Shown: positions 1 through 64,000 of the stretch, piece by piece | Numbering within the stretch: position 1 is the first letter of the stretch | Layout: the number at the start of each line of letters is the position of its first letter | Assembly (NCBI RefSeq): GCF_000424325.1 | Contig: NZ_AUJR01000010.1 | Location: forward strand, 1 to 64,000 | Direction of reading: 5' to 3' | DNA length: 64,000 nt | DNA from: [Clostridium] clostridioforme AGR2157 | GTDB lineage: Bacteria; Bacillota; Clostridia; Lachnospirales; Lachnospiraceae | The notes under the pieces: model-generated | Database searches by the model: none | Told to the model about the DNA's origin: nothing | What the model saw: only the letters and a program-made list of their open reading frames with translations | Program-made: the position numbers and the translations under genes

Positions 1-80
1 GACGACGAGGTAGATAGGTTAGAGGTGGAAGTGCAGTAATGTACGGAGCTGACTAATACTAATCGGTCGAGGGCTTATCC
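1..80 (+). rRNA. 23S ribosomal RNA, 3' end (partial)
   Basis: The first bases contain the conserved 3' terminal helix region of bacterial 23S rRNA, including GACTAATACTAATCGGTCGA and the following GGGCTT. The gene enters from the left edge, so only its last roughly 80 nt are visible and the exact 3' end is approximate. No 5S rRNA is recognisable in the 80 bases before tRNA-Asp, which is unusual for an rRNA operon. Confidence 0.9.
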
Positions 81-159
81 AAAAGGTTAAGGGAAGAAAA
101 GGTTTGTGGAACAATCGGAATTCAATATGCGGTTTTGAAGGTATGTATATGCCTTTAAT

Positions 160-233
160 GGCCCGGTGGCTCAGCTGGTTAGAGCGCCGCCCTGTCACGG
201 CGGAGGTCGACGGTTCGAACCCGTTCCGGGTCG
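160..233 (+). tRNA. tRNA-Asp (GTC)
   Basis: A complete cloverleaf: acceptor GGCCCGG pairs with CCGGGTC (one G-U pair), the anticodon stem CCGCC/GGCGG encloses the loop CTGTCAC, and the T arm carries GGTTCGAAC. The discriminator is G and CCA is not encoded. It is the first of six tRNAs behind the 23S rRNA gene, probably on the same transcript. Confidence 0.95.
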
Positions 234-270
234 TTTTTCTTTCATATACACGCTGAAAGAGATACCTATT

Positions 271-343
271 GGGGTCTTAGCTCAGCTGGGAGAGCATCTG
301 CCTTACAAGCAGAGGGTCACAGGTTCGAGCCCTGTAGGCCCCA
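271..343 (+). tRNA. tRNA-Val (TAC)
   Basis: Acceptor GGGGTCT pairs with AGGCCCC, the anticodon stem TCTGC/GCAGA encloses CTTACAA, and the T arm has the usual GGTTCGAGCC. The discriminator is A and CCA is not encoded. It lies 37 bp after tRNA-Asp. Confidence 0.95.
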
Positions 344-386
344 TTTAAGTATTTTTTACAGAAAAGTGTATATACTAATATAATAA

Positions 387-468
387 GGGCGAATTCCCGA
401 GTGGCCAAAGGGGACAGACTGTAAATCTGCTGGCAATGCCTTCGGTGGTTCGAATCCACCTTCGCCCA
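387..468 (+). tRNA. tRNA-Tyr (GTA)
   Basis: This is a class II tRNA of 82 nt with a long variable arm (TGGCAATGCCTTC region). Acceptor GGGCGAA pairs fully with TTCGCCC, the anticodon loop is CTGTAAA, and the discriminator is A. CCA is not encoded. Confidence 0.95.
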
Positions 469-520
469 TTTAAAATGTTAGTTGACAAAACATTTTAAAA
501 CATTTATAATTATATACTAG

Positions 521-594
<74 letters not shown>

Positions 595-621
595 TTTTTT
601 TTGCAAAAACTTAAACTTTAT

Positions 622-694
622 GGGCGTGTAGCTCAGTCGGTAGAGCACTTGACTTTTAATCAAGTTGTCCCGGGTTCGAATCCCGGCACGCTCA
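622..694 (+). tRNA. tRNA-Lys (TTT)
   Basis: Acceptor GGGCGTG pairs with CACGCTC (one G-U), anticodon stem CTTGA/TCAAG encloses CTTTTAA, and the T arm is CCGGGTTCGAATCCCGG. The discriminator is A; CCA is not encoded. tRNA-Phe follows after six bases. Confidence 0.95.
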
Positions 695-700
695 TCAGAT

Positions 701-773
<73 letters not shown>

Positions 774-783
774 CTCAGCATTT

Positions 784-816
784 AGCACTTATCCTTGACG
801 GATGGGTGCTTTTTTG
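784..816 (+). terminator. intrinsic terminator of the rRNA-tRNA operon
   Basis: AGCAC..ATCC pairs with GGAT..GTGCT in a hairpin directly followed by a run of six T. It closes the tRNA cluster before the next gene at 924. Confidence 0.85.
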
Positions 817-923
817 TTTTATTGTAAGATTTCCTTCATTGTAAAAATGCCGGAAGTCTGATAGTATAAATATTGTTTTAAGGATTCGATATACTACTAA
901 CAAAAGATACCAGGGGAAAATAA

Positions 924-2750
924 ATGAGCAGACGGCGTAAAAAAAAGGATTCACCAATAAAGACTGTGATTTTGATTATCATGGCAGCCATCATCATGAC
1001 GGCAGCCGTGTATGTTGTCATGTCCGTGATTGGGAAAATCCGGACGGATTATGAAAAGCTGGATTTCGGCACTGAGGAGAAGGAGACGCCTTCCATAACC
1101 ATAGATATCAGTGAGGAGCCAAAGGCCGGCTGGAATGAAACAGATAATGGTTGGATGTATTATCTGGATGAAGAAACGTATGTGGCAGACCAGTGGAAGG
1201 ACATAGACGGTTTTCTGTACTACTTTGACAGTGACGGCATCATGGCTACCGGAGAATTGAAACAGGAAGGTCAGATTTATACCTGCCATGATACTAAGGG
1301 ATATCTGAAGGATATTCACATTGATTTGGACTATGTACCTGAGAGTACAGGTGAGAACCTGGACAGCCTGGTGAGGACTAATGCGTTCTGGTGTTATCTG
1401 AGGGCGGAAGACACAGGACTGTTTAAGACTATTCTGTACCGTAAGACCGTGGAGAACAAGGTAATGGTACTGGGGGGAGAGACTGCCCCAGAAAAGACTA
1501 CAAGGAATTCTATGCGTGCTTACGGCGATTACGTATATTTCCTGCCTAAGGTAAAGGAAAGCCAGAAACAGGGCCTTTCTGAGGCTGAGAGGGGGCTTTG
1601 CGATAAGCTCTTCCGGATGAGGCCGGGTAGCGATACAAAGGAACTGATTGCAGAGAACGTGGATGGTTATATGGTGCTGGAGGAGACAATCTATTACGCC
1701 CAGGCAGGGAAGATTTACCATACCACCTCAGGCACAGAGATTGCCACTGGGCAAGCCAGGTATTCGGTGGTCATAAAAGATGGAAATTGTTATCTGGTGG
1801 ACGACATGGGAAATCCTGCGGTTGCTGAAAGCGGCAGCAGTGTCAGCATTGGAGACCGTGTTTACAGGATTGAGGAAGACGGAAAGATAAAATATGTAAA
1901 ACACGGCCAGGTAACCATTGGCAAAAAGACCTATTATCTGGGCGGCAGCGGAACAAAATCTTCCGTCTGTGTAAAGAGCGATGGGAGCGATACTGCCATT
2001 ATCAGGGAAAACTATGGTGTACAGAGCTATTGCATTGTGGATAACCAGATCTACTATAGCAGTTATGTGGATAAAGGTACCGGAGGAGAGTGGTACAGCC
2101 AGATTTTCAGAACTGATTTGGAAGGGCAGAATAAACAGGCAGTGTCAGAGCGTTTCCCTGGTGTTATGCAGAATATGTATTACTATGAAGACGAGGGCCA
2201 GATATTCGGGGAATACAATCCCGCTATCTGGAAACAGGCATACGGAGCAGCTGTTATTATAGCAAGAGATGGGAACATTTATCAGATAAAGGATGAATCC
2301 GTACGGACCGGAAAGCATGTGGACGGAAATGACATGTTGGAAATTATAATGGCCAGGGACGGCAAGGTCATCTGTCTGTGGCATGATTGTGAATGGGACA
2401 GAAACAGAGGAATAACCAGTATCCTGTGGAGCAAAGCCATTGAGCTGGATGCCGGGGACAGAAGCCTGATTGATATGGTTCCCTCAACAGAATACGGGAA
2501 GAGCAGCGAATCCCAGGAGACGGGGGACATAATCCAGCCAATTGAGACTATGCCGCCGGCTTCCACAGAGACTGTCTCACCGGCGGAGCCTTCCGTAAAT
2601 AACAACCCTGTAATCAACACGGAGGGACCTCATACGGATACAACTGTACCAACGGTTCCGGCACCTGCTCCCACAGTCCCGGCGCCTGCTCCTACGGTTC
2701 CACCGGTGACGGAACCGTCTGCAGAGGTAAAGATAGTGCCTTTGGGATAA
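924..2750 (+). CDS. membrane-anchored cell-surface protein with cell-wall-binding-like repeats and DUF5050-like propeller
   Basis: The 608-residue product starts with a basic cytoplasmic tip (SRRRKKK) and one hydrophobic segment at about residues 14-36, which should anchor it in the membrane. Residues about 68-115 hold aromatic-glycine units (GWMYYLDEE, GFLYYFDSDG) like choline/cell-wall-binding repeats. Residues 140-500 contain repeated Tyr/Gly-rich beta strands resembling the DUF5050 propeller. The C-terminal 90 residues are Pro/Thr-rich with a repeated APAPTVP unit, probably an extended wall-spanning linker. An AGGGG ribosome site precedes the ATG. No catalytic motif is seen; a surface sensing or binding role is inferred only. 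It stands alone between the tRNA terminator and convergent genes. Confidence 0.75.
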   Translation: MSRRRKKKDSPIKTVILIIMAAIIMTAAVYVVMSVIGKIRTDYEKLDFGTEEKETPSITIDISEEPKAGWNETDNGWMYYLDEETYVADQWKDIDGFLYYFDSDGIMATGELKQEGQIYTCHDTKGYLKDIHIDLDYVPESTGENLDSLVRTNAFWCYLRAEDTGLFKTILYRKTVENKVMVLGGETAPEKTTRNSMRAYGDYVYFLPKVKESQKQGLSEAERGLCDKLFRMRPGSDTKELIAENVDGYMVLEETIYYAQAGKIYHTTSGTEIATGQARYSVVIKDGNCYLVDDMGNPAVAESGSSVSIGDRVYRIEEDGKIKYVKHGQVTIGKKTYYLGGSGTKSSVCVKSDGSDTAIIRENYGVQSYCIVDNQIYYSSYVDKGTGGEWYSQIFRTDLEGQNKQAVSERFPGVMQNMYYYEDEGQIFGEYNPAIWKQAYGAAVIIARDGNIYQIKDESVRTGKHVDGNDMLEIIMARDGKVICLWHDCEWDRNRGITSILWSKAIELDAGDRSLIDMVPSTEYGKSSESQETGDIIQPIETMPPASTETVSPAEPSVNNNPVINTEGPHTDTTVPTVPAPAPTVPAPAPTVPPVTEPSAEVKIVPLG

Positions 2751-2765
2751 AGAGATAGACCCGTA

Positions 2766-3008
2766 TTAGCGGGGTTCTTCCTCATCAAAATCCACTATCA
2801 CATAAAAACCACGTGAATTTTCGCGTATGTCTTTTACAATTCCGTATTCAGATTTGATGCGGTAACGGGCGGCGAAGCAGCCGGACATGGCTACAGCTGG
2901 GTCAATGATATAGCTGTAGCTGCTGGTTCCTTCCCGCTCGATTATTTTTACTTTATCGCCTTTATTCACAAGTCCCTGGCGTTCCATTTTAAATTCAATG
3001 GTTCTCAT
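2766..3008 (-). CDS. small conserved protein of unknown function
   Basis: An 80-residue hydrophilic protein with no signal peptide or membrane segment. It contains beta-rich stretches (NKGDKVKIIERE, GFYVIVDFDEEE) reminiscent of small SH3/KOW-type folds, but I do not recognise the family. An AAGGAAG ribosome site lies upstream of the ATG at 3008. Its start overlaps the end of the DUF3842 gene by 14 bp, so the two are probably co-transcribed and translationally coupled. It is convergent with the surface-protein gene ending at 2750. Confidence 0.65.
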   Translation of the reverse strand: MRTIEFKMERQGLVNKGDKVKIIEREGTSSYSYIIDPAVAMSGCFAARYRIKSEYGIVKDIRENSRGFYVIVDFDEEEPR

Positions 3009-3417
3009 TGATACCTGCTTCCTTTCCTACTTCATAACATACCATATTGATGTAGTCAGATAAGGTACTGTTCTGGCAACCTACAATGTAGTGATTGCAA
3101 CGGTTGACCGGAATCAGTATCTTATATGCCCTGCTGATGCCAATGGCTGTGGCCATGGCAGGCGTAATCTCCCCCAAAAGGGAATTGGCCATGACAATGC
3201 CGATAGGACCGATGATGATATCTGCGTCCCCGGCATTGACAATAACCGGATTCTCACCGGTAGCGCCATAGGTGGCGCCTGCTTTCAGCATGGCGGATGT
3301 GGCTATGCTGTTTGTTCCGATGGCATATGTCTCCAGACTTGGAAAACGTTTTTTCAGCTGTTCGATGACTGACTTACCCATTTTTCCGCCCTGTCCGTCT
3401 ATGATGACAATTTTCAT
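2995..3417 (-). CDS. DUF3842 family protein
   Basis: The 140-residue product begins MKIVIIDGQGGKMGK, a Rossmann-like glycine-rich N terminus, followed by GTNSIATSAMLKAGA and IIIGPIGIVMANSLLGEITP. These are typical of the DUF3842 family found in clostridia. The molecular function is unknown; a nucleotide-binding fold is inferred from the glycine-rich start. The ATG at 3417 has an AAGAAGGTGA ribosome site. It is the first gene of a two-gene minus-strand unit with the 80-residue gene. Confidence 0.8.
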   Translation of the reverse strand: MKIVIIDGQGGKMGKSVIEQLKKRFPSLETYAIGTNSIATSAMLKAGATYGATGENPVIVNAGDADIIIGPIGIVMANSLLGEITPAMATAIGISRAYKILIPVNRCNHYIVGCQNSTLSDYINMVCYEVGKEAGINENH

Positions 3418-3620
3418 GGTTCACCTTCTTTTCTTTTGTGTTGAGGGATGTCTATAATTGTGTCCGACATAAAATTTAAGTAGTTTACAGGGATATATTT
3501 TAACAGAAATGTGGGAAAAAGTAAATGTTATCCACAGATGGGCGGGGCAGAAGGGTGGAATTGTGGATAAAGATGAACGGAACGATTTTATATGGGAATA
3601 AAAAGCCTTTCAAGCTGGTC

Positions 3621-3648
3621 TTGACAAATCAGAGTCAGGTGTTATAAT
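3621..3648 (+). promoter_or_regulatory. sigma-A promoter of the thrS T-box leader
   Basis: TTGACA at 3621-3626 and TATAAT at 3643-3648 are both consensus hexamers with a 16-bp spacer. The T-box leader begins immediately downstream. Between the DUF3842 start and this promoter (3418-3620) I see nothing else recognisable. Confidence 0.85.
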
Positions 3649-3654
3649 CAAGGT

Positions 3655-3970
3655 TAGCAATATGCAGAGGCATTGAGGGAAACAGTAGTCAGTGGGAAGT
3701 ATCCAGAGAGCAGGCCGGTTGGTGGAATGGCCGCATACCAAAGATTGACGAATACCAGTCCTGAGCCGCGTCAGGGAGGTCCGGACAGGTGTTGTGTGTG
3801 GAAGGGGTATGATTTGTGTCAGATGCCCTTATGATACACGTTTTCACAACACAAAGAAGGGTGGGAAATGGCGCCGTACCCCCGCGTTAAGGGATAAATG
3901 AGTGAAAATCAAGGTGGAACCGTGTGAATGCACCCTTGGACATAAGAATATGTCCAGGGGTTTTTATTTT
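3655..3970 (+). promoter_or_regulatory. T-box riboswitch of threonyl-tRNA synthetase
   Basis: A leader of about 310 nt precedes thrS. It has a long Stem I region and a plausible ACC (Thr) specifier at 3754-3756. The T-box core AAGGTGGAACCGTG at 3911-3924 would pair with the uncharged tRNA acceptor end. A terminator hairpin (3932-3944 with 3949-3961) followed by TTTTTATTTT comes right after. Uncharged tRNA-Thr is expected to stabilise the antiterminator and allow thrS transcription. The specifier assignment is inferred from position and from the gene controlled. Confidence 0.85.
3932..3970 (+). terminator. thrS leader: regulated intrinsic terminator within the T-box leader
   Basis: ACCCTTGGACATA pairs with TATGTCCAGGGGT over an AGAA loop, followed by TTTTTATTTT. 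Its 5' arm follows the T-box core directly, as required for a switch between terminator and antiterminator. Confidence 0.85.
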
Positions 3971-4105
3971 CCCGTTTTTTCACAGGATTCCGGCAGCGGA
4001 CATATTCAGAAGGAATGTTTTTCAGCAGAACAGCCGGAATCATGATATCAGAATAACACCAAAGAGATGGAGCCGAAAAAGGCCCATAGAAGAAAGGAGA
4101 TTCGT

Positions 4106-5860
4106 ATGAAAATTATTTTACCAGACGGAAGTGTACATGAAGCTGAGGATGAATTAAGGGCCATACGCCACACGGCATCCCATGTACTGGCACAGGCAGT
4201 TAAGAGATTGTATCCGGATGCAAAGCTGGCCATTGGACCGGCCATTGATGATGGCTTTTACTATGATTTTGACAGGGAGGGAGGCTTTACTCCTGAGGAC
4301 CTTGAGAAGTTAGAGGCAGAGATGGCTAAGATTGTAAAAGAAAATCTGCCGATTAAGCCGTTTGTACTGCCAAGGGCTGAGGCCATCAAGTTCATGAAGG
4401 AAAAGGGAGAGCCTTATAAGGTAGAGCTTATTGAGGACCTGCCGGAGGAAGAGACAATCAGCTTTTACCAGCAGGGCGAATTTGTGGACCTGTGCGCAGG
4501 ACCCCATATCATGTATACAAAGGGCGTAAAGGCGTTTAAGCTTACAAGCATTGCAGGTGCTTACTGGAGAGGCAGCGAGAAGAATAAGATGCTTACCAGG
4601 ATATACGGAACCGCATTTGCCAACAAGACAGACCTGGAATCCTATCTGGCCATGATGGAGGAGGCAAAGAAGCGTGACCACAGGAAGCTGGGCAAGGAGC
4701 TGGGCCTGTTCATGTTTGCGGAGGAGGGACCAGGATTCCCATTCTTCCTTCCCAAGGGAATGACATTAAAGAATACCCTGATTGATTACTGGCGTGAGAT
4801 TCACTACAGGGACGGCTATCAGGAGGTTTCCACCCCCATCATCCTGAGCCGTAAGCTTTGGGAGAATTCAGGCCATTGGGACCATTATAAGGATAATATG
4901 TATACCACTGTAATTGATGAGGAAGACTATGCTGTCAAGCCTATGAACTGTCCGGGAGGAATGCTGGTCTACAAGAATCAGCCCCATTCTTACCGTGACC
5001 TGCCTTTAAAGGTAGGCGAGCTGGGACTGGTTCACCGCCATGAGAAGAGCGGACAGCTCCACGGCCTGATGCGTGTGCGCTGCTTTACTCAGGACGATGC
5101 CCATATCTTCATGAGAGATGACCAGATTGAGGACCAGATTAAGGGTGTAACAAAGCTGATCAATGAAGTGTATACACAGTTTGGCTTTGAATATTTTGTG
5201 GAGCTGTCCACCAGGCCGGAGGATTCCATGGGGTCTGACGAGGATTGGGAGATGGCTACAAACGGCCTTAAGAAGGCGCTGGAGGACATGGGCCTTGATT
5301 ATATTGTCAACGAGGGCGACGGCGCGTTCTACGGTCCTAAGATTGACTTCCACCTGAGGGATTCCCTGGGCAGGACATGGCAGTGCGGTACCATTCAGCT
5401 GGATTTCCAGATGCCTCAGAGGTTTGACCTGGAGTATACGGCTGAGGACGGCTCCAAGAAGCGTCCAATCATGATTCACCGCGTATGCTTTGGCTCCATT
5501 GAGCGTTTTATCGGCATCCTGATTGAGCATTTTGCAGGGAAGTTTCCGGTATGGCTGGCTCCTGTGCAGGTTAAGGTAATCCCTGTTTCTGAGAAGTCCA
5601 TGGATTATGCCACCGGCGTATACGAGAAGTTAAAGGCAGCCGGCATCCGCACAGAGCTGGACCACAAGGACGAGAAGGTAGGCTACAAGATTCGCCAGGC
5701 TCAGCTGGAGAAGGTTCCCTATATGCTGGTTCTGGGTGAGAAGGAAGCCGTAGAGGGCGCGATAACGGTGAGAAGCCGGGACAAGGGTGACCTGGGCGCT
5801 GCTGGACTGGATGGATTCATTGAAGATATTAAGAGGATGATTGAGACGAAAGAGAGATAG
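4106..5860 (+). CDS. thrS: threonyl-tRNA synthetase, short form without a full TGS domain
   Basis: Charges tRNA-Thr with threonine in the cytoplasm. The ATG at 4106 follows AGAAAGGAG by six bases; an in-frame ATG at 4067 lacks such a site. The 584-residue product keeps the editing-domain metal/catalytic signature (HTASH near residue 24, later CAGPH), class II motif 2 (HRHEKSGQLHGLMRVRCFTQ) and motif 3 (GSIERFIGILIEH), then the anticodon-binding domain (WLAPVQV). Family members are usually 635-645 residues. The missing residues are at the N terminus, where only one LPDGS-type strand of the TGS domain remains before the editing domain. Expression is controlled by the T-box leader upstream. Confidence 0.95.
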   Translation: MKIILPDGSVHEAEDELRAIRHTASHVLAQAVKRLYPDAKLAIGPAIDDGFYYDFDREGGFTPEDLEKLEAEMAKIVKENLPIKPFVLPRAEAIKFMKEKGEPYKVELIEDLPEEETISFYQQGEFVDLCAGPHIMYTKGVKAFKLTSIAGAYWRGSEKNKMLTRIYGTAFANKTDLESYLAMMEEAKKRDHRKLGKELGLFMFAEEGPGFPFFLPKGMTLKNTLIDYWREIHYRDGYQEVSTPIILSRKLWENSGHWDHYKDNMYTTVIDEEDYAVKPMNCPGGMLVYKNQPHSYRDLPLKVGELGLVHRHEKSGQLHGLMRVRCFTQDDAHIFMRDDQIEDQIKGVTKLINEVYTQFGFEYFVELSTRPEDSMGSDEDWEMATNGLKKALEDMGLDYIVNEGDGAFYGPKIDFHLRDSLGRTWQCGTIQLDFQMPQRFDLEYTAEDGSKKRPIMIHRVCFGSIERFIGILIEHFAGKFPVWLAPVQVKVIPVSEKSMDYATGVYEKLKAAGIRTELDHKDEKVGYKIRQAQLEKVPYMLVLGEKEAVEGAITVRSRDKGDLGAAGLDGFIEDIKRMIETKER

Positions 5861-5868
5861 TATTAGAA

Positions 5869-5915
5869 TGTCCCTGCCCGGAATATATAATACAATGGGC
5901 AGGGACGTTCTGTTA
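5869..5915 (+). terminator. intrinsic terminator of thrS
   Basis: GTCCCTGCCC at 5870-5879 pairs with GGGCAGGGAC at 5897-5906, followed by TTCTGTTATTTT. Confidence 0.8.
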
Positions 5916-5954
5916 TTTTAAGCGGGTTCTTATATTTTTGTTTCTCTGTTAAGG

Positions 5955-6086
5955 TTAAGCCTGTTTCAACGGTACTTCTACCTTTTTCTTTACAACAAAA
6001 GCAGCTGCAAGGGATACCACAGATATGATGAATGGGAGCCGGCCATTGCCCAGTGGTCCAAGGAATTTATCACGGATTGATGTGGA
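5955..6086 (-). pseudogene. possible C-terminal stub of a membrane protein
   Basis: Read on the minus strand, this stretch gives about 43 codons ending in a hydrophobic segment (LPFIISVVSLAAAFVV), a basic tail and a TAA stop at 5955. That looks like the last transmembrane helix of a transporter. There is no start codon or upstream continuation, so it is probably a relic; the parent family cannot be named. Confidence 0.3.
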
Positions 6087-6137
6087 TGGCATGGAGATTG
6101 ATTAGAATCTGTACCATATCTCAGGCCCAATGAAAAG

Positions 6138-6187
6138 GGGCTGTCGCACCAGATGATTGAAAAATCATAGGTGCGGCAGCCCTTTTT
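6138..6187 (+). terminator. strong intrinsic terminator-like hairpin
   Basis: GGGCTGTCGCACC pairs with GGTGCGGCAGCC (one wobble) around an 18-nt loop, and TTTTTGTG follows. No intact gene ends just before it, so it probably survives from a lost gene. Confidence 0.65.
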
Positions 6188-6392
6188 GTGCTCATATGGA
6201 TTTTATTGAGTCATTACTTAAAAATCAGACTGTACGAAAATCAAACACATTATCCGGCGGTCAAGACAGGTTTCACCTGAAAACATTGTAAAAGGGTGCC
6301 TATGCAGCAGAACTAAAGGAAGAGGGAGTCGTCCGTTAAGGCATTTATTACTTAATTTTTTGTAAGCAAAATTGAGATTATTACAGAACCGC

Positions 6393-6421
6393 TTGACAGA
6401 AGTACGAAAACGAACTACAAT
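6393..6421 (+). promoter_or_regulatory. promoter of the MarR-family gene
   Basis: TTGACA at 6393-6398 and TACAAT at 6416-6421 with a 17-bp spacer. Direct repeats overlap the spacer and the bases just downstream, so repressor binding would block RNA polymerase. Confidence 0.75.
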
Positions 6422-6439
6422 AAAGTACGAAAGTGAACT
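6401..6439 (+). promoter_or_regulatory. paired direct-repeat operator at the marR promoter
   Basis: AGTACGAAAACGAACT at 6401-6416 and AGTACGAAAGTGAACT at 6424-6439 match at 14 of 16 bases and start 23 bp apart. One lies between -35 and -10, the other just after -10. A looser copy, TGTACGAAAATCAAAC, is at 6231-6246. Autoregulation by the MarR protein is the likely role. Confidence 0.6.
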
Positions 6440-6457
6440 TTTGAGAAAGGGTGTATT

Positions 6458-6874
6458 ATGAATCCGAAAGATTTTTTTTATAACTTTGGCAGAGCAATTT
6501 ATCATATTGATGCGGTATATGATGAGTTTGCAAAAAAGAGTGGTGTAGCGCCTACGCTTTTGTGGATATTATATGCGCTAAATGATGGAGAAAACCATAC
6601 CCAGCGGGAGATCTGTGTTGATTGGGGCCTGCCTAAAAGTACAGTCAATACCGTAGTGAGTGAAATGAAACAAAACGGATATATTGAACTTGAACCGATT
6701 AAGGGAAAACGCAGGGAAATGACAATATTGCTGACTGAAAAGGGAAAGCAGTATGCAGATACCGTTTTGAAGGACATTTATGAAAAAGAAGCAGAGGTAT
6801 TTTCAGCGTTTACCACGGATGATTTAGGTATTCCGGATCGGCTGGAAAACATTGTGAATCTATTAAAAAGATAA
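6458..6874 (+). CDS. MarR-family transcriptional regulator
   Basis: The 138-residue product has the MarR winged-helix layout: an N-terminal dimerisation helix (FFYNFGRAIYHID), the recognition segment REICVDWGLPKSTVNTVVSEM (residues about 50-70), and the wing KGKRREMTILLTEKGKQYA. The family represses promoters and is often released by small ligands or oxidants. The gene is followed after 14 bp by a flavodoxin-lipoprotein remnant, and next along the strand by aldo/keto reductase and CMD-cupin genes. A redox or xenobiotic response is a plausible but unproven context. The ATG at 6458 follows GAAAGGGTG. Confidence 0.85.
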   Translation: MNPKDFFYNFGRAIYHIDAVYDEFAKKSGVAPTLLWILYALNDGENHTQREICVDWGLPKSTVNTVVSEMKQNGYIELEPIKGKRREMTILLTEKGKQYADTVLKDIYEKEAEVFSAFTTDDLGIPDRLENIVNLLKR

Positions 6875-6888
6875 AAGGAATTGCTTAA

Positions 6889-7537
6889 ATGAGAATTATT
6901 GTTCTTGAAGGTTTGATTGTACTCGTAATGATGCTCTGTATGGTTGCCTGTGGAAACCAGGCAGATAGTACACCTGCAGAGGAACAGGGCAAAACATCGG
7001 TAGTTGCGCAAAAAGTTGATCCGCAGATTTCGGAGGATGATAAGAAAGAAACAGAAGATAATTCTAAAACAACTGCTGCGGATGAACGGAAACAGTGAGT
7101 GATGCAGAAGGCGGCAAGGTGCTTGTGGCTTATTTTTCCGCAACCGGGACAACAAAAAAACTCGCGGAGTATGCGGCTGAGGTTACTGGGGCAGATCTGT
7201 ATGAGATTGTTCCGGCAGAACCATATAGTGATGCGGATCTTGATTGGAATGACAAAAACAGCCGTACAAGCATTGAAATGAATCATGATTCGGTAAGACC
7301 GGCTATAAACGGCAGTGTGTCCGATATGGAATCGTATACAATTGTATTTATCGGGTATCCAATCTGGTGGGGCGATGCACCGCATATCATTGATACATTC
7401 ATGGGAAGTTATGATTTTTCTGGGAAGACCATTGTTCCCTTCTGTACTTCCGGTAGTAGTGGGATTGGTTCCAGTGCAGAAGAACTGCATGATTATACCG
7501 ATGAAAGTGTGACGTGGCTTGATGGCGAAAGATTAAA
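6889..7537 (+). pseudogene. flavodoxin-domain lipoprotein, frameshifted and 3'-truncated
   Basis: The first frame (6889-7098, 69 residues) has a lipoprotein signal ending MVACGNQ and a charged linker, then stops. The flavodoxin domain follows in another frame from 7095 (LVAYFSATGTTKKLAEYAAE, FMN phosphate loop; YPIWWGDAP; TSGSSGIG). Related proteins carry lipobox, linker and flavodoxin in one chain, so a one-base indel is likely. The GTGA overlap could alternatively permit coupled translation of a separate flavodoxin. The end is also damaged: similarity stops after WLDGERLK near 7537, and a different gene stub continues, so the last residues of the domain are missing. Confidence 0.75.
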
Positions 7538-7723
7538 GAGTTACCGCTGCTTGCGGCAGAAATCCAGTTGGGACAGGAATCCCATGAGTGGATGGGTATT
7601 GTAATGGTATGCCTTTTTGTCCTGCATCATGTAATGAATTATAAATGGTTCAAAGGTGTATTCAAAGGGGATTATTCTCCTGTCAGGTTTTGCATTAAAA
7701 TGGCTGACGCTTCCGGGGAGTAA
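7538..7723 (+). pseudogene. internal stub of a DUF4405-type membrane cytochrome-like protein
   Basis: In frame from 7538 to TAA at 7721, the peptide includes GQESHEWMGIVMVCLFVLHH and VMNYKWFKGVFKGDYSPVRF. The HEW and HH residues in a hydrophobic helix followed by a W-x-K-G-x-F-K-G motif are characteristic of DUF4405 heme-type membrane proteins that accompany flavodoxins and flavinylated redox systems. Both the start and the rest of the helices are missing. It is fused out of frame to the flavodoxin remnant. Confidence 0.65.
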
Positions 7724-7784
7724 GCAGGCGGCACGAATTCTCCACGAACCGGCATGGTGATGATGAAGATATGCACATAGTTCG

Positions 7785-7919
7785 GTCAGTGATTTCTACA
7801 TGAGCCCGTATGAGCTTACTCAGAAAGAATATGTGGAAATAAAGGGCAATAAATCGAGCAATTTTCACGGCAAAGACCTGCGGGTTGAGAATATTACATG
7901 GCTTGGTGCAGTGGCTTGA
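7785..7919 (+). pseudogene. stub of a formylglycine-generating-enzyme/SUMF1-type domain
   Basis: The frame reads VSDFYMSPYELTQKEYVEI, then NKSSNFHGKDL and VENITWLGAV before a TGA at 7917. This is the N-terminal part of the SUMF1/FGE-sulfatase fold (F-Y-M-x-x-Y-E-x-T-Q, P-V-E-N-x-T-W). Only about 44 residues remain. It is a third unrelated gene piece within 400 bp. Confidence 0.65.
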
Positions 7920-7965
7920 AGATAATAAAATAAAGCAAAAATAGGAAATGGAGGAGGAAACTGAC

Positions 7966-9006
7966 ATGGAGTATATAAAATTGGGAAACTCAGATTTGAA
8001 TGTATCCCGTATCTGCATGGGATGTATGGGGTTTGGTGATCCGGGACGAGGACAGCACAGCTGGACTTTGGATGAAGAACATTCAAGGGAAATCATAAAA
8101 CACGGACTTGAATTAGGTGTCAATTTTTATGATACGGCAATCGCCTATCAAAACGGTACAAGTGAGCAGTATCTTGGCAGGGCGGTAGGGGATTTTGCAA
8201 AGCGAGAGGATGTTGTGATTGCGACAAAGTTCCTGCCCCGGACAAATGAGGAAATAGCAGCCGGAATAAGCGCCCAGCAGCATATCGAAAATATGTTAAA
8301 TAAGAGCCTTGAAAATCTCGGCATGGAGTATGTTGATTTGTATATTTACCATATGTGGGATTATCAGACGCCGCTTTATGATATCATGGAAGGCTTAAAC
8401 AGAATGGTGAAAGCCGGAAAGACGCGGTATATTGGCATTTCAAACTGCTTTGCATGGCAGCTTGCAAAAGCAAATGCTCTTGCGGAAAAAGAAGGGTTTG
8501 CAAAATTTGTATCCATACAGGGGCATTATAACCTGATTTTCAGGGAAGAAGAGCGCGAGATGTCAGCTCTGTGTTATGAAAATAATATTGCCATGACGCC
8601 TTATAGCGCCCTTGCCAGTGGACGTCTTTCCAGAAGGCCGGGAGAAACATCAAAACGTCTGGAGGAAGACAGCTATGCGAAAGGGAAATATGACAATGCG
8701 GCCACGCAGGATGAAATGATTCTAAGGCGGGTTGAGGAACTTGCAGATAAGCATGGTGTGACAATGACGGAGATTTCCCTTGCATGGCTTCTGACGAAAG
8801 TCACCTCTCCGGTTGTGGGGGCAACGAAGTTCCATCATGTGGATGGTGCTGTGAGTGCTGTTAATCTGAAACTGACAGAGGAAGAGACCTCTTATCTGGA
8901 AGAGTGCTATGTTCCCCACTGGCTGGTTGGAGTAATGGCACAGAACACGGTATCAGCTGCAAAAGAAAACCATGTTTGGTCCGTAGGCGATCAGAAAATA
9001 AAATAA
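7966..9006 (+). CDS. aldo/keto reductase
   Basis: A 346-residue NAD(P)H-dependent oxidoreductase of the aldo/keto reductase TIM-barrel superfamily. Visible signatures are the N-terminal LGNSDLNVSRICMGCMGFGD, the catalytic Asp/Tyr segment FYDTAIAYQNGTSEQYLG, the Lys segment VVIATKFLPR, the His-containing YIYHMWD, and the coenzyme-binding C-terminal part. The ATG at 7966 has GGAGGAGG eight bases upstream, better than the ATG at 7948. The substrate is not evident. The CMD-cupin gene follows after 17 bp, so both probably form one unit. Confidence 0.9.
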   Translation: MEYIKLGNSDLNVSRICMGCMGFGDPGRGQHSWTLDEEHSREIIKHGLELGVNFYDTAIAYQNGTSEQYLGRAVGDFAKREDVVIATKFLPRTNEEIAAGISAQQHIENMLNKSLENLGMEYVDLYIYHMWDYQTPLYDIMEGLNRMVKAGKTRYIGISNCFAWQLAKANALAEKEGFAKFVSIQGHYNLIFREEEREMSALCYENNIAMTPYSALASGRLSRRPGETSKRLEEDSYAKGKYDNAATQDEMILRRVEELADKHGVTMTEISLAWLLTKVTSPVVGATKFHHVDGAVSAVNLKLTEEETSYLEECYVPHWLVGVMAQNTVSAAKENHVWSVGDQKIK

Positions 9007-9023
9007 ACAGGAGGAAAAGCATT

Positions 9024-9779
9024 ATGGCAGTAAAACAGACGGCAGGAAGGACCCAGCTTGGGGATTTTGCCCCGAAATTTGCAGAACTTAATGATGATGT
9101 ATTATTTGGCGAGGTTTGGGCACGGGAAGATAAACTCTCCCTGCGAGACCGCTCCATTGTTACAGTTGTTTCTCTTATGGCACAGGGACTCACGGATGAA
9201 TCAATCAAATATCATCTGATGAGTGCAAAGACGAACGGGATTGCAAAAGAAGAGATTGCAGAAATCGTAACTCATGCGGCGTTTTATTGTGGGTGGCCGA
9301 AAGCGTGGGCTGTATTTCGTATGGCAAAAGAAGTTTGGAATGAGGAAATTGTTGCAGAGGACGCGAAAACAGAACATGAAAAATCTTTGATTTTCCCTAT
9401 TGGAAAGCCGAATGATGCATTTGCACAGTATTTTATAGGACAAAGCTTCCTTGCACCAGTTTCAACGGAACAGGTGGGCATTTTCAATGTGACCTTTGAA
9501 CCGGGCTGCAGAAATAACTGGCATATTCATCATGCGGATAAAGGCGGCGGACAGATTCTGATTTGTGTGGCAGGACGAGGTTATTATCAGGAATGGGGAA
9601 AAGAACCTGTGCTTATGGTTCCCGGATGTGTGGTGAATATTCCTGCTGGGGTGAAGCATTGGCATGGTGCGGCACCGGATAGCTGGTTTTCTCATTTGGC
9701 AGTGGAGGTGCCAGGGGGGAATGGGAGCAATGAGTGGCTGGAAGCTGTAACAGATGAACAGTATAAGGATTGCAAATAA
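9024..9779 (+). CDS. carboxymuconolactone decarboxylase-cupin fusion protein
   Basis: The 251-residue protein joins two domains. Residues 1-110 form a carboxymuconolactone-decarboxylase/AhpD-like helical domain (LSLRDRSIVTVVSLMAQG, EEIAEIVTHAAFYCGWPKA). A single Cys lies in the AFYCGWP motif rather than the CxxC of AhpD. Residues about 150-240 form a cupin with the metal-ligand pattern WHIHHADKGGGQIL and, later, GVKHWHGAAP. Such fusions are common beside aldo/keto reductases and flavodoxins in Firmicutes and are thought to act on small organics or peroxides; the substrate is unknown. AGGAGG precedes the ATG. Confidence 0.85.
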   Translation: MAVKQTAGRTQLGDFAPKFAELNDDVLFGEVWAREDKLSLRDRSIVTVVSLMAQGLTDESIKYHLMSAKTNGIAKEEIAEIVTHAAFYCGWPKAWAVFRMAKEVWNEEIVAEDAKTEHEKSLIFPIGKPNDAFAQYFIGQSFLAPVSTEQVGIFNVTFEPGCRNNWHIHHADKGGGQILICVAGRGYYQEWGKEPVLMVPGCVVNIPAGVKHWHGAAPDSWFSHLAVEVPGGNGSNEWLEAVTDEQYKDCK

Positions 9780-9788
9780 GGAGTGATA

Positions 9789-10181
9789 GTAAGCGCTTAA
9801 TTTAGGAGTGGATTTCCATCTGTTCTCCGGTATGCGATAATGGTTACTGTAATGCAAGCATTTTACTCTTCAAACCAGCTTGCAAACTTTCATTATAAGG
9901 AGGTAGCCATTATGCGGGCAGCCGGAAAAACTGCCGAAGAACAATACCAGCTGATCCTGGAGTGCCGCAGGAGCGGCATGAGCGACTGCGACTGGTGCAG
10001 GGAGAAGGGAATCAAACTGGACACATGTGCCTGTTATAAACGTCTGGACGGCAGCATCCAGGGGCGTTTCCGATGGCCGCGCAGTCGGGAGGAAGTAAAG
10101 CCCATCACCTGGAAACAGTTCGACTGGCTCATGTCCGGTCTGGAGCTCGAGCAGCCCAAGGCACTGAAAAGGGCCATATAA
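9789..10181 (+). mobile_element. IS66-family remnant: left end plus fused tnpA/tnpB pieces
   Basis: GTAAGCGC at 9789 resembles the left terminal repeat of IS66 elements. From the ATG at 9912 (AAGGAGG upstream) an 89-residue frame begins like IS66 TnpA (EEQYQLILECRRSGMSDCDW) and switches after about residue 45 to the C-terminal end of IS66 TnpB (GRFRWPRSREEVKPITWKQF). The end of tnpA, most of tnpB and the DDE transposase gene are missing, so the element cannot move. The open frame is a deletion fusion. Confidence 0.75.
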
Positions 10182-10299
10182 AATCCGGCTCTCCACCGAA
10201 AAGGCAAAAGGCAAGAAGCCTATCCTGTTTTTCCCGGAAAGCCTCTTTCCGCTGGTTTGTTACCATTACCATAGGTTTGATGCTGTCGGATGAGTTCTT

Positions 10300-10636
10300 T
10301 GTATTCGGACTGTGAGAATACTTCTTGCTCCGTTCACCAACCTCGATCCGCTGAATGAACAGCCGCAGCAGTTCCGGAGTCAATTCGTCAATGGCGGTGT
10401 AACGCTTTGCCTTCTCAATGAACGTCTCCACATTAGCCGCTGTCAGTTTTTCCAGCCGCAACGAGTTCACTATCCCGCTTCCGCATAGCGTCCAACTCTT
10501 TCTGGAGCGAGTTCATCTCCCGCCGCAGCTCCACGCTGTTCTTCTGGTTGATGTACTGTGCGAACTGACGCTCCTGCGTCCTGGCGGAGTGTGTCACCCG
10601 ACGGATATCATCCAGTATAATTCTGATTAGATCCAT
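10300..10636 (-). pseudogene. large serine recombinase (TnpX-like), C-terminal remnant with deletion and frameshift
   Basis: The minus strand encodes ILDDIRRVTHSARTQERQ and LRREMNSLQKELDAMRKRDS. About 40 family-typical codons are then lost, the frame shifts near 10455-10470, and LEKLTAANVETFIEKAKRYT and LTPELLRLFIQRIEVGERSK follow. These are the coiled-coil and C-terminal parts of the large serine recombinases of Tn4451-like transposons and related integrative elements. The catalytic N-terminal resolvase domain is absent. Confidence 0.75.
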
Positions 10637-10744
10637 TTCTCGGATATGGTGCGGTGTGCAGCATCTTTACCACGTTTTCCATAAGTATAGCACTTGAATT
10701 TGTACTTCTATGGAAAACAAGGTCCAATGTTCGCTACTTGAAGA

Positions 10745-11761
<1,017 letters not shown>

Positions 11762-11763
11762 GG

Positions 11764-11912
11764 GTTCCTATCCCGGCTATATCAAACGCTATTGACGGGA
11801 GAAGGGGAGCCAGACCAAGATAAACGAGGGCGATCTGGACTTGATCCGGCAGCATACCAACGACTACATCGCATTTAGCTACTACCGCAGTGCGGTGTGC
11901 AAGTCTGACGGA
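11764..11912 (+). pseudogene. second GH1 glucosidase fragment with an internal stop
   Basis: GSYPGYIKRY, an in-frame TGA, then REKGSQTKINEGDLDLIRQH and YIAFSYYRSAV. This is the middle of a GH1 enzyme and ends at the same SYYRS motif with which the preceding fragment begins. Since both fragments contain that motif with different flanking sequence, they derive from two different GH1 genes. Confidence 0.65.
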
Positions 11913-11913
11913 A

Positions 11914-12100
11914 CAATGTTTTGTTTAGCCATAGAGGAAACGATAGTTCCCATTCTCGTGTTGCAGGAACGGTCAATCTCAGCCAAATGCTCGAACAGCG
12001 TACCCTCTACCACAAGGTTTGTATAAAGCACCAGATTGGGGATTAGATAATCGCACTCTTGACGATATGTACCGCCCATTTGTTCAAATAATGATTTCAT
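11914..12100 (-). pseudogene. TnpV-like transposon protein with internal deletion
   Basis: The minus frame starts MKSLFEQMGGTYRQECDYLI, the N terminus of the TnpV family found in Tn4451-like and other clostridial elements. It then jumps to VLYTNLVVEGTLFEHLAEID, skipping about 25 codons of the family. The C terminus is lost after about residue 62. It supports an origin of this region from a decayed integrative element. Confidence 0.7.
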
Positions 12101-12441
12101 TGATGGCTCCTTTCATTATGATAAATTTGTTTGCAGTTTGAGGGCTGTGCCTTTTTCTCCTTTCCTCATAACTGCCTTTTCAATTCGTCACAAATGAGCC
12201 GCCTCCTTTATAGATTACATCATGGGGTCTTTTCATAAAATCAAATCTCCTTTCCAAGTGCGATTTCCGTACTTTGCGACCGGGCATCTATGGATAAGTT
12301 TATTAACACAGATAATGCCAAGCCGCCATAAAATATAGAAATGTCAAAATGGCAGGGCGTGTTGCCCTGCCAGAAAGTCAAAACTTGTTCCTTCACGTAT
12401 AGGAGTTTTTAAGGGGTAAAGAGGAAGTGTTTTTGTAAAAA
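12101..12441. other. non-coding gap with one perfect hairpin
   Basis: No supported gene. The only structure is GGCAGGGC at 12351-12358 pairing with GCCCTGCC at 12364-12371 over five bases. It lacks a good T-run on either side, so it is at best a weak terminator for the minus-strand gene ending at 12442. Confidence 0.5.
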
Positions 12442-13038
12442 TTATTCAGAATATCCCATAAATCGAGTGGCCAGTTCCTGTACCGCTAAAATCGGCGCCT
12501 GCTCATAGCTTTTGGAAGGATAATCACGCTCAAATCGTTCTGTTTCTGCCATCAACATTGGAATGAGAGAGACATCTCCCCGGAAACCCATCACTAAACA
12601 CAGCATGGATTTCAGGTACTCACTTTTAAAAACGTCATAGCTTTGTACTATCCAGTCACAACAGTTATTTTGGGAATGCAGGAAAAAGTAAAGTGCATTT
12701 TCGATAAATATGTCCTGTCTGTTGGTCATTGCCCTGCGTTGGATAAATGGGAGGATTTCATTCTCATACTGAAGAATTTTTTTGCGGAGAAGAGTCCGAT
12801 TCGTCCCAGACAATGGTTTTCTCATAAGACGGATGAGTTCGTCGGTATTATCCGCATTGTTGATTTCCTGTTCTTTTTCCGTATCAGCGTCAGATGGCAC
12901 AAAATGTTCAGATATATACTGGTTTGCGATTTCTTCTGTTTCTGGCATTAAGTAAAGGCTGTATTCAAATCTTGCAGCTGAAAAATCCTTATATGGATGT
13001 GAATGTAAAAAGTGCCTGATTTCTTTATTTGTCATCAT
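12442..13038 (-). CDS. hypothetical cytoplasmic protein
   Basis: A 198-residue, mostly helical soluble protein that I cannot assign. Visible features are an acidic linker (SDADTEKEQEINNADNTDEL), a helical middle rich in Arg/Leu, and a C-terminal region (LCLVMGFRGDVSLIPMLMAE) that resembles a helical repeat. There is no signal peptide or membrane segment. AGAAAGGAAAG precedes tandem ATGs at 13038 and 13035. It is the only apparently intact gene in the 9.8-14.7 kb graveyard, so it may be cargo of a lost element or a maintained host gene. Confidence 0.6.
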   Translation of the reverse strand: MMTNKEIRHFLHSHPYKDFSAARFEYSLYLMPETEEIANQYISEHFVPSDADTEKEQEINNADNTDELIRLMRKPLSGTNRTLLRKKILQYENEILPFIQRRAMTNRQDIFIENALYFFLHSQNNCCDWIVQSYDVFKSEYLKSMLCLVMGFRGDVSLIPMLMAETERFERDYPSKSYEQAPILAVQELATRFMGYSE

Positions 13039-13072
13039 CTTTCCTTTCTGGGCGGGTATCTTCAATCAAGTT

Positions 13073-13502
13073 ATCTTTTAGCTTCTGAACCGCCTTGCTG
13101 CTCGCCAATACCGGCCCCGTTTTTTACGGTTTTAGCTGTAAATCTGTTTGATGTTAAGGCGTTCTCCCTCATATAGGTATTTTGTTTTGCCCTTTTTTAT
13201 CATGGCAATGGTATCCTTATGCAGGTCATTCCTTAAAGAAATGATTCGCTGTTCAGGAAGCGGTACAGAGTATTTTTTGAGAATCCCTCTTCAAAAGTTT
13301 TTGTTTTCCGCCGCATGTAATCGCTGCGGCCAGAAAAAAGCAGGCATAACAGATACCGGAAGATGGTCATAACCGGAATTCCTTTTTCCTTGCCGGCATT
13401 ACATTTGAAGAGAAGCTTCCCTATTTGGAACTCGCTGATAAATATTGCGGCAAAATCAAAAACCTCGTTTTCCTTATTCTGATTATGTGGTATACTTGAC
13501 AT
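13073..13502 (-). pseudogene. IS4-like transposase, truncated with internal deletion and stop
   Basis: From the ATG at 13502 the minus strand encodes MSSIPHNQNKENEVFDFAAI, the N-terminal FQIGKLLF segment, GIPVMTIFRYLLCLLFSGRS, and YRFLNSESF. Out-of-frame pieces from the middle of the same family follow: MIKKGKTKYLYEGERLNIKQ, a TAA, and KNRKKRGRYW. The catalytic DDE residues are gone. The assignment to the IS4/DDE_Tnp_1 group rests on these motifs. Confidence 0.65.
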
Positions 13503-13996
13503 GGCATGAATCTCCTTGCTGTGTGATTGTTTTTGGCAATTCAATTATACCATGCAAGTCGGGTTTGTGCCTTTTTTAAGTGCTAATGTATTGAATTTTC
13601 AAGGTTCATCACACCAAATGGTGTGGGAAGTTTGAGTCAATTACTTATACATCATATCACCTAATCTTCATCCCTTCAATGGTTTTCTAAATAATTCCGT
13701 TACTGAATGCTTAGAGGTTCTCCCCTCTGCTCTTTTTCCAGAAGCATGGGGGGCAGTTTTTTGTGTATCTTTTTCTCACTGCATGAAGTTTTCATGTTCT
13801 GCTATGCCCTCATATGAATCCGGCAAATCAAGACTGCCATCAAAGTCAAAATCGTTATCTTCCATATATCAAAACCTTCTCTGCAAAAGAACATTAAAGA
13901 ATCTCATAAAATTTTCAAAACACTTCCGATTTCCATGCCATATTTCTCCTTTAGATAAAAAAGTAATCTTTTTTTATAATTAGATTACTAAAAAAT
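13503..13996. other. intergenic stretch with dyad and a possible 29-codon ORF
   Basis: No clear gene. On the minus strand 13776-13865 encodes a very acidic 29-residue peptide (MEDNDFDFDGSLDLPDSYEG) with a weak AGAAGG site; whether it is real is uncertain. AGTAATCT at 13962-13969 and AGATTACT at 13982-13989 form a perfect inverted repeat around TATAAT-like bases, a possible operator-promoter or element end. Confidence 0.35.
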
Positions 13997-14346
13997 ATGG
14001 AAGCCGTCGTCCATACGCCCATGCGTGTCTTTATGGCAGCAGGGGAGTCGGGGACAGGAAAGACGACCAATGCGAAAATGGTGGCACAGCTTCTGGGAAT
14101 GCCCTACTATTTCTTTACCTGCGGTGAGGGAACAAACGAGACTGATCTGGTGTCTGCCATGATCCCCAATATCGGCAGTAAGAAAGCGGAGCCCGTTATG
14201 GACCTGCTTATATGGATATGCAGATGGACCCGGCATCGGCTCTGGAACGGATCAGCGGCGTGTACGAGGAAGCGATCAGCCAGGAGGATGCCCTGCGGGA
14301 GAAGAAAGGGCTGGAGGAGAACAGCGTAAGCAAAAGCGGGCGCTGA
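13997..14346 (+). pseudogene. AAA+ ATPase (MoxR/CbbQ-like, mobile-element type) fragment, frameshifted
   Basis: MRVFMAAGESGTGKTTNAKM contains a complete Walker A (GESGTGKT), followed by PYYFFTCGEGTNETDLVSAM. After about residue 65 the frame is lost, and the continuation is found in another frame from 14209 (YMDMQMDPASALERISGVYE) to a TGA at 14344. This layout resembles AAA ATPases encoded on clostridial conjugative elements. The Walker B part and everything after it are missing. Confidence 0.6.
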
Positions 14347-14640
14347 CAAAGCGGCGCTCAATGGGCTTATGCAGGAAAACTTTGTCTTTCTGGAATTGAA
14401 GCGCCAGGTAGAACGGCTAAATGAGATGGATCTGAAAACGCCGGCGTTTGCTGCCTACAAGGGAGGCGAGATTGATTTTTATGTAAAAGCTTGGTCGGAA
14501 ACGAACTGCGGTATGCCGTGGAGGTGAAGAGTGGGAAGAACCAGGCAACAACTGGAAAGCCTGGAGGATGTGTATATCGGGAGTCAGATGTGCCAGAGGT
14601 ATCCCGGAAGTGCGCTGAACTATCCGGATTGTTACCAATT
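14345..14640 (+). pseudogene. DUF4143-type ATP-binding protein, C-terminal remnant with frameshift
   Basis: The frame from 14345 gives LMQENFVFLELKRQVERLNE and FAAYKGGEIDFYVKA, typical of the DUF4143 C-terminal domain of AAA-family proteins (ENFVxLEL, GGEIDFxV). After a one-base shift, ELRYAVEVKSGKNQATTGK follows in another frame. Only the last third of the protein is represented. Confidence 0.6.
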
Positions 14641-14674
14641 TACAGCATTTTTTATAAATTTGGTGAAAAGGCTG

Positions 14675-14703
14675 TTGACACTTTTGTAAAATACATATAT
14701 AAT
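14675..14703 (+). promoter_or_regulatory. sigma-A promoter of the enolase-superfamily gene pair
   Basis: TTGACA at 14675-14680 and TATAAT at 14698-14703, both consensus, with 17-bp spacing. It marks where intact host sequence resumes after the graveyard. The leader to 14815 would be about 100 nt and may hold the GntR operator. Confidence 0.85.
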
Positions 14704-14814
14704 GTTACATAGCGAACAGGTAAACAACGGTCAAGCAGAAAAGCGAGTTAGTAGCCTGCCATAGTATAGGAAAAGCAGATCTGTATGCACCGAACCAAAC
14801 CAGGAGGTATGAAG

Positions 14815-16002
14815 ATGAAGATTACAAAAGTAGAAGTTTTCCGTCTTCCGACGGCAAACAGCAAACAGAACAGCCCCATTGGCTGTCGGATCCATACGGA
14901 TGCGGGAATCTGCGGGGATGGCGAAGCCGGTATGGCCTATGGAGTAGGCGGTACGGCTGCTTTCGGAATGGTGTGCGATCTGGCTGAACTGATCATTGGG
15001 ATGGATCCGCTGCGCACAGAGTACATATGGGAGTATATGTACAAGAAAACTTTCTGGGGTCAGAACGGTGGCCCGGTGGTATTTTCCGGAATCGCCGCTA
15101 TCGATGTGGCGTTGTGGGATATTAAAGGAAAATATTTCAAGGTTCCCTGCTATCAGCTTTTGGGAGGCAAAGTAAGGGATAAGCTCCGTACCTATGCAAG
15201 CCAGCTTCAGTTTGGATGGGGACAGGTTGGCGTTTCTGAACATCTGTGGGCAGTCACTCCGGAGGACTATGCTCACAATGTAAAACTGGCTGTTGATGAG
15301 GGCTTCGATGCCATCAAAATTGACTTTTTTGACCGGGATGAAGAGGGGAAACCTTTGGATTTCTTAAGCACAACGGGTATTCTGACGCGAAAGCAGCTGA
15401 AATTGGTCGAGAGCCGTATGAAAGCTGCGCGGGAAGCTGCTGGTGATGATGTAGATATTATCATGGAAAACCATTCCTATCCGGATGCGCTGGGAGCCGT
15501 ACAGCTGGCAAAGCTGGCGGAAAAGTATAACATTATGGCATTTGAGGAGCCCAATACGCCTACGGCGCAAACGGTCGAATACATCGCAAAATATACATCC
15601 GTTCCGATTGCAAACGGCGAAAGGCTGTTTTCGCGGTGGCAGTATGTAGACTATTTTAAAAAGAATCTGCTTCAGCTGGCACAGCCGGACATCGGAAACT
15701 GCGGCGGTATCTCCGAGGTAAAGAAGATCTCCGATATCGCGCATGCCTTTGACGCCGGAGTTCAGGTTCATGTGGCGGGAAGCCCACTGGCAACGAATGC
15801 GGCTCTCCATGTGGAGTGTACCATTCCGAATTTCATCATCCATGAGCACCATACCTGCAATCGTATGGATACCTGCCTCGGCCTGACAAAGTACAACCTT
15901 CAGCCTGAGAATGGATATTTCAGTGTACCGGAGCTTCCGGGTATTGGAAATGAATTCCTGCAGGAAGCGATTGACAAGGCAACTCTCTATAAAGTGGTCT
16001 AA
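14815..16002 (+). CDS. mandelate racemase/muconate lactonizing enzyme family protein (sugar-acid dehydratase-like), copy 1
   Basis: A 395-residue enolase-superfamily enzyme. The N-terminal capping domain (MKITKVEVFRLP, GICGDGEAGMAYG) is followed by the barrel with Lys-x-Asp (DAIKIDFFD, about residue 170), acidic metal ligands (DIIMENHSYPD, AFEEPNTP, IANGERLFSR) and a C-terminal His-bearing strand (VQVHVAGSP). These residues suit proton abstraction next to a carboxylate and dehydration of an aldonic or uronic acid; the true substrate is unknown. The ATG at 14815 lies seven bases after AGGAGG, while the ATG at 14809 is too close. It is the first gene of a pair with the paralogue at 16110, upstream of a GntR gene. 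Confidence 0.85.
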   Translation: MKITKVEVFRLPTANSKQNSPIGCRIHTDAGICGDGEAGMAYGVGGTAAFGMVCDLAELIIGMDPLRTEYIWEYMYKKTFWGQNGGPVVFSGIAAIDVALWDIKGKYFKVPCYQLLGGKVRDKLRTYASQLQFGWGQVGVSEHLWAVTPEDYAHNVKLAVDEGFDAIKIDFFDRDEEGKPLDFLSTTGILTRKQLKLVESRMKAAREAAGDDVDIIMENHSYPDALGAVQLAKLAEKYNIMAFEEPNTPTAQTVEYIAKYTSVPIANGERLFSRWQYVDYFKKNLLQLAQPDIGNCGGISEVKKISDIAHAFDAGVQVHVAGSPLATNAALHVECTIPNFIIHEHHTCNRMDTCLGLTKYNLQPENGYFSVPELPGIGNEFLQEAIDKATLYKVV

Positions 16003-16048
16003 TAGCCGATCACAAGGAAGGACGGGGGAAAGTGACAAAGAGTGGAGG

Positions 16049-16079
16049 GGCACAACATTTTTTATAACTTGTTTGTGCC
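16049..16079 (+). other. intercistronic hairpin between the two enolase-superfamily genes
   Basis: GGCACAA at 16049-16055 pairs with TTGTGCC at 16073-16079. No T-run follows, so it is more likely an RNA-processing or stability element than a terminator. The next start codon is 30 bases downstream. Confidence 0.45.
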
Positions 16080-16109
16080 TTGAGCGAAGCGAAAGGAATG
16101 ATAAAAACT

Positions 16110-17333
16110 ATGAAGATTACAAGTGTAGAATGCTATCTCGGGAATTTTATTACCGTAAAGGTCAATACGGACAAGGGCATTTACGGATGGGGCGAAGCAG
16201 GCCTGGCTTATGGTAACTGCTGGGAGGCTGCCTTTGGGCAGTGCCAGGATTTTGCAAAGCTCGTGATTGGCATGGATCCTTTTAATACGGAGGAAATCTG
16301 GGAGCACCTCCATCGCCACACCTTTTGGGGAATGGGCGGCGGTGTTGTCGTTACATCTGCCATGGCGGCCATTGATACGGCGTGCTGGGATATCAAGGGC
16401 AAGGCATTGGGCGTTCCCGTGTACAAGCTGTTGGGCGGTAAAACAAATAAGAAGCTCCGCGCATATGCCAGCCAGCTTCAGTTTGGCTGGAGAACCATTA
16501 TCGAAAAGAATGACAGCCTGACTGTCCTGTATGATCCGAAGGATTACTATGATGTAGTCAAGGATGCCATGTCAGAAGGTTACGATGCCGTTAAGATTGA
16601 TCCTGTATTCGCCCCGACGGAAAAAGCGGATCTGGTAAGCCTGTTTGGCACACAGGGAACCCATCATCGCGGCTGCCTGCGTCAGCATGATTTGCAGCGT
16701 TCAGTGGAGCGTATCGCCGCGGCAAGGGAAGCCGGAGGCCCGGATTTGGATATCATCGTGGAGATTCATTCTCTCCTGGATGCAAATACGGCAGCAGATC
16801 TCGGTGAAGCATTAAAACCGTACCGCATTATGTACTACGAAGAGCCGACTATGCCGTGTAATCCGTCCGTATTTAAGCACATCAAAGAGCGCAGCGGGCT
16901 TCCGCTTGCTACTGGTGAGCGAAGTTATACCCGCTGGGGTTTCCGCCAGTTCTTTGAGGAACGTACACTTGATGTGATTCAGCCGGATTTATGCAATACA
17001 GGCGGAATTACTGAAACGAAAAAAATCTGTGATATGGCGCAGGTCTATGACATGGGCGTGCAGATCCATGTATGCGGAGGCCCGATCGCAACGGCTGCCG
17101 CATTGCAGGTGGAAGCGGCAATTCCCAATTTTACAATCCATGAAGAGCACAATGCGAACCTGTGTACGAAATTTACCAAAGGCGGCAAATATTTCTACGA
17201 GCCGAAGAACGGATATTATGACGTGCCGGAGCTTCCGGGAATAGGGCAGGAAATGTCTGAGGAAGAGCTTGCAAAGAGCCGTAAAGTCGTTATCGAAGGC
17301 AACACTTCAAAATTATTCGTGAAAGCAGAATAA
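16110..17333 (+). CDS. mandelate racemase/muconate lactonizing enzyme family protein (sugar-acid dehydratase-like), copy 2
   Basis: A 407-residue paralogue of the preceding gene, with shared blocks such as LRAYASQLQFGW, WDIKGKALGVPVY and NGYYDVPELPGIG. Its metal-ligand segment reads DIIVEIHSLLD, and the remaining ligands lie in YYEEPTMP and ATGERSYTRW; the His strand is VQIHVCGGP. It has an insertion (FGTQGTHHRGCLRQHD) in the barrel loop that corresponds to DFLSTTGILTRKQ in copy 1, which points to a different substrate. The ATG at 16110 is chosen because it aligns with MKIT of the paralogue; the ribosome site (GAAAGGA) is 12 bases away, so 16098 is an alternative. Confidence 0.85.
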   Translation: MKITSVECYLGNFITVKVNTDKGIYGWGEAGLAYGNCWEAAFGQCQDFAKLVIGMDPFNTEEIWEHLHRHTFWGMGGGVVVTSAMAAIDTACWDIKGKALGVPVYKLLGGKTNKKLRAYASQLQFGWRTIIEKNDSLTVLYDPKDYYDVVKDAMSEGYDAVKIDPVFAPTEKADLVSLFGTQGTHHRGCLRQHDLQRSVERIAAAREAGGPDLDIIVEIHSLLDANTAADLGEALKPYRIMYYEEPTMPCNPSVFKHIKERSGLPLATGERSYTRWGFRQFFEERTLDVIQPDLCNTGGITETKKICDMAQVYDMGVQIHVCGGPIATAAALQVEAAIPNFTIHEEHNANLCTKFTKGGKYFYEPKNGYYDVPELPGIGQEMSEEELAKSRKVVIEGNTSKLFVKAE

Positions 17334-17400
17334 CTTCTGCCGGTTTTAATGCGGCTTGTATCCAAAATATTGGCTGAAAAACCGAAACGCGAACCAGTAA

Positions 17401-17438
17401 GGCCCAGGGCGTTAAAAAATAACGTCCCGGGCCTTTTT
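17401..17438 (+). terminator. intrinsic terminator after the dehydratase-like pair
   Basis: GGCCCAGGGCGTTA pairs with TAACGTCCCGGGCC (17401-17433) with one mismatch, followed by TTTTT. It separates the pair from the GntR gene. Confidence 0.9.
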
Positions 17439-17595
17439 GGGGTTCATGACAAAAGAAAGCTCGCAAAGCGTGCGGTCTATTGTTTCTTTGAGAATAGAAT
17501 ACTTGCATTATGAAGGAATAAAGAGTAGAATAAAAGAACCGCAGAGTTATCGACGGATGAAAGTAAGCAAATTAGAACTAGGAAGGTAAACTGAA

Positions 17596-18375
17596 GTGGG
17601 TTACGTAAAAATCAGGAAGAATAAAATCAGCCGGCTTTCTGTAGTGGATCAGGTCTGCGAGGCAATCAAGGCAGATTTAGCGGCGAAGGTCTGGCAAGTG
17701 GGAGACCGCCTGCCTTCGGAAAGTGAATTGGCAGATATGTTTGGCGTCAACCGTTTAAGTGTGCGGATGGCACTCCAGAAATTGAGTACGCTTGGATTTA
17801 TTGAAACCAGAGTAGGGGAGGGTTCTTTTGTTACGGAATTCTCAATGCAGCCGTTTTTATTGGAAGTTGCCGGGGTTTATAAGGATGAAAAGCGCCGAAA
17901 AGATGTGGAGCAGCTCCGAAACCTTCTGGAGGGCGAATGTATGAGTATTGCAATCCTTGAGGCAACGGAGGAAGAGAAGAATGGGTTAAAGGAAAAGCTG
18001 GAACAGTATTTTGAAAAAGAAGCCGTGTATAACCAGAATATCAAAGATGATGAAGCACTGGACGAACTGGTAAACGCAGATTTCGCTTTCCATTATGAAA
18101 TTATAAACATAAGCCATAATCACATATATATGGATGTGTATGCAATGGTGCAGCAGCTGATCCGCGAGCATATTAAATATTTGATCAGTACCCGTGCCCG
18201 GCGGAGGGAGGAAGCGGGACTTATGGCTTTGGACCATAAGGATGACAAGCATCTGCAAATGTATGAGAGTATTGTGAACGGAGATATAGAGGAAGCGAGA
18301 CGTTCCAGGGAACTGATCCTTGGTATCCGTCCTATTCACGGGATGGATTACTTTGATCAGGCTGATGAAAGTTAG
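17596..18375 (+). CDS. GntR-family (FadR/FCD type) transcriptional regulator
   Basis: The 259-residue product has an N-terminal winged helix (YVKIRKNKISRLSVVDQVCE, RLPSESELADMFGVNRLSVR, ETRVGEGSFV) and a C-terminal helical FCD effector domain with potential metal-binding His residues (NADFAFHYEI, MALDHKDDKHLQMYESI). FCD regulators usually bind sugar acids or other carboxylates. Located just behind two sugar-acid dehydratase-like genes, it is the likely local repressor. The start is GTG at 17596, preceded by AGGAAGG. A separate transcript is suggested by the terminator upstream. Confidence 0.85.
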   Translation: MGYVKIRKNKISRLSVVDQVCEAIKADLAAKVWQVGDRLPSESELADMFGVNRLSVRMALQKLSTLGFIETRVGEGSFVTEFSMQPFLLEVAGVYKDEKRRKDVEQLRNLLEGECMSIAILEATEEEKNGLKEKLEQYFEKEAVYNQNIKDDEALDELVNADFAFHYEIINISHNHIYMDVYAMVQQLIREHIKYLISTRARRREEAGLMALDHKDDKHLQMYESIVNGDIEEARRSRELILGIRPIHGMDYFDQADES

Positions 18376-18506
18376 CGGTTCGTTACAGTGAATGCTATAG
18401 GCCCCCCACTTTCATGCCGTGGAGGTGCCGCAACGCAGCACGAGGGTTTGAAAGGCGGTTAATGAGGGGACTGTCATGGATGGTCAGTTTTCAGGTATAA
18501 TTTTAT

Positions 18507-19289
18507 TTACCGTATCAGGCTGCCATCCGTCCTCACAGTCACAACCTGCCATGGTATGAACTTCCCACTGGCCTGGAGGGCGCGTTTCGCGGCATTTTCA
18601 ATACCGCCGCAGCATGGAACCTCCATGCGGACAATGGTGACATCCTTAATATCATTGAGGCGGATGATTTCCGTCAGCTTTTCAGAGTAATCCACCATAT
18701 CCAGCTTTGGGCATCCTATCAGCGTGATGCGTCCGGCTATGAAGTCATTGTGAAAATTGCCATAGGCAAAGGCAGTACAGTCAGCAGCTATCAAAAGACG
18801 GGCATCCTTAAAGTAGGGAGCCTGGACAGGAGCCAGCTTTATCTGTACAGGCCACTGGGTCAGCCGGCTTTCCATGGAAAAGGATTTTTCCAGGGAGAGG
18901 GTTTCTGTGGAAATGGGGATTTCTCTTGCTTCCCTGGCAATACTTCGTGACTGGCTTCCCGGACATCCGCTGTGATGAGGTGCTGTGGAAGAGGAAACTG
19001 TGGAAGAGATGCCGGCGGAAGGGCAGCCGGCTGCGTCGCATGCATTCTGGCGCTGGGCCATGCGGGCTTTTACGGCTGCCTCATCATAGGCAGCGGCCTC
19101 CCTTTCCTCAAAGATAATGGCCCCGGTAGGGCAGGTGGGCAGACAGTCCCCAAGGCCGTCACAGTAATCATCCTTTAAAAGTCTGGCTTTTCCATCCACC
19201 ATTCCGATGGCTCCTTCGTGACAGGCAGCAGCACATGCGCCGCATCCGTTGCACAGGTCTTCATTTATCTTAATAATTCTCCTAATCAT
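18507..19289 (-). CDS. ferredoxin-type 4Fe-4S protein with C-terminal extension
   Basis: The 260-residue protein begins with two 4Fe-4S motifs (CNGCGACAAACHEG near residue 13 and a degenerate CDGLGDCLPTCPTG near residue 43). A low-complexity linker rich in Ser and Cys follows (about residues 85-120), then a domain containing RLLIAADCTAFAYGNFHNDF, TLIGCPKLD and EVPCCGG. The C-terminal part has conserved Cys and may bind a further cofactor. The second cluster motif has CxxxxC spacing instead of CxxC, so one ligand may differ. An electron-transfer role is likely; the partner is unknown. AAGGAGG lies upstream of the ATG. Confidence 0.8.
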   Translation of the reverse strand: MIRRIIKINEDLCNGCGACAAACHEGAIGMVDGKARLLKDDYCDGLGDCLPTCPTGAIIFEEREAAAYDEAAVKARMAQRQNACDAAGCPSAGISSTVSSSTAPHHSGCPGSQSRSIAREAREIPISTETLSLEKSFSMESRLTQWPVQIKLAPVQAPYFKDARLLIAADCTAFAYGNFHNDFIAGRITLIGCPKLDMVDYSEKLTEIIRLNDIKDVTIVRMEVPCCGGIENAAKRALQASGKFIPWQVVTVRTDGSLIR

Positions 19290-19407
19290 TCCTTTATCCT
19301 CCTTGTTGGAAAACAGTCAATTGTTGTTATGCTAGAAGTATACTATGGGAAGCGCGGAATGTATGTTGTTCTGACAACATCTCATCCGCTGATTTTTACC
19401 ATATTTT

Positions 19408-20088
19408 TTAAAGCAGGCAAGACAGCGGGAAAATAATGGCAATGGCAGGAAGAATATTTAGGACCTTGGTCCGCTTGATGCCTGCAATTTTTAAACCCAC
19501 TGCCAGGGTGATGATTCCCCCGCAGGACTTAAAATTAGCAAGCATGGTGTCGGTGACCAGGGGAAGTATGTAAGAAGCCCCTCCAAACAACAGGATACCC
19601 ACGACAAACTGCGGCACGGCAATAAAGCCCACCAGATATCCTGCCGTGGTCCCGAAGATAATGGCTGTAAAAAAGTCCATGACAGCCTTGGCATAGAGAA
19701 TGGAATGGTCGCCGGTCATGGCTGAGTTCATGGCGCCAAATACCCCGGTGCCGCTGAAGCAGAACAGGATAATCATACTGATTAACACATCCATCTGTTC
19801 GTCATCCAGTGTCAGGGGAAGCCGTTCTTCCAGTCTGTGAATTCCTTTTAGCAGGTTATCCTCCAGGTTTAGTAGTTCTCCTATGACAGTTCCCACAATA
19901 AGGGCCAGCACCACGGCCGACAGACTTTTTAACATGATAATAAGGCTGATTCCCATGGTAATGGCTGACAGGCCAAAGATATTGGGGAGAGCATCCTTTA
20001 ATTTCTGAGGAAAATGGTTTTTTAAAAATGCCCCCAGGATACCTCCCAGGAATACGGCAATGCAGTTGGTTATGATTCCATATGGCAT
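19408..20088 (-). CDS. DUF554 family membrane protein
   Basis: A 226-residue integral membrane protein with about six or seven hydrophobic segments and the family start MPYGIITNCIAVFLGGILGA. Other matching blocks are GTGVFGAMNSAMTGDHSILY and KAVMDFFTAIIFGTTAGYLV. DUF554 proteins are predicted transporters of unknown substrate. It lies downstream of a broken LysR gene on the same strand, 31 bp away, and may once have been co-transcribed with it. Confidence 0.85.
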   Translation of the reverse strand: MPYGIITNCIAVFLGGILGAFLKNHFPQKLKDALPNIFGLSAITMGISLIIMLKSLSAVVLALIVGTVIGELLNLEDNLLKGIHRLEERLPLTLDDEQMDVLISMIILFCFSGTGVFGAMNSAMTGDHSILYAKAVMDFFTAIIFGTTAGYLVGFIAVPQFVVGILLFGGASYILPLVTDTMLANFKSCGGIITLAVGLKIAGIKRTKVLNILPAIAIIFPLSCLL

Positions 20089-20119
20089 ATGACAGTTGTC
20101 TCCTTTGCTGATAGTTGTT

Positions 20120-21022
20120 TTAATCGTTACTTTGTGCGTTCCCCTGTATCAATGTATCGTTCCATTCTTTGATATAATTCCTGGAACAGTTCCATAAACC
20201 CCTGTACCCTTTCAGGCGGGATATCCCAATACTTAAAAACACAGCGTCCCTGCTTGGCTCCGTGTAGGAATAGTAGGTAAAGGCCAGGCCCAATCCCTCC
20301 TGAGCCATAGAGACCGCCAGGTCTGCCGTAATGTTGCCGTGGAGGACCTCATATTGTAACTTTTCCTTGTGGAATAGATCCCTGCTGATGGTGCCCAGCA
20401 TGGTTGTATGGTCACTGAGGATGAACTTAAATTTAGCGGCGTCTTTCAGGTCGATCCACCAGCTGGGCGTGTGCTCTCTTCGATGAGCAATTTCCATCAC
20501 CGAATGGTTTCGATTGGTGACAATGAAGATCTCATCCTTTTTCAAAAATGTAATCTCCCGCTTGAGCTTCGCGGACGGCATTGCCACGACAGCCAAATCT
20601 TACTGACCATCCAGTAACAGATCCTCCAGCTTCATGATGTTCTCTTCGACCACGTCTACTTGAACGTCGGGGTATTTCTCATAAAATCGTTTGAGGATGA
20701 TAGGCAGTATCCGCCGGCCCCGGAAGGAGCTGATACCCAGTGTCACCCTGCCGCCCTTCAGGTTTTCACAGTCCCACAATTCGTTTTTGGCACGCTGGTA
20801 ATCCGTCATGAGTTTTTTCAGATGACCGATGAAGACAGCGCCATTGCGTGTCGGACGAATTCCCTTTGAAGTTCGGACAAAGAGCTTCACCCCCAACTCA
20901 CTTTCGTATTGATGCAGAAACTGACTCAAACTGGATTGTGCCATGAACAGCTGATCGGCTGCCTTAGAGACGCTGCCATTCTCCGCCAATGTGATCAAAT
21001 ATGAAATTTCCTTCAGATCCAT
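20120..21022 (-). pseudogene. LysR-family regulator interrupted by one in-frame TAA
   Basis: The gene reads from the ATG at 21022 (AGGAGGGG upstream; MDLKEISYLITLAENGSVSK) with a complete LysR helix-turn-helix, through the linker and half of the effector domain to LEDLLLDGQ. A TAA codon at 20602-20600 follows, and the same frame continues DLAVVAMPSAKLKREITFLK to 20120. The family normally has DGxxDLAV here, so a single codon has become a stop. All other parts look intact, suggesting a recent mutation or a sequencing error. It is divergent from the scrambled DUF6282 gene and the CitMHS gene, which it probably regulated. Confidence 0.8.
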
Positions 21023-21233
21023 CTCTGTCCCCTCCTCAGTCAATTGGATGCTATTGCTTTTTTCGATAGAACCTATTACATATTTTGGGTTGCGGAGCCT
21101 TCAAAAAGATTATAGAATTGATTCAAAGATTTGGCAAGCAGCGTATCCGAAAAACTTTCCCCCAAAGGTTTTTCATCCAAATGAACAAATCCGTTTCCCA
21201 TAGAGTTCCCGCATTCCCTAAAGCGAAAGGAGT

Positions 21234-22062
21234 ATGAAAATGGCAAAGATATCTCTCAAAGGTGTCATTGATCTCCACGTCCACTCCAATCCTGATCTGC
21301 GCCATCGTGCCTATGCTGACAAGGCGGAACACATCCTTCAGCTCTGGGACAATTTTACCGTCCCTGACCACCTCGACGCAGCCGTCCGGAGTATGGACCA
21401 TTTTGACCATGTGATTCCGGGCGGATGTCGTGGGCAGCCAGACGATTTTGCCGCCGAGTTTGAGACTGCTCTCTACCGCTGACGGATTGATTCTTGCGCT
21501 CATGGAGGCCGGCATTCGTGTCGGCGCATGAACTGGTCCACCACAGGGGAAACAATTTTACCATGTTTGGCGGAATTACGTTGAACCGTCAAATTGGGAC
21601 TTTGATGTGATTCTGGCTACCGGACATATTTCCCCGGAAGAGTGCTTTACCGTCGTTGAGGCCGCCCGTGCCGAAAGCGTCAAGAAAATCGTAGTCACCC
21701 ATCCCGAGTGGTGGAGCGTTGGCATGAGTTTAGCAGACCAACTCCGTCTGGTCAAAGATTATGACGTCTATCTGGAACGCTGCTTTGCCCAGAACATGGG
21801 CAACGGAACCTACAAAAGCAACTTATCCGGCAATCTGGAGGGATCCAGGTGTGCGGCTATCGGAACGTCATTATCAGCACCGACGGCGGACAGGTGGAAA
21901 ATCCCAATTGGTAGATTGCTCTGGAGCAATACATACAATACCTGTCCGACCACGGCATCCCAGAGGATCAACTGTATTACATGACCCATAGCATCCAGGC
22001 AGCTCTGTTGGGCCTGGAGACATTTCCCCCGCAGTCACCCCTTGAGTCATTCTCAACATCAT
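21234..22062 (+). pseudogene. DUF6282-type metal-hydrolase-like gene, rearranged internally
   Basis: The ATG at 21234 (AAAGGAG upstream) begins a normal family start, GVIDLHVHSNPDLRHRAY. From about 21316 to 21490 the bases read sensibly only on the minus strand (SSLKLGGKIVWLP, DGKIVPELKDVFRL), a piece that belongs further downstream in the gene. The plus strand then resumes with LMEAGIRVGA, NNFTMFGGITLNRQIG and DVILATGHISPEECFTV through KKIVVTHPEWWSVGMSL. Later damage includes a frameshift near 21840 and TAG within VENPNW*IALEQ. The product is certainly inactive. Confidence 0.8.
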
Positions 22063-22085
22063 AATTTAGAAAAGGAGAAGACATT

Positions 22086-23384
22086 ATGGTAGCTCTTGTT
22101 GGTTTTATCATGATTATCGCAATCGTTGTACTGCTGCTCAAAGGCAAGATGTCGCCTATCGTTGTTCTGACGATTATTCCTACCATTGCCGCGCTGATTC
22201 TGGGCTTCGGTCCCATTGAGGTGGCCGGATTTATTAAAGACGGTATCGGCACCACTACCAGCAACGGCATCCTGTTTATTTTCTCGGTTATTTACTTCGG
22301 CGTTATGTCTGACACCGGTATGTTTGACGTCATCGTCAACGGCCTAGTCAAGGTCGCCGGCAAAAGCGTCATCGCCGTGACCGTCGCCACTGCCATCATC
22401 GCCACCATCGCCCACATGGACGGCACTACCGCCACCACCGTCCTCATCACGATCCCCGCCATGTACCCCGTATACAAGCGGATGAACATTGACACAAGGA
22501 TTCTGGTGTGTCTCACCGGCGCCTGCATGGGCGTGATGAATCTGCTGCCCTGGGGCGGACCCGTGGCCCGCGCCGCCACTGTGCTGCAAATGGATGCCAA
22601 CGAGCTGTGGCGTGTCCTGATCCCCATACAGATTCTGGGTTTCTTTGCCAATATCGTTGTCGCGGTCCTGTTGGGCATGCTGGCCATCAAGCAGGGTGCC
22701 GGCGCTGGCAAGGGTGTGGTGGTTGAAGTGGACGAGAAGGCCAAGGCGGAGGAAGACGCCCTGCGCCGCCCCAAGCTGCTGATCATCAACATCGCCCTCA
22801 CTGTGGCCCTGATCGCGATTCTGTCTCTGGATCTGGTCACCAGCTATGTGGCTTTCCTGATTTTCCTGTGTATCGCTCTGGCCATCAACTACCCCGACCT
22901 GAAGCTGCAGGATAAGCTGGTCAAGAAACACGCGCCCTCCGCCCTCATCATCTCCGCCACGCTGTTCTCTGCCGGCGCCATGGTCGGCATCTTCGACGGC
23001 ACCGGTATGCTCACCGAAATGGCCAACACCATCATCGCCATTGTTCCCGGCTTCATGGGCGGCTTCCTGCACATCATCTTCGGTATTCTGGCTCTGCCTC
23101 TGGGTCTGTGTATCGGCACCGATGCCTACTTCTACGGCATCATGCCGCTGGTCATCGAGGTTGGCTCCACCTATGGTATCCCCGCCATGGCCACCGCCAC
23201 CGCCATGATCATCGGCAAGAATCTGGCCTTGCTGGTCAGTCCCCTGACCCCCGCTACCTATCTGGCCATCGGCCTGACCAACACCGAGTTGAAGGATCAC
23301 ATGAAGTATTCCATCCCCTGGTACTGGATTGTCAGCATTGTGATGCTGATCTTCGCGGTCATTATGGGTGTAGTTCCACTATAA
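22086..23384 (+). CDS. CitMHS-family metal-citrate/H+ symporter-like transporter
   Basis: A 432-residue membrane protein with about eleven hydrophobic segments and the conserved CitMHS loop IATIAHMDGTTATTVLITIP (near residue 105), then LLPWGGPVARAATVL. It also has a mirrored motif (CIGTDAYFYGIMPL) in its second half. The family imports citrate complexed to divalent metal or related carboxylates with protons. Its codons strongly prefer C at third positions (ATC, GCC, ACC), unlike the neighbouring genes, which suggests acquisition. It starts 23 bp after the DUF6282 pseudogene with AAAAGGAGAAG upstream. The terminator follows at 23413. Confidence 0.9.
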   Translation: MVALVGFIMIIAIVVLLLKGKMSPIVVLTIIPTIAALILGFGPIEVAGFIKDGIGTTTSNGILFIFSVIYFGVMSDTGMFDVIVNGLVKVAGKSVIAVTVATAIIATIAHMDGTTATTVLITIPAMYPVYKRMNIDTRILVCLTGACMGVMNLLPWGGPVARAATVLQMDANELWRVLIPIQILGFFANIVVAVLLGMLAIKQGAGAGKGVVVEVDEKAKAEEDALRRPKLLIINIALTVALIAILSLDLVTSYVAFLIFLCIALAINYPDLKLQDKLVKKHAPSALIISATLFSAGAMVGIFDGTGMLTEMANTIIAIVPGFMGGFLHIIFGILALPLGLCIGTDAYFYGIMPLVIEVGSTYGIPAMATATAMIIGKNLALLVSPLTPATYLAIGLTNTELKDHMKYSIPWYWIVSIVMLIFAVIMGVVPL

Positions 23385-23412
23385 AGATTGATTTCTCCTC
23401 TTTCCTATACAA

Positions 23413-23448
23413 GGTGCGGCCCCGGCTTTCACCGGGGTTGTGCCTTTT
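23413..23448 (+). terminator. intrinsic terminator of the CitMHS gene
   Basis: GGTGCGGCCCCGG pairs with CCGGGGTTGTGCC (one mismatch/wobble) over a six-base loop, followed by TTTTG. Confidence 0.8.
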
Positions 23449-23519
23449 GTGTTATCGTTTTTTTCGACGTTTTCTCATATTTGACTGCTGAACATCCATC
23501 CGATATGATAGTACCATAA

Positions 23520-24370
23520 GCTTTGCCAAATCGGGTAATACGGCGATATCCCGATGCCATAATGGATGGCATTTCCCAGGCATCAAGATGTTGTAGCATC
23601 ATGATGCCGTAGAGGCGGCAGTACCACATCTTTGTAGAGCGGTGTCTGCCGTCTTCTAATTTATAGTCCTCTTACTCACGTTTGTTAGAGCGTTCCACGG
23701 AAGTCCTTCCGTCATACTCCTTTTTCCACGCTTTACTGTCCCTTGGCGGTATGTTGAACAATCTTGGATTGTCACTGGTATAAATATGTACTGTTCTTCC
23801 ATATTTGGCAGGAGAACAGGGATGTTCGCAAAAACAGCCTTGTCTGCGGTTTGATTTTGGACATCGGTATTTTGCCCGGTGTTTCGCTGCTTCATATCCA
23901 TCCTTGTGCATACGTAAGCCCATTTTGCAGATGACGCCATCATCATCAATGGTGAAATCATAAGTGAAATGCCCTGTATGTCCCGGGTTCAGATCAATAA
24001 AAGGAGTGATCTTTTTCCGCCTGCAGTATTCGTAGACAGGATAGGCATCATGGGCAGAATCCAGAAGGAGTTTTTCAATGTGAAACTCTGGAAGATAGGC
24101 TTTCATGGTGAAAAAAGAGTGCAGGAAAGAAAGCATATCATGCCTGGAAGCCCGTTCCGGAAGCGGAAAAACAGGCAGGTCACTATGGGAATCAGAAGCC
24201 ACATACATGTAGAGGTGGTAACCAAAAAAATAACATTCCCGGTGGGAATCCCAACCCCAGTTGCAGTCCGGCTGTGAATAATGGCGTTTGCATCCACAGG
24301 TACGGCAGCCGTCCTCCAGACATTTACAGAGCCTGGGGAACCTATGGGACTTAGGACCTTTAATTTCTCA
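23520..24370 (-). pseudogene. DDE transposase remnant (IS1182-like), 5'-truncated with internal stop
   Basis: On the minus strand the frame opens after a TGA near 24370 with CKCLEDGCRTCGCKRHYSQP and WGWDSHRECYFFGYHLYMYV. It continues through LLLDSAHDAYPVYEYCRRKK (catalytic D), FIDLNPGHTG and RDSKAWKKEYDGRTSVERSN (catalytic E). A TAA at about 23674 interrupts it, and DYKLEDGRHRSTKMWYCRLY continues in frame. The N-terminal part is missing. Family placement is by motif only. Confidence 0.7.
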
Positions 24371-24472
24371 GTGCTGAAAGCCAGAAATAAACTCTGAGAA
24401 TCCCTCTATGAATCCGATGGTTTTTCATGTATACTATGAATAGAAAAACGCGGATGATATGGAGTTGACTAT

Positions 24473-25009
24473 ATGAAAATAGCAGTGATGGGATACAGCG
24501 GTGCGGGGAAATACACACTGGCTAAGAAACTGGGCAGGCTCTACGACTGCCCGATTCTGTATTTGGACAGGATACAATTTGAACCCGGATGGAAAGAGAG
24601 GGACCGTGAGGAGGCAATGCGTATGGCAGAGGCATTCCTGGATGAGAATCAGGACACGGGCTGGATTATTGACGGAGACTACGCAAAATTCTGCCAGGAA
24701 CGGCGTCTGGAGGAAGCGGATCTCATCGTTTTCATGGATTATACCAGAAGAATCTGCCTGTGGCAGGCGGTAAAACGGTATCTGGAGTACAGGGATAAAA
24801 CCAGGGAGAGCATGGCAGAAGGCTGCCGGGAGAAGATTGACTGGGACTTTGTGAAATGGATTCTCCGTGACGGTCGGGATGAAGCCCACAGCCATCAGTC
24901 CATTAAAGCCAGATATCCGCATAAGACGCTGGTGGTCCGCAACCGGAAACAGTTAAAGGGCAGTATGACAAGACTGATATTACGGAGCCGTGAGAGGACA
25001 TTGGGATGA
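24473..25009 (+). CDS. P-loop NTPase of the topology-modulation (FlaR)/adenylate-kinase-like family, altered Walker A
   Basis: A 178-residue cytoplasmic P-loop protein: MKIAVMGYSGAGKYTLAKKL at the start, LDRIQFEPGW after the first helices, GWIIDGDYAKF and ADLIVFMDYTRRICLWQAVK. The layout is that of small kinases annotated as DNA topology modulation protein FlaR. Walker A normally ends GKS or GKT; here the codon after Lys is TAC (Tyr). That would remove the Mg-coordinating hydroxyl at its usual place, though Thr follows one residue later. It ends in an ATGA overlap with the decarboxylase gene, so the two are translationally coupled. Confidence 0.75.
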   Translation: MKIAVMGYSGAGKYTLAKKLGRLYDCPILYLDRIQFEPGWKERDREEAMRMAEAFLDENQDTGWIIDGDYAKFCQERRLEEADLIVFMDYTRRICLWQAVKRYLEYRDKTRESMAEGCREKIDWDFVKWILRDGRDEAHSHQSIKARYPHKTLVVRNRKQLKGSMTRLILRSRERTLG

Positions 25010-26547
25010 AACAGGAAGAACTTCTGATTAACCGCCTGGCTGCTTATGCGGGATCGGACATGTATCCCTTCCATATGCCTGGGCATAAGCGCATGCCGGG
25101 CCCTATGGACAGCTTTGCAAATCCCTTTACAGTGGATATAACGGAGATTGACGGGTTTGATAACCTTCACCACCCGGAGGGAATCCTAAGGGATTCCATG
25201 AGATGGGCGGCGGATGTCTACGGGGCGGACCAGACCTACTATCTGATTAATGGAAGTACCAGCGGGATTCTGGCAGCTGTATGCGGTACTGTCCCCAGAG
25301 GCGGGAGAATCCTGGTGAGCAGGAACTGCCATAAATCCGTGTACCACGGAATCTATCTGAATCAGCTTAAAACCTCCTATGTTTATCCACAGGAGATAGC
25401 GGGATTGGGGATACAGGGAGGAATCACGGCGGAGGATGTGGACAGGATGCTTAAGCGGTATATGGATACACAGGCCGTACTTATCGTATGTCCGACTTAT
25501 GACGGTATCGTATCCGATATAGAGGCCATTTCCCAAATCGTTCACAGGGCCGGGCTTCCGCTGATTGTGGATGAGGCTCACGGCGCCCATTTCCGGTATG
25601 ACGCCATGTTTCCGGTGTCCGCCCTGGACCTGGGAGCAGATGTGGTGATTCAGAGTGTGCATAAGACTCTTCCCAGCCTGACTCAGACAGCCCTGCTTCA
25701 TATTAAGTGCAACCGGCCGGACGGCGGATGCTATGCAGACCGGGAGCGGATTGACCGGTTTATCCATATGGTACAGAGCAGCAGTCCTTCCTATGTACTC
25801 ATGGCCAGCATAGAGAACAGCATATACCAGATGGAACAGATGGATATGGCGCCCTATGGGAAACGTCTTCGTGGGCTGCGGCAGAGGCTGGGGCGGATGA
25901 ATCATCTGCGTCTGGCTGACACAGGGCTAATAGGACAGGCCGGAATCAGGGACCTGGATATCTCCAAAATCGTGGTGTCAACCAGGGGAACGTACCTGCC
26001 TTCTGTGGGAAATGGATTGACCGGATTTACAGGTGCCCAGCTGGATGATATTCTGCGCAGGGAGTATCATCTGGAGATGGAGATGTGCGGTGCGGATTAT
26101 GTGACAGCCATTACCACGGCTATGGACAGCGAGGAGGGCCTGGAACGCCTGGGGGACGCACTGGTCCGGATTGACGCACGTTTGACGGATGACGGTTCAA
26201 ATGCCCGCAGGGAAAACGGCAGTGGGCCGGTTATGGCTCCGGATTGTAAAACAGGTCAGGAGAGTATGCAAAAATGCAGTGTATACAGTATGCGGTGCGA
26301 CACGGCCATGTCTGTGGGAGAGGCTATGGATGGGAAGATAAAGTCCATAAACCTGGAGGACAGTCCAGGATGCATTTCAGGGGAGTTTGTCTATATCTAT
26401 CCGCCTGGCATCCCCATTGTGGCTCCCGGGGAATGGATCAGCAGACCCATCCTGGAAGTGATCCTGGAATACAGGAATAAGGGGCTTCCGGTACAGGGGC
26501 CCATGGACCAGTCTCTTAGGACCATCCGAATCGTACAGAAGGACTGA
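25006..26547 (+). CDS. Orn/Lys/Arg decarboxylase family PLP enzyme
   Basis: A 513-residue fold-type I PLP enzyme. Visible are the N-terminal PFHMPGHKR, the substrate/cofactor segment NGSTSGILAAVCG, the PLP-ring Asp/His block IVDEAHGAHFRY and the Schiff-base lysine at residue 220 in SVHKTLPS. The C-terminal GEFVYIYPPGIPIVAPGE is the family's terminal domain. The family decarboxylates arginine, lysine or ornithine to polyamine precursors; this short form (usual 480-500) is common in Firmicutes, and the exact substrate cannot be told. A low-complexity insertion of about 50 residues (SNARRENGSGPVMAPD) precedes the terminal domain. It overlaps the P-loop gene upstream, and a guanylate-kinase-like gene follows. 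Confidence 0.9.
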   Translation: MKQEELLINRLAAYAGSDMYPFHMPGHKRMPGPMDSFANPFTVDITEIDGFDNLHHPEGILRDSMRWAADVYGADQTYYLINGSTSGILAAVCGTVPRGGRILVSRNCHKSVYHGIYLNQLKTSYVYPQEIAGLGIQGGITAEDVDRMLKRYMDTQAVLIVCPTYDGIVSDIEAISQIVHRAGLPLIVDEAHGAHFRYDAMFPVSALDLGADVVIQSVHKTLPSLTQTALLHIKCNRPDGGCYADRERIDRFIHMVQSSSPSYVLMASIENSIYQMEQMDMAPYGKRLRGLRQRLGRMNHLRLADTGLIGQAGIRDLDISKIVVSTRGTYLPSVGNGLTGFTGAQLDDILRREYHLEMEMCGADYVTAITTAMDSEEGLERLGDALVRIDARLTDDGSNARRENGSGPVMAPDCKTGQESMQKCSVYSMRCDTAMSVGEAMDGKIKSINLEDSPGCISGEFVYIYPPGIPIVAPGEWISRPILEVILEYRNKGLPVQGPMDQSLRTIRIVQKD

Positions 26548-26591
26548 CAGAATATAAAGACTGAATGAGATAAGAAAGTGCAGAGTGAATC

Positions 26592-27203
26592 ATGGGAAAA
26601 ATATTTTATGTCATGGGCAAGAGTGCCTCTGGAAAAGATACCATATATAAGAGACTCCACAGCAGGATGCCGGAACTTAAGACTGTTACCATGTATACCA
26701 CCAGACCTATACGGGACGGGGAACAAAATGGGGTGGAGTATTTTTTTGTGGACCGTTCTTATCTGGACCAGTGCAGGAAGGATGGGATTTTGATTGAGTG
26801 CCGGACGTATGACACGGTATACGGCCCGTGGAGTTATTTTACAGCGGACGATGGACAGATTGATTTGAAAACAGGCAATTATCTGATTATGGGTACTCTG
26901 GAATCCTACGGGAAGATGAGTGCTTATTATGGAGAGGAAGCCCTTGTCCCAATCTATATTCATGTAGAGGATGGATTGAGGCTGCGGCGGGCTCTGGAAC
27001 GGGAGCAGCAGCAGACCGTGCCTAAGTATAAGGAAATGTGCAGGCGTTTCCTGGCAGATGAGGAGGATTTCAGCCCCAGCCATCTGGAGCAGAGTAATAT
27101 AACAAGGCAGTATGAAAATGTGGTGCTGGAGGATTGTCTTAGGGAGATTGTGCAGGAGATTGAGAGGATTTGCGGGGAAGGGGTAAAAAGGGGATTCCGC
27201 TGA
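26592..27203 (+). CDS. guanylate kinase-like protein
   Basis: A 203-residue P-loop kinase: KIFYVMGKSASGKDTIYKRL (Walker A GKSASGKD), then the GMP-binding-like TMYTTRPIRDGEQNGVEYFF, and GNYLIMGTLES. These match guanylate kinase, but the nucleotide-binding loop and the lid (ERIQKRL-type region) are divergent (LRLRRALEREQQQ), so it may be a Gmk-like paralogue rather than the housekeeping enzyme. The third gene of the P-loop/decarboxylase/kinase run, 44 bp after the decarboxylase, probably co-transcribed. Confidence 0.8.
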   Translation: MGKIFYVMGKSASGKDTIYKRLHSRMPELKTVTMYTTRPIRDGEQNGVEYFFVDRSYLDQCRKDGILIECRTYDTVYGPWSYFTADDGQIDLKTGNYLIMGTLESYGKMSAYYGEEALVPIYIHVEDGLRLRRALEREQQQTVPKYKEMCRRFLADEEDFSPSHLEQSNITRQYENVVLEDCLREIVQEIERICGEGVKRGFR

Positions 27204-27251
27204 CAATGCCTATGGCAATCAGGTTGTATAACAATGGAGGTAGAAAAAGTT

Positions 27252-28796
27252 ATGACAAAAGAAAAGTCTAAAAAAGGGTTTATCGTCCGGGCATTGGACA
27301 CAGTGGAACGTGTGGGAAACGGTCTGCCTAATCCGGTCACCATCTTCCTTATACTGACAGGTATTGTGATTATCCTGTCCGCTATCTGCGCCGCTCTTGG
27401 CGTATCCGTAACTTATGATTTCCTGGACAGCACCAGCGGCGGGATTTCACAGAAGACAGTACAGGCAGTAAACCTTCTGGCCCCTGATAGTGTCCGCCAC
27501 ATGGTGACAACCGTTGTGTCCAATTTCACCGGATTCTTTGCGCTGGGCACCGTATTCACAATCATGATTGGTGTGGGCGTTGCGGACGGAACCGGCTTCA
27601 TGTCCGCACTGCTGCGCAAAGTTGCCGCTTCTACGCCAAAGACATTTGTAACCGCTGTGGTTGTATTTCTGGGAATTATGTCCAATATAGCCTCTTCCAC
27701 CGGCTATGTTGTACTGGTTCCCCTTGGAGCAATCCTGTTCATGGCTTTTGGACGCCATCCAATCGCCGGCCTTGCAGCTGCGTTTGCAGGCGTGTCCGGA
27801 GGATGGAGCGCTAACCTGTTAATTGGTACCAATGACCCCATGTTTGCCGGAATGTCCACTCAGGCAGCACAGATGATTGACCCGGGATATACGGTCCTTC
27901 CTGTTTGTAACTGGTATTTCATGATGGCTTCCACATTCCTGATTACCATCATCGGAACCATTGTTACGGACAAGCTGGTTGAACCGCGCCTTGCACCCTA
28001 TGTGCCGGATGCGTCTGAAGCAGTGCAGGATATTGCTGAGAACGAGAAGCGAGGCATGCGCTGGGCAGGTATTACCGCTCTGGCATATGTGCTGTTCATG
28101 GCTGTTCTGGTGGTTCCTTCCAACGGGCTTTTAAGAAATCCTGAGACACATGCGTTCCTCACATCCCCGTTCATGAGCGGAATCATTTTCTTCATGATGC
28201 TGCTGTTCCTGCTTCCAGGTCTTGCCTATGGTATCGGCGCGGGCACGGTTAAGAATGACAAGGATTTGGTCGCCCTGATGAACAACACAATCGCAGGCCT
28301 TTCCAGCTTTATGGTACTGATTTTCTTTGCGGCACAGTTTACAGCATGCTTTAACTATTCCAACCTGGGTACCATCATTTCCGTATCCGGAGCCAACTTC
28401 CTGCAGTCAGTGGGATTTGTAGGGCTTCCGTTAATCATATGCTTTATTGTGCTGACAGCATTTATCAATATCTTCATTGCGGTTGACTCTGCGAAATGGG
28501 CTATCATGGCTCCGATTTTTGTCCCCATGTTCATGCGTCTGGGCCTGTCCCCGGAGCTGACACAGGCTGCTTACCGTATTGGCGATTCCAGTACCAACAT
28601 CATCGCGCCGCTGATGCCCTTCTTTGTACTGACTGTTGCTTTCTTCCAGAAATACGACAAGAAGGCGGGAATCGGAAGCGTTATCTCCACCATGCTGCCA
28701 TATTCCCTGGCATTCCTGATTGGATGGATTATCATGTTCTCTGTATGGTATCTGCTGGGCCTGCCTTTGGGACCGGGCTCACCAATGTTCTATTAA
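27252..28796 (+). CDS. AbgT-family (p-aminobenzoyl-glutamate/dipeptide-type) transporter
   Basis: A 514-residue polytopic membrane protein with about eleven to thirteen hydrophobic segments. The family blocks VERVGNGLPNPVTIFLILTG, FALGTVFTIMIGVGVADGTG, ASSTGYVVLVPLGAILFMAF and WSANLLIGTNDPMFAGMSTQ are present, with AYRIGDSSTNIIAPLMPFF near the C terminus. AbgT proteins move p-aminobenzoyl-glutamate or related peptides, and some export sulfonamides, in exchange for cations. The ATG at 27252 is preferred (GGAGGT ten bases upstream); 27234 is an alternative. It is convergent with the sigma-54 activator gene. Confidence 0.88.
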   Translation: MTKEKSKKGFIVRALDTVERVGNGLPNPVTIFLILTGIVIILSAICAALGVSVTYDFLDSTSGGISQKTVQAVNLLAPDSVRHMVTTVVSNFTGFFALGTVFTIMIGVGVADGTGFMSALLRKVAASTPKTFVTAVVVFLGIMSNIASSTGYVVLVPLGAILFMAFGRHPIAGLAAAFAGVSGGWSANLLIGTNDPMFAGMSTQAAQMIDPGYTVLPVCNWYFMMASTFLITIIGTIVTDKLVEPRLAPYVPDASEAVQDIAENEKRGMRWAGITALAYVLFMAVLVVPSNGLLRNPETHAFLTSPFMSGIIFFMMLLFLLPGLAYGIGAGTVKNDKDLVALMNNTIAGLSSFMVLIFFAAQFTACFNYSNLGTIISVSGANFLQSVGFVGLPLIICFIVLTAFINIFIAVDSAKWAIMAPIFVPMFMRLGLSPELTQAAYRIGDSSTNIIAPLMPFFVLTVAFFQKYDKKAGIGSVISTMLPYSLAFLIGWIIMFSVWYLLGLPLGPGSPMFY

Positions 28797-28814
28797 CAGA
28801 AGGGGGCGTCAGTC

Positions 28815-29837
28815 TCAGATACTGTGCACCGGCTTCTGGAGCTTTCCGGTCTGGGGATTCTCCAGATTATATTCATTAATCTTATTAAACAGCTGCCTGG
28901 CGCTGATTCCCAGCTTATAGGCAGTGGCTGATATATTCCATCCCATTTGGTTCAATACCCACTGCAGGTACTCCTTCTCGCTGCGGCGCTTAAATTCCCG
29001 CCAGGGCACGATGCCGGCCTGGGTGAAGGAGCTGGAAGGACTGTCGTCATCCGTTGTCTTCAGGTTATAGAGAATGGGGATGCCTTCCGTGGTGATGACA
29101 TGGTTCTTGGAGAGGACCACCATCCGGTCCACATGGTTTTTCAGCTCCCTGATGTTGCCCGGATAATCATAATTAATAAGGAAATCCCAGGCTTTCTCGT
29201 CGATGCTGTCGATTCTGATTTGGTTCACCCGCTGGGATTCCTCCAGGAAGAAGTGAATCATGTCCACCAGGTCCTCCTTCCTCTCCTTGAGGGCGGGGAT
29301 ACGGATGACAATGGTGCTGATACGGTAAAAGAAATCCTCACGGAAGGTTGTGTTGCGTACCTTGGCCACCAGGTCGCGGTTGGTGGCGGTTATCAGCCGG
29401 AAATCCAGCTGCTTGCTGTTGTTGCCGCCGATTCGCTCGATTCTCTTTGTCTCGATGGCCCTCAGCAGCTTTACCTGGGTAGTCAGGTTGATGTCGCCCA
29501 CCTCATCTAAGAACAGGGTGCCCTTGTCAGCCAGCTCAAACTTACCGGCCCTTGCCTTGATGGCGCCTGTAAACGCGCCCTGCTCATGGCCGAACAGTTC
29601 TGCTTCCAGAAGGGATTCTGTATAGGCATTACAGTTGACCGCTATGAGCGGCATGTCGGAACGGCGGCTGCATGCGTGGATGTACTGTGCAGCCACATCC
29701 TTGCCGGAACCAGATTCACCGATAAGGAGGACGTTTACATTGGATGCTGCCACACGTTCACAGTCTTCCAATGCCCTCCGGTAGGCAGGGGATTTTGTGT
29801 TGAAAAAAAACTTTTTTTTCATATCGTTTTCGTCCAT
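28815..29837 (-). CDS. sigma-54-dependent transcriptional activator (AAA+ and Fis-type HTH)
   Basis: A 340-residue enhancer-binding protein without an N-terminal sensory domain: it starts almost directly with the AAA+ module. Walker A (GESGSGKD, residue about 40), the sigma-54-contacting GAFTGA loop, Walker B ([10 protein letters not shown]) and the arginine-finger region ([10 protein letters not shown]) are all present. The C-terminal Fis-like helix-turn-helix is at about residues 300-325 ([20 protein letters not shown]). The ATG at 29837 with AGGAGA upstream is chosen over an ORF start 36 codons earlier. It is divergent from grdX, and a consensus sigma-54 promoter lies between, so it is the probable activator of the glycine reductase operon. 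Confidence 0.9.
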
Positions 29838-29975
29838 AAGCGTGTCTCCTGTACTTGGTTTTTGAAATTTATTAATTATGCATAAATTTGAGAAAAATTT
29901 AACATAAAAATTGTGAAAGAAGGGAAAAGTGGAAGCCAAAAACAAAAATAATCCCTTCCTGCCCCCTATTATAAC

Positions 29976-29989
29976 TGAAATTTATTTCA
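29976..29989. promoter_or_regulatory. candidate enhancer dyad upstream of the sigma-54 promoter
   Basis: TGAAAT-TT-ATTTCA, a perfect dyad about 190 bp upstream of the -12 element, within the usual range for sigma-54 activator sites. Assignment is by position only. Confidence 0.35.
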
Positions 29990-30072
29990 CTATCAAGAAA
30001 AATAGTTCATAAAAAAAGGAAATTAAAAAAAGTCAGAAGTTAAAAGAATGACAAAATAGACAATATAGAAAA

Positions 30073-30082
30073 CCTATATAGG
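30073..30082. promoter_or_regulatory. candidate activator palindrome CCTATATAGG
   Basis: A perfect 10-bp palindrome centred about 95 bp before the -12 element, another possible binding site of the Fis-type activator encoded next door. Nothing else recognisable lies in the 400-bp divergent region apart from A/T-rich tracts that could favour bending. Confidence 0.35.
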
Positions 30083-30160
30083 ACGGAAAAGCAATAGAAA
30101 AAATGAATTTCCGTTGGTTAAAAGGTTAAATAATAAAAAAGACCCCGCTTTAGAAAAAGT

Positions 30161-30176
30161 TGGCACGATAATTGCT
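30161..30176 (+). promoter_or_regulatory. sigma-54 (-24/-12) promoter of the glycine reductase operon
   Basis: TGGCACGATAATTGCT is an exact TGGCAC-N5-TTGCT match to the sigma-54 consensus, 65 bp before the grdX start. The adjacent gene encodes a sigma-54 activator, which makes the assignment strong. Confidence 0.9.
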
Positions 30177-30240
30177 CTATTATTATGTGGAATGGAATCC
30201 TATGCCTAACAAATAAGAAAGATTCAAAGGGTGAAACATC

Positions 30241-30636
30241 ATGTACATCGTAGTTACAAACAATGTGAAGTGCAGAGACAGGTATCAGGACAAATTAAAA
30301 GTGGACTTCCTGGAAAATGGTACCTACATTGATGTGTTAATCAAGGTGAGAAACTATATGCATAAAGGTTATCGCCTGGAAACCCATCCTATGGCAGGGA
30401 GCCTGAAGCCTAACCAGATTCCTTACAAAACAATCATAATTTCCGACTCTGAGGTTGAAAAAGAAGAATTTTACCAGTTTGAGATGGTGATGGAGAACAG
30501 TATCCAGTCCTGTGAGAAATTCATGAAGTACAGACGGACTCCTGATTGGCCGGAAAATATACTGGAAGACTTCAGGGACGTGGATTTATCTTTGATTGAA
30601 GGAGCTGTAAAAAAAATAATATACAAGGAGGAGTGA
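30241..30636 (+). CDS. grdX: GrdX family protein
   Basis: A 131-residue soluble protein starting MYIVVTNNVKCRDRY, with the family block HPMAGSLKPNQIPYKTIIIS. GrdX is the conserved first gene of clostridial glycine reductase operons; its function is not established. It is the first gene behind the sigma-54 promoter and is separated from grdE by four bases, so co-translation is likely. Confidence 0.88.
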   Translation: MYIVVTNNVKCRDRYQDKLKVDFLENGTYIDVLIKVRNYMHKGYRLETHPMAGSLKPNQIPYKTIIISDSEVEKEEFYQFEMVMENSIQSCEKFMKYRRTPDWPENILEDFRDVDLSLIEGAVKKIIYKEE

Positions 30637-30640
30637 TTAG

Positions 30641-31921
30641 ATGAAACTTGAGTTGGGGTTCGTTCAGATTAACGACATTCAGTTTGCATCGGAATCAAAA
30701 GTGGAAAACGGAACTATTTATGTTAATGCAGAAGAGTTAAAGGCACTTTTGTTGGAAGATGAGAACCTGAAGTCTGTTGAGCTGGAGATTGCAAAACCAG
30801 GAGAGAGTGTCCGTATCATGCCGGTAAAAGACGTGATCGAGCCACGTGTAAAAGTTAACGGAGGTGGAAACTTATTCCCAGGCGTTATTTCCAAGGTGGA
30901 GACAGTGGGAAGCGGAAGGACCAACGTATTAAAAGGTTCCGCGGTTGTTACCACAGGTAAGATTGTTGGCTTCCAGGAAGGTATCATCGACATGTGCGGC
31001 GAGGGAGCCAAGTACACACCATTCTCCCAGTTAAACAACCTGGTTGTTGTATGCGAGCCAATCGACGGACTTGCAAAGCATGCTCATGAGAAGGCTGTCA
31101 GATTCGCAGGTCTTAAGGCTGCTGATTACATCGGCAGGCTGGCTAAGGACGCAGAGCCTGATGAGATTAAGGTTTATGAGTCATGCTCCGTTAAAGAGGG
31201 AATTGAGAAATATCCGGAACTTCCAAGAGTAGCTTACGTACTTATGCTTCAGAGCCAGGGCCTGATGCATGATACATATGTATACGGCGTAGATATGAAA
31301 CAGTCCTTGCCAACCATCTTAAACCCGACCGAATTAATGGACGGCGCTGTTTTAAGCGGTAACTGCGTATCTGCGTGCGACAAGAACACAACCTATCACC
31401 ACCTTAATAACCCTGTTGTCGCAGACTTATTTGAACAGCACGGAAAGACCCTGAACTTTGTAGGTGTCATCATCACCAACGAGAACGTATACCTTGCCGA
31501 CAAGATGCGTTCTTCTGACTGGACATCCAAGCTTTGCGAGTTCTTAGGCGTTGACGGCGCTATCGTTTCCCAGGAGGGCTTCGGTAACCCGGATACTGAC
31601 CTTATCATGAACTGCAAGAAGATTGAAGGAAAAGGCGTTAAGACTGTTATCATCACCGATGAGTACGCAGGACGCGACGGAGCTTCCCAGTCCCTGGCAG
31701 ATGCAGATGCAAGTGCCAATGCGGTTGTTACAGGCGGAAACGCAAACATGGTTATCAATTTACCGGCAATGGACAAAGTAATCGGCTATCCTGAGGTAGC
31801 TGATATCATTGCAGGCGGATTCGACGGAAGCTTACATGAAGACGGCTCCATTGTTGCTGAGCTTCAGGTAATCACAGGAGCAACAAACGAGATGGGCTTC
31901 AATAAATTAAGTGCCAGATAG
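30641..31921 (+). CDS. grdE: glycine reductase component B, alpha/beta proprotein
   Basis: The substrate-binding proprotein of glycine reductase, which forms a Schiff base with the amino acid. The 426-residue chain contains GNCVSACDK with Cys242, the site where related proteins are cleaved to give two subunits and a carbonyl group. Other matching stretches are VVVCEPIDGLAKHAHE, YVLMLQSQGLMHDTYVYGVD and DEYAGRDGASQSLADADA. These resemble glycine-type GrdE more than sarcosine- or betaine-specific forms. GGAGGAG lies upstream, and grdB starts ten bases after the stop. Confidence 0.92.
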   Translation: MKLELGFVQINDIQFASESKVENGTIYVNAEELKALLLEDENLKSVELEIAKPGESVRIMPVKDVIEPRVKVNGGGNLFPGVISKVETVGSGRTNVLKGSAVVTTGKIVGFQEGIIDMCGEGAKYTPFSQLNNLVVVCEPIDGLAKHAHEKAVRFAGLKAADYIGRLAKDAEPDEIKVYESCSVKEGIEKYPELPRVAYVLMLQSQGLMHDTYVYGVDMKQSLPTILNPTELMDGAVLSGNCVSACDKNTTYHHLNNPVVADLFEQHGKTLNFVGVIITNENVYLADKMRSSDWTSKLCEFLGVDGAIVSQEGFGNPDTDLIMNCKKIEGKGVKTVIITDEYAGRDGASQSLADADASANAVVTGGNANMVINLPAMDKVIGYPEVADIIAGGFDGSLHEDGSIVAELQVITGATNEMGFNKLSAR

Positions 31922-31930
31922 GAGGATAAG

Positions 31931-33238
31931 ATGTCAAAGTTAAGAATTGTTCATTATATTAACCAGTTCTTCGCTAACATCGGCGGCGAGGAAAAGGCTG
32001 ATTACCAGCCGGAATTAAGAGAAGGCATTGTAGGCCCTGGTATGGCGTTCAACCAGGCATTTGGAGATGAGGCAGAAATCGTAGCTACCGTTATCTGCGG
32101 CGACTCCTATTTCAACGAGAACGTTGAAGCTGCTAAGAAGACCATTCTGGATATGATCAGCAGCCAGAAGCCAGACGCAGTTATCTGCGGACCGGCATTT
32201 AATGCAGGACGTTACGGCGTTGCCTGCGGTACCGTTGCACTGGCAGTTAAAGAAGAATTAAACCTTCCGGTCCTGACAGGTATGTACAAAGAAAACCCGG
32301 GCGCTGATATGTACAAGACAAAAGTATATATCGTTGAGACCAGGAACAGCGCAGCCGGCATGAGAAGTGCTGTTGCTACCATGGCTCCTCTGGTAATTAA
32401 GCTTGCCAAGGGTGAGAAGCTTGGTTCCTCCAAGGAAGAGGGCTATATGCCAAACGGCATCCGTGTCAACTTCTTCGAGGACAAGAGAGGCTCCCGGAGA
32501 GCTGTTGAGATGCTGGTTAAGAAACTGGCCGGCAAGGAATTCACAACCGAGTTCCCAATGCCTGATTTCGACAGGGTAGATCCTAATCCGGCTGTTAAGG
32601 ATATGGCTCATGCAAAAATCGCTTTGGTTACCTCCGGCGGTATTGTACCAAAGGGCAATCCGGACCATATCGAGTCTTCCAGTGCTTCCAAGTACGGCAA
32701 GTATGACATAGACGGTGTCATGGACCTGACAGAGGCCACATATGAGACTGCTCACGGCGGATACGACCCGGTATATGCAAACGAAGACGCAGACAGAGTC
32801 CTTCCTGTTGACGTTTTAAGAGAATTTGAAAAAGAAGGAAAAATCGGCAGCCTGCACAGATATTTCTATACTACAGTTGGCAACGGTACATCCGTAGCTA
32901 ACGCTAAGAGATTCGCTGCAGAGTTCGCACAGGAGCTGAGGAATGACGGGGTAGACGCGGTCATTCTGACCTCTACTTGAGGTACCTGTACACGTTGCGG
33001 TGCAACGATGGTAAAAGAAATTGAAAGAGCAGGAATCCCTGTAGTTCATATTGCAACTGTAGTTCCGATTTCACTGACAGTAGGAGCTAACCGTATTGTT
33101 CCTGCTATCGCTATTCCTCATCCTCTTGGCAATCCTGCATTGACCATGGAAGAAGAGAAGGAAATCAGGAGACATATACTGACAAAGGCTCTGACAGCAC
33201 TGGAGACCCCGGTTACAGAGCAGACTGTATTTGAGTAA
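31931..33238 (+). CDS. grdB: glycine reductase component B gamma, selenoprotein
   Basis: Selenocysteine-containing subunit that attacks the Schiff base of glycine and passes a carboxymethyl group to GrdA. The 435-residue frame runs through an in-frame TGA at 32978-32980, giving LTSTUGTCTRCGATMVKEIE with Sec at residue 350. Both flanks are normal GrdB sequence, so the TGA is read, not a mutation. A hairpin CGTTGC-GGT-GCAACG lies 12 bases after the TGA and fits a bacterial SECIS. Without recoding, annotation would split it into 31931-32980 and 33008-33238. selA, selB and tRNA-Sec lie 5 kb downstream. Confidence 0.95.
32993..33007 (+). promoter_or_regulatory. candidate SECIS hairpin of grdB
   Basis: A perfect six-base-pair stem (CGTTGC/GCAACG) with a GGT loop begins 12 nt after the UGA codon, the position at which bacterial SECIS elements bind SelB. 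It also encodes part of the protein. Confidence 0.75.
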
Positions 33239-33270
33239 ACCTGAAAATTGATGTGTAAGGAGATATTCTG

Positions 33271-34212
33271 ATGGACAAGATTTATGATGTCATTATTCTG
33301 GGTGCAGGTCCTGGCGGACTTGCAGCCGGAATCTATGCGGGAAGAGCGCGTCTGGACACGCTGCTCATTGAAAAAGGAAAAGACGGCGGACAGATTGCCA
33401 TCACAGACGAGATTGAGAACTATCCCGGACAGATGGTGGACGGCGAGAGCGGTCCTTCCCTGATTGAAAGAATGACCAAGCAGGTGGAGAAGTTCGGTGC
33501 TGAGCGTGTATGTGATACCATTGTCAGCGTTGATATCGAAGGCCCGGTAAAGACACTGGTTGGCAGCAACGGAACTTATAAGGCACGTACCCTGATTATC
33601 GCTACCGGCGCTTTCCCAAGGCCAATCGGCTGCAAGGGCGAGGGTGAGTTCATGGGCAAGGGCGTTTCCTACTGCGCAACCTGCGATGCTTCCTTCTTCG
33701 AGGATCTGGAAGTATTTGTAGTCGGCGGCGGCGACTCTGCTGTTGAGGAAGCCATGTACCTGACAAAGTTCGCAAGAAAGGTTACTGTCATCCATCGCCG
33801 TGACGAACTGCGCGCAGCTAAATCCATCCAGGAGCGCGCGTTCAAGAATCCTAAGCTGTTCTTCATGTGGGATACAGTTGTGGAAGAGCTCCACGGAGAC
33901 GGCGTCCTTTCCGGCATGACTGTTAAGAATGTTAAGACAGGTGAGCTTACAAGAATTGATGCAGACGAGGACGACGGCCTGTTCGGCGTATTCGGCTTCA
34001 TTGGATACAACCCAAGAAGCGAACTGTTCGAAGGCAAGTTAGAGATGGACCACGGCTATATCAAGACCGACGAAGACATGCATACCAATGTGGAAGGCGT
34101 GTACGCAGTAGGCGATATCCGCGTAAAGAGCTTGAGACAGGTTGTTACTGCTGCTGCAGACGGAGCAATCGCTTCCATGCAGGTTGAGAAATATCTGGCA
34201 GAGCAGAAATAA
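33271..34212 (+). CDS. trxB: thioredoxin reductase of the glycine reductase system
   Basis: A 313-residue FAD/NAD(P)H flavoprotein with the FAD motif ILGAGPGGLAAGIYAGRA, the redox-active CATC at residues 135-138 (YCATCDASFF), the nucleotide motif VVGGGDSAVEEAMYL and the C-terminal FAD motif VYAVGDIRVKSLRQVVTAA. It reduces the thioredoxin encoded next, which regenerates the oxidised selenoprotein A after each cycle. It sits 32 bp after grdB with AAGGAGA upstream. Confidence 0.93.
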   Translation: MDKIYDVIILGAGPGGLAAGIYAGRARLDTLLIEKGKDGGQIAITDEIENYPGQMVDGESGPSLIERMTKQVEKFGAERVCDTIVSVDIEGPVKTLVGSNGTYKARTLIIATGAFPRPIGCKGEGEFMGKGVSYCATCDASFFEDLEVFVVGGGDSAVEEAMYLTKFARKVTVIHRRDELRAAKSIQERAFKNPKLFFMWDTVVEELHGDGVLSGMTVKNVKTGELTRIDADEDDGLFGVFGFIGYNPRSELFEGKLEMDHGYIKTDEDMHTNVEGVYAVGDIRVKSLRQVVTAAADGAIASMQVEKYLAEQK

Positions 34213-34245
34213 ATGATTCATATTTGAGAAAGGAAGGTAATACCA

Positions 34246-34563
34246 ATGGTAGATTTAACCAAGGACAATTTTGAAGAAGAAGTATTGAAGGCTGAAGGCA
34301 CAGTACTGGTTGACTTCTATGGCGACGGATGTGTACCATGTGCAGCTCTTATGCCGCATATCCATGCTATGGAGGGTGATTACGGCGATAAGATTAAATT
34401 CACCTCATTAAACACCACCAAGGCACGCCGTCTGGCAATCGGACAGAAGATTCTTGGTCTTCCTGTTATCGCTATCTACAAGGGCGGCGTAAAGATTGCA
34501 GAGTGCGTTAAGGACGATGCAACGGTTGAGAACATCAAGGCTATGATTGAGGCCAACTTATAA
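34246..34563 (+). CDS. trxA: thioredoxin with GCVPC active site
   Basis: A 105-residue thioredoxin fold with the active site GDGCVPCAAL instead of the classical WCGPC, and the cis-proline region LGLPVIAIY. The GCVPC variant is known from thioredoxins of amino-acid-fermenting clostridia that serve glycine reductase. It passes electrons from TrxB to GrdA. It lies 33 bp after trxB; a hairpin-containing spacer separates it from grdA. Confidence 0.93.
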   Translation: MVDLTKDNFEEEVLKAEGTVLVDFYGDGCVPCAALMPHIHAMEGDYGDKIKFTSLNTTKARRLAIGQKILGLPVIAIYKGGVKIAECVKDDATVENIKAMIEANL

Positions 34564-34630
34564 TTTATCTCCAGAAAACCGCATTATTTTACTAGCAACC
34601 GTCAATACTGACGTTTGTCTATATTACAGC

Positions 34631-34648
34631 GCCGGGCGTATGCCCGGC
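34631..34648 (+). other. intercistronic hairpin before grdA
   Basis: GCCGGGC at 34631-34637 pairs perfectly with GCCCGGC at 34642-34648 over a four-base loop. There is no T-run behind it, so it more likely protects or processes the mRNA at the trxA-grdA boundary. Confidence 0.55.
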
Positions 34649-34691
34649 AGCTAAATCAGATACTAAAAATAAAACAAGGAGGAAAACGGAT

Positions 34692-35165
34692 ATGGCAATT
34701 TTGAAAGACAAAAAAGTCATTATCATCGGAGACCGTGACGGTATTCCGGGACCAGCCATAGAAGAATGCGTAAAGACCGCAGGCGCTGAAGTTGTATATT
34801 CTTCAACTGAGTGCTTCGTCTGAACGGCCGCTGGTGCTATGGATCTGGAGAATCAGAAGAGAGTTAAGGATTTAGCTGAGCAGTACGGCCCAGAGAACAT
34901 TGTAGTTGTTCTTGGAGCAGCAGAGGGTGAGGCAGCTGGTTTAGCTGCAGAAACCGTTACAGCAGGAGATCCTACTTATGCAGGTCCGCTAGCAGGAGTC
35001 CAGTTGGGACTAAGTGTATTCCATGTTTGTGAGAACGAGATCAAAGATGAGGTTGACAGCAGCGTTTATGACGATCAGGTCAGTATGATGGAGATGGTTA
35101 TGGACGTTGATGACATCGCGAATGAGATGACTTCCATCAGAGAGCAGTATTGCAAATATTTATAA
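34692..35165 (+). CDS. grdA: glycine reductase complex selenoprotein A
   Basis: Small selenoprotein that carries the carboxymethyl group from component B to component C. The true start is ATG 34692 (AAGGAGGAAAAC upstream), and the frame passes an in-frame TGA at 34821-34823: [20 protein letters not shown], with Sec at residue 44. CFVUTAAGAMD is the invariant GrdA signature, in which Cys and Sec form the selenide-sulfide redox pair. The product is 157 residues. A conventional ORF search finds only the part after the UGA (from 34839). It is flanked by a hairpin on each side. Confidence 0.95.
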
Positions 35166-35276
35166 TTAAAATGTAGCCGTTCAGAACGGTTATATAAAAT
35201 GTAATTCCCCTGGAGGCTCTTCATGGGGTTTCCGGGGGGGTTTATGCAATATAGGGGTTTTTATTGCACAACTATG

Positions 35277-35371
35277 CTAGTACTGCATTGCGCAAGTTCC
35301 AGTATGATACATACTTTTAAGCGGCGGCTCGAAGGCAGCCGCGGACTGAGACTTGCGCAACGCAGTACTAG
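35277..35371 (+). repeat. large near-perfect inverted repeat between grdA and grdC
   Basis: Arms of 21 bases at 35277-35297 and 35351-35371 match with one mismatch (A versus G opposite). The loop holds a second stem (GCGGC with GCCGC near 35321-35343). The RNA would fold into a 95-nt extended hairpin 28 bp before the grdC start. There is no T-run at its end. It could set the expression ratio of grdA versus grdC and grdD, or be a small mobile repeat. Confidence 0.85.
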
Positions 35372-35399
35372 ATGTCATAAATTATGGTGAGGTGAAGGA

Positions 35400-36956
35400 A
35401 TGAACGGTTATGCAGTTTTAAAGGGCGCCAGCTATACATTGGCGATTACACCTGATATGGTTATTCACAATGGTACAACACAGACAACAGAGATGATTGT
35501 TAATCCTGAGTCAGAATATTTGAGGGAACTTCCGAGCCACTTGAGAAGTTTTGAGGATGCCGTTAGCTATATGCCGAACCAGGTATATATTGGCAATGAA
35601 AAGCCACAGAAAATGGCTGAGGTTGGATTCCCATGGTATGATAAATTAATGGATGGGGCCAGCAAGGACGGCAAGTACGGCGAGATCATGCCTGAGGATG
35701 AGTTCTACGGACTGATTCAGATCTGCGACGTATTTGATTTGGTTAAACTGGAAAAGGGATTTGCAGCTGACGTTAAGGCAAAGCTGGATGCACATCACAT
35801 GTTCACAGACGAGCATGTAGCAATCCTTGATAAGAACAGCGAGACAACACAGGAAGAAATCGCTGCCCTGGTAAATGATGAGCATGCAGAGCCGCTGTAC
35901 TACAACAATGTACTGGTTGGCGCTGTTAAGAGAGCTCATGACGTGGATGTTAACTTATCCGCACACGTTATGTTAGAGAACCTGGTAACAAAGGCTTCTA
36001 ACGTATTATCCTTACTTAACTTAGTAAAAAAGGCAGGAGTTAATCCCGATGATATAGATTATGTTGTTGACTGCTGTGAGGAAGCCTGCGGCGATATGAA
36101 CCAGAGAGGCGGCGGCAACTTTGCAAAGGCAGCAGCTGAGGTTGCCGGATTTGTGAATGCAACCGGTTCTGACGTAAGAGGCTTCTGTGCAGGACCAGCT
36201 CATGCAATGCTTCATGCAGCTGCCCTGGTAAAGGCAGGAACATTCAAGAACGTTGTGGTTACAGCAGGCGGCTGTACCGCTAAATTAGGTATGAACGGCA
36301 AGGACCATGTGAAGAAGGGACTTCCGATTCTGGAAGACGCTATCGCAGGATTCTCCGTATTAGTAAGTGCTGACGACGGCGTAAGCCCACAGATCAGAAC
36401 TGACATCGTAGGACGCCACACAGTCGGAACAGGATCCGCTCCTCAGAACGTTATATCTTCCCTGGTAACCAACCCTCTGGACGAGGCTGGTTTAAAGATT
36501 GTGGATATCGACAAGTACTCTCCTGAGATGCAGAACCCAGACATCACCAAGCCGGCAGGCGCAGGCGATGTTCCTGAAGCTAACTACAAGATGATTGCTG
36601 CCCTTGGCGTTAAGAGGGGCGAATTACAGCGTAATGAGATTGCAGATTTCGTTAAGGAGCATGGTATGACCGGCTGGGCTCCAACCCAGGGACATATTCC
36701 TTCAGGCGTTCCTTATCTTGGACTTCTGAGAGACGAAATTCTGGCCGGCGAGACAAAGCGAGCCATGATTATCGGTAAGGGAAGCTTATTCCTTGGAAGA
36801 ATGACCAATCTGTTCGACGGCGTATCCTTCGTGGTTCAGGCCAACGATGGTTCTGCTTCAAAGGAGAGCGGCGGCGTAGATGAGAGCAAGGTAAAGGCTA
36901 TGATTGGCCAGGCCATGAGAGCGTTTGCTGAGGGTCTGATGGGCGAAGAGGAATAA
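35400..36956 (+). CDS. grdC: glycine reductase component C, beta subunit
   Basis: A 518-residue subunit of the acetyl-phosphate-forming component C. The middle and C-terminal part have the fold of ketoacyl/FabH-type acyl transferases (DYVVDCCEEACGDMNQRGGG, GSDVRGFCAGPAHAMLHAAA, VVVTAGGCTAKLGMNG). It works with GrdD to convert carboxymethyl-selenoprotein A into acetyl phosphate. The ATG at 35400 is preceded by GTGAAGG. grdD begins 27 bp after its stop. Confidence 0.93.
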   Translation: MNGYAVLKGASYTLAITPDMVIHNGTTQTTEMIVNPESEYLRELPSHLRSFEDAVSYMPNQVYIGNEKPQKMAEVGFPWYDKLMDGASKDGKYGEIMPEDEFYGLIQICDVFDLVKLEKGFAADVKAKLDAHHMFTDEHVAILDKNSETTQEEIAALVNDEHAEPLYYNNVLVGAVKRAHDVDVNLSAHVMLENLVTKASNVLSLLNLVKKAGVNPDDIDYVVDCCEEACGDMNQRGGGNFAKAAAEVAGFVNATGSDVRGFCAGPAHAMLHAAALVKAGTFKNVVVTAGGCTAKLGMNGKDHVKKGLPILEDAIAGFSVLVSADDGVSPQIRTDIVGRHTVGTGSAPQNVISSLVTNPLDEAGLKIVDIDKYSPEMQNPDITKPAGAGDVPEANYKMIAALGVKRGELQRNEIADFVKEHGMTGWAPTQGHIPSGVPYLGLLRDEILAGETKRAMIIGKGSLFLGRMTNLFDGVSFVVQANDGSASKESGGVDESKVKAMIGQAMRAFAEGLMGEEE

Positions 36957-36983
36957 TTTTCACCGAGAGAAAGGAAATAAGTT

Positions 36984-38105
36984 ATGTCTGATAAGAAAAT
37001 AAAAGCTATGATTGCTAATACTTTTCTTGAGGTGGCCGATGCTCTTGAAACAGGACAATATGGCAAAAAGCCGGTTATCGGCTTCGCCTCAGAAGGCAGC
37101 GAACATGGCCAGGATAATATAGAAGAAGCCATGAGGATTGCCGAGATGAAGGGACTTAAGGCTGTCCTTATCAAGGGGGAAGACCTTCATAAGAAGATGG
37201 AAGAGATGCTGGATTCCGGCGAGATTGACGGCGCCGTTACCATGCACTATCCATTTCCCATCGGTGTGTCCACAGTCGGAAAGGTTGTCACCCCAGGCAA
37301 GGGAAAAACTATGTATATTGCCACCACCACAGGTACGTCTGACACAGACCGTATCAGCGGCATGGTTAAGAATGCAATCTATGGAATCATTGCGGCAAAG
37401 GCTGACGGTGTGGAGAACCCAACCGTAGGCATTGCCAACATTGACGGCGCACGCCAGACAGAAAAGGCACTTCTCAAGCTGGCTGAGAACGGCTATGATA
37501 TTAACTTCGCAGAGTCCGTAAGGGCTGACGGCGGTATTGTCATGAGAGGAAATGACCTGTTAGGAGGAACTCCTGATATTATGGTCATGGATTCCCTGAC
37601 AGGCAACCTGATGATGAAGGTGTTCTCATCCTACACCACAGGCGGTAATTATGAGTCTTTAGGATTCGGTTACGGTCCTGGCGTGGGCGAGGGATATGAC
37701 CGTCTTATCATGATCGTGTCACGTGCTTCCGGCGCGCCTGTGATTGCAGGAGCCATGGAGTATGCCGACAATCTGATTCGTCATGACTGGAAGAGGATTG
37801 CTGATGAAGAATTTGAGAAGGCAAACAAGGCCGGACTTAAGGATATCATCAACGAGCTGAAGTCCGCCGGCAAGAAGGACGCAGGCGCAGCATCCGGGGA
37901 AGTGAAGATGCCTCCCAAGGAAGTGGTTACTTCACAGATTCCGGGTATCGAGGTAATGGACCTGGAAGACGCTGTTAAGGCGCTGTGGAAAGCCGGTATC
38001 TATGCTGAGAGCGGCATGGGATGCACAGGTCCCATCGTACTGATGTCCGATGCCAACAAGGATAAGGCACATGAGATTCTGAAGGCAGCAGGATACGTCA
38101 GCTAA
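36984..38105 (+). CDS. grdD: glycine reductase component C, alpha subunit
   Basis: A 373-residue protein related to PlsX/phosphate-acyltransferase folds. Blocks include KPVIGFASEGSEHGQDNIEE, GAVTMHYPFPIGVSTVGKV and GGNYESLGFGYGPGVGEGYD. Near the C terminus, ESGMGCTGPIVLMSD holds the Cys thought to take the acetyl group in this family. It releases acetyl phosphate, which acetate kinase turns into ATP and acetate. It is the last gene of the grd operon. A weak hairpin (TCAGGCC/GGCCTGA at 38117-38134) follows without a T-run. Confidence 0.93.
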   Translation: MSDKKIKAMIANTFLEVADALETGQYGKKPVIGFASEGSEHGQDNIEEAMRIAEMKGLKAVLIKGEDLHKKMEEMLDSGEIDGAVTMHYPFPIGVSTVGKVVTPGKGKTMYIATTTGTSDTDRISGMVKNAIYGIIAAKADGVENPTVGIANIDGARQTEKALLKLAENGYDINFAESVRADGGIVMRGNDLLGGTPDIMVMDSLTGNLMMKVFSSYTTGGNYESLGFGYGPGVGEGYDRLIMIVSRASGAPVIAGAMEYADNLIRHDWKRIADEEFEKANKAGLKDIINELKSAGKKDAGAASGEVKMPPKEVVTSQIPGIEVMDLEDAVKALWKAGIYAESGMGCTGPIVLMSDANKDKAHEILKAAGYVS

Positions 38106-38258
38106 GTATATGCCGGTCAGGCCGTCCGGGCCTGATATCATAAATAAAGCCATTCATTCATAAGTTATATATTTTCCGTGCCCGTGAAACAACGATTTCG
38201 CGGGGCGGAGAATAAAAAAAGCTTAAGTTTTCGCGATAACTTTTCCGGAAGTTACGGA

Positions 38259-38287
38259 TTGACATACAATTGAATACATGATAGTAT
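38259..38287 (+). promoter_or_regulatory. sigma-A promoter of tRNA-Sec/selA/selB
   Basis: TTGACA at 38259-38264 and TAGTAT at 38282-38287 with 17-bp spacing, about 30 bases before tRNA-Sec. It gives the selenocysteine genes a constitutive promoter separate from the sigma-54 grd promoter. Confidence 0.75.
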
Positions 38288-38316
38288 ATTAAAGTTAAAT
38301 GCTATCCAAAAGATAT

Positions 38317-38410
38317 GGAGGCAGATAGGTTGCTGGTGTGCCTCGCGGTCTTCAAAACCGTTGTGGGGGGTTAAGAGCCCTCTGGGTGGGTTCGATTCCC
38401 ACCTCCTCCG
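38317..38410 (+). tRNA. selC: tRNA-Sec (TCA), selenocysteine
   Basis: A 94-nt tRNA with UCA in the anticodon loop (CTTCAAA), a long variable arm (GGGGG...CCCTC), a T arm GTGGG-TTCGATT-CCCAC and a G discriminator, as expected for tRNA-Sec. Its identity is supported by selA starting 30 bp downstream. Two irregularities: the acceptor pairs well for the first five base pairs (GGAGG/CCTCC), but positions 6 and 7 (C, A) face T and C. The six-pair D stem (AGG-TGC with GTGCCT) needs one bulged T. Confidence 0.9.
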
Positions 38411-38440
38411 TTTAAACCATATCTGTAGTGGAGGTAATAT

Positions 38441-39853
38441 ATGATGGAAGATAGAAGAGAGTTACTCCGAAAGATTCCGAAAATAGACGAGGTGCTGCAG
38501 GATGAGCGTCTCTTTTTTTTTACGGAAAGTACGCCCAGAGCAGTGATTGTGGACTCGGTCAGGGAAGTCACCCAGGAGCTTAGGAAGGACATCCTGGAAG
38601 GCAGGAGGAATCAGGTGGGGACCAAGGAAACACTGATGACAGAAATCGTGGCCCGCATTACAGGCAAGAAGAAAAAGAGCCTGCGGCGCGTCATCAATGC
38701 AACAGGGGTGGTGCTTCACACGAACCTGGGAAGGGCAAATCTGTCGGACAAGGCATGCGAGAGCATCATGGACGTAGCCAGGAACTATACCAATCTGGAA
38801 TATGATGTGAAGCGCGGCTCCAGAGGGTCCCGCCATGACCATGTGGAGAGAATCCTGACCAAGATTACGGGGGCGGAAGCCGCCATGGTGGTCAACAACA
38901 ACGCGGCGGCAACCATGCTCTGTCTCTCTGCCCTTGCAAAGGACAAGGAGGTCATTGTCTCCAGAGGTGAGCTGGTGGAAATCGGCGGTTCCTTCCGGGT
39001 GCCGGAAATCATGGAACAGAGCGGCGCCAAGCTGATGGATGTGGGAACCACAAACAAGACTAAGCCCTCGGACTATCTGAATGCCTACCATGAAGGTGAG
39101 ACCGGTGCCCTGATGAAGGTTCACACGAGTAATTACAGGATACTGGGATTCACCCAGGAGGTGGAACTGCCTGAGATGGTGGAGCTGGGTAAGAAATTAA
39201 ATCTTCCGGTTATCTACGATATGGGAAGCGGCCTCATGGCCGACCTGACAGACTATGGGGTGGACGAGCCCACTGTTCTGGACGCCTTAAAGACCGGCAT
39301 AGATGTGATTCTGTTCAGCGGGGACAAGCTGTTAGGCGGACCCCAGGGCGGTATCATAGCAGGAAAGAAAGAGTACATTGATAAAATGAAGGCCCATCCT
39401 CTGGCAAGGGCATTCCGGGTGGGCAAGATGACACTGGCGGCCATGGAGGCTACCTTCTTTGAGTATTCGGATATCCGCCAGGCCAAAAAGACCATACCGG
39501 TACTGAACATGATAACCACGCCGGCCGGAGAGCTTAAGGACAAGGCGGAGAGGCTGGCCGGGGACATCCGCAGGGCGACCCATAACTTTACCGTGGAGGT
39601 GGAGGCGTGTAAGGACCAGGTAGGCGGCGGTTCCGCTCCCACCGTGCTTCTGGACGGATATGCGGCGGCCATTCAGGGCAGGACATTGGCGCCGGAGAAA
39701 ATTGAGCGCCTGCTTCGCAAGGAAGAAATTCCAATTATTGTAAGGATTACCCACAACCAGGTATATCTGGATGTGAGGACCATCAGGGAAGATGAGTTTG
39801 AATATATTGTAGCGGCGTTTATCGCAATGGACAGCAGACAGGTTGAGGGGTGA
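38441..39853 (+). CDS. selA: L-seryl-tRNA(Sec) selenium transferase
   Basis: Converts seryl-tRNA-Sec to selenocysteyl-tRNA-Sec with selenophosphate. The 470-residue PLP enzyme has the family start RELLRKIPKIDEVL, the NATGVVLHTNLGRA block, VNNNAAATMLCLSALA, IYDMGSGLMADL and the Schiff-base Lys at residue 296 (FSGDKLLGGPQGG). GGAGGT lies before tandem ATGs at 38441/38444. The stop overlaps the selB ribosome site; together with tRNA-Sec the three genes form one compact selenocysteine unit. Confidence 0.95.
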   Translation: MMEDRRELLRKIPKIDEVLQDERLFFFTESTPRAVIVDSVREVTQELRKDILEGRRNQVGTKETLMTEIVARITGKKKKSLRRVINATGVVLHTNLGRANLSDKACESIMDVARNYTNLEYDVKRGSRGSRHDHVERILTKITGAEAAMVVNNNAAATMLCLSALAKDKEVIVSRGELVEIGGSFRVPEIMEQSGAKLMDVGTTNKTKPSDYLNAYHEGETGALMKVHTSNYRILGFTQEVELPEMVELGKKLNLPVIYDMGSGLMADLTDYGVDEPTVLDALKTGIDVILFSGDKLLGGPQGGIIAGKKEYIDKMKAHPLARAFRVGKMTLAAMEATFFEYSDIRQAKKTIPVLNMITTPAGELKDKAERLAGDIRRATHNFTVEVEACKDQVGGGSAPTVLLDGYAAAIQGRTLAPEKIERLLRKEEIPIIVRITHNQVYLDVRTIREDEFEYIVAAFIAMDSRQVEG

Positions 39854-39857
39854 TGAT

Positions 39858-41777
39858 ATGCAAAATGTGATAGTGGGAACAGCCGGTCATGTGGACCACG
39901 GCAAGACATGTCTCATAAAGGCCCTTACAGGGACGGATACGGACAGGCTGAAGGAGGAGCAGAAAAGGGGAATTACCATTGAGCTGGGATTTGCCAACCT
40001 GCCCAATGACGCCGGAATCCATATTGGAATCATCGATGTTCCGGGCCACGAGAAGTTCGTGAAGAACATGCTGGCGGGTATTGGCGGTATCGACATGGTG
40101 CTTCTGGTCATTGCCCTGGATGAGGGCGTCATGCCTCAGACTGTAGAGCATTTTGAGATTCTTAAGATGCTCCATATCAAGCAGGGCATTGTGGTGTTTA
40201 CCAAGGCCGATTTGGTGGATGAGGACTGGGCCGAGCTTGTAAATGATGACGTGGACAACCTGGTCAAGGGGACCTTCATGGAAAAGGCCGACCGCATCCA
40301 GGTATCCGCCTATACCGGAAAAAATATTGATGTGTTAAAACAGATGATAGTGGATAAGGTAAGGGCGGCAGGCGGCAGGCGCCAGGAGAAGGAATTGTTC
40401 CGTCTGCCCATAGACCGTGTATTTACTATGGAAGGATTCGGCACAGTTGTCACGGGAACCCTATTGGAGGGCTGCTGTCAGGTGGGGCAGGAGGTAGAGC
40501 TCTATCCCACCGAGAGAACCGTCAAAATCAGGGAGATACAGACCCACGGTCACAGGGTGGACATGGCGTATGCCGGTCAGAGAACGGCCCTGAATCTGGT
40601 CAACATCAAGAAGGACGAGATTAACAGGGGAGAGGTTCTGGCTGCCCAGGATTCTCTTTTGAAAAGCCAGTTCATAGACGCTAAGGTGCAGTTGTTCTCT
40701 TCCACGGACAGAGAACTGAGAAACGGGGACAGAGTCCACATCAACTATGGGTCGGCCCAGGCCATATGCAAGGCAGTGCTGCTTGATAAGGATGTGCTGT
40801 CCGCGGGTGAGGAGGCCTACGTGCAGTTCCGGTTTGACGAGCCTGTGGCCGTGAGGAGGAATGACAGGTTCATCATCCGTTTCTATTCTCCCACCATTAC
40901 CTTTGGCGGAGGCATCGTGCTGGAGGCAGAGGCGTTAAAGCATAAGAGGAATCATGAGGAAGTCATTGACAGCCTTCATATAAAGGAGCTGGGCACTGAT
41001 TTAGAGGTCCTGGAACTGGAGCTTAAGGAGGAGAGCCGGTACTTCCCTGTTCCTAAGATACTGGCTGCCAAGCTCAACTGGACAAATCAGGAGACAGAGG
41101 ATCAGCTGGAGGTCCTGGTCAAGGGGAAGAAGGCTATCCGTCTCAGCGATGGCAGCTATATTCATAAATATTACTGGAATGAAATTACCCAATACGGTAC
41201 AGAGCTTCTGAATCAGTTCCACAAGGAGAATCCTATTTCCGACGGAATGGAGAAGGAAGAATTTAAAAGCCGTATACTGGATAATTTCAGGATTCAGGAG
41301 TCTAAGAGAGCAGATGTCCTTTTAAATGAGATGATAAAGCGCAGCATTACGGTTACCATAGGCAGTGCGATTGCAGCAGCCGGATTTAATGCTGAATATT
41401 CCCATGAAATAAAGGGAATGTTAAAGGAGATTGAGGATACCTACTTGATGGCAGGGTATGAGATACCGGCCACAGACGATGTGATTAACAAGTTTAAGGA
41501 TAAGAAACTGGCGAAACAGATTGTGAATGATTTGGTAAAGAAGGGCGCATTGGTAAAGATAAATCCTGGTGCCATGATTCACAGGGACAATTGGGAAAAG
41601 GCCATGGGGCTTCTTAAGAAATACTTTGAGGACCATCCAACCATTTCACTGGGAGATTACAGGGATCTGCTGGGAACCTCCAGGAAGTATGCTGTTTTGT
41701 TCCTGGAGTACTGCGACCAGCAAAAGATAACACGGAAACAGGACGATGTGCGTATCCTTGTCCAGAAGTCGAGGTAG
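39858..41777 (+). CDS. selB: selenocysteine-specific elongation factor SelB
   Basis: Delivers Sec-tRNA to UGA codons marked by a SECIS. The 639-residue protein starts with an EF-Tu-like GTPase: G1 GTAGHVDHGKT, RGITIELGFA, G3 DVPGHE, G4 TKAD. Beta-barrel domains follow, then C-terminal winged-helix repeats (from about residue 400) that bind the SECIS hairpin. The ATG at 39858 with GAGGGGTGA is favoured over an upstream TTG. It acts on grdB and grdA upstream. The LysR gene begins only six bases after its stop. Confidence 0.95.
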   Translation: MQNVIVGTAGHVDHGKTCLIKALTGTDTDRLKEEQKRGITIELGFANLPNDAGIHIGIIDVPGHEKFVKNMLAGIGGIDMVLLVIALDEGVMPQTVEHFEILKMLHIKQGIVVFTKADLVDEDWAELVNDDVDNLVKGTFMEKADRIQVSAYTGKNIDVLKQMIVDKVRAAGGRRQEKELFRLPIDRVFTMEGFGTVVTGTLLEGCCQVGQEVELYPTERTVKIREIQTHGHRVDMAYAGQRTALNLVNIKKDEINRGEVLAAQDSLLKSQFIDAKVQLFSSTDRELRNGDRVHINYGSAQAICKAVLLDKDVLSAGEEAYVQFRFDEPVAVRRNDRFIIRFYSPTITFGGGIVLEAEALKHKRNHEEVIDSLHIKELGTDLEVLELELKEESRYFPVPKILAAKLNWTNQETEDQLEVLVKGKKAIRLSDGSYIHKYYWNEITQYGTELLNQFHKENPISDGMEKEEFKSRILDNFRIQESKRADVLLNEMIKRSITVTIGSAIAAAGFNAEYSHEIKGMLKEIEDTYLMAGYEIPATDDVINKFKDKKLAKQIVNDLVKKGALVKINPGAMIHRDNWEKAMGLLKKYFEDHPTISLGDYRDLLGTSRKYAVLFLEYCDQQKITRKQDDVRILVQKSR

Positions 41778-41783
41778 GCGGAT

Positions 41784-42719
41784 ATGGAATTCAGACAATT
41801 AGAAGCATTCGTAAATGCGGTAAAGTACAAAAGTTTTTCAAAGGCAGCGGACGCCGCCTTTCTGACCCAGCCCACCATCAGCGCCCATATCAATAACCTG
41901 GAGAATGAGCTGGGGACAACCCTTGTGAACCGTACAGGAAGGGAGATAACCCTGACAAAGCAGGGAGAGTTGCTTTATCCCTATGCCATTGACATGCTCC
42001 ATACCAGGTCGCAGGCGCTGGCCACGGTACAGGCCCAATGCGAGGCAATGGACGGTGTTCTGGATGTATATGCATCCAGCATTCCGGGTCAGTACTATCT
42101 GCCCCGGCTCATAGGGGAGTTTCACGCCAAATGCCCGAAAATCCGTTTTTATGTGGAGCAGTCGGACAGCAAGACAGTGATTGAAGATGTTATGAGCCAG
42201 AAGGGCGAGATTGGACTCACAGGCTATAAGATGCATAACAGTCTGGTATATGAGCCTGTCTTTATGGATGAGCTGGTGCTCATTGTGCCGGATACGGAGA
42301 AGTATTCCCGGTGGAAGAAGGGGAGTACGGTGAGCTTCCGGGACTTTGAACATGAGACCTTCATCCTTCGGGAGGAGGGATCAGGTACAAAACAGGAGAT
42401 GGAAAAGGCGGAAATTCACGGTGTACCTGTGTTTAAAAACGTGGATGTGATTGCCCGGATGAACAGTACCGAGGCTATCAAACAGGCAGTGGCCGGAGGC
42501 CTGGGAATCTCCATCCTGTCCAGGATGGCTGCCGGGGAAAAAGAAGGAACCCACCGGATTAAGTACTTTAAGATAGACGGCCTGGAGAAGAAACGGACTT
42601 TTTATATGGTATATAGTAAGAACATACGTCTCTCTCCTATTGCGGAGGCATTCCGGGACCTTGTGATTGAATACAGGGACAGGAACTGGCAGCAGGATAT
42701 CGGGCGGTTCATGCAGTGA
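41784..42719 (+). CDS. LysR-family transcriptional regulator (selenium locus)
   Basis: A 311-residue LysR protein: helix-turn-helix in residues 1-60 (MEFRQLEAFVNAVKYKSFSK, FLTQPTISAHINNLENELGT) and a two-lobed effector domain (YASSIPGQYYLPRLIGEFHA, GEIGLTGYKM). It begins six bases after selB and so belongs to the selA-selB transcript. The next gene encodes a YedE-like selenium/sulfur permease, and several inverted and direct repeats lie in between. It is the probable regulator of the selenium-handling genes downstream; the ligand is unknown. Confidence 0.88.
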   Translation: MEFRQLEAFVNAVKYKSFSKAADAAFLTQPTISAHINNLENELGTTLVNRTGREITLTKQGELLYPYAIDMLHTRSQALATVQAQCEAMDGVLDVYASSIPGQYYLPRLIGEFHAKCPKIRFYVEQSDSKTVIEDVMSQKGEIGLTGYKMHNSLVYEPVFMDELVLIVPDTEKYSRWKKGSTVSFRDFEHETFILREEGSGTKQEMEKAEIHGVPVFKNVDVIARMNSTEAIKQAVAGGLGISILSRMAAGEKEGTHRIKYFKIDGLEKKRTFYMVYSKNIRLSPIAEAFRDLVIEYRDRNWQQDIGRFMQ

Positions 42720-42730
42720 GTTATGTATGA

Positions 42731-42785
42731 ATCAAGCGGGTTACAGGCGGGTTTCAAGCGGGATACAAGCGGATTTCAAGCGGGA
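42731..42785 (+). repeat. five tandem 11-bp repeats
   Basis: Five consecutive units at 42731, 42742, 42753, 42764 and 42775 follow the pattern WWCAAGCGGGW (for example TTCAAGCGGGA). The first ends ten bases after the LysR stop region. A period of 11 bp is close to one helical turn, so equal faces are presented to a DNA-binding protein; alternatively the repeats act in the RNA. Confidence 0.8.
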
Positions 42786-42817
42786 TTGGCTCAGGATTAT
42801 GCTGCACAGTGTTTTTG

Positions 42818-42957
42818 TATAGAAAATGTCTATATTAAAAAGCGGCTTCATGTTTTTTTGAATTGGATTTGCCCCTTCCATTTTGGTAAGATGATTAAGT
42901 AAATATTGGTAAAAAATGAATTGATTTACGAATGATTTTTAGCTGATTTTACCAAAA
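42818..42957. promoter_or_regulatory. candidate LysR operators before the YedE-like gene
   Basis: TATAG-N7-CTATA at 42818-42834 is a small dyad of LysR-box type. TTTTGGTAA at 42881-42889 and TTGGTAAAA near 42905 recur, and TTACCAAAA at 42949-42957 is the inverted copy just before the ribosome site. Binding by the LysR protein upstream is inferred. Confidence 0.4.
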
Positions 42958-42974
42958 GAAAAGGGGATATGATT

Positions 42975-44069
42975 ATGAATCTGACAAGTTCTAAAAAGAC
43001 ACTGCTCCTGTCCGGAGTGGCGCTGGGAATACTGGCATGTATTCTCGCTTACTTTGGCAACCCTAAGAACATGGCAATCTGCGTAGCCTGCTTCATCAGG
43101 GATTCCGCCGGGGGCATGAAGCTTCACACGGCAGCCGTTGTGCAGTATTTCAGGCCTGAAATCGTGGGCTTTGTCTGCGGTTCCTTCCTGATTGCCCTGG
43201 CAACCAGGGAATACCGTTCCACAGCAGGGTCGTCTCCCATGCTGCGTTTTATCCTGGGCGTCATCATGATGATTGGCTCCCTGGCATTTTTGGGATGCCC
43301 GCTCCGCATGGTAATCCGCATGGCAGCCGGTGATTTAAACGCATATGTAGGATTCATCGGATTTGCAGCCGGTGTATTTACCGGAACAATCGCTTTAAAG
43401 CATGGATTTTCACTGGGAAGGGCTCATGAAACCGGAAAGATAAACGGGGCAGTGCTCCCGGTTACCCTGTTGGTGCTGTTTGTACTGAGCCTGACCACCA
43501 CATTATTTGCGTTCAGTGAAAAAGGTCCGGGCAGCATGCATGCGCCTGCGCTCCTTGCTCTGGTTGTGGCCCTGTTGTTTGGCGCCATAGCGCAGAAATG
43601 CAGGACCTGTTTTGCAGGCAGTATCCGTGACGTCATTTTAATGAGGAATTTTGATTTGATTACTGTCATCGGCGGACTGTTTGTTGTCATGCTGGTGTTT
43701 AACCTGGCTACAGGCGGATTCAAGCTTTCCTTTGCAGGACAGCCGGTAGCACATTCACAACATATCTGGAATATCCTGGGGCTTTACGCCGTTGGTTTTG
43801 CGGCTGTCCTGGCAGGCGGATGCCCGCTGCGCCAGCTGGTTTTAGCTGGTCAGGGCTCATCTGATTCCGCGGTTACATTCCTTGGACTTCTGGTGGGAGC
43901 TGCTTTCTGCCACAATTTCGGACTGGCTGCATCAGCAGCAGCGGCAGCCACCGCAGATACCCCGGCAGCGCCGGGCGGTCTTGCCATGGCCGGTAAGGTT
44001 GCTGTGATTGGATGCATTGTCATCCTGTTCATTATTGGGTTTGTACCAAAGTCAGAGGAAGGGAAATAG
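42975..44069 (+). CDS. yedE: YedE/YeeE-family selenium (or sulfur) permease
   Basis: A 364-residue membrane protein with about nine or ten hydrophobic segments and duplicated Cys-bearing motifs: CVACFIRDSAGG, FLGCPLRMVIRMAAGD, KCRTCFAGSIRDVILM and LAGGCPLRQLVLAGQG. The G-C-P-x-R motif is the hallmark of YeeE/YedE transporters, and this form is the one usually linked to selenoprotein operons. The ATG at 42975 is preferred (AAAAGGGGAT upstream); 42969 is an alternative. The YedF-like gene follows after 12 bp, which supports uptake or handling of reduced selenium. Confidence 0.88.
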   Translation: MNLTSSKKTLLLSGVALGILACILAYFGNPKNMAICVACFIRDSAGGMKLHTAAVVQYFRPEIVGFVCGSFLIALATREYRSTAGSSPMLRFILGVIMMIGSLAFLGCPLRMVIRMAAGDLNAYVGFIGFAAGVFTGTIALKHGFSLGRAHETGKINGAVLPVTLLVLFVLSLTTTLFAFSEKGPGSMHAPALLALVVALLFGAIAQKCRTCFAGSIRDVILMRNFDLITVIGGLFVVMLVFNLATGGFKLSFAGQPVAHSQHIWNILGLYAVGFAAVLAGGCPLRQLVLAGQGSSDSAVTFLGLLVGAAFCHNFGLAASAAAAATADTPAAPGGLAMAGKVAVIGCIVILFIIGFVPKSEEGK

Positions 44070-44081
44070 GAGGTAAGAGAT

Positions 44082-44288
44082 ATGTATGAAGTAGATGCAA
44101 GAGGATTATCCTGTCCTGAACCTGTGATGCTGACAGCAGCAGCCCTTAAGAAGCACAAGGGAGAGACTGTTAAGGTGCTGGTCAGTGAACCTCATACCAG
44201 GATGAATGTTGAGAAATATGCAAAGAGCCAGGGAAAGACGGCTACAGTAACCGAAAAAGGGTCTGAATTTGAGATTGTAATTGAATAA
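44082..44288 (+). CDS. yedF: TusA/YedF-like sulfur (selenium) carrier protein
   Basis: A 68-residue single-domain protein with the TusA signature DARGLSCPEPVMLTAAALKK. The Cys of CPEP carries persulfide or perselenide sulfur in this family. It lies directly behind the YedE-like permease, so it probably receives the imported atom. The C-terminal DUF3343 domain that is fused in many YedF proteins is encoded separately at 44424. A structured RNA region follows. Confidence 0.88.
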   Translation: MYEVDARGLSCPEPVMLTAAALKKHKGETVKVLVSEPHTRMNVEKYAKSQGKTATVTEKGSEFEIVIE

Positions 44289-44298
44289 TACAGATGTC

Positions 44299-44402
44299 CC
44301 GGTTTCAAGCGTGTCTGAACCAGGGCTTCTGAAACCGGATGCTGCAGTGGAAGGCATCAGGCTGTTTGACAGCCTGGTGACAGTCTGCTGCAGCATATTT
44401 TT
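44299..44402 (+). other. two consecutive RNA stem structures in the yedF-DUF3343 spacer
   Basis: First stem: CCGGTTTCA (44299-44307) with TGAAACCGG (44330-44338). Second: ATGCTGCAG (44339-44347) with CTGCAGCAT (44388-44396), enclosing ATCAGGCTGT (44356-44365) with ACAGCCTGGT (44369-44378), then ATTTTT. The second resembles a terminator and could partially uncouple the downstream genes. Confidence 0.75.
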
Positions 44403-44423
44403 AGATACGAAAGGATTTATGGG

Positions 44424-44660
44424 ATGAGAAAAAAAGAACCGAAATTAATTATTACTTTTCATACCACGGCTGAAGCCATTGCCATGGAGAAGCTTTGTAA
44501 GGAGAACCAAAAGTCAGGGAGGATGATACCGGTTCCCAGGGAAATATCCGCAGGCTGCGGCCTTGCCTGGTGCTGTGAACCTGACATGGAACAGGAGATG
44601 GCTGAGTTCATGAAGGAAAAGGGCGTGGAGCATGAAGAAATGGTCCAGATCATGTATTGA
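44424..44660 (+). CDS. DUF3343 domain protein
   Basis: A 78-residue protein with the DUF3343 features LIITFHTTAEAIAMEKLC and a Cys-rich centre (ISAGCGLAWCCEPD). This small domain is often fused to, or encoded beside, YedF in selenium-using bacteria; its exact biochemical role is not known. It sits between the YedF-like and cysteine-desulfurase genes, fitting a sulfur/selenium relay. Confidence 0.85.
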   Translation: MRKKEPKLIITFHTTAEAIAMEKLCKENQKSGRMIPVPREISAGCGLAWCCEPDMEQEMAEFMKEKGVEHEEMVQIMY

Positions 44661-44713
44661 TTTAGAGGGCATGGCTCAACTGTTGCGATTAGGGCAGAAA
44701 GGAAGGCGCTATC

Positions 44714-45853
44714 ATGATTTATTTTGACAATGCAGCTACTACCATGAGGAAACCGGACTGTGTCATAGATGCAGTGGCGGATGCCATGAAGAATTTTGGC
44801 AATTCGGGCAGAGGGGCCCATGAGGCATCCCTGGATGCGTCCAGGATGATTTACGAGACCAGGGAGCGAATCTCGGAATTGTTCAACCTGGGCAATCCCC
44901 TGCAGGTTGCATTTACCAGTAATTCCACTGAGAGTCTGAATACGGCCATCCAGGGCCTGTTCTCAGAGGGGGACCATGTGATTACCACGGTGCTGGAGCA
45001 TAATTCTGTGCTTCGGCCTCTTTATCTTATGGAAAAACGGGGAATCAGTCTGACCATACTGCCCTGTAATGAGCGGGGAGTCCTGTGTTATGACCGGCTG
45101 GAGGAAAGCATACGGCCGGAGACAAAGGCGGTGGTGTGTACCCATGCCTCCAACCTGACCGGCAACAGGATGGATTTGGACCGGATTGGTGAAATCTGCC
45201 TCAGGCACGGAATCCGCCTGGTGGTAGACGCATCCCAGACAGCGGGAGTCCTTCCCATTGACATGAAGGGGATGCATATAGATGTGCTGTGCTTTACCGG
45301 CCATAAGGGGCTTCTGGGCCCTCAGGGAACAGGCGGAATCTGCGTGGGTGACGGCATACGCATAAGGCCCCTTAAGGCAGGGGGAAGCGGTGTCCACACC
45401 TATTTGAGGGAACATCCCCAGGATATGCCCACGGCCCTGGAGGCAGGGACGCTGAACGGCCATGGTATAGCAGGTCTCCATGCCGCCCTTGGTTTTATAA
45501 AAGAGACCGGGGTGGAAACCATTCACCGAAGAGAGGCAGAACTGATGCGCCGGTTTTATGACGGTGTGGTTCAGATACCGGGAGTCCGGGTGTACGGCGA
45601 TTTCTCTTCCGATGAGAGGGCAGCCATCGTGGCCCTGAATATCGGGGATTACGATTCCTCGGAGGTCAGCGACGAACTGGCTGTCACATACGGAATTTCC
45701 ACCCGTCCCGGCGCCCACTGTGCGCCTCTGATGCATGAATCCTTTAAGACCGTGGAACAGGGAATGGTGCGGTTCAGCTTTTCTTTCTTTAACACGGAGG
45801 AAGAGATTGATGCCGGGATTCAGGCAGTGAGGGAATTGGCGGCAGAGGAGTAG
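44714..45853 (+). CDS. cysteine desulfurase / selenocysteine lyase-like class V aminotransferase
   Basis: A 379-residue fold-type I PLP enzyme: YFDNAATTMRKPDCVIDA, HNSVLRPLYLME, VVDASQTAGVLPIDM and the PLP-Lys in CFTGHKGLLGPQGTGG. The loop near residue 330 (STRPGAHCAP) contains the catalytic Cys typical of group II desulfurases. It would mobilise sulfur or selenium for the YedF-like carrier. With selA/selB and the permease nearby, selenium delivery is a sensible inference. selD is not in the window. Confidence 0.88.
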   Translation: MIYFDNAATTMRKPDCVIDAVADAMKNFGNSGRGAHEASLDASRMIYETRERISELFNLGNPLQVAFTSNSTESLNTAIQGLFSEGDHVITTVLEHNSVLRPLYLMEKRGISLTILPCNERGVLCYDRLEESIRPETKAVVCTHASNLTGNRMDLDRIGEICLRHGIRLVVDASQTAGVLPIDMKGMHIDVLCFTGHKGLLGPQGTGGICVGDGIRIRPLKAGGSGVHTYLREHPQDMPTALEAGTLNGHGIAGLHAALGFIKETGVETIHRREAELMRRFYDGVVQIPGVRVYGDFSSDERAAIVALNIGDYDSSEVSDELAVTYGISTRPGAHCAPLMHESFKTVEQGMVRFSFSFFNTEEEIDAGIQAVRELAAEE

Positions 45854-45936
45854 TTCGCCGTCTAAACTGTTAGTGAACTGTGACTATACATAACAATTCT
45901 AACTGCCGATTGGCGCTCCAACCGCGTGTAACCCAT

Positions 45937-45962
45937 TTTTTATGTGCTGTATCACATAAAAA
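45937..45962. promoter_or_regulatory. perfect palindrome, CRP/FNR-like candidate operator
   Basis: TTTTTATGTG at 45937-45946 and CACATAAAAA at 45953-45962 are perfect inverted arms around six bases. The TGTG-N6-CACA core resembles binding sites of CRP/FNR-family regulators. It lies 226 bp before the first gene of the 4-hydroxybutyrate cluster. The remaining sequence to 46188 is A/T-rich and holds no further clear element. Confidence 0.55.
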
Positions 45963-46188
45963 TTTGTCGTTTTTTCGTCAATTATTTAACGATAATTTTT
46001 GAGAAGAATTAACAAGAAAAAAGAATTTCCTTGGGGCTCCCCAGCAGCATTAGGCAAAATGCAAAAAAATATCATATAAAATCCTTATTGTTTATGATAA
46101 GTTATTAGTATTTTTCAATGGCTGCAAAAAGGATTAGAATTAAACACAGAAATAATGTTAAAAAAATCACCATTAGGGGGTAAGCAAC

Positions 46189-47547
46189 ATGAATCAATTA
46201 ATTCAATCATTAGTAGAACGTTCCAGAAAGGCCCAGCAGGTGCTTTGCACGTATGACCAGGAAAAGACAGACGCGATCGTAAAAATGTTTGCAAAGGTTA
46301 TTTTTGATAATGCTGAGCCACTGGCAAAGCTGGCTGTGGAAGAAAGCCGGATGGGCGTTTATGAAGACAAGGTTACTAAGAATAAAGGAAAATCCAGGAT
46401 TATCTGGAATGCATTGAAAGGCAAAAAGTCCATCGGAATGATCGGAAGGGACGAAGAGGCAGGACTGATCGAGGTGGCAAAACCCATGGGTGTTATTGCG
46501 GCAGCTACACCTTGTACCAACCCCATTGTTACCCCAATGTGCAATGCAATGTATGCGGTAAAATGCCAGAACACAATTATTATCGCACCCCATCCCCGCA
46601 GCAAGAAATGTGCAATGGCAGTGGCTGAATTGTATTACAAGGAACTGGACCGCATGGGCGTGCCGAGAGATATTTTCCTGGTGATCGAGGAGCCGTCCAT
46701 TGAACTTACCAACGAGCTGATGGCAGCCTGCGATGTTGTGCTTGCAACCGGCGGCGCCGGCGTGGTGAAGTCGGCATATTCCAGCGGAAGACCGAGCTAC
46801 GGCGTAGGGCCCGGCAATGTACAGGGACTGATCGATGAGGGGATCGATTACAAGGCAGCTGCAGGCCGTATGATCGCCAGCCGTATATTCGATAACGGTA
46901 TTATCTGTTCCGGAACCCAGACCATCATCGCACCGGAAAAGGATTACGATGCTGTAATAAAAGAGTTCGTGGAGCAGGGTGCGTACTACATCGATGACAA
47001 GGCCGTTATTGACAAACTGGCTGATGTAGTATTCCCGGACGGCGTGATCAACAAGAAAGTGGTTGGACAGTCCGTAAAGACAATTGCAGAGCTGGCAGGA
47101 ATTACAGTTCCCGAAGGCACCAAGGTCATTGTTGTGAAACCTGAAAAGCATGGTGCAGGCGTTGTGTGGAGCAAGGAAAAAATGTGCCCGATGATGGCTG
47201 CATACAGCTACAAGACCTGGGAGGAGGCTGTTCAGATCGCTTATGACAACCTGGTATATGAGGGCGAAGGCCATTCCGCAGACATCCAGTCCGACAATGA
47301 AGCCCACATTGAATATGCAGGAGTGAAACTTCCGGTAAGCCGCGTGGTGGTAAATCAGACCTGTTCCAGCATGGCTGGAGGTGCATTTGCCAACTCCTTG
47401 AATCCTACAACCACACTTGGCTGCGGAAGCTGGGGCAACAACGCGATCAGCGAGAACCTGTTCTACACCCACCTGATGAATAAGAGCCGTATCGCATTTG
47501 TGAAAAAGGATTGGAAACAGCCGTCAGATGAGGAAATCTTCGCATAG
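46189..47547 (+). CDS. sucD: succinate-semialdehyde dehydrogenase, CoA-acylating
   Basis: Interconverts succinyl-CoA and succinate semialdehyde with NAD(P)H. The 452-residue product belongs to the CoA-acylating aldehyde dehydrogenase group, shorter than non-acylating enzymes. It has GVIAAATPCTNPIVTPMCNA, the glycine-rich ATGGAGVVKSAYSSGRPSYG, and the catalytic Cys240 in NGIICSGTQT. The identity as the succinate semialdehyde enzyme comes from the adjacent 4-hydroxybutyrate dehydrogenase. AGGGGGT lies before the ATG. It is the first gene of the 4-hydroxybutyrate operon. Confidence 0.9.
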   Translation: MNQLIQSLVERSRKAQQVLCTYDQEKTDAIVKMFAKVIFDNAEPLAKLAVEESRMGVYEDKVTKNKGKSRIIWNALKGKKSIGMIGRDEEAGLIEVAKPMGVIAAATPCTNPIVTPMCNAMYAVKCQNTIIIAPHPRSKKCAMAVAELYYKELDRMGVPRDIFLVIEEPSIELTNELMAACDVVLATGGAGVVKSAYSSGRPSYGVGPGNVQGLIDEGIDYKAAAGRMIASRIFDNGIICSGTQTIIAPEKDYDAVIKEFVEQGAYYIDDKAVIDKLADVVFPDGVINKKVVGQSVKTIAELAGITVPEGTKVIVVKPEKHGAGVVWSKEKMCPMMAAYSYKTWEEAVQIAYDNLVYEGEGHSADIQSDNEAHIEYAGVKLPVSRVVVNQTCSSMAGGAFANSLNPTTTLGCGSWGNNAISENLFYTHLMNKSRIAFVKKDWKQPSDEEIFA

Positions 47548-47558
47548 GAGGTCAGAGC

Positions 47559-48674
47559 ATGAAAGAGATTATTTTGAAATCCCAGATATCATACTACGAT
47601 ACCTGCGCAGAGTTTGCCAGTGAGTTTAACCTTGGAAGCGATGACCTGATACTGACCAACGAATACATATATACTCCGTATTTTGGCAACCTGGGGCTGA
47701 ATGTTCACACCATCTTCCAGGAGGCATACGGGGCGGGAGAGCCCACTGATATTATGGTGGATGCGATACTGGACGAGGCTGCGAAGACCGACTGTAAGAG
47801 AATCATTGCCATCGGCGGCGGTACGGTCATCGATATTGCCAAGGTTCTGGCCGTGTCGGCAGGTGATCCTCTGGATTCCCTTTACGCTGCACCTGACAAG
47901 ATTGAGAAGAAACGGGAACTTATCATTCTTCCGACAACCTGTGGAACAGGAAGCGAAGTTACAAATATTTCCATTATCAACAGGACCAGGCTGGGCACGA
48001 AGGTGGGACTTGTATCGCCCCATATGTATGCGGATGAGGCGGTTCTGGTGCCGGAACTGCTGAACACGCTGCCCTTTGCCGTATTTGCCACCAGCTCCAT
48101 TGATGCTCTGGTACACGCCGTGGAATCCAGCCTGTCACCAAAGGCAACCCCGTACACAAAACTGTTTGGGTACAAGGCAATTGAGATGATCATCAAAGGG
48201 TATCAGAAGATTGCGGCCGAAGGCAAGGATGCAAGGCTGCCGTTGATGAAAGATTTCCTGATCGCCAGCAACTATGCGGGGATCGCATTCGGAACAGCCG
48301 GATGTGCCGCTGTCCACGCCACCAGCTATCCGCTGGGAGGCACTTACCATGTGGCCCATGGGGAGAGCAACTACGCCATGTTTACCGGTGTGCTGAAAAA
48401 CTATATGGAGATCAGACAGGACGGCGAGATTGCGGTGATGAACCAGTTCCTTTCCCAGCTGCTGGTTTGTTCCGAGAATTTGGTTTACGAAAAGCTGGAT
48501 GAATTGCTTGGGACGATTCTGCCGAAGAAAGCGCTCCACGAATATGGAGTAAAGCAGGAAGAACTGGCAGTGTTTACAAAGAGCGTTATGGAACAGCAGG
48601 GACGTCTTATGGCAAACAATTTTGTGCCGTTGGACGCAGACCGGGTGCTGAAGATTTATCAGGAACTATATTGA
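47559..48674 (+). CDS. 4hbD: 4-hydroxybutyrate dehydrogenase (iron-type alcohol dehydrogenase)
   Basis: Reduces succinate semialdehyde to 4-hydroxybutyrate with NADH, or the reverse. The 371-residue protein is of the iron-containing (group III) alcohol dehydrogenase family: IGGGTVIDIAKVLAVSAG and LPTTCGTGSEVTNISII bind the nucleotide, and SIDALVHAVESSLSPKATPY with TYHVAHGESNYAMF supplies the metal ligands. It starts 11 bases after sucD, and its TGA is followed closely by the dehydratase gene. Confidence 0.92.
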   Translation: MKEIILKSQISYYDTCAEFASEFNLGSDDLILTNEYIYTPYFGNLGLNVHTIFQEAYGAGEPTDIMVDAILDEAAKTDCKRIIAIGGGTVIDIAKVLAVSAGDPLDSLYAAPDKIEKKRELIILPTTCGTGSEVTNISIINRTRLGTKVGLVSPHMYADEAVLVPELLNTLPFAVFATSSIDALVHAVESSLSPKATPYTKLFGYKAIEMIIKGYQKIAAEGKDARLPLMKDFLIASNYAGIAFGTAGCAAVHATSYPLGGTYHVAHGESNYAMFTGVLKNYMEIRQDGEIAVMNQFLSQLLVCSENLVYEKLDELLGTILPKKALHEYGVKQEELAVFTKSVMEQQGRLMANNFVPLDADRVLKIYQELY

Positions 48675-48712
48675 TGGGGAATGATATAGACCATGAAAAG
48701 GAGAAGAAGATT

Positions 48713-50161
48713 ATGGCGTTAATGACTGGCGAAGAATATGTTGAGAGCATGCGGAAAATGAACCTCAATATCTACATGTTTGGGGAAAAGATTGAGAATC
48801 CCATCGACCATCCGATTTTAAGGCCATCCCTTAATTCGGTTAAGGCTACATATGATCTGGCTCAGCTGCCGGAATATGAGGACCTGATGACCGTAACGCT
48901 GGAGGACGGGCGCAAGATCAACCGGTTTACCAATATCCACAGAAGTACGGATGATTTGATCAAAAAGGTTAAAATGCAGAGACTCTGCGGCCAGAAGACG
49001 GCTGCTTGTTTCCAGCGGTGTGTGGGAATGGATGCATTTAACGCTGAATGGTCAACCACATATGAGATCGATGCAAAATACGGAACAAAGTATCATGAGA
49101 ATTTCAAAAAGTATCTCCGTATGGTTCAGGATCAGGACCTGACCGTGGATGGTGCAATGACTGACCCCAAGGGAGACCGCGGACTGGCGCCTCATGCACA
49201 GCCTGATCTGGATATGTATCTGCGGGTCGTGGAGCGCAGGGATGACGGAATCGTAGTCAGAGGAGCGAAAGCACATCAGACAGGAATCATCAACTCCCAG
49301 GAAGTGATCGTCATGCCAACCGTTGCCATGGGTCCTGATGATAAGGATTATGCGGTTTCATTTGCCGTTCCTACGAATGCAGAAGGAATCGTAATGATCA
49401 TAGGAAGGCAGTCCTGTGATACAAGGAAGATGGAAGGCTCCCAGATGGATGTGGGCAACAGCGAATTTGGCGGCGTCGAAGCGCTGGTTGTGTTTGATGA
49501 TGTATTTGTGCCCAATGACCGTATTTTCCTCAACGGTGAATTCGAGTTTGCAGGAATGCTGGTAGAGCGGTTTGCGGGATACCACAGACAGTCATACGGC
49601 GGATGTAAGGTTGGTGTCGGCGATGTCCTGATCGGAGCTGCCGCATTGGCTGCGGATTACAATGGCGTGCCCAAGGCTTCCCATATTAAGGATAAGCTGA
49701 TCGAGATGACTCATTTGAACGAGACATTGTATTGCTGCGGTATCGCATGTTCAGCGGAAGGAACACCTACCGATTCAGGAAATTATATCATAGACCTTCT
49801 GCTGGCCAATGTATGTAAGCAGAATGTGACCAGATATCCCTATGAGATCGCCCGTCTGGCAGAGGATATTGCCGGAGGACTGATGGTGACCGCGCCTTCT
49901 GAAAAGGATTTGAAGGATCCGGTTGTGGGAGGATATGTGGAGAAGTATCTTAAGGGCATCGAAGGCGTTTCCACTGAGAACCGCTTAAGGATACTCAGGT
50001 TGATCGAGAACCTGACACTGGGAACCGCTGCTGTGGGATACAGGACAGAATCCCTCCATGGTGCCGGATCACCTCAGGCACAGAGGATCATGATCTCACG
50101 CCAGGGCAATATTGGAAGAAAGAAAGAACTTGCCAAGGCGATCGCGAAGATCAAGGATTAA
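48713..50161 (+). CDS. abfD: 4-hydroxybutyryl-CoA dehydratase / vinylacetyl-CoA isomerase
   Basis: Radical dehydration of 4-hydroxybutyryl-CoA to crotonyl-CoA using FAD and a 4Fe-4S cluster. The ATG at 48713 (AAGGAGAAG upstream) gives 482 residues, the family length. Cluster ligands can be placed: Cys99 and Cys103 (AACFQRCVGMDAF), His291 and Cys298 (YHRQSYGGCKVG), matching the pattern C-x3-C and H-x6-C of the Clostridium aminobutyricum enzyme. The reaction creates the entry into butyrate or acetyl-CoA formation. The enzyme is oxygen-sensitive, in line with an anaerobe. Confidence 0.95.
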   Translation: MALMTGEEYVESMRKMNLNIYMFGEKIENPIDHPILRPSLNSVKATYDLAQLPEYEDLMTVTLEDGRKINRFTNIHRSTDDLIKKVKMQRLCGQKTAACFQRCVGMDAFNAEWSTTYEIDAKYGTKYHENFKKYLRMVQDQDLTVDGAMTDPKGDRGLAPHAQPDLDMYLRVVERRDDGIVVRGAKAHQTGIINSQEVIVMPTVAMGPDDKDYAVSFAVPTNAEGIVMIIGRQSCDTRKMEGSQMDVGNSEFGGVEALVVFDDVFVPNDRIFLNGEFEFAGMLVERFAGYHRQSYGGCKVGVGDVLIGAAALAADYNGVPKASHIKDKLIEMTHLNETLYCCGIACSAEGTPTDSGNYIIDLLLANVCKQNVTRYPYEIARLAEDIAGGLMVTAPSEKDLKDPVVGGYVEKYLKGIEGVSTENRLRILRLIENLTLGTAAVGYRTESLHGAGSPQAQRIMISRQGNIGRKKELAKAIAKIKD

Positions 50162-50198
50162 ATTTAAAACCGACAGCTGACTGGTTTGCAGAAGAGAT

Positions 50199-50238
50199 AT
50201 CCGCCATAAAAGATAAGGTACTGTGTTTTATGGCGGAT
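50199..50238 (+). other. perfect 13-bp inverted repeat between abfD and the CoA-transferase
   Basis: ATCCGCCATAAAA at 50199-50211 pairs perfectly with TTTTATGGCGGAT at 50226-50238 over 14 bases. No T-run follows the right arm. It starts 38 bp after abfD and ends 45 bp before the next start, so it may be an mRNA-processing or partial termination element. Confidence 0.75.
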
Positions 50239-50283
50239 GTTGCCATATTATGACCCATGATACAAGAGGGAGGTAATTCAGGT

Positions 50284-51606
50284 ATGAATTGGAAAGAGAT
50301 TTATACATCGAAATTAAAATCAATGGAAGATGCTGTTAAGGTTGTAAAATCCGGTGACAAGGTGGTGATCGGCCATGCGGTTGGTGAACCCATTAAGCTG
50401 GTGGATACAATGGTGGAATATGCAGTCCAGGCGGATCTTCGGGATATAGAAATCTATCAGCAGGTGGATATGGGGCATTCCCTTTATGCCCAGCCCGGCA
50501 TGGAAAAACATTTCAGGGAAAACAGTTTATTTCTTGGGGCAAAGACCAGGGACTGCGTAAACAGTGGAAGAGGTGATTTTACTCCATGCTATTTTTACCA
50601 GACTCCGGATTTTTACCGCTATACAAAAAAGCCGGATGTGGTTCTGGTAACATTATCCATGCCGGATGAACACGGATACTGCAGCTTTGGTGTGTCCTGT
50701 GATTATACAAAGCCTGCGGCGGAAGTGGAAGGAGCCAAGGTAATTGCTGTGGTCAATCCCAATATGCCGAGAACCCTGGGAGACAGCTTTATCCATGTGT
50801 CCGACATTGACGTGATCGTGGAAGACGATACCCCCATCCCGGAACTGGGACTTCCGAAAATCGGTGATGTGGAGATGGCCATCGGTGAGCATATTGCCTC
50901 ATTGGTGAAAGATGGGGACTGCCTGCAGCTTGGAATCGGTGCGATCCCGGATGCCGTGCTTAAGTTCCTGGACAATAAAAAGGATTTGGGCATCCACTCG
51001 GAAATGATATCGGACGGCGTGATCGACCTGTATGAAAAAGGCGTGATCAACTGCAGCGCTAAGAATTTTAACCGGGGCAAGATAGTGGTGTCATTCCTTA
51101 TGGGCAGTCAGAGACTGTATGATTTTGTGGATGATAATCCAAGTATTTATATGGCGCCTGTGGATTATGTCAACCACCCGATCATCATTGGGCAGAATGA
51201 CAATCTGGTCTCCATCAATTCATCCGTTGAGGTGAACCTGATGGGTGAGGCGTGTTCAGAGGCAATGGGCTTAAAGCAGTTTTCAGGAATCGGAGGACAG
51301 GTGGACTTTATCCGGGGCGCCTCCTTCTCAAAGGGCGGCAGATCCATTCTGGCATTCCCATCCACTGCAAAGAAGGGAACAGTATCAAAAATTGTGCCGT
51401 ATCTGACCCAGGGAGGGACGGTGACCACATCCAGAAATGATGTTGACTACATTGTCACGGAACATGGAATTGCAAAGATGAAAGGGAATACCCTTAGAGA
51501 ACGGGCCCGCCAGCTGATCCGTATTGCGGCGCCGCAGTTCAGGGACGGCCTTGCAGAGGAGTTTGAGAGACGCTTTGCCGAAAAATATCAGGAGGTAGCT
51601 ATATGA
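50284..51606 (+). CDS. abfT: 4-hydroxybutyrate CoA-transferase, copy 1
   Basis: Transfers CoA from acetyl-CoA or butyryl-CoA to 4-hydroxybutyrate. The 440-residue class I CoA-transferase has SGDKVVIGHAVGEP at the start, LSMPDEHGYCSFGVSCDY, GDCLQLGIGAIPDAVLKFL and the catalytic Glu in LGIHSEMISDG. The C-terminal ILAFPSTAKKGTVSKIVPYL and DVDYIVTEHGIA are acetyl-CoA hydrolase/transferase family marks. The ATG at 50284 with GGAGG ten bases upstream is used. The end overlaps the second copy by ATGA. Confidence 0.9.
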   Translation: MNWKEIYTSKLKSMEDAVKVVKSGDKVVIGHAVGEPIKLVDTMVEYAVQADLRDIEIYQQVDMGHSLYAQPGMEKHFRENSLFLGAKTRDCVNSGRGDFTPCYFYQTPDFYRYTKKPDVVLVTLSMPDEHGYCSFGVSCDYTKPAAEVEGAKVIAVVNPNMPRTLGDSFIHVSDIDVIVEDDTPIPELGLPKIGDVEMAIGEHIASLVKDGDCLQLGIGAIPDAVLKFLDNKKDLGIHSEMISDGVIDLYEKGVINCSAKNFNRGKIVVSFLMGSQRLYDFVDDNPSIYMAPVDYVNHPIIIGQNDNLVSINSSVEVNLMGEACSEAMGLKQFSGIGGQVDFIRGASFSKGGRSILAFPSTAKKGTVSKIVPYLTQGGTVTTSRNDVDYIVTEHGIAKMKGNTLRERARQLIRIAAPQFRDGLAEEFERRFAEKYQEVAI

Positions 51607-52910
51607 GCTGGAGAGAAATCTATGCTTCAAAATTGAAAACCCCGGAAGAAGCGGTAAAGATCATTCATTCAGGGGATACGGTTCTGATCGCCCACGCAGC
51701 GGCGGAACCGGATGTACTTGTGAGTGCGATGGCGGATCATGTGGTGGAACAGGATTTAAAGGATATCCATCTTGTTCAGCAGCATGATATGGGAACCTGT
51801 AAATTTTTTGAACCGGGAATGGAGAAGCACTTCAGGTATTCTTCCCTTTTTATCGGAGCACGCAGCAGAAATTATGTTGCAGAGGGTAAGGGCGATTACG
51901 TGCCGGTATTTTTTAACCGGATCCCCAATTATGTGACAGATATTGAGCCTGCGGATGTATTTCTGGTCACACTGTCCATGCCGGATGAGCATGGCTACTG
52001 CAGCTATGGACTTTCCTGCGATTTTGCCAAAGAGGCTGCAGAACGGCCGGGAACCAAGGTGATCGGAGCAGTCAATCCCAACATGCCCAGGGTTATGGGA
52101 GATAACTTTATCCATGTGAGCTGTCTGGAGTCCATTGTGGAGAGCAATGAGCCGATCCATGAGCATGCCCGTCCGGTGATCGGAGAGGTGGAGGAAAAGA
52201 TCGGAGCCAACATAGCCGGTCTTGTACATGACGGAGACTGCCTGCAGCTTGGAATCGGTGCGATCCCGGATGCGGTGCTAAAGTTCCTTGGAGACAAGAA
52301 GGATCTGGGAATCCATTCGGAGATGATTTCAGATGGACTGATGGATCTATATGAGATGGGAGCCATTACCGGAAAAAGGAAAAACATAGATAAGGGCAGA
52401 ATGGTCATTACCTTTATGATGGGCACCAGAAAACTGTATGATTTTGTGAATGACAATCCGGCGATCTGTATGAAACCGGTGAGTTATGTAAATGATCCTT
52501 TTGTCATAAGCCAAAATGATAATGTGGTATCCATCAACTCTGCCCTGCAGATCGATTTGATGGGCCAGGTCTGTGCAGAAGCAATTGGACTTAAGCAGTA
52601 TTCCGCAGTGGGAGGCCAGATGGACTTTGTAAGGGGGGCGTCTGCATCGAAGGGTGGAAGATCGATCATTGCCTTTGGCGCTACCACAAAGGGGGGGACC
52701 ATATCTAAAATTGTTCCTTTCCTGACCCAGGGGGCGGCAGTGACCACCAGCAGGAATGATGTGGATTACATCGTAACAGAATATGGAATTGCCCATTTAA
52801 AGGGAAAATCTTTAAGAGAGAGGGCAAAGGCATTGATCGGTATCGCGGCTCCGGCATTTCGTGATGACCTGGCAAAAGAATTTGAGAAACGTTTTAGGGA
52901 AACAATATAG
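51603..52910 (+). CDS. 4-hydroxybutyrate CoA-transferase, copy 2
   Basis: A 435-residue paralogue of the preceding gene along its entire length (shared LSMPDEHGYC, DGDCLQLGIGAIPDAVLKFL, LGIHSEMISDG). It starts within the stop of copy 1 (ATGA), so both are made in similar amounts. The family works as homodimers or tetramers; tandem copies could form a heteromer or use different acids. It lacks the last few residues of copy 1. Specificity cannot be read from the sequence. Confidence 0.9.
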   Translation: MSWREIYASKLKTPEEAVKIIHSGDTVLIAHAAAEPDVLVSAMADHVVEQDLKDIHLVQQHDMGTCKFFEPGMEKHFRYSSLFIGARSRNYVAEGKGDYVPVFFNRIPNYVTDIEPADVFLVTLSMPDEHGYCSYGLSCDFAKEAAERPGTKVIGAVNPNMPRVMGDNFIHVSCLESIVESNEPIHEHARPVIGEVEEKIGANIAGLVHDGDCLQLGIGAIPDAVLKFLGDKKDLGIHSEMISDGLMDLYEMGAITGKRKNIDKGRMVITFMMGTRKLYDFVNDNPAICMKPVSYVNDPFVISQNDNVVSINSALQIDLMGQVCAEAIGLKQYSAVGGQMDFVRGASASKGGRSIIAFGATTKGGTISKIVPFLTQGAAVTTSRNDVDYIVTEYGIAHLKGKSLRERAKALIGIAAPAFRDDLAKEFEKRFRETI

Positions 52911-52931
52911 CAGAGATTGCGGGGGTAATAT

Positions 52932-53255
52932 ATGAACATATCAATGGTTTCCGACTTACTAGAGACACTCATGATCATTGGTTTCGGCTTATCCTGGCCG
53001 TTTTCCATTTATAAATCTTATGTATCCAGGACAGCCAAGGGGAAAAGTCTGCAGTTTGAATTTTTTATATGGCTGGGATACATATTTGGGATCGCAAGGA
53101 AGTTTCTTTTATACTACCATGCAACGACTCCTTATGACTGGCTGTTCTTCCTGTCCTGGTTCTTCTATGTGCTGAATTTTGCCGAGATATCGTATGATAT
53201 GTGGCTGTATACCAGGAACGTAAAACTTGACAGGGAAAGAGAAAGTAAGAAATAA
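52932..53255 (+). CDS. small PQ-loop-like membrane protein
   Basis: A 107-residue protein with three hydrophobic helices (residues about 8-27, 42-60, 70-90) and a basic C-terminal tail (RNVKLDRERESKK). The segment SWPFSIYKSYVSRTAKGKSL matches a PQ-loop pattern, as in half-size SemiSWEET-type carriers that act as dimers. Located 21 bp after the CoA-transferase in the 4-hydroxybutyrate operon, it may move a pathway acid or sugar. Function is inferred from fold and place only. Confidence 0.65.
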   Translation: MNISMVSDLLETLMIIGFGLSWPFSIYKSYVSRTAKGKSLQFEFFIWLGYIFGIARKFLLYYHATTPYDWLFFLSWFFYVLNFAEISYDMWLYTRNVKLDRERESKK

Positions 53256-53274
53256 GACCATCATGTCACTCCTT

Positions 53275-53335
53275 ACCATGTCAGGGACCCGGAATTAAGT
53301 ATCCGGGTCCGGATGACATGGCTGTTTTGGCATAA
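53275..53335. terminator. extended hairpin between convergent genes, probable bidirectional terminator
   Basis: GGACCCGGA at 53285-53293 pairs with TCCGGGTCC at 53302-53310, and CATGTCA/TGACATG extend the stem. It separates the 4-hydroxybutyrate operon from the oppositely oriented NifU-like gene. T-runs are short, so efficiency is uncertain. Confidence 0.65.
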
Positions 53336-53341
53336 ACAGGG

Positions 53342-53629
53342 TTAAATCTGATGACTTAGTATTTTATGTGCCATGTCAAGTAATTCAGGATTGATTTCCT
53401 CTACCAGGATAACATCCTGTATGGAAGGAAATGCGGAGCGGACTTCTGCGGTTATCAATTCTTCATTGGTGCTGTGAGCGGCAGGACATCCGGAACATTT
53501 TCCGGTCAGCCTTACCCTCAGAATGTTATTTTCCAGGCTTTGAATTACCACATTGCCATTGTGCTCGGCCAGGGACGGCCGGACTTTTGCATCAAGAACA
53601 GCTTCTATTTGTTTGATCGTGGCTTCCAT
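53342..53629 (-). CDS. NifU-like C-terminal domain protein
   Basis: A 95-residue Fe-S scaffold-type protein: IKQIEAVLDAKVRPSLAEHN, then LRVRLTGKCSGCPAAHSTNE with the CxxC (KCSGCP) of the NifU C-terminal domain. It probably holds or transfers an Fe-S cluster. AAGGAGGG lies before the ATG at 53629. It is the only minus-strand gene after 30 kb in the window; the nearby Fe-S enzyme is 4-hydroxybutyryl-CoA dehydratase, a possible but unproven client. Confidence 0.82.
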   Translation of the reverse strand: MEATIKQIEAVLDAKVRPSLAEHNGNVVIQSLENNILRVRLTGKCSGCPAAHSTNEELITAEVRSAFPSIQDVILVEEINPELLDMAHKILSHQI

Positions 53630-53742
53630 GATACACCCTCCTTTGCATTGTAGTTTAACAGCGTGAAAACAGTTTGTCAATGAAAGCTATGATATGAAAA
53701 TTTGATGGATACAGATAAAAAAGATTGGAAAGAAGTGGTGGT

Positions 53743-54642
53743 ATGACTGCTAATTTTGAACACTATAAAATTTTTTATTATGTAGCAAAGTATAAAAATC
53801 TGACCAGAGCAGCCAATGCTCTGGTTACCAGCCAGCCATCTGTGACATACTGCATGCAGAATCTTGAAAGTGTATTGGGATGTAAGCTGTTTATCCGTTC
53901 AAGGAAAGGGGTTACTCTGACTTCAGAGGGGGAACTGCTTTACAGCTATGTTGCTCCGGCCTGTCAGCAGCTGATCCAGGGGGAAGAAAAATTGAAAGAG
54001 CTTCTTGGTGAACAACATGAGTACATAAATGTGGGCGCTACGCAGATAGCTATGCTCTCTTATCTGGTCGCACGCCTGAACCGGTTTCAGGAGCAGTACT
54101 CCCAGGTAAAACTAAATATTTTTAATTACAACACACACCAGACACTGAATGAACTGAAGGCGGGGAAAATAGATCTGGCCATCATCACCACCCCCTTTGA
54201 CCATGAACAGTCATTCAAGGTTGTTAAGGTAAAGGATTTTAACAGCGTATTGGTGGGTGGAGTAAAGTATGCGGAATACGGGAACAAAAATGTATACCTG
54301 GCGGATGTGGCGGGCCTGCCGCTGATCACAATGTCTGACAATACAACCACGTTTCAGTTTTTTCAGGAATTTTACCGTTCCTGCGGACTGACCATGCAGC
54401 CGTCCATTGAAGTGGCATCTATGGACCTTATCCTTCCTGTCATCCTCAAGAATCTGGGAATCGGATTCGTGCCCGAGGAATTTGCACGGCCCCTCATTGA
54501 AAAGGGAGAAATCGTGGTATTTAATCTCTATGAACAGATTCCGAAGCGGAATATATGCATTGTCAGTGACAACAACAGGCCATTGAGCGCGGCTGCCAAA
54601 ACGCTGCAGTACATGCTGGAATATCAGGACAAGGTAATATGA
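53743..54642 (+). CDS. LysR-family transcriptional regulator
   Basis: A 299-residue LysR protein: HTH at the N terminus (FEHYKIFYYVAKYKNLTRAA, LVTSQPSVTYCMQNLESVLG) and an effector domain (INVGATQIAMLSYLVARLNR, FNYNTHQTLNELKAGKIDLA). The ATG at 53743 fits the family start; a TTG six codons earlier is less likely. It precedes the acyl carrier/LuxC-LuxE set by 43 bp in the same direction and is their candidate regulator. It is divergent from the NifU-like gene. Confidence 0.88.
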   Translation: MTANFEHYKIFYYVAKYKNLTRAANALVTSQPSVTYCMQNLESVLGCKLFIRSRKGVTLTSEGELLYSYVAPACQQLIQGEEKLKELLGEQHEYINVGATQIAMLSYLVARLNRFQEQYSQVKLNIFNYNTHQTLNELKAGKIDLAIITTPFDHEQSFKVVKVKDFNSVLVGGVKYAEYGNKNVYLADVAGLPLITMSDNTTTFQFFQEFYRSCGLTMQPSIEVASMDLILPVILKNLGIGFVPEEFARPLIEKGEIVVFNLYEQIPKRNICIVSDNNRPLSAAAKTLQYMLEYQDKVI

Positions 54643-54685
54643 GGATCAGGTAATACCAGGATTTAATTAAGTCAGGAGTATTGCT

Positions 54686-55444
54686 ATGAAAATTGGAATT
54701 AAATTCTGTGGGGGCTGCAATCCGGTATATGACAGGGGCAGACGGGTCAGCAGATTCAGGGAAGCCCACCCCGAGCATGAATATGTGACGTCTGATACAA
54801 ATGCAGTATGTGATATCTGGATGGTTGTCTGTGGATGCAGCCGCAGGTGTGCGGATACAAATGGATTAAAGGCAGGAAGGGGCATTGTCCTGCTGTGGGA
54901 TGAGGACAGCTTTAAACGGCTGGAAGAAGAAGCCGCAGAGGCGGCCCGGGAAGGGGAAGCCGGCGGCAGTGACAGGAGAGTGCTTCATCTGCATGAGAAA
55001 GCAAGGCGGTCCAGGGTGATGACCAGTGAAGATGTCCGAAGCTTTGCGGCCCTCACGGGAGATAAAAGCCGCCTGCATCTGGATTCCCACACCGCGTCCA
55101 GGGCCGGCTTTGAACGCCCGTTGGTCCATGGCATGTTTCTGGATTCCCTGGTATCGGCTGTCATGGGAACAGACCTGCCGGGAAGCGGTACTCTATATAC
55201 GGAACATACCGCCAGATTCATACGGCCGGTTTACATAGGAGATACCATAGAGATCACAGTGGAATTTGTCTCCTTCGAGGAGCGGGAAGACTGCTATATA
55301 GGCATGTTCCGGGGAACCTGCAGGAACCAGAATGGCGAGAGGGTGCTGTCGGCAATGTGCAGCCAGATAATGAAGAAAAGCTTGTTTAAAGTAGTAGCAG
55401 AGGAAAGTGAGCAGACGGATTATGACGAATTTAGAGAAATATGA
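54686..55444 (+). CDS. MaoC-like dehydratase with N-terminal Cys-rich domain
   Basis: The 252-residue protein has two parts. Residues 1-75 contain KFCGGCNPVYDRGRR and CGCSRRCADTNG, a CGGC-type Cys-rich module that may bind metal. Residues about 105-240 are a hot-dog MaoC domain: DVRSFAALTGDKSRLHLD with the hydratase dyad D and H, FERPLVHGMFLDSLVSAVMG and RPVYIGDTIEITVEF. MaoC domains hydrate trans-2-enoyl-CoA or enoyl-ACP to (R)-3-hydroxyacyl thioesters. It is the first gene of the carrier-protein/LuxC/LuxE run and overlaps the carrier gene by 23 bp. Confidence 0.82.
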   Translation: MKIGIKFCGGCNPVYDRGRRVSRFREAHPEHEYVTSDTNAVCDIWMVVCGCSRRCADTNGLKAGRGIVLLWDEDSFKRLEEEAAEAAREGEAGGSDRRVLHLHEKARRSRVMTSEDVRSFAALTGDKSRLHLDSHTASRAGFERPLVHGMFLDSLVSAVMGTDLPGSGTLYTEHTARFIRPVYIGDTIEITVEFVSFEEREDCYIGMFRGTCRNQNGERVLSAMCSQIMKKSLFKVVAEESEQTDYDEFREI

Positions 55445-55658
55445 CCAGTTGTTTATGAGAAATCTAAAGGTGAAGAGGGAGGAGCTGGAGCGGCTTAAAT
55501 ACAGGGGGATACGTGCATGGGACTCCCTGGGGCATATGGATCTGATTGCGGATCTGGAAGAAGCGTTTGATATCCACATGGGTACGATGGATGTCATGGA
55601 TTTTTCTTCTTATGAAAAGGGAAAAGAGATCCTAAAAAAATATGGAGTGGATATCTGA
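55422..55658 (+). CDS. acyl carrier protein
   Basis: A 78-residue acidic, helical protein with the phosphopantetheine site at Ser35 in RAWDSLGHMDLIADLEEAF, the D-S-L pattern of acyl/peptidyl carriers. It is not the housekeeping AcpP, whose context (fatty acid genes) and sequence differ. The ATG at 55422 lies inside the MaoC gene. In this setting it should hold the acyl chain for the adjoining hydratase, synthetase, reductase and ligase. No phosphopantetheinyl transferase is present in the window. Confidence 0.85.
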   Translation: MTNLEKYDQLFMRNLKVKREELERLKYRGIRAWDSLGHMDLIADLEEAFDIHMGTMDVMDFSSYEKGKEILKKYGVDI

Positions 55659-55679
55659 AGCTCCGAAGGCAGGCATTTT

Positions 55680-56351
55680 GTGAAAGAAAATGAAACAGTG
55701 ACACGGATTACCGTATGCCGTGACAGCCTGACCCAGAGTAACTGCTATCTGATCGGGGAGAAGGGCGGGGCGATGGTAATCGATCCCAATCATTTTGAAC
55801 TGGTAGAAAATGCATTAAGGGAACAAGCCCTGACACCTGAACTGGTCATGCTGTCACATGAGCACTGCGATCATATACGGGGGCTGGAGGAGCTGAGAAA
55901 CCATTGGAAGGTAAAAGTTCTATGCAGCAGGCGGTGCAGTCAGGGAATCGGAGATATCACTCAGAATATGTCCCGGATGATGGAAGTTTATCTGCTTTAC
56001 CGTACGCAGCAGAGCGTTGTATACCCACCTTTTATCTGCAGGCCTGCGGAACTGGTATATGATGCCCCTTATGATTTTACGTGGCATGGACACAGGTTTT
56101 TGTGTACGCCGCTTCCCGGACACTCGGGAGGAAGCAGCTGCATTTTTATGGATGATACCTGCCTGTTTACCGGAGATTATCTGATACCGGGCGAGCAGGT
56201 GGTGACAAGGCTTCCGGGAGGCAGTGAACAGGAATACGAGGAGACGGCAAAGCCGTGGCTGTCTGCATTGAAGGCAGGACTGACCATATATCCCGGACAC
56301 AATGACAGCTATGTTCTGACCAGGGAGGTGAAGGAACGGTATGGATTATGA
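55680..56351 (+). CDS. metallo-beta-lactamase-fold hydrolase (thioesterase-like)
   Basis: A 223-residue MBL protein with the zinc signature SHEHCDH (H-x-H-x-D-H variant at about residue 60), GHSGGS, FTGDYLIPG and YPGHND supplying the remaining ligands. The size and motifs resemble glyoxalase II/thioester hydrolases. Between an acyl carrier protein and LuxE it may release acyl chains or edit the carrier. GTG at 55680 is the start; the end overlaps the LuxE-like gene by 11 bp. Confidence 0.82.
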   Translation: MKENETVTRITVCRDSLTQSNCYLIGEKGGAMVIDPNHFELVENALREQALTPELVMLSHEHCDHIRGLEELRNHWKVKVLCSRRCSQGIGDITQNMSRMMEVYLLYRTQQSVVYPPFICRPAELVYDAPYDFTWHGHRFLCTPLPGHSGGSSCIFMDDTCLFTGDYLIPGEQVVTRLPGGSEQEYEETAKPWLSALKAGLTIYPGHNDSYVLTREVKERYGL

Positions 56352-57414
56352 ATTACTTCTGGCAATAAGACCCTATTCTCTGGACAGATCCGGGAAGAAG
56401 AAAATGTTCGGGGAATGGCTGACGGAGCTGACAGAGTATCACAGGCACAACTGTATCCCATATGAACGGCTGCTAAACGCCATGGATGTACAGCCGGACA
56501 GAAAGATGGAGGAAGAGGAAATCCCCATGCTTCCCATCAATCTGTTTAAAAACATGGAGCTTAAAAGCATTGCTCCGGAGCGGATCTTCAAAATCGTGAC
56601 ATCCTCAGGCACAGAGGGCCAGGAGGTATCCAAAATTTATCTGGATACGGATACTGCCAGGTATCAGCAGATTGCGCTGGCGAATATAGGCGAGGATTTC
56701 TGGGGAGGTCAGCGGATTCCGTTTCTGGTGATTGACAGCCCGGATGTATTAAAGAAAAGAGAGATGTTTTCTGCCAGGGGTGCCGGGATTTTGGGATTTT
56801 CCATTTTTTCATCCAGAATATGTTATGCACTGGACCGTGAGATGCGGCTGGACATAGATGGGGTGGAGGCATTTCTGGAACAGTATAAGGGAAAGAAGAT
56901 TCTTGTTTTTGGTTTTACTTACATGATATGGAAGTATTTGTATGAGGTTCTGGCCTCCCAGGGGAAAAAACTGGATCTTACTAATGGGATTCTTGTTCAT
57001 GGAGGAGGATGGAAAAAACTGGAGAACAAGTCTGTCTCCTCAGAGGAGTTTAAAGACAGGATCAGTCAGGTAACAGGTATCAGCCGGATCCATAATTATT
57101 ATGGAATGGCTGAACAGACCGGATGTATCTATATGGAATGCTCCTGCGGCAATCTTCATGCCAGTGTCTACTCGGACATCATAACAAGAAGGCCGGATGA
57201 TTTCAGTCCCTGCAGCTATGGAGAAAAAGGTATCATCCAGGTTCTGTCCCCATTGGCACGTTCATATCCCGGACATTCAATTTTGACTGAGGATGAGGGA
57301 ATCCTGCTGGGGGAAGATGATTGTCCATGCGGGCGCCTGGGAAAATATTTTAGGGTGACAGGGAGAATCCGTCAGGCACAGGTCAGGGGGTGCAGTGATA
57401 CATATGAAGGATGA
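56341..57414 (+). CDS. LuxE-like acyl-protein synthetase
   Basis: A 357-residue adenylate-forming protein of the LuxE family: FKIVTSSGTEGQEVSKIYLD is the AMP-binding P-loop (S-S-G-T-x-G), with FGFTYMIWKYLYEVLA, ILVHGGGWKKLE, NYYGMAEQTGCIYMEC and a Cys-rich CPCGRLGKYFRVTGR. LuxE activates fatty acids and passes them to the LuxC reductase, and such a partner gene follows immediately. Overlaps on both sides (11 bp upstream, 11 bp downstream) suggest a stoichiometric complex. Confidence 0.85.
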   Translation: MDYELLLAIRPYSLDRSGKKKMFGEWLTELTEYHRHNCIPYERLLNAMDVQPDRKMEEEEIPMLPINLFKNMELKSIAPERIFKIVTSSGTEGQEVSKIYLDTDTARYQQIALANIGEDFWGGQRIPFLVIDSPDVLKKREMFSARGAGILGFSIFSSRICYALDREMRLDIDGVEAFLEQYKGKKILVFGFTYMIWKYLYEVLASQGKKLDLTNGILVHGGGWKKLENKSVSSEEFKDRISQVTGISRIHNYYGMAEQTGCIYMECSCGNLHASVYSDIITRRPDDFSPCSYGEKGIIQVLSPLARSYPGHSILTEDEGILLGEDDCPCGRLGKYFRVTGRIRQAQVRGCSDTYEG

Positions 57415-58609
57415 AGTGATCGTTCTGGCCGGTACAGGGCAGCCCGAGGCAAAACCATGGGAGCCCTTTGCCGAACCGGTCATGGAGTTTCTTGGGCAGC
57501 TGTCCTGTGAGATACGCCGCAGCAGGCAGCAGTATGAGGAGATGGCGGCTTTTGGATTCTGGTGCCGCAGATACCATATGGAGGAGTTCAGGAAACGGTA
57601 TAAGGACGGCCGGGTCCGTTTGGGCCGGGGAGTTATTTTACATATCCCTGCCTCCAATGTCCCGCTGCTGTTTGCCTATAGTATGGTAATGGGGCTGCTG
57701 GCAGGCAACAGCTGTGCGGTCCGCATTTCTTCCAGAAGTCATGAGCAGGACCGGATTATGTGCATCATCATGGAAGGACTGTTAAAACATCCTGATCATA
57801 CGGAATTGAGAAAACGGATATCTGTTTTTACCTGTGCTCGCGATTCCTCTGCGATCGCCGGGCTGCTTGCGCAGTGCGCGGGCTGTGTTGTATGGGGAGG
57901 AGACCGGACTATAAAGGAGATCAGGGCCCTGCCCATGAGACCTGACGCGGTTCAGATGGGGTTCCCCGACCGGTATTCCATCTGTATACTGGATACGGCT
58001 CATGTGTGCAGTCTGACGGATGATGAGCTGAAACACCTGGTCCACCGATTTTACAATGACACATATGTACTGGACCAGAATGCATGTTCAAGTCCGGTGG
58101 CTGTCATATGGAATCAGAAGTCCGGCTCAGAGACAGCGGAGCACATACGGACACGATGGTGGAACATGGTAGCGGAGGAGGCCGGGGATTATCACATGAC
58201 GGCCCATAAGGCAACGGTCAAATATGAGCAATTGTGCAGATACGCTATGGAATCCCAGGAGACAGTGAAAGTCACGCGCTATGGCAACCGGCTTTATACC
58301 ATCAGGCTGTCATGTGTTCCTGAGCATCCGGATCAGCTTAAGGGAAGCTTTGGACTGTTTTTTGAGTACACAGGGGATTGGAGGGAGGCGGTGGGACGCA
58401 TGGCCACAAGCCGGCTTCAGACCATTACATACCATGGAATAAAAGCACAGGAAATAGAGGAGCATGTGGTAGCGAATCACCTTTTTGGAGTTCACCGCAT
58501 CGTCCCGGTGGGGCAGGCTGCGGATATGGATCTCATATGGGATGGGCAGGATTTTATCACTGTGCTGTCCAGGCAGATTGGCAGGGGGGTGCAAGATGGG
58601 TCTATTTGA
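57404..58609 (+). CDS. LuxC-like acyl reductase (fatty-acyl-CoA/acyl-protein reductase)
   Basis: A 401-residue LuxC-family, aldehyde-dehydrogenase-related enzyme. It has LGRGVILHIPASNVPLLFAY (N-terminal nucleotide region), GGDRTIKEIRAL, FPDRYSICILD and the catalytic Cys228 in YVLDQNACSSPVAV, with LQTITYHG near the end. LuxC reduces acyl thioesters to aldehydes with NADPH through an acyl-cysteine intermediate. The ATG at 57404 is used (AGGGGGTG 11 bases upstream); GTG at 57395 is an alternative. It is coupled to the LuxE-like gene (11-bp overlap) and the acyl ligase (14-bp overlap). Confidence 0.85.
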   Translation: MKDEVIVLAGTGQPEAKPWEPFAEPVMEFLGQLSCEIRRSRQQYEEMAAFGFWCRRYHMEEFRKRYKDGRVRLGRGVILHIPASNVPLLFAYSMVMGLLAGNSCAVRISSRSHEQDRIMCIIMEGLLKHPDHTELRKRISVFTCARDSSAIAGLLAQCAGCVVWGGDRTIKEIRALPMRPDAVQMGFPDRYSICILDTAHVCSLTDDELKHLVHRFYNDTYVLDQNACSSPVAVIWNQKSGSETAEHIRTRWWNMVAEEAGDYHMTAHKATVKYEQLCRYAMESQETVKVTRYGNRLYTIRLSCVPEHPDQLKGSFGLFFEYTGDWREAVGRMATSRLQTITYHGIKAQEIEEHVVANHLFGVHRIVPVGQAADMDLIWDGQDFITVLSRQIGRGVQDGSI

Positions 58610-60065
58610 TAATGAACTACGGTATGGGGAACGGCCATTGGCTATTGATGATCAGGGCAGGACCGCGTCCAGTCAGGAGCTGGATGCTTTTTCAGGTGAA
58701 TTATATGAGAAAACAGGGGGTAAAAAGCTGATCTTTATTCTCTGTGAGAACACGCTGGAGTCGTTGTTTGGTTATCTGGGCAGCTTAAAGACGGGCATTG
58801 TCCCGCTGATGCTGGAGAGCCATATTCATCCGGAACTGCTTGAAGGGCTTATAAAGGAGTACCACCCGTCTTTCTTATATGTACCTGATACATGGGCGGA
58901 CAGGATAAAAGACTGTGAGGTTGTATGGAAGTACGGCGGATACTGCCTTTGCAGCAGGAATGAAAAGCAGCCTCCATCCCTTTACAGTGAATTGGCATTA
59001 CTCCTGACAACGTCAGGAAGTACGGGCAGCCCCAAGCTGGTCAGGCAGAGTAAGGCGAATATTGTATCCAATGCTGGATCGATTGCCTGCTATCTGGAGA
59101 TTGACCGGGATGAACGGCCGGTAACAACGTTACCCATGAATTATACATACGGTCTGTCAATTATCAACAGTCATGTATTAAAGGGTGCCACGCTTCTGCT
59201 TACATCCTATGGAGTAATAGAACGTCCCTTTTGGGATTTTGCAAAGGAGATGAGAGCCACCTCCATTGCCGGAGTCCCCTATACATATCAGATCTTAAAA
59301 CGGATCGGCATGATGGATATGGAATTGCCGGATCTTAAAACCATGACACAGGCGGGCGGCAAACTGCCCTTAAATTTGCACAGAGAATTTGCATTATATG
59401 CAGAACAGACAGGAAAGAAATTTGTTGTCATGTATGGACAGACGGAAGCCACGGCCCGTATGGGATATCTTCCGGCGTCCAGGTCATTGGAAAAATGCGG
59501 AAGTATGGGGATTGCCATACCGGGCGGAAGTTTTTGGCTGGAGGATGACCAGGGAAATAGGATCATGGAGCCGGATACCCAGGGAGAACTGGTTTACCAG
59601 GGAGAAAATGTTGCTTTGGGTTATGCCTGCGGCAGGGATGACCTTATAAAGGAGGACGAATGGAAGGGAGTCCTGCATACCGGTGACATGGCCAGGAGGG
59701 ACAGTGATGGGTATTACTATATTACGGGAAGAAAAAAGCGATTTATTAAAATCTTCGGCAACCGAATCAATCTGGATGAAGTGGAGCGGCTTTTAAAGGA
59801 ACGGTATGAGGGAACTGATTTTGCATGTGTGGGGATAGATGATTGTCTTAGGATCTTTACGGATTTCAGACAGCCGGATGCAGGGGAACAGGTTTTAGAT
59901 TACCTGTATCAGGTAACCGGAATTGGCGCCAGGGCAGTGCGGGTACGTTGCCTGGATCAGATACCCAAGAATGAATCAGGAAAAACCCTTTATAAAGAAT
60001 TGGAAGCCAAAGCAGAGGACGGGTCATACACAGGTGAAAAGGGCAGTTTATGTGGGGAATTTTGA
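58596..60065 (+). CDS. AMP-forming acyl ligase (acyl-CoA synthetase-like)
   Basis: A 489-residue ANL-superfamily enzyme: LLTTSGSTGSPKLVRQSKAN (P-loop), PMNYTYGLSIINSHVLKGA, VMYGQTEATARMGYLPASRS, HTGDMARRDSDGYYYITGRK and the C-terminal catalytic Lys in IPKNESGKTLYKEL. It would adenylate a carboxylic acid and load it on CoA or on the carrier protein. The ATG at 58596 with AGGGGGG upstream is favoured over the ORF start 37 codons earlier. Its 3' end overlaps the CoaD-like gene by 32 bp. Confidence 0.85.
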   Translation: MGLFDNELRYGERPLAIDDQGRTASSQELDAFSGELYEKTGGKKLIFILCENTLESLFGYLGSLKTGIVPLMLESHIHPELLEGLIKEYHPSFLYVPDTWADRIKDCEVVWKYGGYCLCSRNEKQPPSLYSELALLLTTSGSTGSPKLVRQSKANIVSNAGSIACYLEIDRDERPVTTLPMNYTYGLSIINSHVLKGATLLLTSYGVIERPFWDFAKEMRATSIAGVPYTYQILKRIGMMDMELPDLKTMTQAGGKLPLNLHREFALYAEQTGKKFVVMYGQTEATARMGYLPASRSLEKCGSMGIAIPGGSFWLEDDQGNRIMEPDTQGELVYQGENVALGYACGRDDLIKEDEWKGVLHTGDMARRDSDGYYYITGRKKRFIKIFGNRINLDEVERLLKERYEGTDFACVGIDDCLRIFTDFRQPDAGEQVLDYLYQVTGIGARAVRVRCLDQIPKNESGKTLYKELEAKAEDGSYTGEKGSLCGEF

Positions 60066-60507
60066 CCCTGTAACATTAGGTCATGTGGATATCATACAGC
60101 GGTCTGTGCGCATAGCAGATCAGTTGGTGATAGGGGTCAAAAGCCAAAGGCCGGGCGGATTCATGTTCAGCCTGGAACAAAGAATGGGATATCTAAGGAT
60201 GGCGCTGCATAATTTACAGCATGTGATAATACGGGAATGCGGACAGGATATTGTGAATTTTGCCAGAACCAACGGCGCCGAAGTTATTATCCGGGGAGTG
60301 CGCAATATTGCAGATTTTGAACATGAGCTGCACCAGTCCCAGATAAACCAGAAAATGAATCCGGGAATCAACACTGTTTTATTTATGGCTGACACCCAAT
60401 ATTCATTTTTAAGCTCAGGGATTGTCAGGGAGCTTCTTAGCTTTGATAAGGATATTTCCTGTTTTGTTCCTAAGAGGGCCGCGGATTTGGTGAAAGCAGA
60501 TAAATAA
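60034..60507 (+). CDS. CoaD-like phosphopantetheine adenylyltransferase paralogue
   Basis: A 157-residue nucleotidyltransferase of the HxGH family: RAVYVGNFDPVTLGHVDIIQ (nucleotide site, G-N-F-D-P-V-T-x-G-H), EVIIRGVRNIADFEHE, and YSFLSSGIVRELLSFD. CoaD makes dephospho-CoA from phosphopantetheine. The start is GTG at 60034; it begins inside the ligase gene. A second copy beyond the housekeeping enzyme is expected but cannot be seen here, so a specialised role for the carrier system is inference. Confidence 0.8.
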   Translation: MKRAVYVGNFDPVTLGHVDIIQRSVRIADQLVIGVKSQRPGGFMFSLEQRMGYLRMALHNLQHVIIRECGQDIVNFARTNGAEVIIRGVRNIADFEHELHQSQINQKMNPGINTVLFMADTQYSFLSSGIVRELLSFDKDISCFVPKRAADLVKADK

Positions 60508-60543
60508 GGGCATGTGTGCCTGATTGTTAAAGGAGGATAAGTA

Positions 60544-61725
60544 ATGGCTAAAAAGATTGTACTGGCAGGAGCCTGCCGTACCGCAATCGGAACCATGGGA
60601 GGAGCGCTCAGCACAACTTCATCCCAGGAATTGGGGGCTGCTGTCATAAGAGACGCCCTGAGAAGGACCGGCATAAAACCGGAACAGGTTGACTTTGTAT
60701 ACATGGGATGTGTCCTACAGGCCGGTCTGGGCCAGAATGTAGCGAGGCAGGCTTCCTTAAAAGCCGGACTTCCGGTTGAAACACCGGCTGTTACCATCAA
60801 TGTGGTATGCGGTTCCGGCCTGGACAGTGTGAACCTGGCGGCGCAGATGATCCAATGTGGGGATGCGGACATTGTGGTGGCCGGAGGAACAGAGAATATG
60901 TCCATGGCACCGTATCTGTTAAAAAATGCTAGATATGGTTACCGGATGAATAATGGGCAGCTCATTGACAGCATGGTGAATGACGCCCTGTGGGATGCCT
61001 TTTATGATTACCATATGGGTATCACTGCTGAGAATGTGGCGGAAAGATGGGGGCTGACCAGGGAAGAGCTGGACCGGTTTGCGGCTGACAGCCAGCAAAA
61101 AGCCTGCGCAGCCATGGAATCAGGACGCTTTAAGAATGAGATCGTCCCGGTGGAGATTAAGAAAAAGAAGGAAACCATTGTCTTTGATGTGGATGAGGGT
61201 CCCCGTCCCGGAACAACGGCTGAAGGAATTGCAAGACTTCGCCCTGCTTTTAAGCCGGACGGTATGGTAACAGCGGCCAATGCTTCCAGTATTAATGACG
61301 GTGCGGCAGCGGTTATTGTGATGAGTGAGGAAAAGGCGAAGGAGCTGGGGGTAAAGCCTATGGCAGTCTGGGTGGCAGGAGCCCTGGCCGGTGTCGCACC
61401 GGAGATCATGGGGGTTGGCCCTGTGGCCGCAACTAAAAAGGTGATGGAAAAAACAGGTCTGTCTATGGATTCCTTTGATCTAATTGAAGCAAATGAAGCC
61501 TTTGCAGCCCAGTCCCTGGCCGTGGCCCGTGAGCTTAGCTTTGACATGACAAAGGTAAATGTAAATGGAGGCGCCATTGCACTGGGGCATCCGGTGGGAG
61601 CTTCCGGATGCCGTATCCTTGTAACCCTGCTTCATGAGATGGAAAAGAGAGGGGTAAAGAGGGGGCTAGCAACCTTATGTATTGGCGGCGGCATGGGCTG
61701 CGCAACGGTTGTGGAGAGGGAATAA
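60544..61725 (+). CDS. thlA: acetyl-CoA C-acetyltransferase (thiolase)
   Basis: Condenses two acetyl-CoA to acetoacetyl-CoA, or cleaves it. The 393-residue protein has the acyl-Cys in [19 protein letters not shown], the [15 protein letters not shown] block, [16 protein letters not shown] and the second Cys in [18 protein letters not shown] precedes the ATG. It leads the butyrate run thlA-crt-hbd-bcd and starts 36 bp after the CoaD-like gene on the same strand, so read-through is possible. Confidence 0.93.
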
Positions 61726-61767
61726 AATTCTGAAATTGGAGAAAAAGCGAAATCGAGGTGGTATGGT

Positions 61768-62544
61768 ATGGAGTTTGTTATATATGAAGCGGAAGGGCAG
61801 ATCGGAATTATTACAATTAACCGTCCCAAGGCTTTAAATGCACTCAACAGCCAGGTGTTAAGAGAACTTGATAAAGTCCTCGGCCAGGTGGACACGGATA
61901 CGGTCCGGGTATTGATCCTTACAGGTGCAGGGGATAGGGCCTTTGTAGCAGGGGCTGATATTTCTGAGATGAGCACCTTTACAAAGGAGGAAGGAGAAGC
62001 CTTTGGAAGAGAGGGTAATAATATATTCAGACGCCTTGAGACATTTCCCATTCCGGTTATAGCAGCGGTGAATGGTTTTGCTTTGGGGGGAGGCTGTGAA
62101 CTGGCTCTAAGCTGTGATATACGTATCTGCTCGGAACAGGCTGTTTTTGGACAGCCGGAAGCCGGCCTTGGCATCACTCCCGGATTTGGCGGTACCCAGA
62201 GGCTGGCAAGGACTGTCGGCACGGGAATGGCAAAGCAAATGATCTATATGGCCAAAAATATAAAGGCGGAGGAAGCATACAGGATTGGACTGGTGAATGC
62301 CGTATATCCCCAGGAGGAACTGATGGGAGCTGCCAGAAAAATGGCGGAGGGCATTGCCGGAAATGCTCCCATTGCGGTGAGAAACTGTAAAAAGGCAATC
62401 AACGAAGGCTTGCAGGTGGATATGGATCAAGCCCTTGTGATCGAGGAGCATCTGTTTGGAACCTGTTTTGAAACCCATGACCAGAAGGAGGGAATGGGGG
62501 CATTTCTTGAGAAAAGGAAAGAGAAGCATTTCATTAACAGATGA
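61768..62544 (+). CDS. crt: 3-hydroxybutyryl-CoA dehydratase (crotonase)
   Basis: Reversibly dehydrates 3-hydroxybutyryl-CoA to crotonyl-CoA. The 258-residue enoyl-CoA hydratase-family protein has the oxyanion-hole region RAFVAGADISEMS, VNGFALGGGCELALSCDIRI with Glu, and the second Glu in GQPEAGLGITPGFGGTQRLA. It lies 42 bp after thlA. It joins the crotonyl-CoA made from 4-hydroxybutyrate to the acetyl-CoA branch. Confidence 0.92.
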   Translation: MEFVIYEAEGQIGIITINRPKALNALNSQVLRELDKVLGQVDTDTVRVLILTGAGDRAFVAGADISEMSTFTKEEGEAFGREGNNIFRRLETFPIPVIAAVNGFALGGGCELALSCDIRICSEQAVFGQPEAGLGITPGFGGTQRLARTVGTGMAKQMIYMAKNIKAEEAYRIGLVNAVYPQEELMGAARKMAEGIAGNAPIAVRNCKKAINEGLQVDMDQALVIEEHLFGTCFETHDQKEGMGAFLEKRKEKHFINR

Positions 62545-62593
62545 CATCAAAGTGATCGATCTGATTTATTTATAATATAAGGAGGCGTGCACG

Positions 62594-63433
62594 ATGAAAG
62601 TTGGAATTATTGGCGCAGGAACCATGGGTTCAGGGATTGCCCAGGCATTTGCCCAGGCTGCAGGATATGAGATATGCCTGTGCGACATCAATGAAGAGTT
62701 CGCTGCAAACGGGAAGAAAAGGATCGCAAAAGGGTTTGAAAAAAGGATTGCCAAGGGTAAGATGACGCAGGAATCCGCAGATGAGATTCTGTCTCATATT
62801 ACCACAGGCGTCAAGGATATCTGCACGGACTGTGATCTGGTTGTGGAGGCAGCTGTGGAAAACATGGAGATAAAGAAGCAGACCTTTCGGGAACTTCAGG
62901 ATATTTGTAAAAAAGAATGCCTCTTTGCAACGAATACATCTTCGCTGTCAATCACGGAAATCGGAGCAGGACTTGTCCGTCCGGTAGCGGGAATGCATTT
63001 CTTTAATCCTGCACCGGTCATGAAGCTGGTGGAAGTGATCGCCGGACTGAATACACCGGCAGAGATGATCGCTACGATTAAAAAGATTGCGGAAGATATA
63101 GGTAAGGTTCCGGTACAGGTGGAGGAAGCTGCGGGATTTGTTGTAAACAGGATCCTGATCCCCATGGTAAACGAAGGGATCGGAATATATGCAGAGGGAG
63201 TTGCCAGCGCAGAGGGGATTGACAATGCAATGAAGCTGGGAGCAAATCATCCCATGGGGCCTCTGGCTTTAGGTGATCTGATCGGACTGGATGTGGTTCT
63301 GGCCATAATGGAAGTGCTTCAGGCGGAGACAGGAGATCCGAAATACCGTCCCCATCCTCTGTTAAGGAAGATGGTGCGCGGCGGCAAGCTGGGACAGAAG
63401 ACGGGCATTGGTTTTTATGATTACAGGAAATAA
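62594..63433 (+). CDS. hbd: 3-hydroxybutyryl-CoA dehydrogenase
   Basis: NAD(P)-dependent oxidoreductase for acetoacetyl-CoA/3-hydroxybutyryl-CoA. The 279-residue protein starts [20 protein letters not shown] (dinucleotide fold), and contains [34 protein letters not shown] with the catalytic His, and [25 protein letters not shown] precedes the ATG. It is the third gene of the butyrate run. Confidence 0.95.
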
Positions 63434-63477
63434 GTGACAGAAAATAAAAAGACAAAGAAAAGTTGGAGGAGCAGGAC

Positions 63478-64000
63478 ATGGATTTTAGTTTATCAAAAAA
63501 ACATCTTCTCGCGCAGTCTCTGTACAGGAGTTTTGCTGAAAATGAGGTAAAACCATTGGCGCAGGAAGTTGATGAGAGGGAAGAATTCCCCAGGGAAACA
63601 GTTAAAAAAATGGCAAAGTACGGCTTTATGGGCATACCGGTTCCAAAGGAATACGGAGGACAGGGCTGTGATCCATTATCATATGTGATGTGTGTGGAGG
63701 AATTGGCAAAGGTATGCGCAACCACTTCCGTAATTTTGTCGGCCCATACATCTCTCTGCATTGACCCGATCCTTACCTATGGTACGGAAGCGCAAAAACA
63801 GAAGTACGTTCCTGATCTGGCAGGCGGCCGGAAACTGGGAGCGTTTGGCCTGACAGAGCCGGGAGCAGGAACAGACGCACAGGGGCAGCAGACAAAAGCG
63901 GTCCTGGATGGAGAAGAGTGGGTACTTAACGGTTCCAAATGTTTCATAACAAATGGCAGGGAAGCGGATGTATTTATCATTATTGCAGTGACGGGATTCG
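63478..64000 (+). CDS. bcd: butyryl-CoA dehydrogenase, 5' part (partial)
   Basis: The frame from the ATG at 63478 (GGAGGAGC upstream) stays open to the window edge: 174 codons starting MDFSLSKKHLLAQSLYRSF. It has FMGIPVPKEYGGQGCDPLSY, GAFGLTEPGAGTDA (FAD-binding T-E-P-x-A-G-T-D) and WVLNGSKCFITNG. This acyl-CoA dehydrogenase converts crotonyl-CoA to butyryl-CoA, in clostridia usually with EtfAB as electron-bifurcating partner; those genes would lie beyond the edge. The catalytic base is outside the visible part. Confidence 0.92.
   Translation, partial: MDFSLSKKHLLAQSLYRSFAENEVKPLAQEVDEREEFPRETVKKMAKYGFMGIPVPKEYGGQGCDPLSYVMCVEELAKVCATTSVILSAHTSLCIDPILTYGTEAQKQKYVPDLAGGRKLGAFGLTEPGAGTDAQGQQTKAVLDGEEWVLNGSKCFITNGREADVFIIIAVTGF

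Follow-up and report, generated by a model that had tools for sequence, protein, structure and literature searches.

The LuxC–LuxE–acyl carrier protein (ACP) operon in the window, by which we mean the whole 64,000-nucleotide stretch of DNA analysed, is real and conserved across genomes: its gene set, catalytic residues, conservation and linkage to the genes of 4-hydroxybutyrate metabolism are established. Its probable function is the conversion of a short acid to an aldehyde. LuxC and LuxE are known mostly from light-producing bacteria; here, relatives of the two recur, together with a private carrier, in one butyrate-forming route of gut-type bacteria. Seven overlapping or nearly touching genes on the + strand make up the set, all of them present as first described, and a 4-hydroxybutyrate-to-butyrate pathway surrounds them:

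46189..47547, + strand: SucD-like CoA-acylating succinate-semialdehyde dehydrogenase (context); best solved relative 8cei, 1.6e-163
47559..48674, + strand: iron-containing alcohol dehydrogenase, probable 4-hydroxybutyrate dehydrogenase judged from its position (context); Pfam Fe-ADH
48671..50161, likely start 48710, + strand: AbfD, 4-hydroxybutyryl-CoA dehydratase / vinylacetyl-CoA isomerase (context); best solved relative 1u8v, 2.8e-239
50257..51606, + strand: AbfT-like 4-hydroxybutyrate CoA-transferase, copy 1 (context); NCBIfam TIGR03948 below cut-off, 63% to copy 2
51603..52910, + strand: AbfT-like 4-hydroxybutyrate CoA-transferase, copy 2 (context); solved relatives 3eh7 and 3gk7
53342..53680, - strand: short NifU-type protein; Pfam PF01106
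53743..54642, + strand: LysR-type regulator; Pfam, start set by comparison with relatives
54686..55444, + strand: N-terminal Cys-rich CGGC domain (roughly residues 1-90) and, fused to it, a PhaJ-like MaoC hydratase domain (roughly 101-245)
55422..55658, ATG start, + strand: dedicated ACP with Ser35 in WDSLGH; Pfam matches below curated cut-off
55680..56351, + strand: metallo-beta-lactamase-fold (MBL) hydrolase, possible editing thioesterase, a variable member; Pfam PF00753
56341..57414, + strand: LuxE-type acyl-protein synthetase; Pfam PF04443, 3e-45
57404..58609, ATG start, + strand: LuxC-type acyl reductase, Cys228; Pfam PF05893, 5e-30
58596..60065, ATG start, + strand: AMP-forming acid ligase, probable carrier loader; Pfam PF00501
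60034..60507, GTG start, + strand: second CoaD (phosphopantetheine adenylyltransferase); TIGR01510 over cut-off
60544..61725, + strand: thiolase (butyrate pathway context)
61768..62544, + strand: short-chain enoyl-CoA hydratase (crotonase)
62594..63433, + strand: 3-hydroxybutyryl-CoA dehydrogenase

Coordinates of the seven-gene set are those of the likely starts; the junctions overlap by 23, 11, 11, 14 and 32 bp, with a 21-bp gap instead between the ACP and MBL genes. The butyrate-region setting has a physical basis, as the genes for AbfD, AbfT, SucD and thiolase/crotonase/3-hydroxybutyryl-CoA dehydrogenase, a pathway set present in the window, flank the cassette and tie it to the 4-hydroxybutyrate genes. 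The first gene had been read as a simple MaoC-like dehydratase; the MaoC-type domain stands, but an N-terminal Cys-rich CGGC domain is fused to what is a PhaJ-type hydratase.

Among 397 genomes of the family, LuxE (E<=1e-50) was found in 30 and abfD (E<=1e-100) in 32, with both in 14 (Fisher p 1.5e-9); the two cut-offs were picked after the LuxE list had been inspected, and at a looser E<=0.001 LuxE is found in 55/397. The LuxE and abfD samples carry identical handles and were treated as one. The genes are neighbours in 10 of the 14 genomes having both, among them G064, where the call depends on a LuxE start at the edge of a contig. A contig profile search with the LuxE alignment confirmed 573 of 595 candidates, of which the best 80 were used, and 125 LuxE matches less 8 duplicates gave 117 distinct loci. 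As the 80 were chosen by similarity, the 23 of 117 loci with abfD within 11 kb of LuxE, among the matches listed, do not represent a frequency. These 23 come mainly from Lachnospiraceae and Oscillospiraceae, with one from Treponema, and within 7 kb of LuxE the listed loci hold NifU (23), ACP (23), LuxC (22), the AMP-ligase (22), CGGC (21) and abfT (19), short contigs being scored as misses in all locus tallies.

Since ACP, LuxE, LuxC and the AMP-ligase recur beside abfD in 22-23 of the 23 listed loci, the gene order is beyond chance. The initial annotation was to be refuted if the genes were never found together elsewhere; a co-occurrence check places the core of the set together at other loci. 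These four genes are the conserved part, a smaller unit than the seven families in fixed order that the annotation had envisaged. MBL occurs in 11 of the 23 abfD-linked loci listed and is absent in the window's nearest relatives (L056, L100, L102-L105, L107); a comparison of MBL with PDB at 1e-10 gave no match. CoaD, searched by tblastn over the examined loci, was seen only in this genome, in two copies 39% identical, and was dropped as a member of the system. MBL being variable and CoaD confined to this genome, neither belongs to the core. A candidate thioesterase, whether MBL, type II thioesterase or alpha/beta hydrolase, is present in 13/23 abfD-linked and 32/94 other loci, among the matches listed, which weakens an obligatory LuxD-like release step.

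The association is partial in the other direction too. The Lux–ACP cassette is not required for the 4-hydroxybutyrate pathway: linked LuxE accompanies 10 of the 32 abfD genomes in the family sample, and of the 42 abfD loci in the tree, 13 show no LuxE match and have over 6.5 kb of sequence to either side. The Treponema vincentii locus (L120) reads ACP-MBL-LuxE and then has no LuxC or AMP-ligase, and genome G299 (L192) has abfD, a CGGC-FabA fusion and ACP with no adjoining Lux genes; the ACP–dehydratase unit may therefore function without reduction. With LuxC as the query, a plasmid tblastn returned 14 records, each under 60% identity, and the contig profile search with LuxC alone gave no match.

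The MaoC domain most resembles PhaJ (1iq6), both in sequence and in predicted fold. The CGGC–dehydratase fusion occurs in 17 of the 23 abfD-linked LuxE loci listed, with MaoC in 12 and FabA in 5; the MaoC domain is replaced on the same CGGC domain by one of FabA type in Flavonifractor and Treponema. The proposal that a dehydratase modifies the acyl group thereby gained support. The fusion is absent from the remaining 6 of the 23 listed loci, which counts against the carrier-reductase reading set out below: L107 has a MaoC domain and no CGGC match, L103 a CGGC gene without MaoC, L076, L077 and L079 a CGGC gene alone, and L081 neither CGGC nor MaoC. The FabA-type matches of L076, L077 and L081 are distant or on the opposite strand, and since such remote or other-strand matches are included, the tally of 20/23 loci having a dehydratase no more than 7 kb away is an overstatement. 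The CGGC domain also adjoins abfD, alone, in loci without Lux genes; a fold search of this domain against PDB gave a best E of 0.025, with none at 0.001. In one locus the domain is fused to a CoA-transferase frame. A Cys-rich domain joined to two dehydratase types (and to that one frame) offers a concrete handle for tests.

A different account of the neighbourhood is that a surface-glycan or lipid cassette, making a hydroxyacyl-derived building block, travels with the 4-hydroxybutyrate genes through block transfer or shared regulation. Much of the LuxE sample fits it: 94 of the 117 loci listed lack abfD within 11 kb, and near those 94 stand a FabG-like SDR (55), transketolase N (35), DegT (26) and NeuB (20); passages of published work describe such cassettes from flagellin islands. 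L058, L101 and L126, abfD-type by other evidence, are tallied among the 94. A single origin of the abfD association is likewise not rejected on the LuxE tree (p-AU 0.339; 109 rows, that is, the loci of the 117 that passed length and score filters, 26 of them labelled abfD-type, including L058, L101 and L126), so that block inheritance or transfer could explain part of the linkage. Against this, NeuB, DegT, transketolase and the FabG-like SDR are found within 7 kb in 0 of the 23 abfD-linked loci listed, window included, the CGGC–dehydratase fusion connects cassette and abfD genes in the 17 loci listed that carry it, and the linkage persists despite varying gene order and dehydratase type. We consider this account unlikely. 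Independent, repeated recruitment beside abfD was withdrawn as an explanation, the single clade not being rejected on the tree with corrected labels: the p-AU of 0.00026 from the first tree relied on L058 (G064) counted as not abfD-linked, and in L196 the abfD block of G064 runs into a LuxE start at the contig end. The tree sets four rows apart, L076, L077, L079 and L081.

As for catalysis, the residues that the annotation had singled out hold across the alignments. ACP Ser35 (numbered from the ATG) lies in W-D-S-L-G-H, with Ser at the aligned site in 98 of 102 carriers, among the matches listed, and LuxC Cys228 (Cys231 if the ORF is counted from its GTG start) is conserved in 33/33 alignment rows. 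LuxE Cys351 is Cys in 37/38 rows, the remaining row being a gap, and aligns with residue 364 of LuxE in structure 7xc6 (chain E); the LuxC alignment to 7xc6_A spans 76-202 only. Both genes score over their Pfam cut-offs. Two PPTase-family matches are present in the genome itself, and a weakly PPTase-like gene lies close to the cassette in one Gastranaerophilales locus. The reported lack of luxAB extends to the whole genome, where Bac_luciferase (PF00296) has 0 matches in a search that was positive in 10/14 control genomes; the LuxD family (PF02273) gave no match in the genome, but none in the controls either.

We tentatively favour, at somewhat less than an even chance, a carboxylic acid reductase that is split into separate proteins, works through a carrier, has a C4 acyl group (3-hydroxybutyryl/crotonyl) as its substrate and is coupled to the 4-hydroxybutyrate-to-crotonyl-CoA branch. 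Acid-to-aldehyde chemistry is the likely business of the cassette; from gene families and linkage we infer its substrate, direction and use. The AMP-ligase, with ATP, would load a short acid on the Ser35-phosphopantetheine of the ACP. The PhaJ-like (elsewhere FabA-like) domain would interconvert enoyl and (R)-3-hydroxyacyl thioesters, and the acyl group would therefore most likely be crotonyl / (R)-3-hydroxybutyryl. MBL where present, or an alpha/beta hydrolase in two loci, may edit or release the acyl group, a step that would not be universal. In the photobacterial enzymes, a LuxE acyl-Cys relays the acyl group to the active Cys of LuxC; by analogy, it would here pass onto LuxE Cys351 and then to LuxC Cys228, where LuxC and NADPH would reduce it to the aldehyde. 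At abfD loci a C4 intermediate of the pathway would thus be diverted to a C4 aldehyde, and the same cassette, when set in a glycan cluster, would supply pathways containing FabG- and transketolase-type enzymes. Two acid-activating enzymes are costly beside a fermentation pathway, which is a point against the carrier-reductase reading, and the loci share no enzyme that would consume an aldehyde.

The wider implication is doubtful though possible: anaerobes fermenting 4-hydroxybutyrate, GABA or succinate, in the gut and elsewhere, would draw off a C4 intermediate through a dedicated carrier side branch and reduce it to a C4 aldehyde, (R)-3-hydroxybutanal and crotonaldehyde being examples, to serve as signal, effector or building block. 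On the same view, ThDP-dependent carboligases in the surface-glycan clusters of various phyla would receive their aldehydes from the same lux-type module, which might account for unassigned glycan moieties of small size, the 102-Da unit of Aeromonas piscicola AH-3 among them. Many of the 94 listed loci are glycan-type LuxE clusters, on contigs labelled Clostridia, Melainabacteria, Synergistota, Spirochaetota and Enterobacteriaceae, among the matches listed. Should a reactive C4 aldehyde, or something made from it, be the product, it would represent an overlooked branch of GABA/4-hydroxybutyrate metabolism.

Other substrates and directions fare worse than the carrier-based C4 reduction. The cassette might substitute for SucD, making succinic semialdehyde from succinate and feeding 4-hydroxybutyrate dehydrogenase. 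Consistent with that, five genomes with both abfD and LuxE (G016, G353, G339, G087, G064) have no SucD match at 1e-30; yet SucD lies in the same region of the window and of G391, and the hydratase/dehydratase domains would have no role for succinate. Among the searched abfD genomes without linked LuxE, SucD at >50% identity occurs only in G148, so there is no replacement pattern; as the occurrence of SucD is not complementary to that of the Lux cassette, we rejected replacement as the main reading and hold it improbable. A catabolic direction is very improbable; here LuxC would oxidise an aldehyde, derived for instance from a C4 diol or aldehyde, and the resulting acyl thioester would pass to the ACP. 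Of the 23 abfD-linked loci listed, 17 have an iron alcohol dehydrogenase match no more than 11 kb from LuxE, and in L126 one comes directly after the AMP-ligase, but many of these are probably the 4-hydroxybutyrate dehydrogenase beside abfD, none is found in L068, L069, L077, L078, L081 or L118 (some close to contig ends), and both the AMP-forming ligase and LuxE would have to operate in reverse. Equally slight is the chance of a photobacterial-like enzyme making long-chain fatty aldehyde for membrane lipids, after which substrates the two families are named: scores fall far under the NCBIfam long-chain equivalog cut-offs (LuxE 63.4 against 550 bits, LuxC 32.3 against 750 bits), and the PhaJ-type domain and C4 gene setting speak against it.

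Overall, the acid-to-aldehyde reading of a LuxC–LuxE–carrier set, found elsewhere and without luciferase, stands, and what falls away, besides the seven-family order, is the claim that the system is undescribed. The ACP/FabG/AMP-ligase/LuxE/LuxC gene set has already been noted in the flagellin glycosylation islands of Aeromonas (group II; PMC7874193) and of enterobacteria (PMC4875605), in passages that show no activity for it. Our literature search found no paper tying the cassette to 4-hydroxybutyrate metabolism. ACP, AMP-ligase, LuxE and LuxC are adjacent in the window as in the islands, which according to those passages add a 3-oxoacyl-ACP reductase; a FabG-like reductase and glycan genes are found within 7 kb neither in the window nor at the other abfD-linked loci among the 23 listed. 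Conversely, the published passages mention no CGGC–dehydratase fusion, NifU, AbfD or AbfT. A Kosakonia locus among the matches listed has a LuxE 55% identical to that of the window, along with ACP, FabG-like SDRs, transketolase halves and an AMP-ligase. With the photobacterial LuxC–LuxE(–LuxD) reductase (7xc6) the cassette shares both enzyme families, the Cys351/residue 364 correspondence and a TSSGT motif; in contrast, its sequences are distant, LuxE cysteines 267, 328 and 330 are unmatched in the alignment to 7xc6, the genome is without luciferase, and the window adds a dedicated ACP, a second AMP-ligase and a hydratase domain. Carboxylic acid reductase (CAR) is a single chain of adenylation, carrier and reductase domains. 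The proposed course from adenylate through phosphopantetheine carrier to aldehyde resembles that of CAR, whereas the window encodes separate proteins, a LuxC-type reductase with an active Cys and an extra LuxE relay. Finally, the known fermentation genes for 4-hydroxybutyrate and 4-aminobutyrate (abfD, abfT, sucD, 4hbD) are present as a set in the window, with AbfD nearest to 1u8v, and the Lux–ACP cassette is an addition to them beside part of the abfD loci only.

The seven-gene run proposed in the initial annotation lies on the + strand at 54686-60507, its genes overlapping or nearly touching; counted from the likeliest ATG/GTG starts, the overlaps it described are 23, 11, 11, 14 and 32 bp, and a 21-bp gap separates the genes for the acyl carrier protein (ACP) and the metallo-beta-lactamase-fold (MBL) hydrolase.

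Genes of the run (Pfam matches unless stated)
Within 54686-60507, + strand: gene 1, MaoC dehydratase
Within 54686-60507, + strand: gene 2, ACP, weak carrier match below cut-off
Within 54686-60507, + strand: gene 3, metallo-beta-lactamase
Within 54686-60507, + strand: gene 4, LuxE (3e-45)
Within 54686-60507, + strand: gene 5, LuxC (5e-30)
Within 54686-60507, + strand: gene 6, AMP-ligase, AMP-binding (1e-36)
60034-60507, + strand: gene 7, CoaD, cytidylyltransferase-like, over the NCBIfam CoaD cut-off

Upstream of this cassette are genes for SucD (CoA-acylating succinate-semialdehyde dehydrogenase), an iron alcohol dehydrogenase, AbfD (4-hydroxybutyryl-CoA dehydratase), two proteins like AbfT (4-hydroxybutyrate CoA-transferase) and a small protein without Pfam match, together with an opposite-strand NifU-like gene and a LysR gene; thiolase, crotonase and 3-hydroxybutyryl-CoA dehydrogenase follow downstream. 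The nearest solved relatives are 1u8v for AbfD (2.8e-239), 4-hydroxybutyrate CoA-transferases for the second AbfT and 8cei for SucD, and the "butyrate region" first described, which does hold butyrate genes, is therefore more exactly a 4-hydroxybutyrate-to-butyrate region. A role of the cassette as a replacement for SucD was put to the test and not supported. Also upstream, 30641-44069 carries sarcosine/glycine reductase components, SelA, tRNA-Sec, a selenium-type LysR regulator and a YedE-type selenium transporter.

Across 397 sampled Lachnospiraceae genomes, LuxE has matches in 55 at E<=0.001 and in 30 at E<=1e-50, and abfD in 32 at E<=1e-100; both occur in 14 genomes, against 2.4 expected (Fisher p 1.5e-9). 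The two adjoin in 10 of the 14 (G000, G391, G353, G339, G445, G087, G037, G379, G070 and G064, the last judged from the first 70 residues of a LuxE cut off by a contig end, another LuxE opening a different contig) and lie on separate contigs in G299, G326, G369 and G449, abfD being on a short contig in G326 and in G449. Scanning a species-genome collection with the LuxE alignment gave at least 573 confirmed relatives, and the family set pooled with the best 80 of the 573 comprises 117 distinct LuxE loci, 23 of them with abfD within 11 kb; among the 23 are loci of Lacrimispora amygdalina, L. xylanisolvens, Lachnotalea glycerini, [Clostridium] aerotolerans, Flavonifractor species and Treponema vincentii.

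No more than 7 kb from LuxE, the 23 listed abfD-linked loci carry NifU (23), ACP (23), LuxC (22), AMP-ligase (22), the Cys-rich domain of the first gene, CGGC (21), abfT (19), MBL (11) and crotonase (9), and none has a FabG-like SDR, transketolase, NeuB, DegT or type II thioesterase. Raw counts for the other 94 listed LuxE loci, contig-end loci included, are ACP 68, AMP-ligase 82, SDR 55, transketolase N 35, DegT 26, NeuB 20, type II thioesterase 19 and MBL 13. Most of the seven families thus recur beside abfD, but MBL does so in only 11 of 23 and CoaD was seen only in its own genome: the window's phosphopantetheine adenylyltransferase is a second copy, 39% identical to the genome's other one, and is absent from every examined locus of other genomes, including the close relative L056. 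Arrangement varies: cassette and abfD genes are co-directional in the window and abfD is divergent in L068, L069, L118 and L161; AMP-ligase precedes LuxE in L076, L077, L079 and L081; LuxE and LuxC share a single open frame in L078 and L088. Flavonifractor sp. An10 has a tautomerase-family gene between luxC and AMP-ligase (L106:12258-12701), matched in no other examined locus by tblastn. Split transketolase N and C halves adjoin abfD/abfT in L182, L185, L186 and L190, which have no LuxE match, and L186 has, by eye, apparent inositol-type catabolic genes.

On a LuxE tree of 109 rows, 26 of them abfD-type (drawn from the loci listed), 22 abfD-type rows group with the short contig L127 (SH-aLRT 99) and L076, L077, L079 and L081 are placed elsewhere; the topology test does not reject a constraint uniting all 26 (p-AU 0.339). 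On the abfD tree, which has 42 loci, three changes of Lux linkage are required among the 36 with known state. Given both trees, the association therefore arose once or a few times, and block transfer of abfD and cassette is possible. The cassette of L101, a contig bearing a Paenibacillaceae MAG label, lies very near that of Lacrimispora on the LuxE tree; the label probably reflects a binning error.

The first gene joins CGGC, whose Cys8, Cys11, Cys51 and Cys55 are invariant in 15 aligned rows, to the MaoC domain. For CGGC we found no Pfam match and, from its predicted model (mean pLDDT 83.4), no convincing PDB relative. Both by sequence (4.5e-20) and by predicted fold (TM 0.87 on target), the MaoC domain has its top solved relative in 1iq6, an (R)-specific enoyl-CoA hydratase from Aeromonas caviae, and the hydratase-motif Asp and His, which we take to be catalytic, are aligned. 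CGGC is fused to MaoC in 12 of the 23 listed abfD-linked loci and to a FabA-type domain in five (two Flavonifractor species, a Flavonifractor MAG, an Oscillospiraceae MAG and Treponema vincentii), which implies (R)-3-hydroxyacyl/enoyl interconversion in most, not all, of them. The fusion was not seen in six: L107 has MaoC with no CGGC match, L103 CGGC without MaoC, L076, L077 and L079 CGGC alone, and L081 neither of the two. CGGC also stands alone beside abfD, with no LuxE match, in L180, L182, L186, L187 and L199; with the fusions, this means that one domain is common to the Lux-ACP cassette and the abfD set. A further apparent fusion puts CGGC and an AbfT-like CoA-transferase domain in one open frame (L184:7217-8800, genome G148).

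LuxE residues 16-352 align with the LuxE of the photobacterial LuxC-LuxE structure 7xc6 (1.2e-12), Cys351 lying opposite chain residue 364; this Cys is kept in 37 of 38 aligned rows, the other being a gap. Cys267 (38/38), Cys328 (37/38) and Cys330 (35/38) suggest a putative metal site to which nothing corresponds in the alignment with 7xc6 LuxE. The LuxC alignment with the 7xc6 reductase is confined to residues 76-202 (3.9e-5), and residues 76-243 match positions 140-298 of the NCBIfam LuxC model; if this match is ungapped at its end, Cys231 (open-frame numbering), kept in 33 of 33 aligned rows, is model position 286, presumably the photobacterial active Cys. The ACP serine is present in 98 of 102 aligned carriers. 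The genome has two PPTase-family matches, one LuxC-family match and, with working controls, zero luciferase-family matches, extending genome-wide the lack of luciferase reported for the window.

It is plausible that the cassette functions as a predicted split carboxylic acid reductase, in which the AMP-ligase would load the ACP, the hydratase domain would set the enoyl/3-hydroxy state of the acyl group, LuxE would relay it and LuxC would reduce it. From the PhaJ similarity and the crotonyl-CoA that AbfD produces, we infer a C4 acyl group. Counting against this reading are its ATP cost, the lack of a release or aldehyde-using enzyme universal to the loci, the six abfD-linked loci without the fusion, and the incomplete sets of Treponema (L120) and G299 (L192). 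In Treponema vincentii OMZ 806 (L120), a spirochaete block of abfD, transporter-like genes, NifU, CGGC-FabA, abfT, ACP, MBL and LuxE is followed by opposite-strand genes, not by LuxC or AMP-ligase.

The cassette had been presented as a candidate undescribed system, which does not hold in full: its families are already noted in Aeromonas flagellin islands (ACP, 3-oxoacyl-ACP reductase, AMP-dependent synthetase, LuxE and LuxC, with a liposugar suggested; PMC7874193) and, as the same list, in enterobacterial islands (PMC4875605), the accessible text of both papers demonstrating no activity for the cassette genes. The island-bearing A. piscicola AH-3 has an unassigned 102-Da flagellin glycan moiety (PMC7874193), possibly the cassette's product. 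Our literature search, which covered few subscription papers or preprints, found no paper tying a LuxC/acyl-protein synthetase cassette to 4-hydroxybutyrate metabolism. In two loci labelled Gastranaerophilales (L116, L137) the cassette is accompanied by SDR genes, FabZ, an acetolactate-synthase-like ThDP enzyme (tested in L116) and a KAS III-like gene (tested in L137), as well as by NeuB in L116 and a weak PPTase match in L137; together these come close to a complete acyl-carrier pathway within glycan-type clusters. Overall, the cassette is real, conserved and partly described already, and the metabolic setting it has beside the 4-hydroxybutyrate genes appears to be new.
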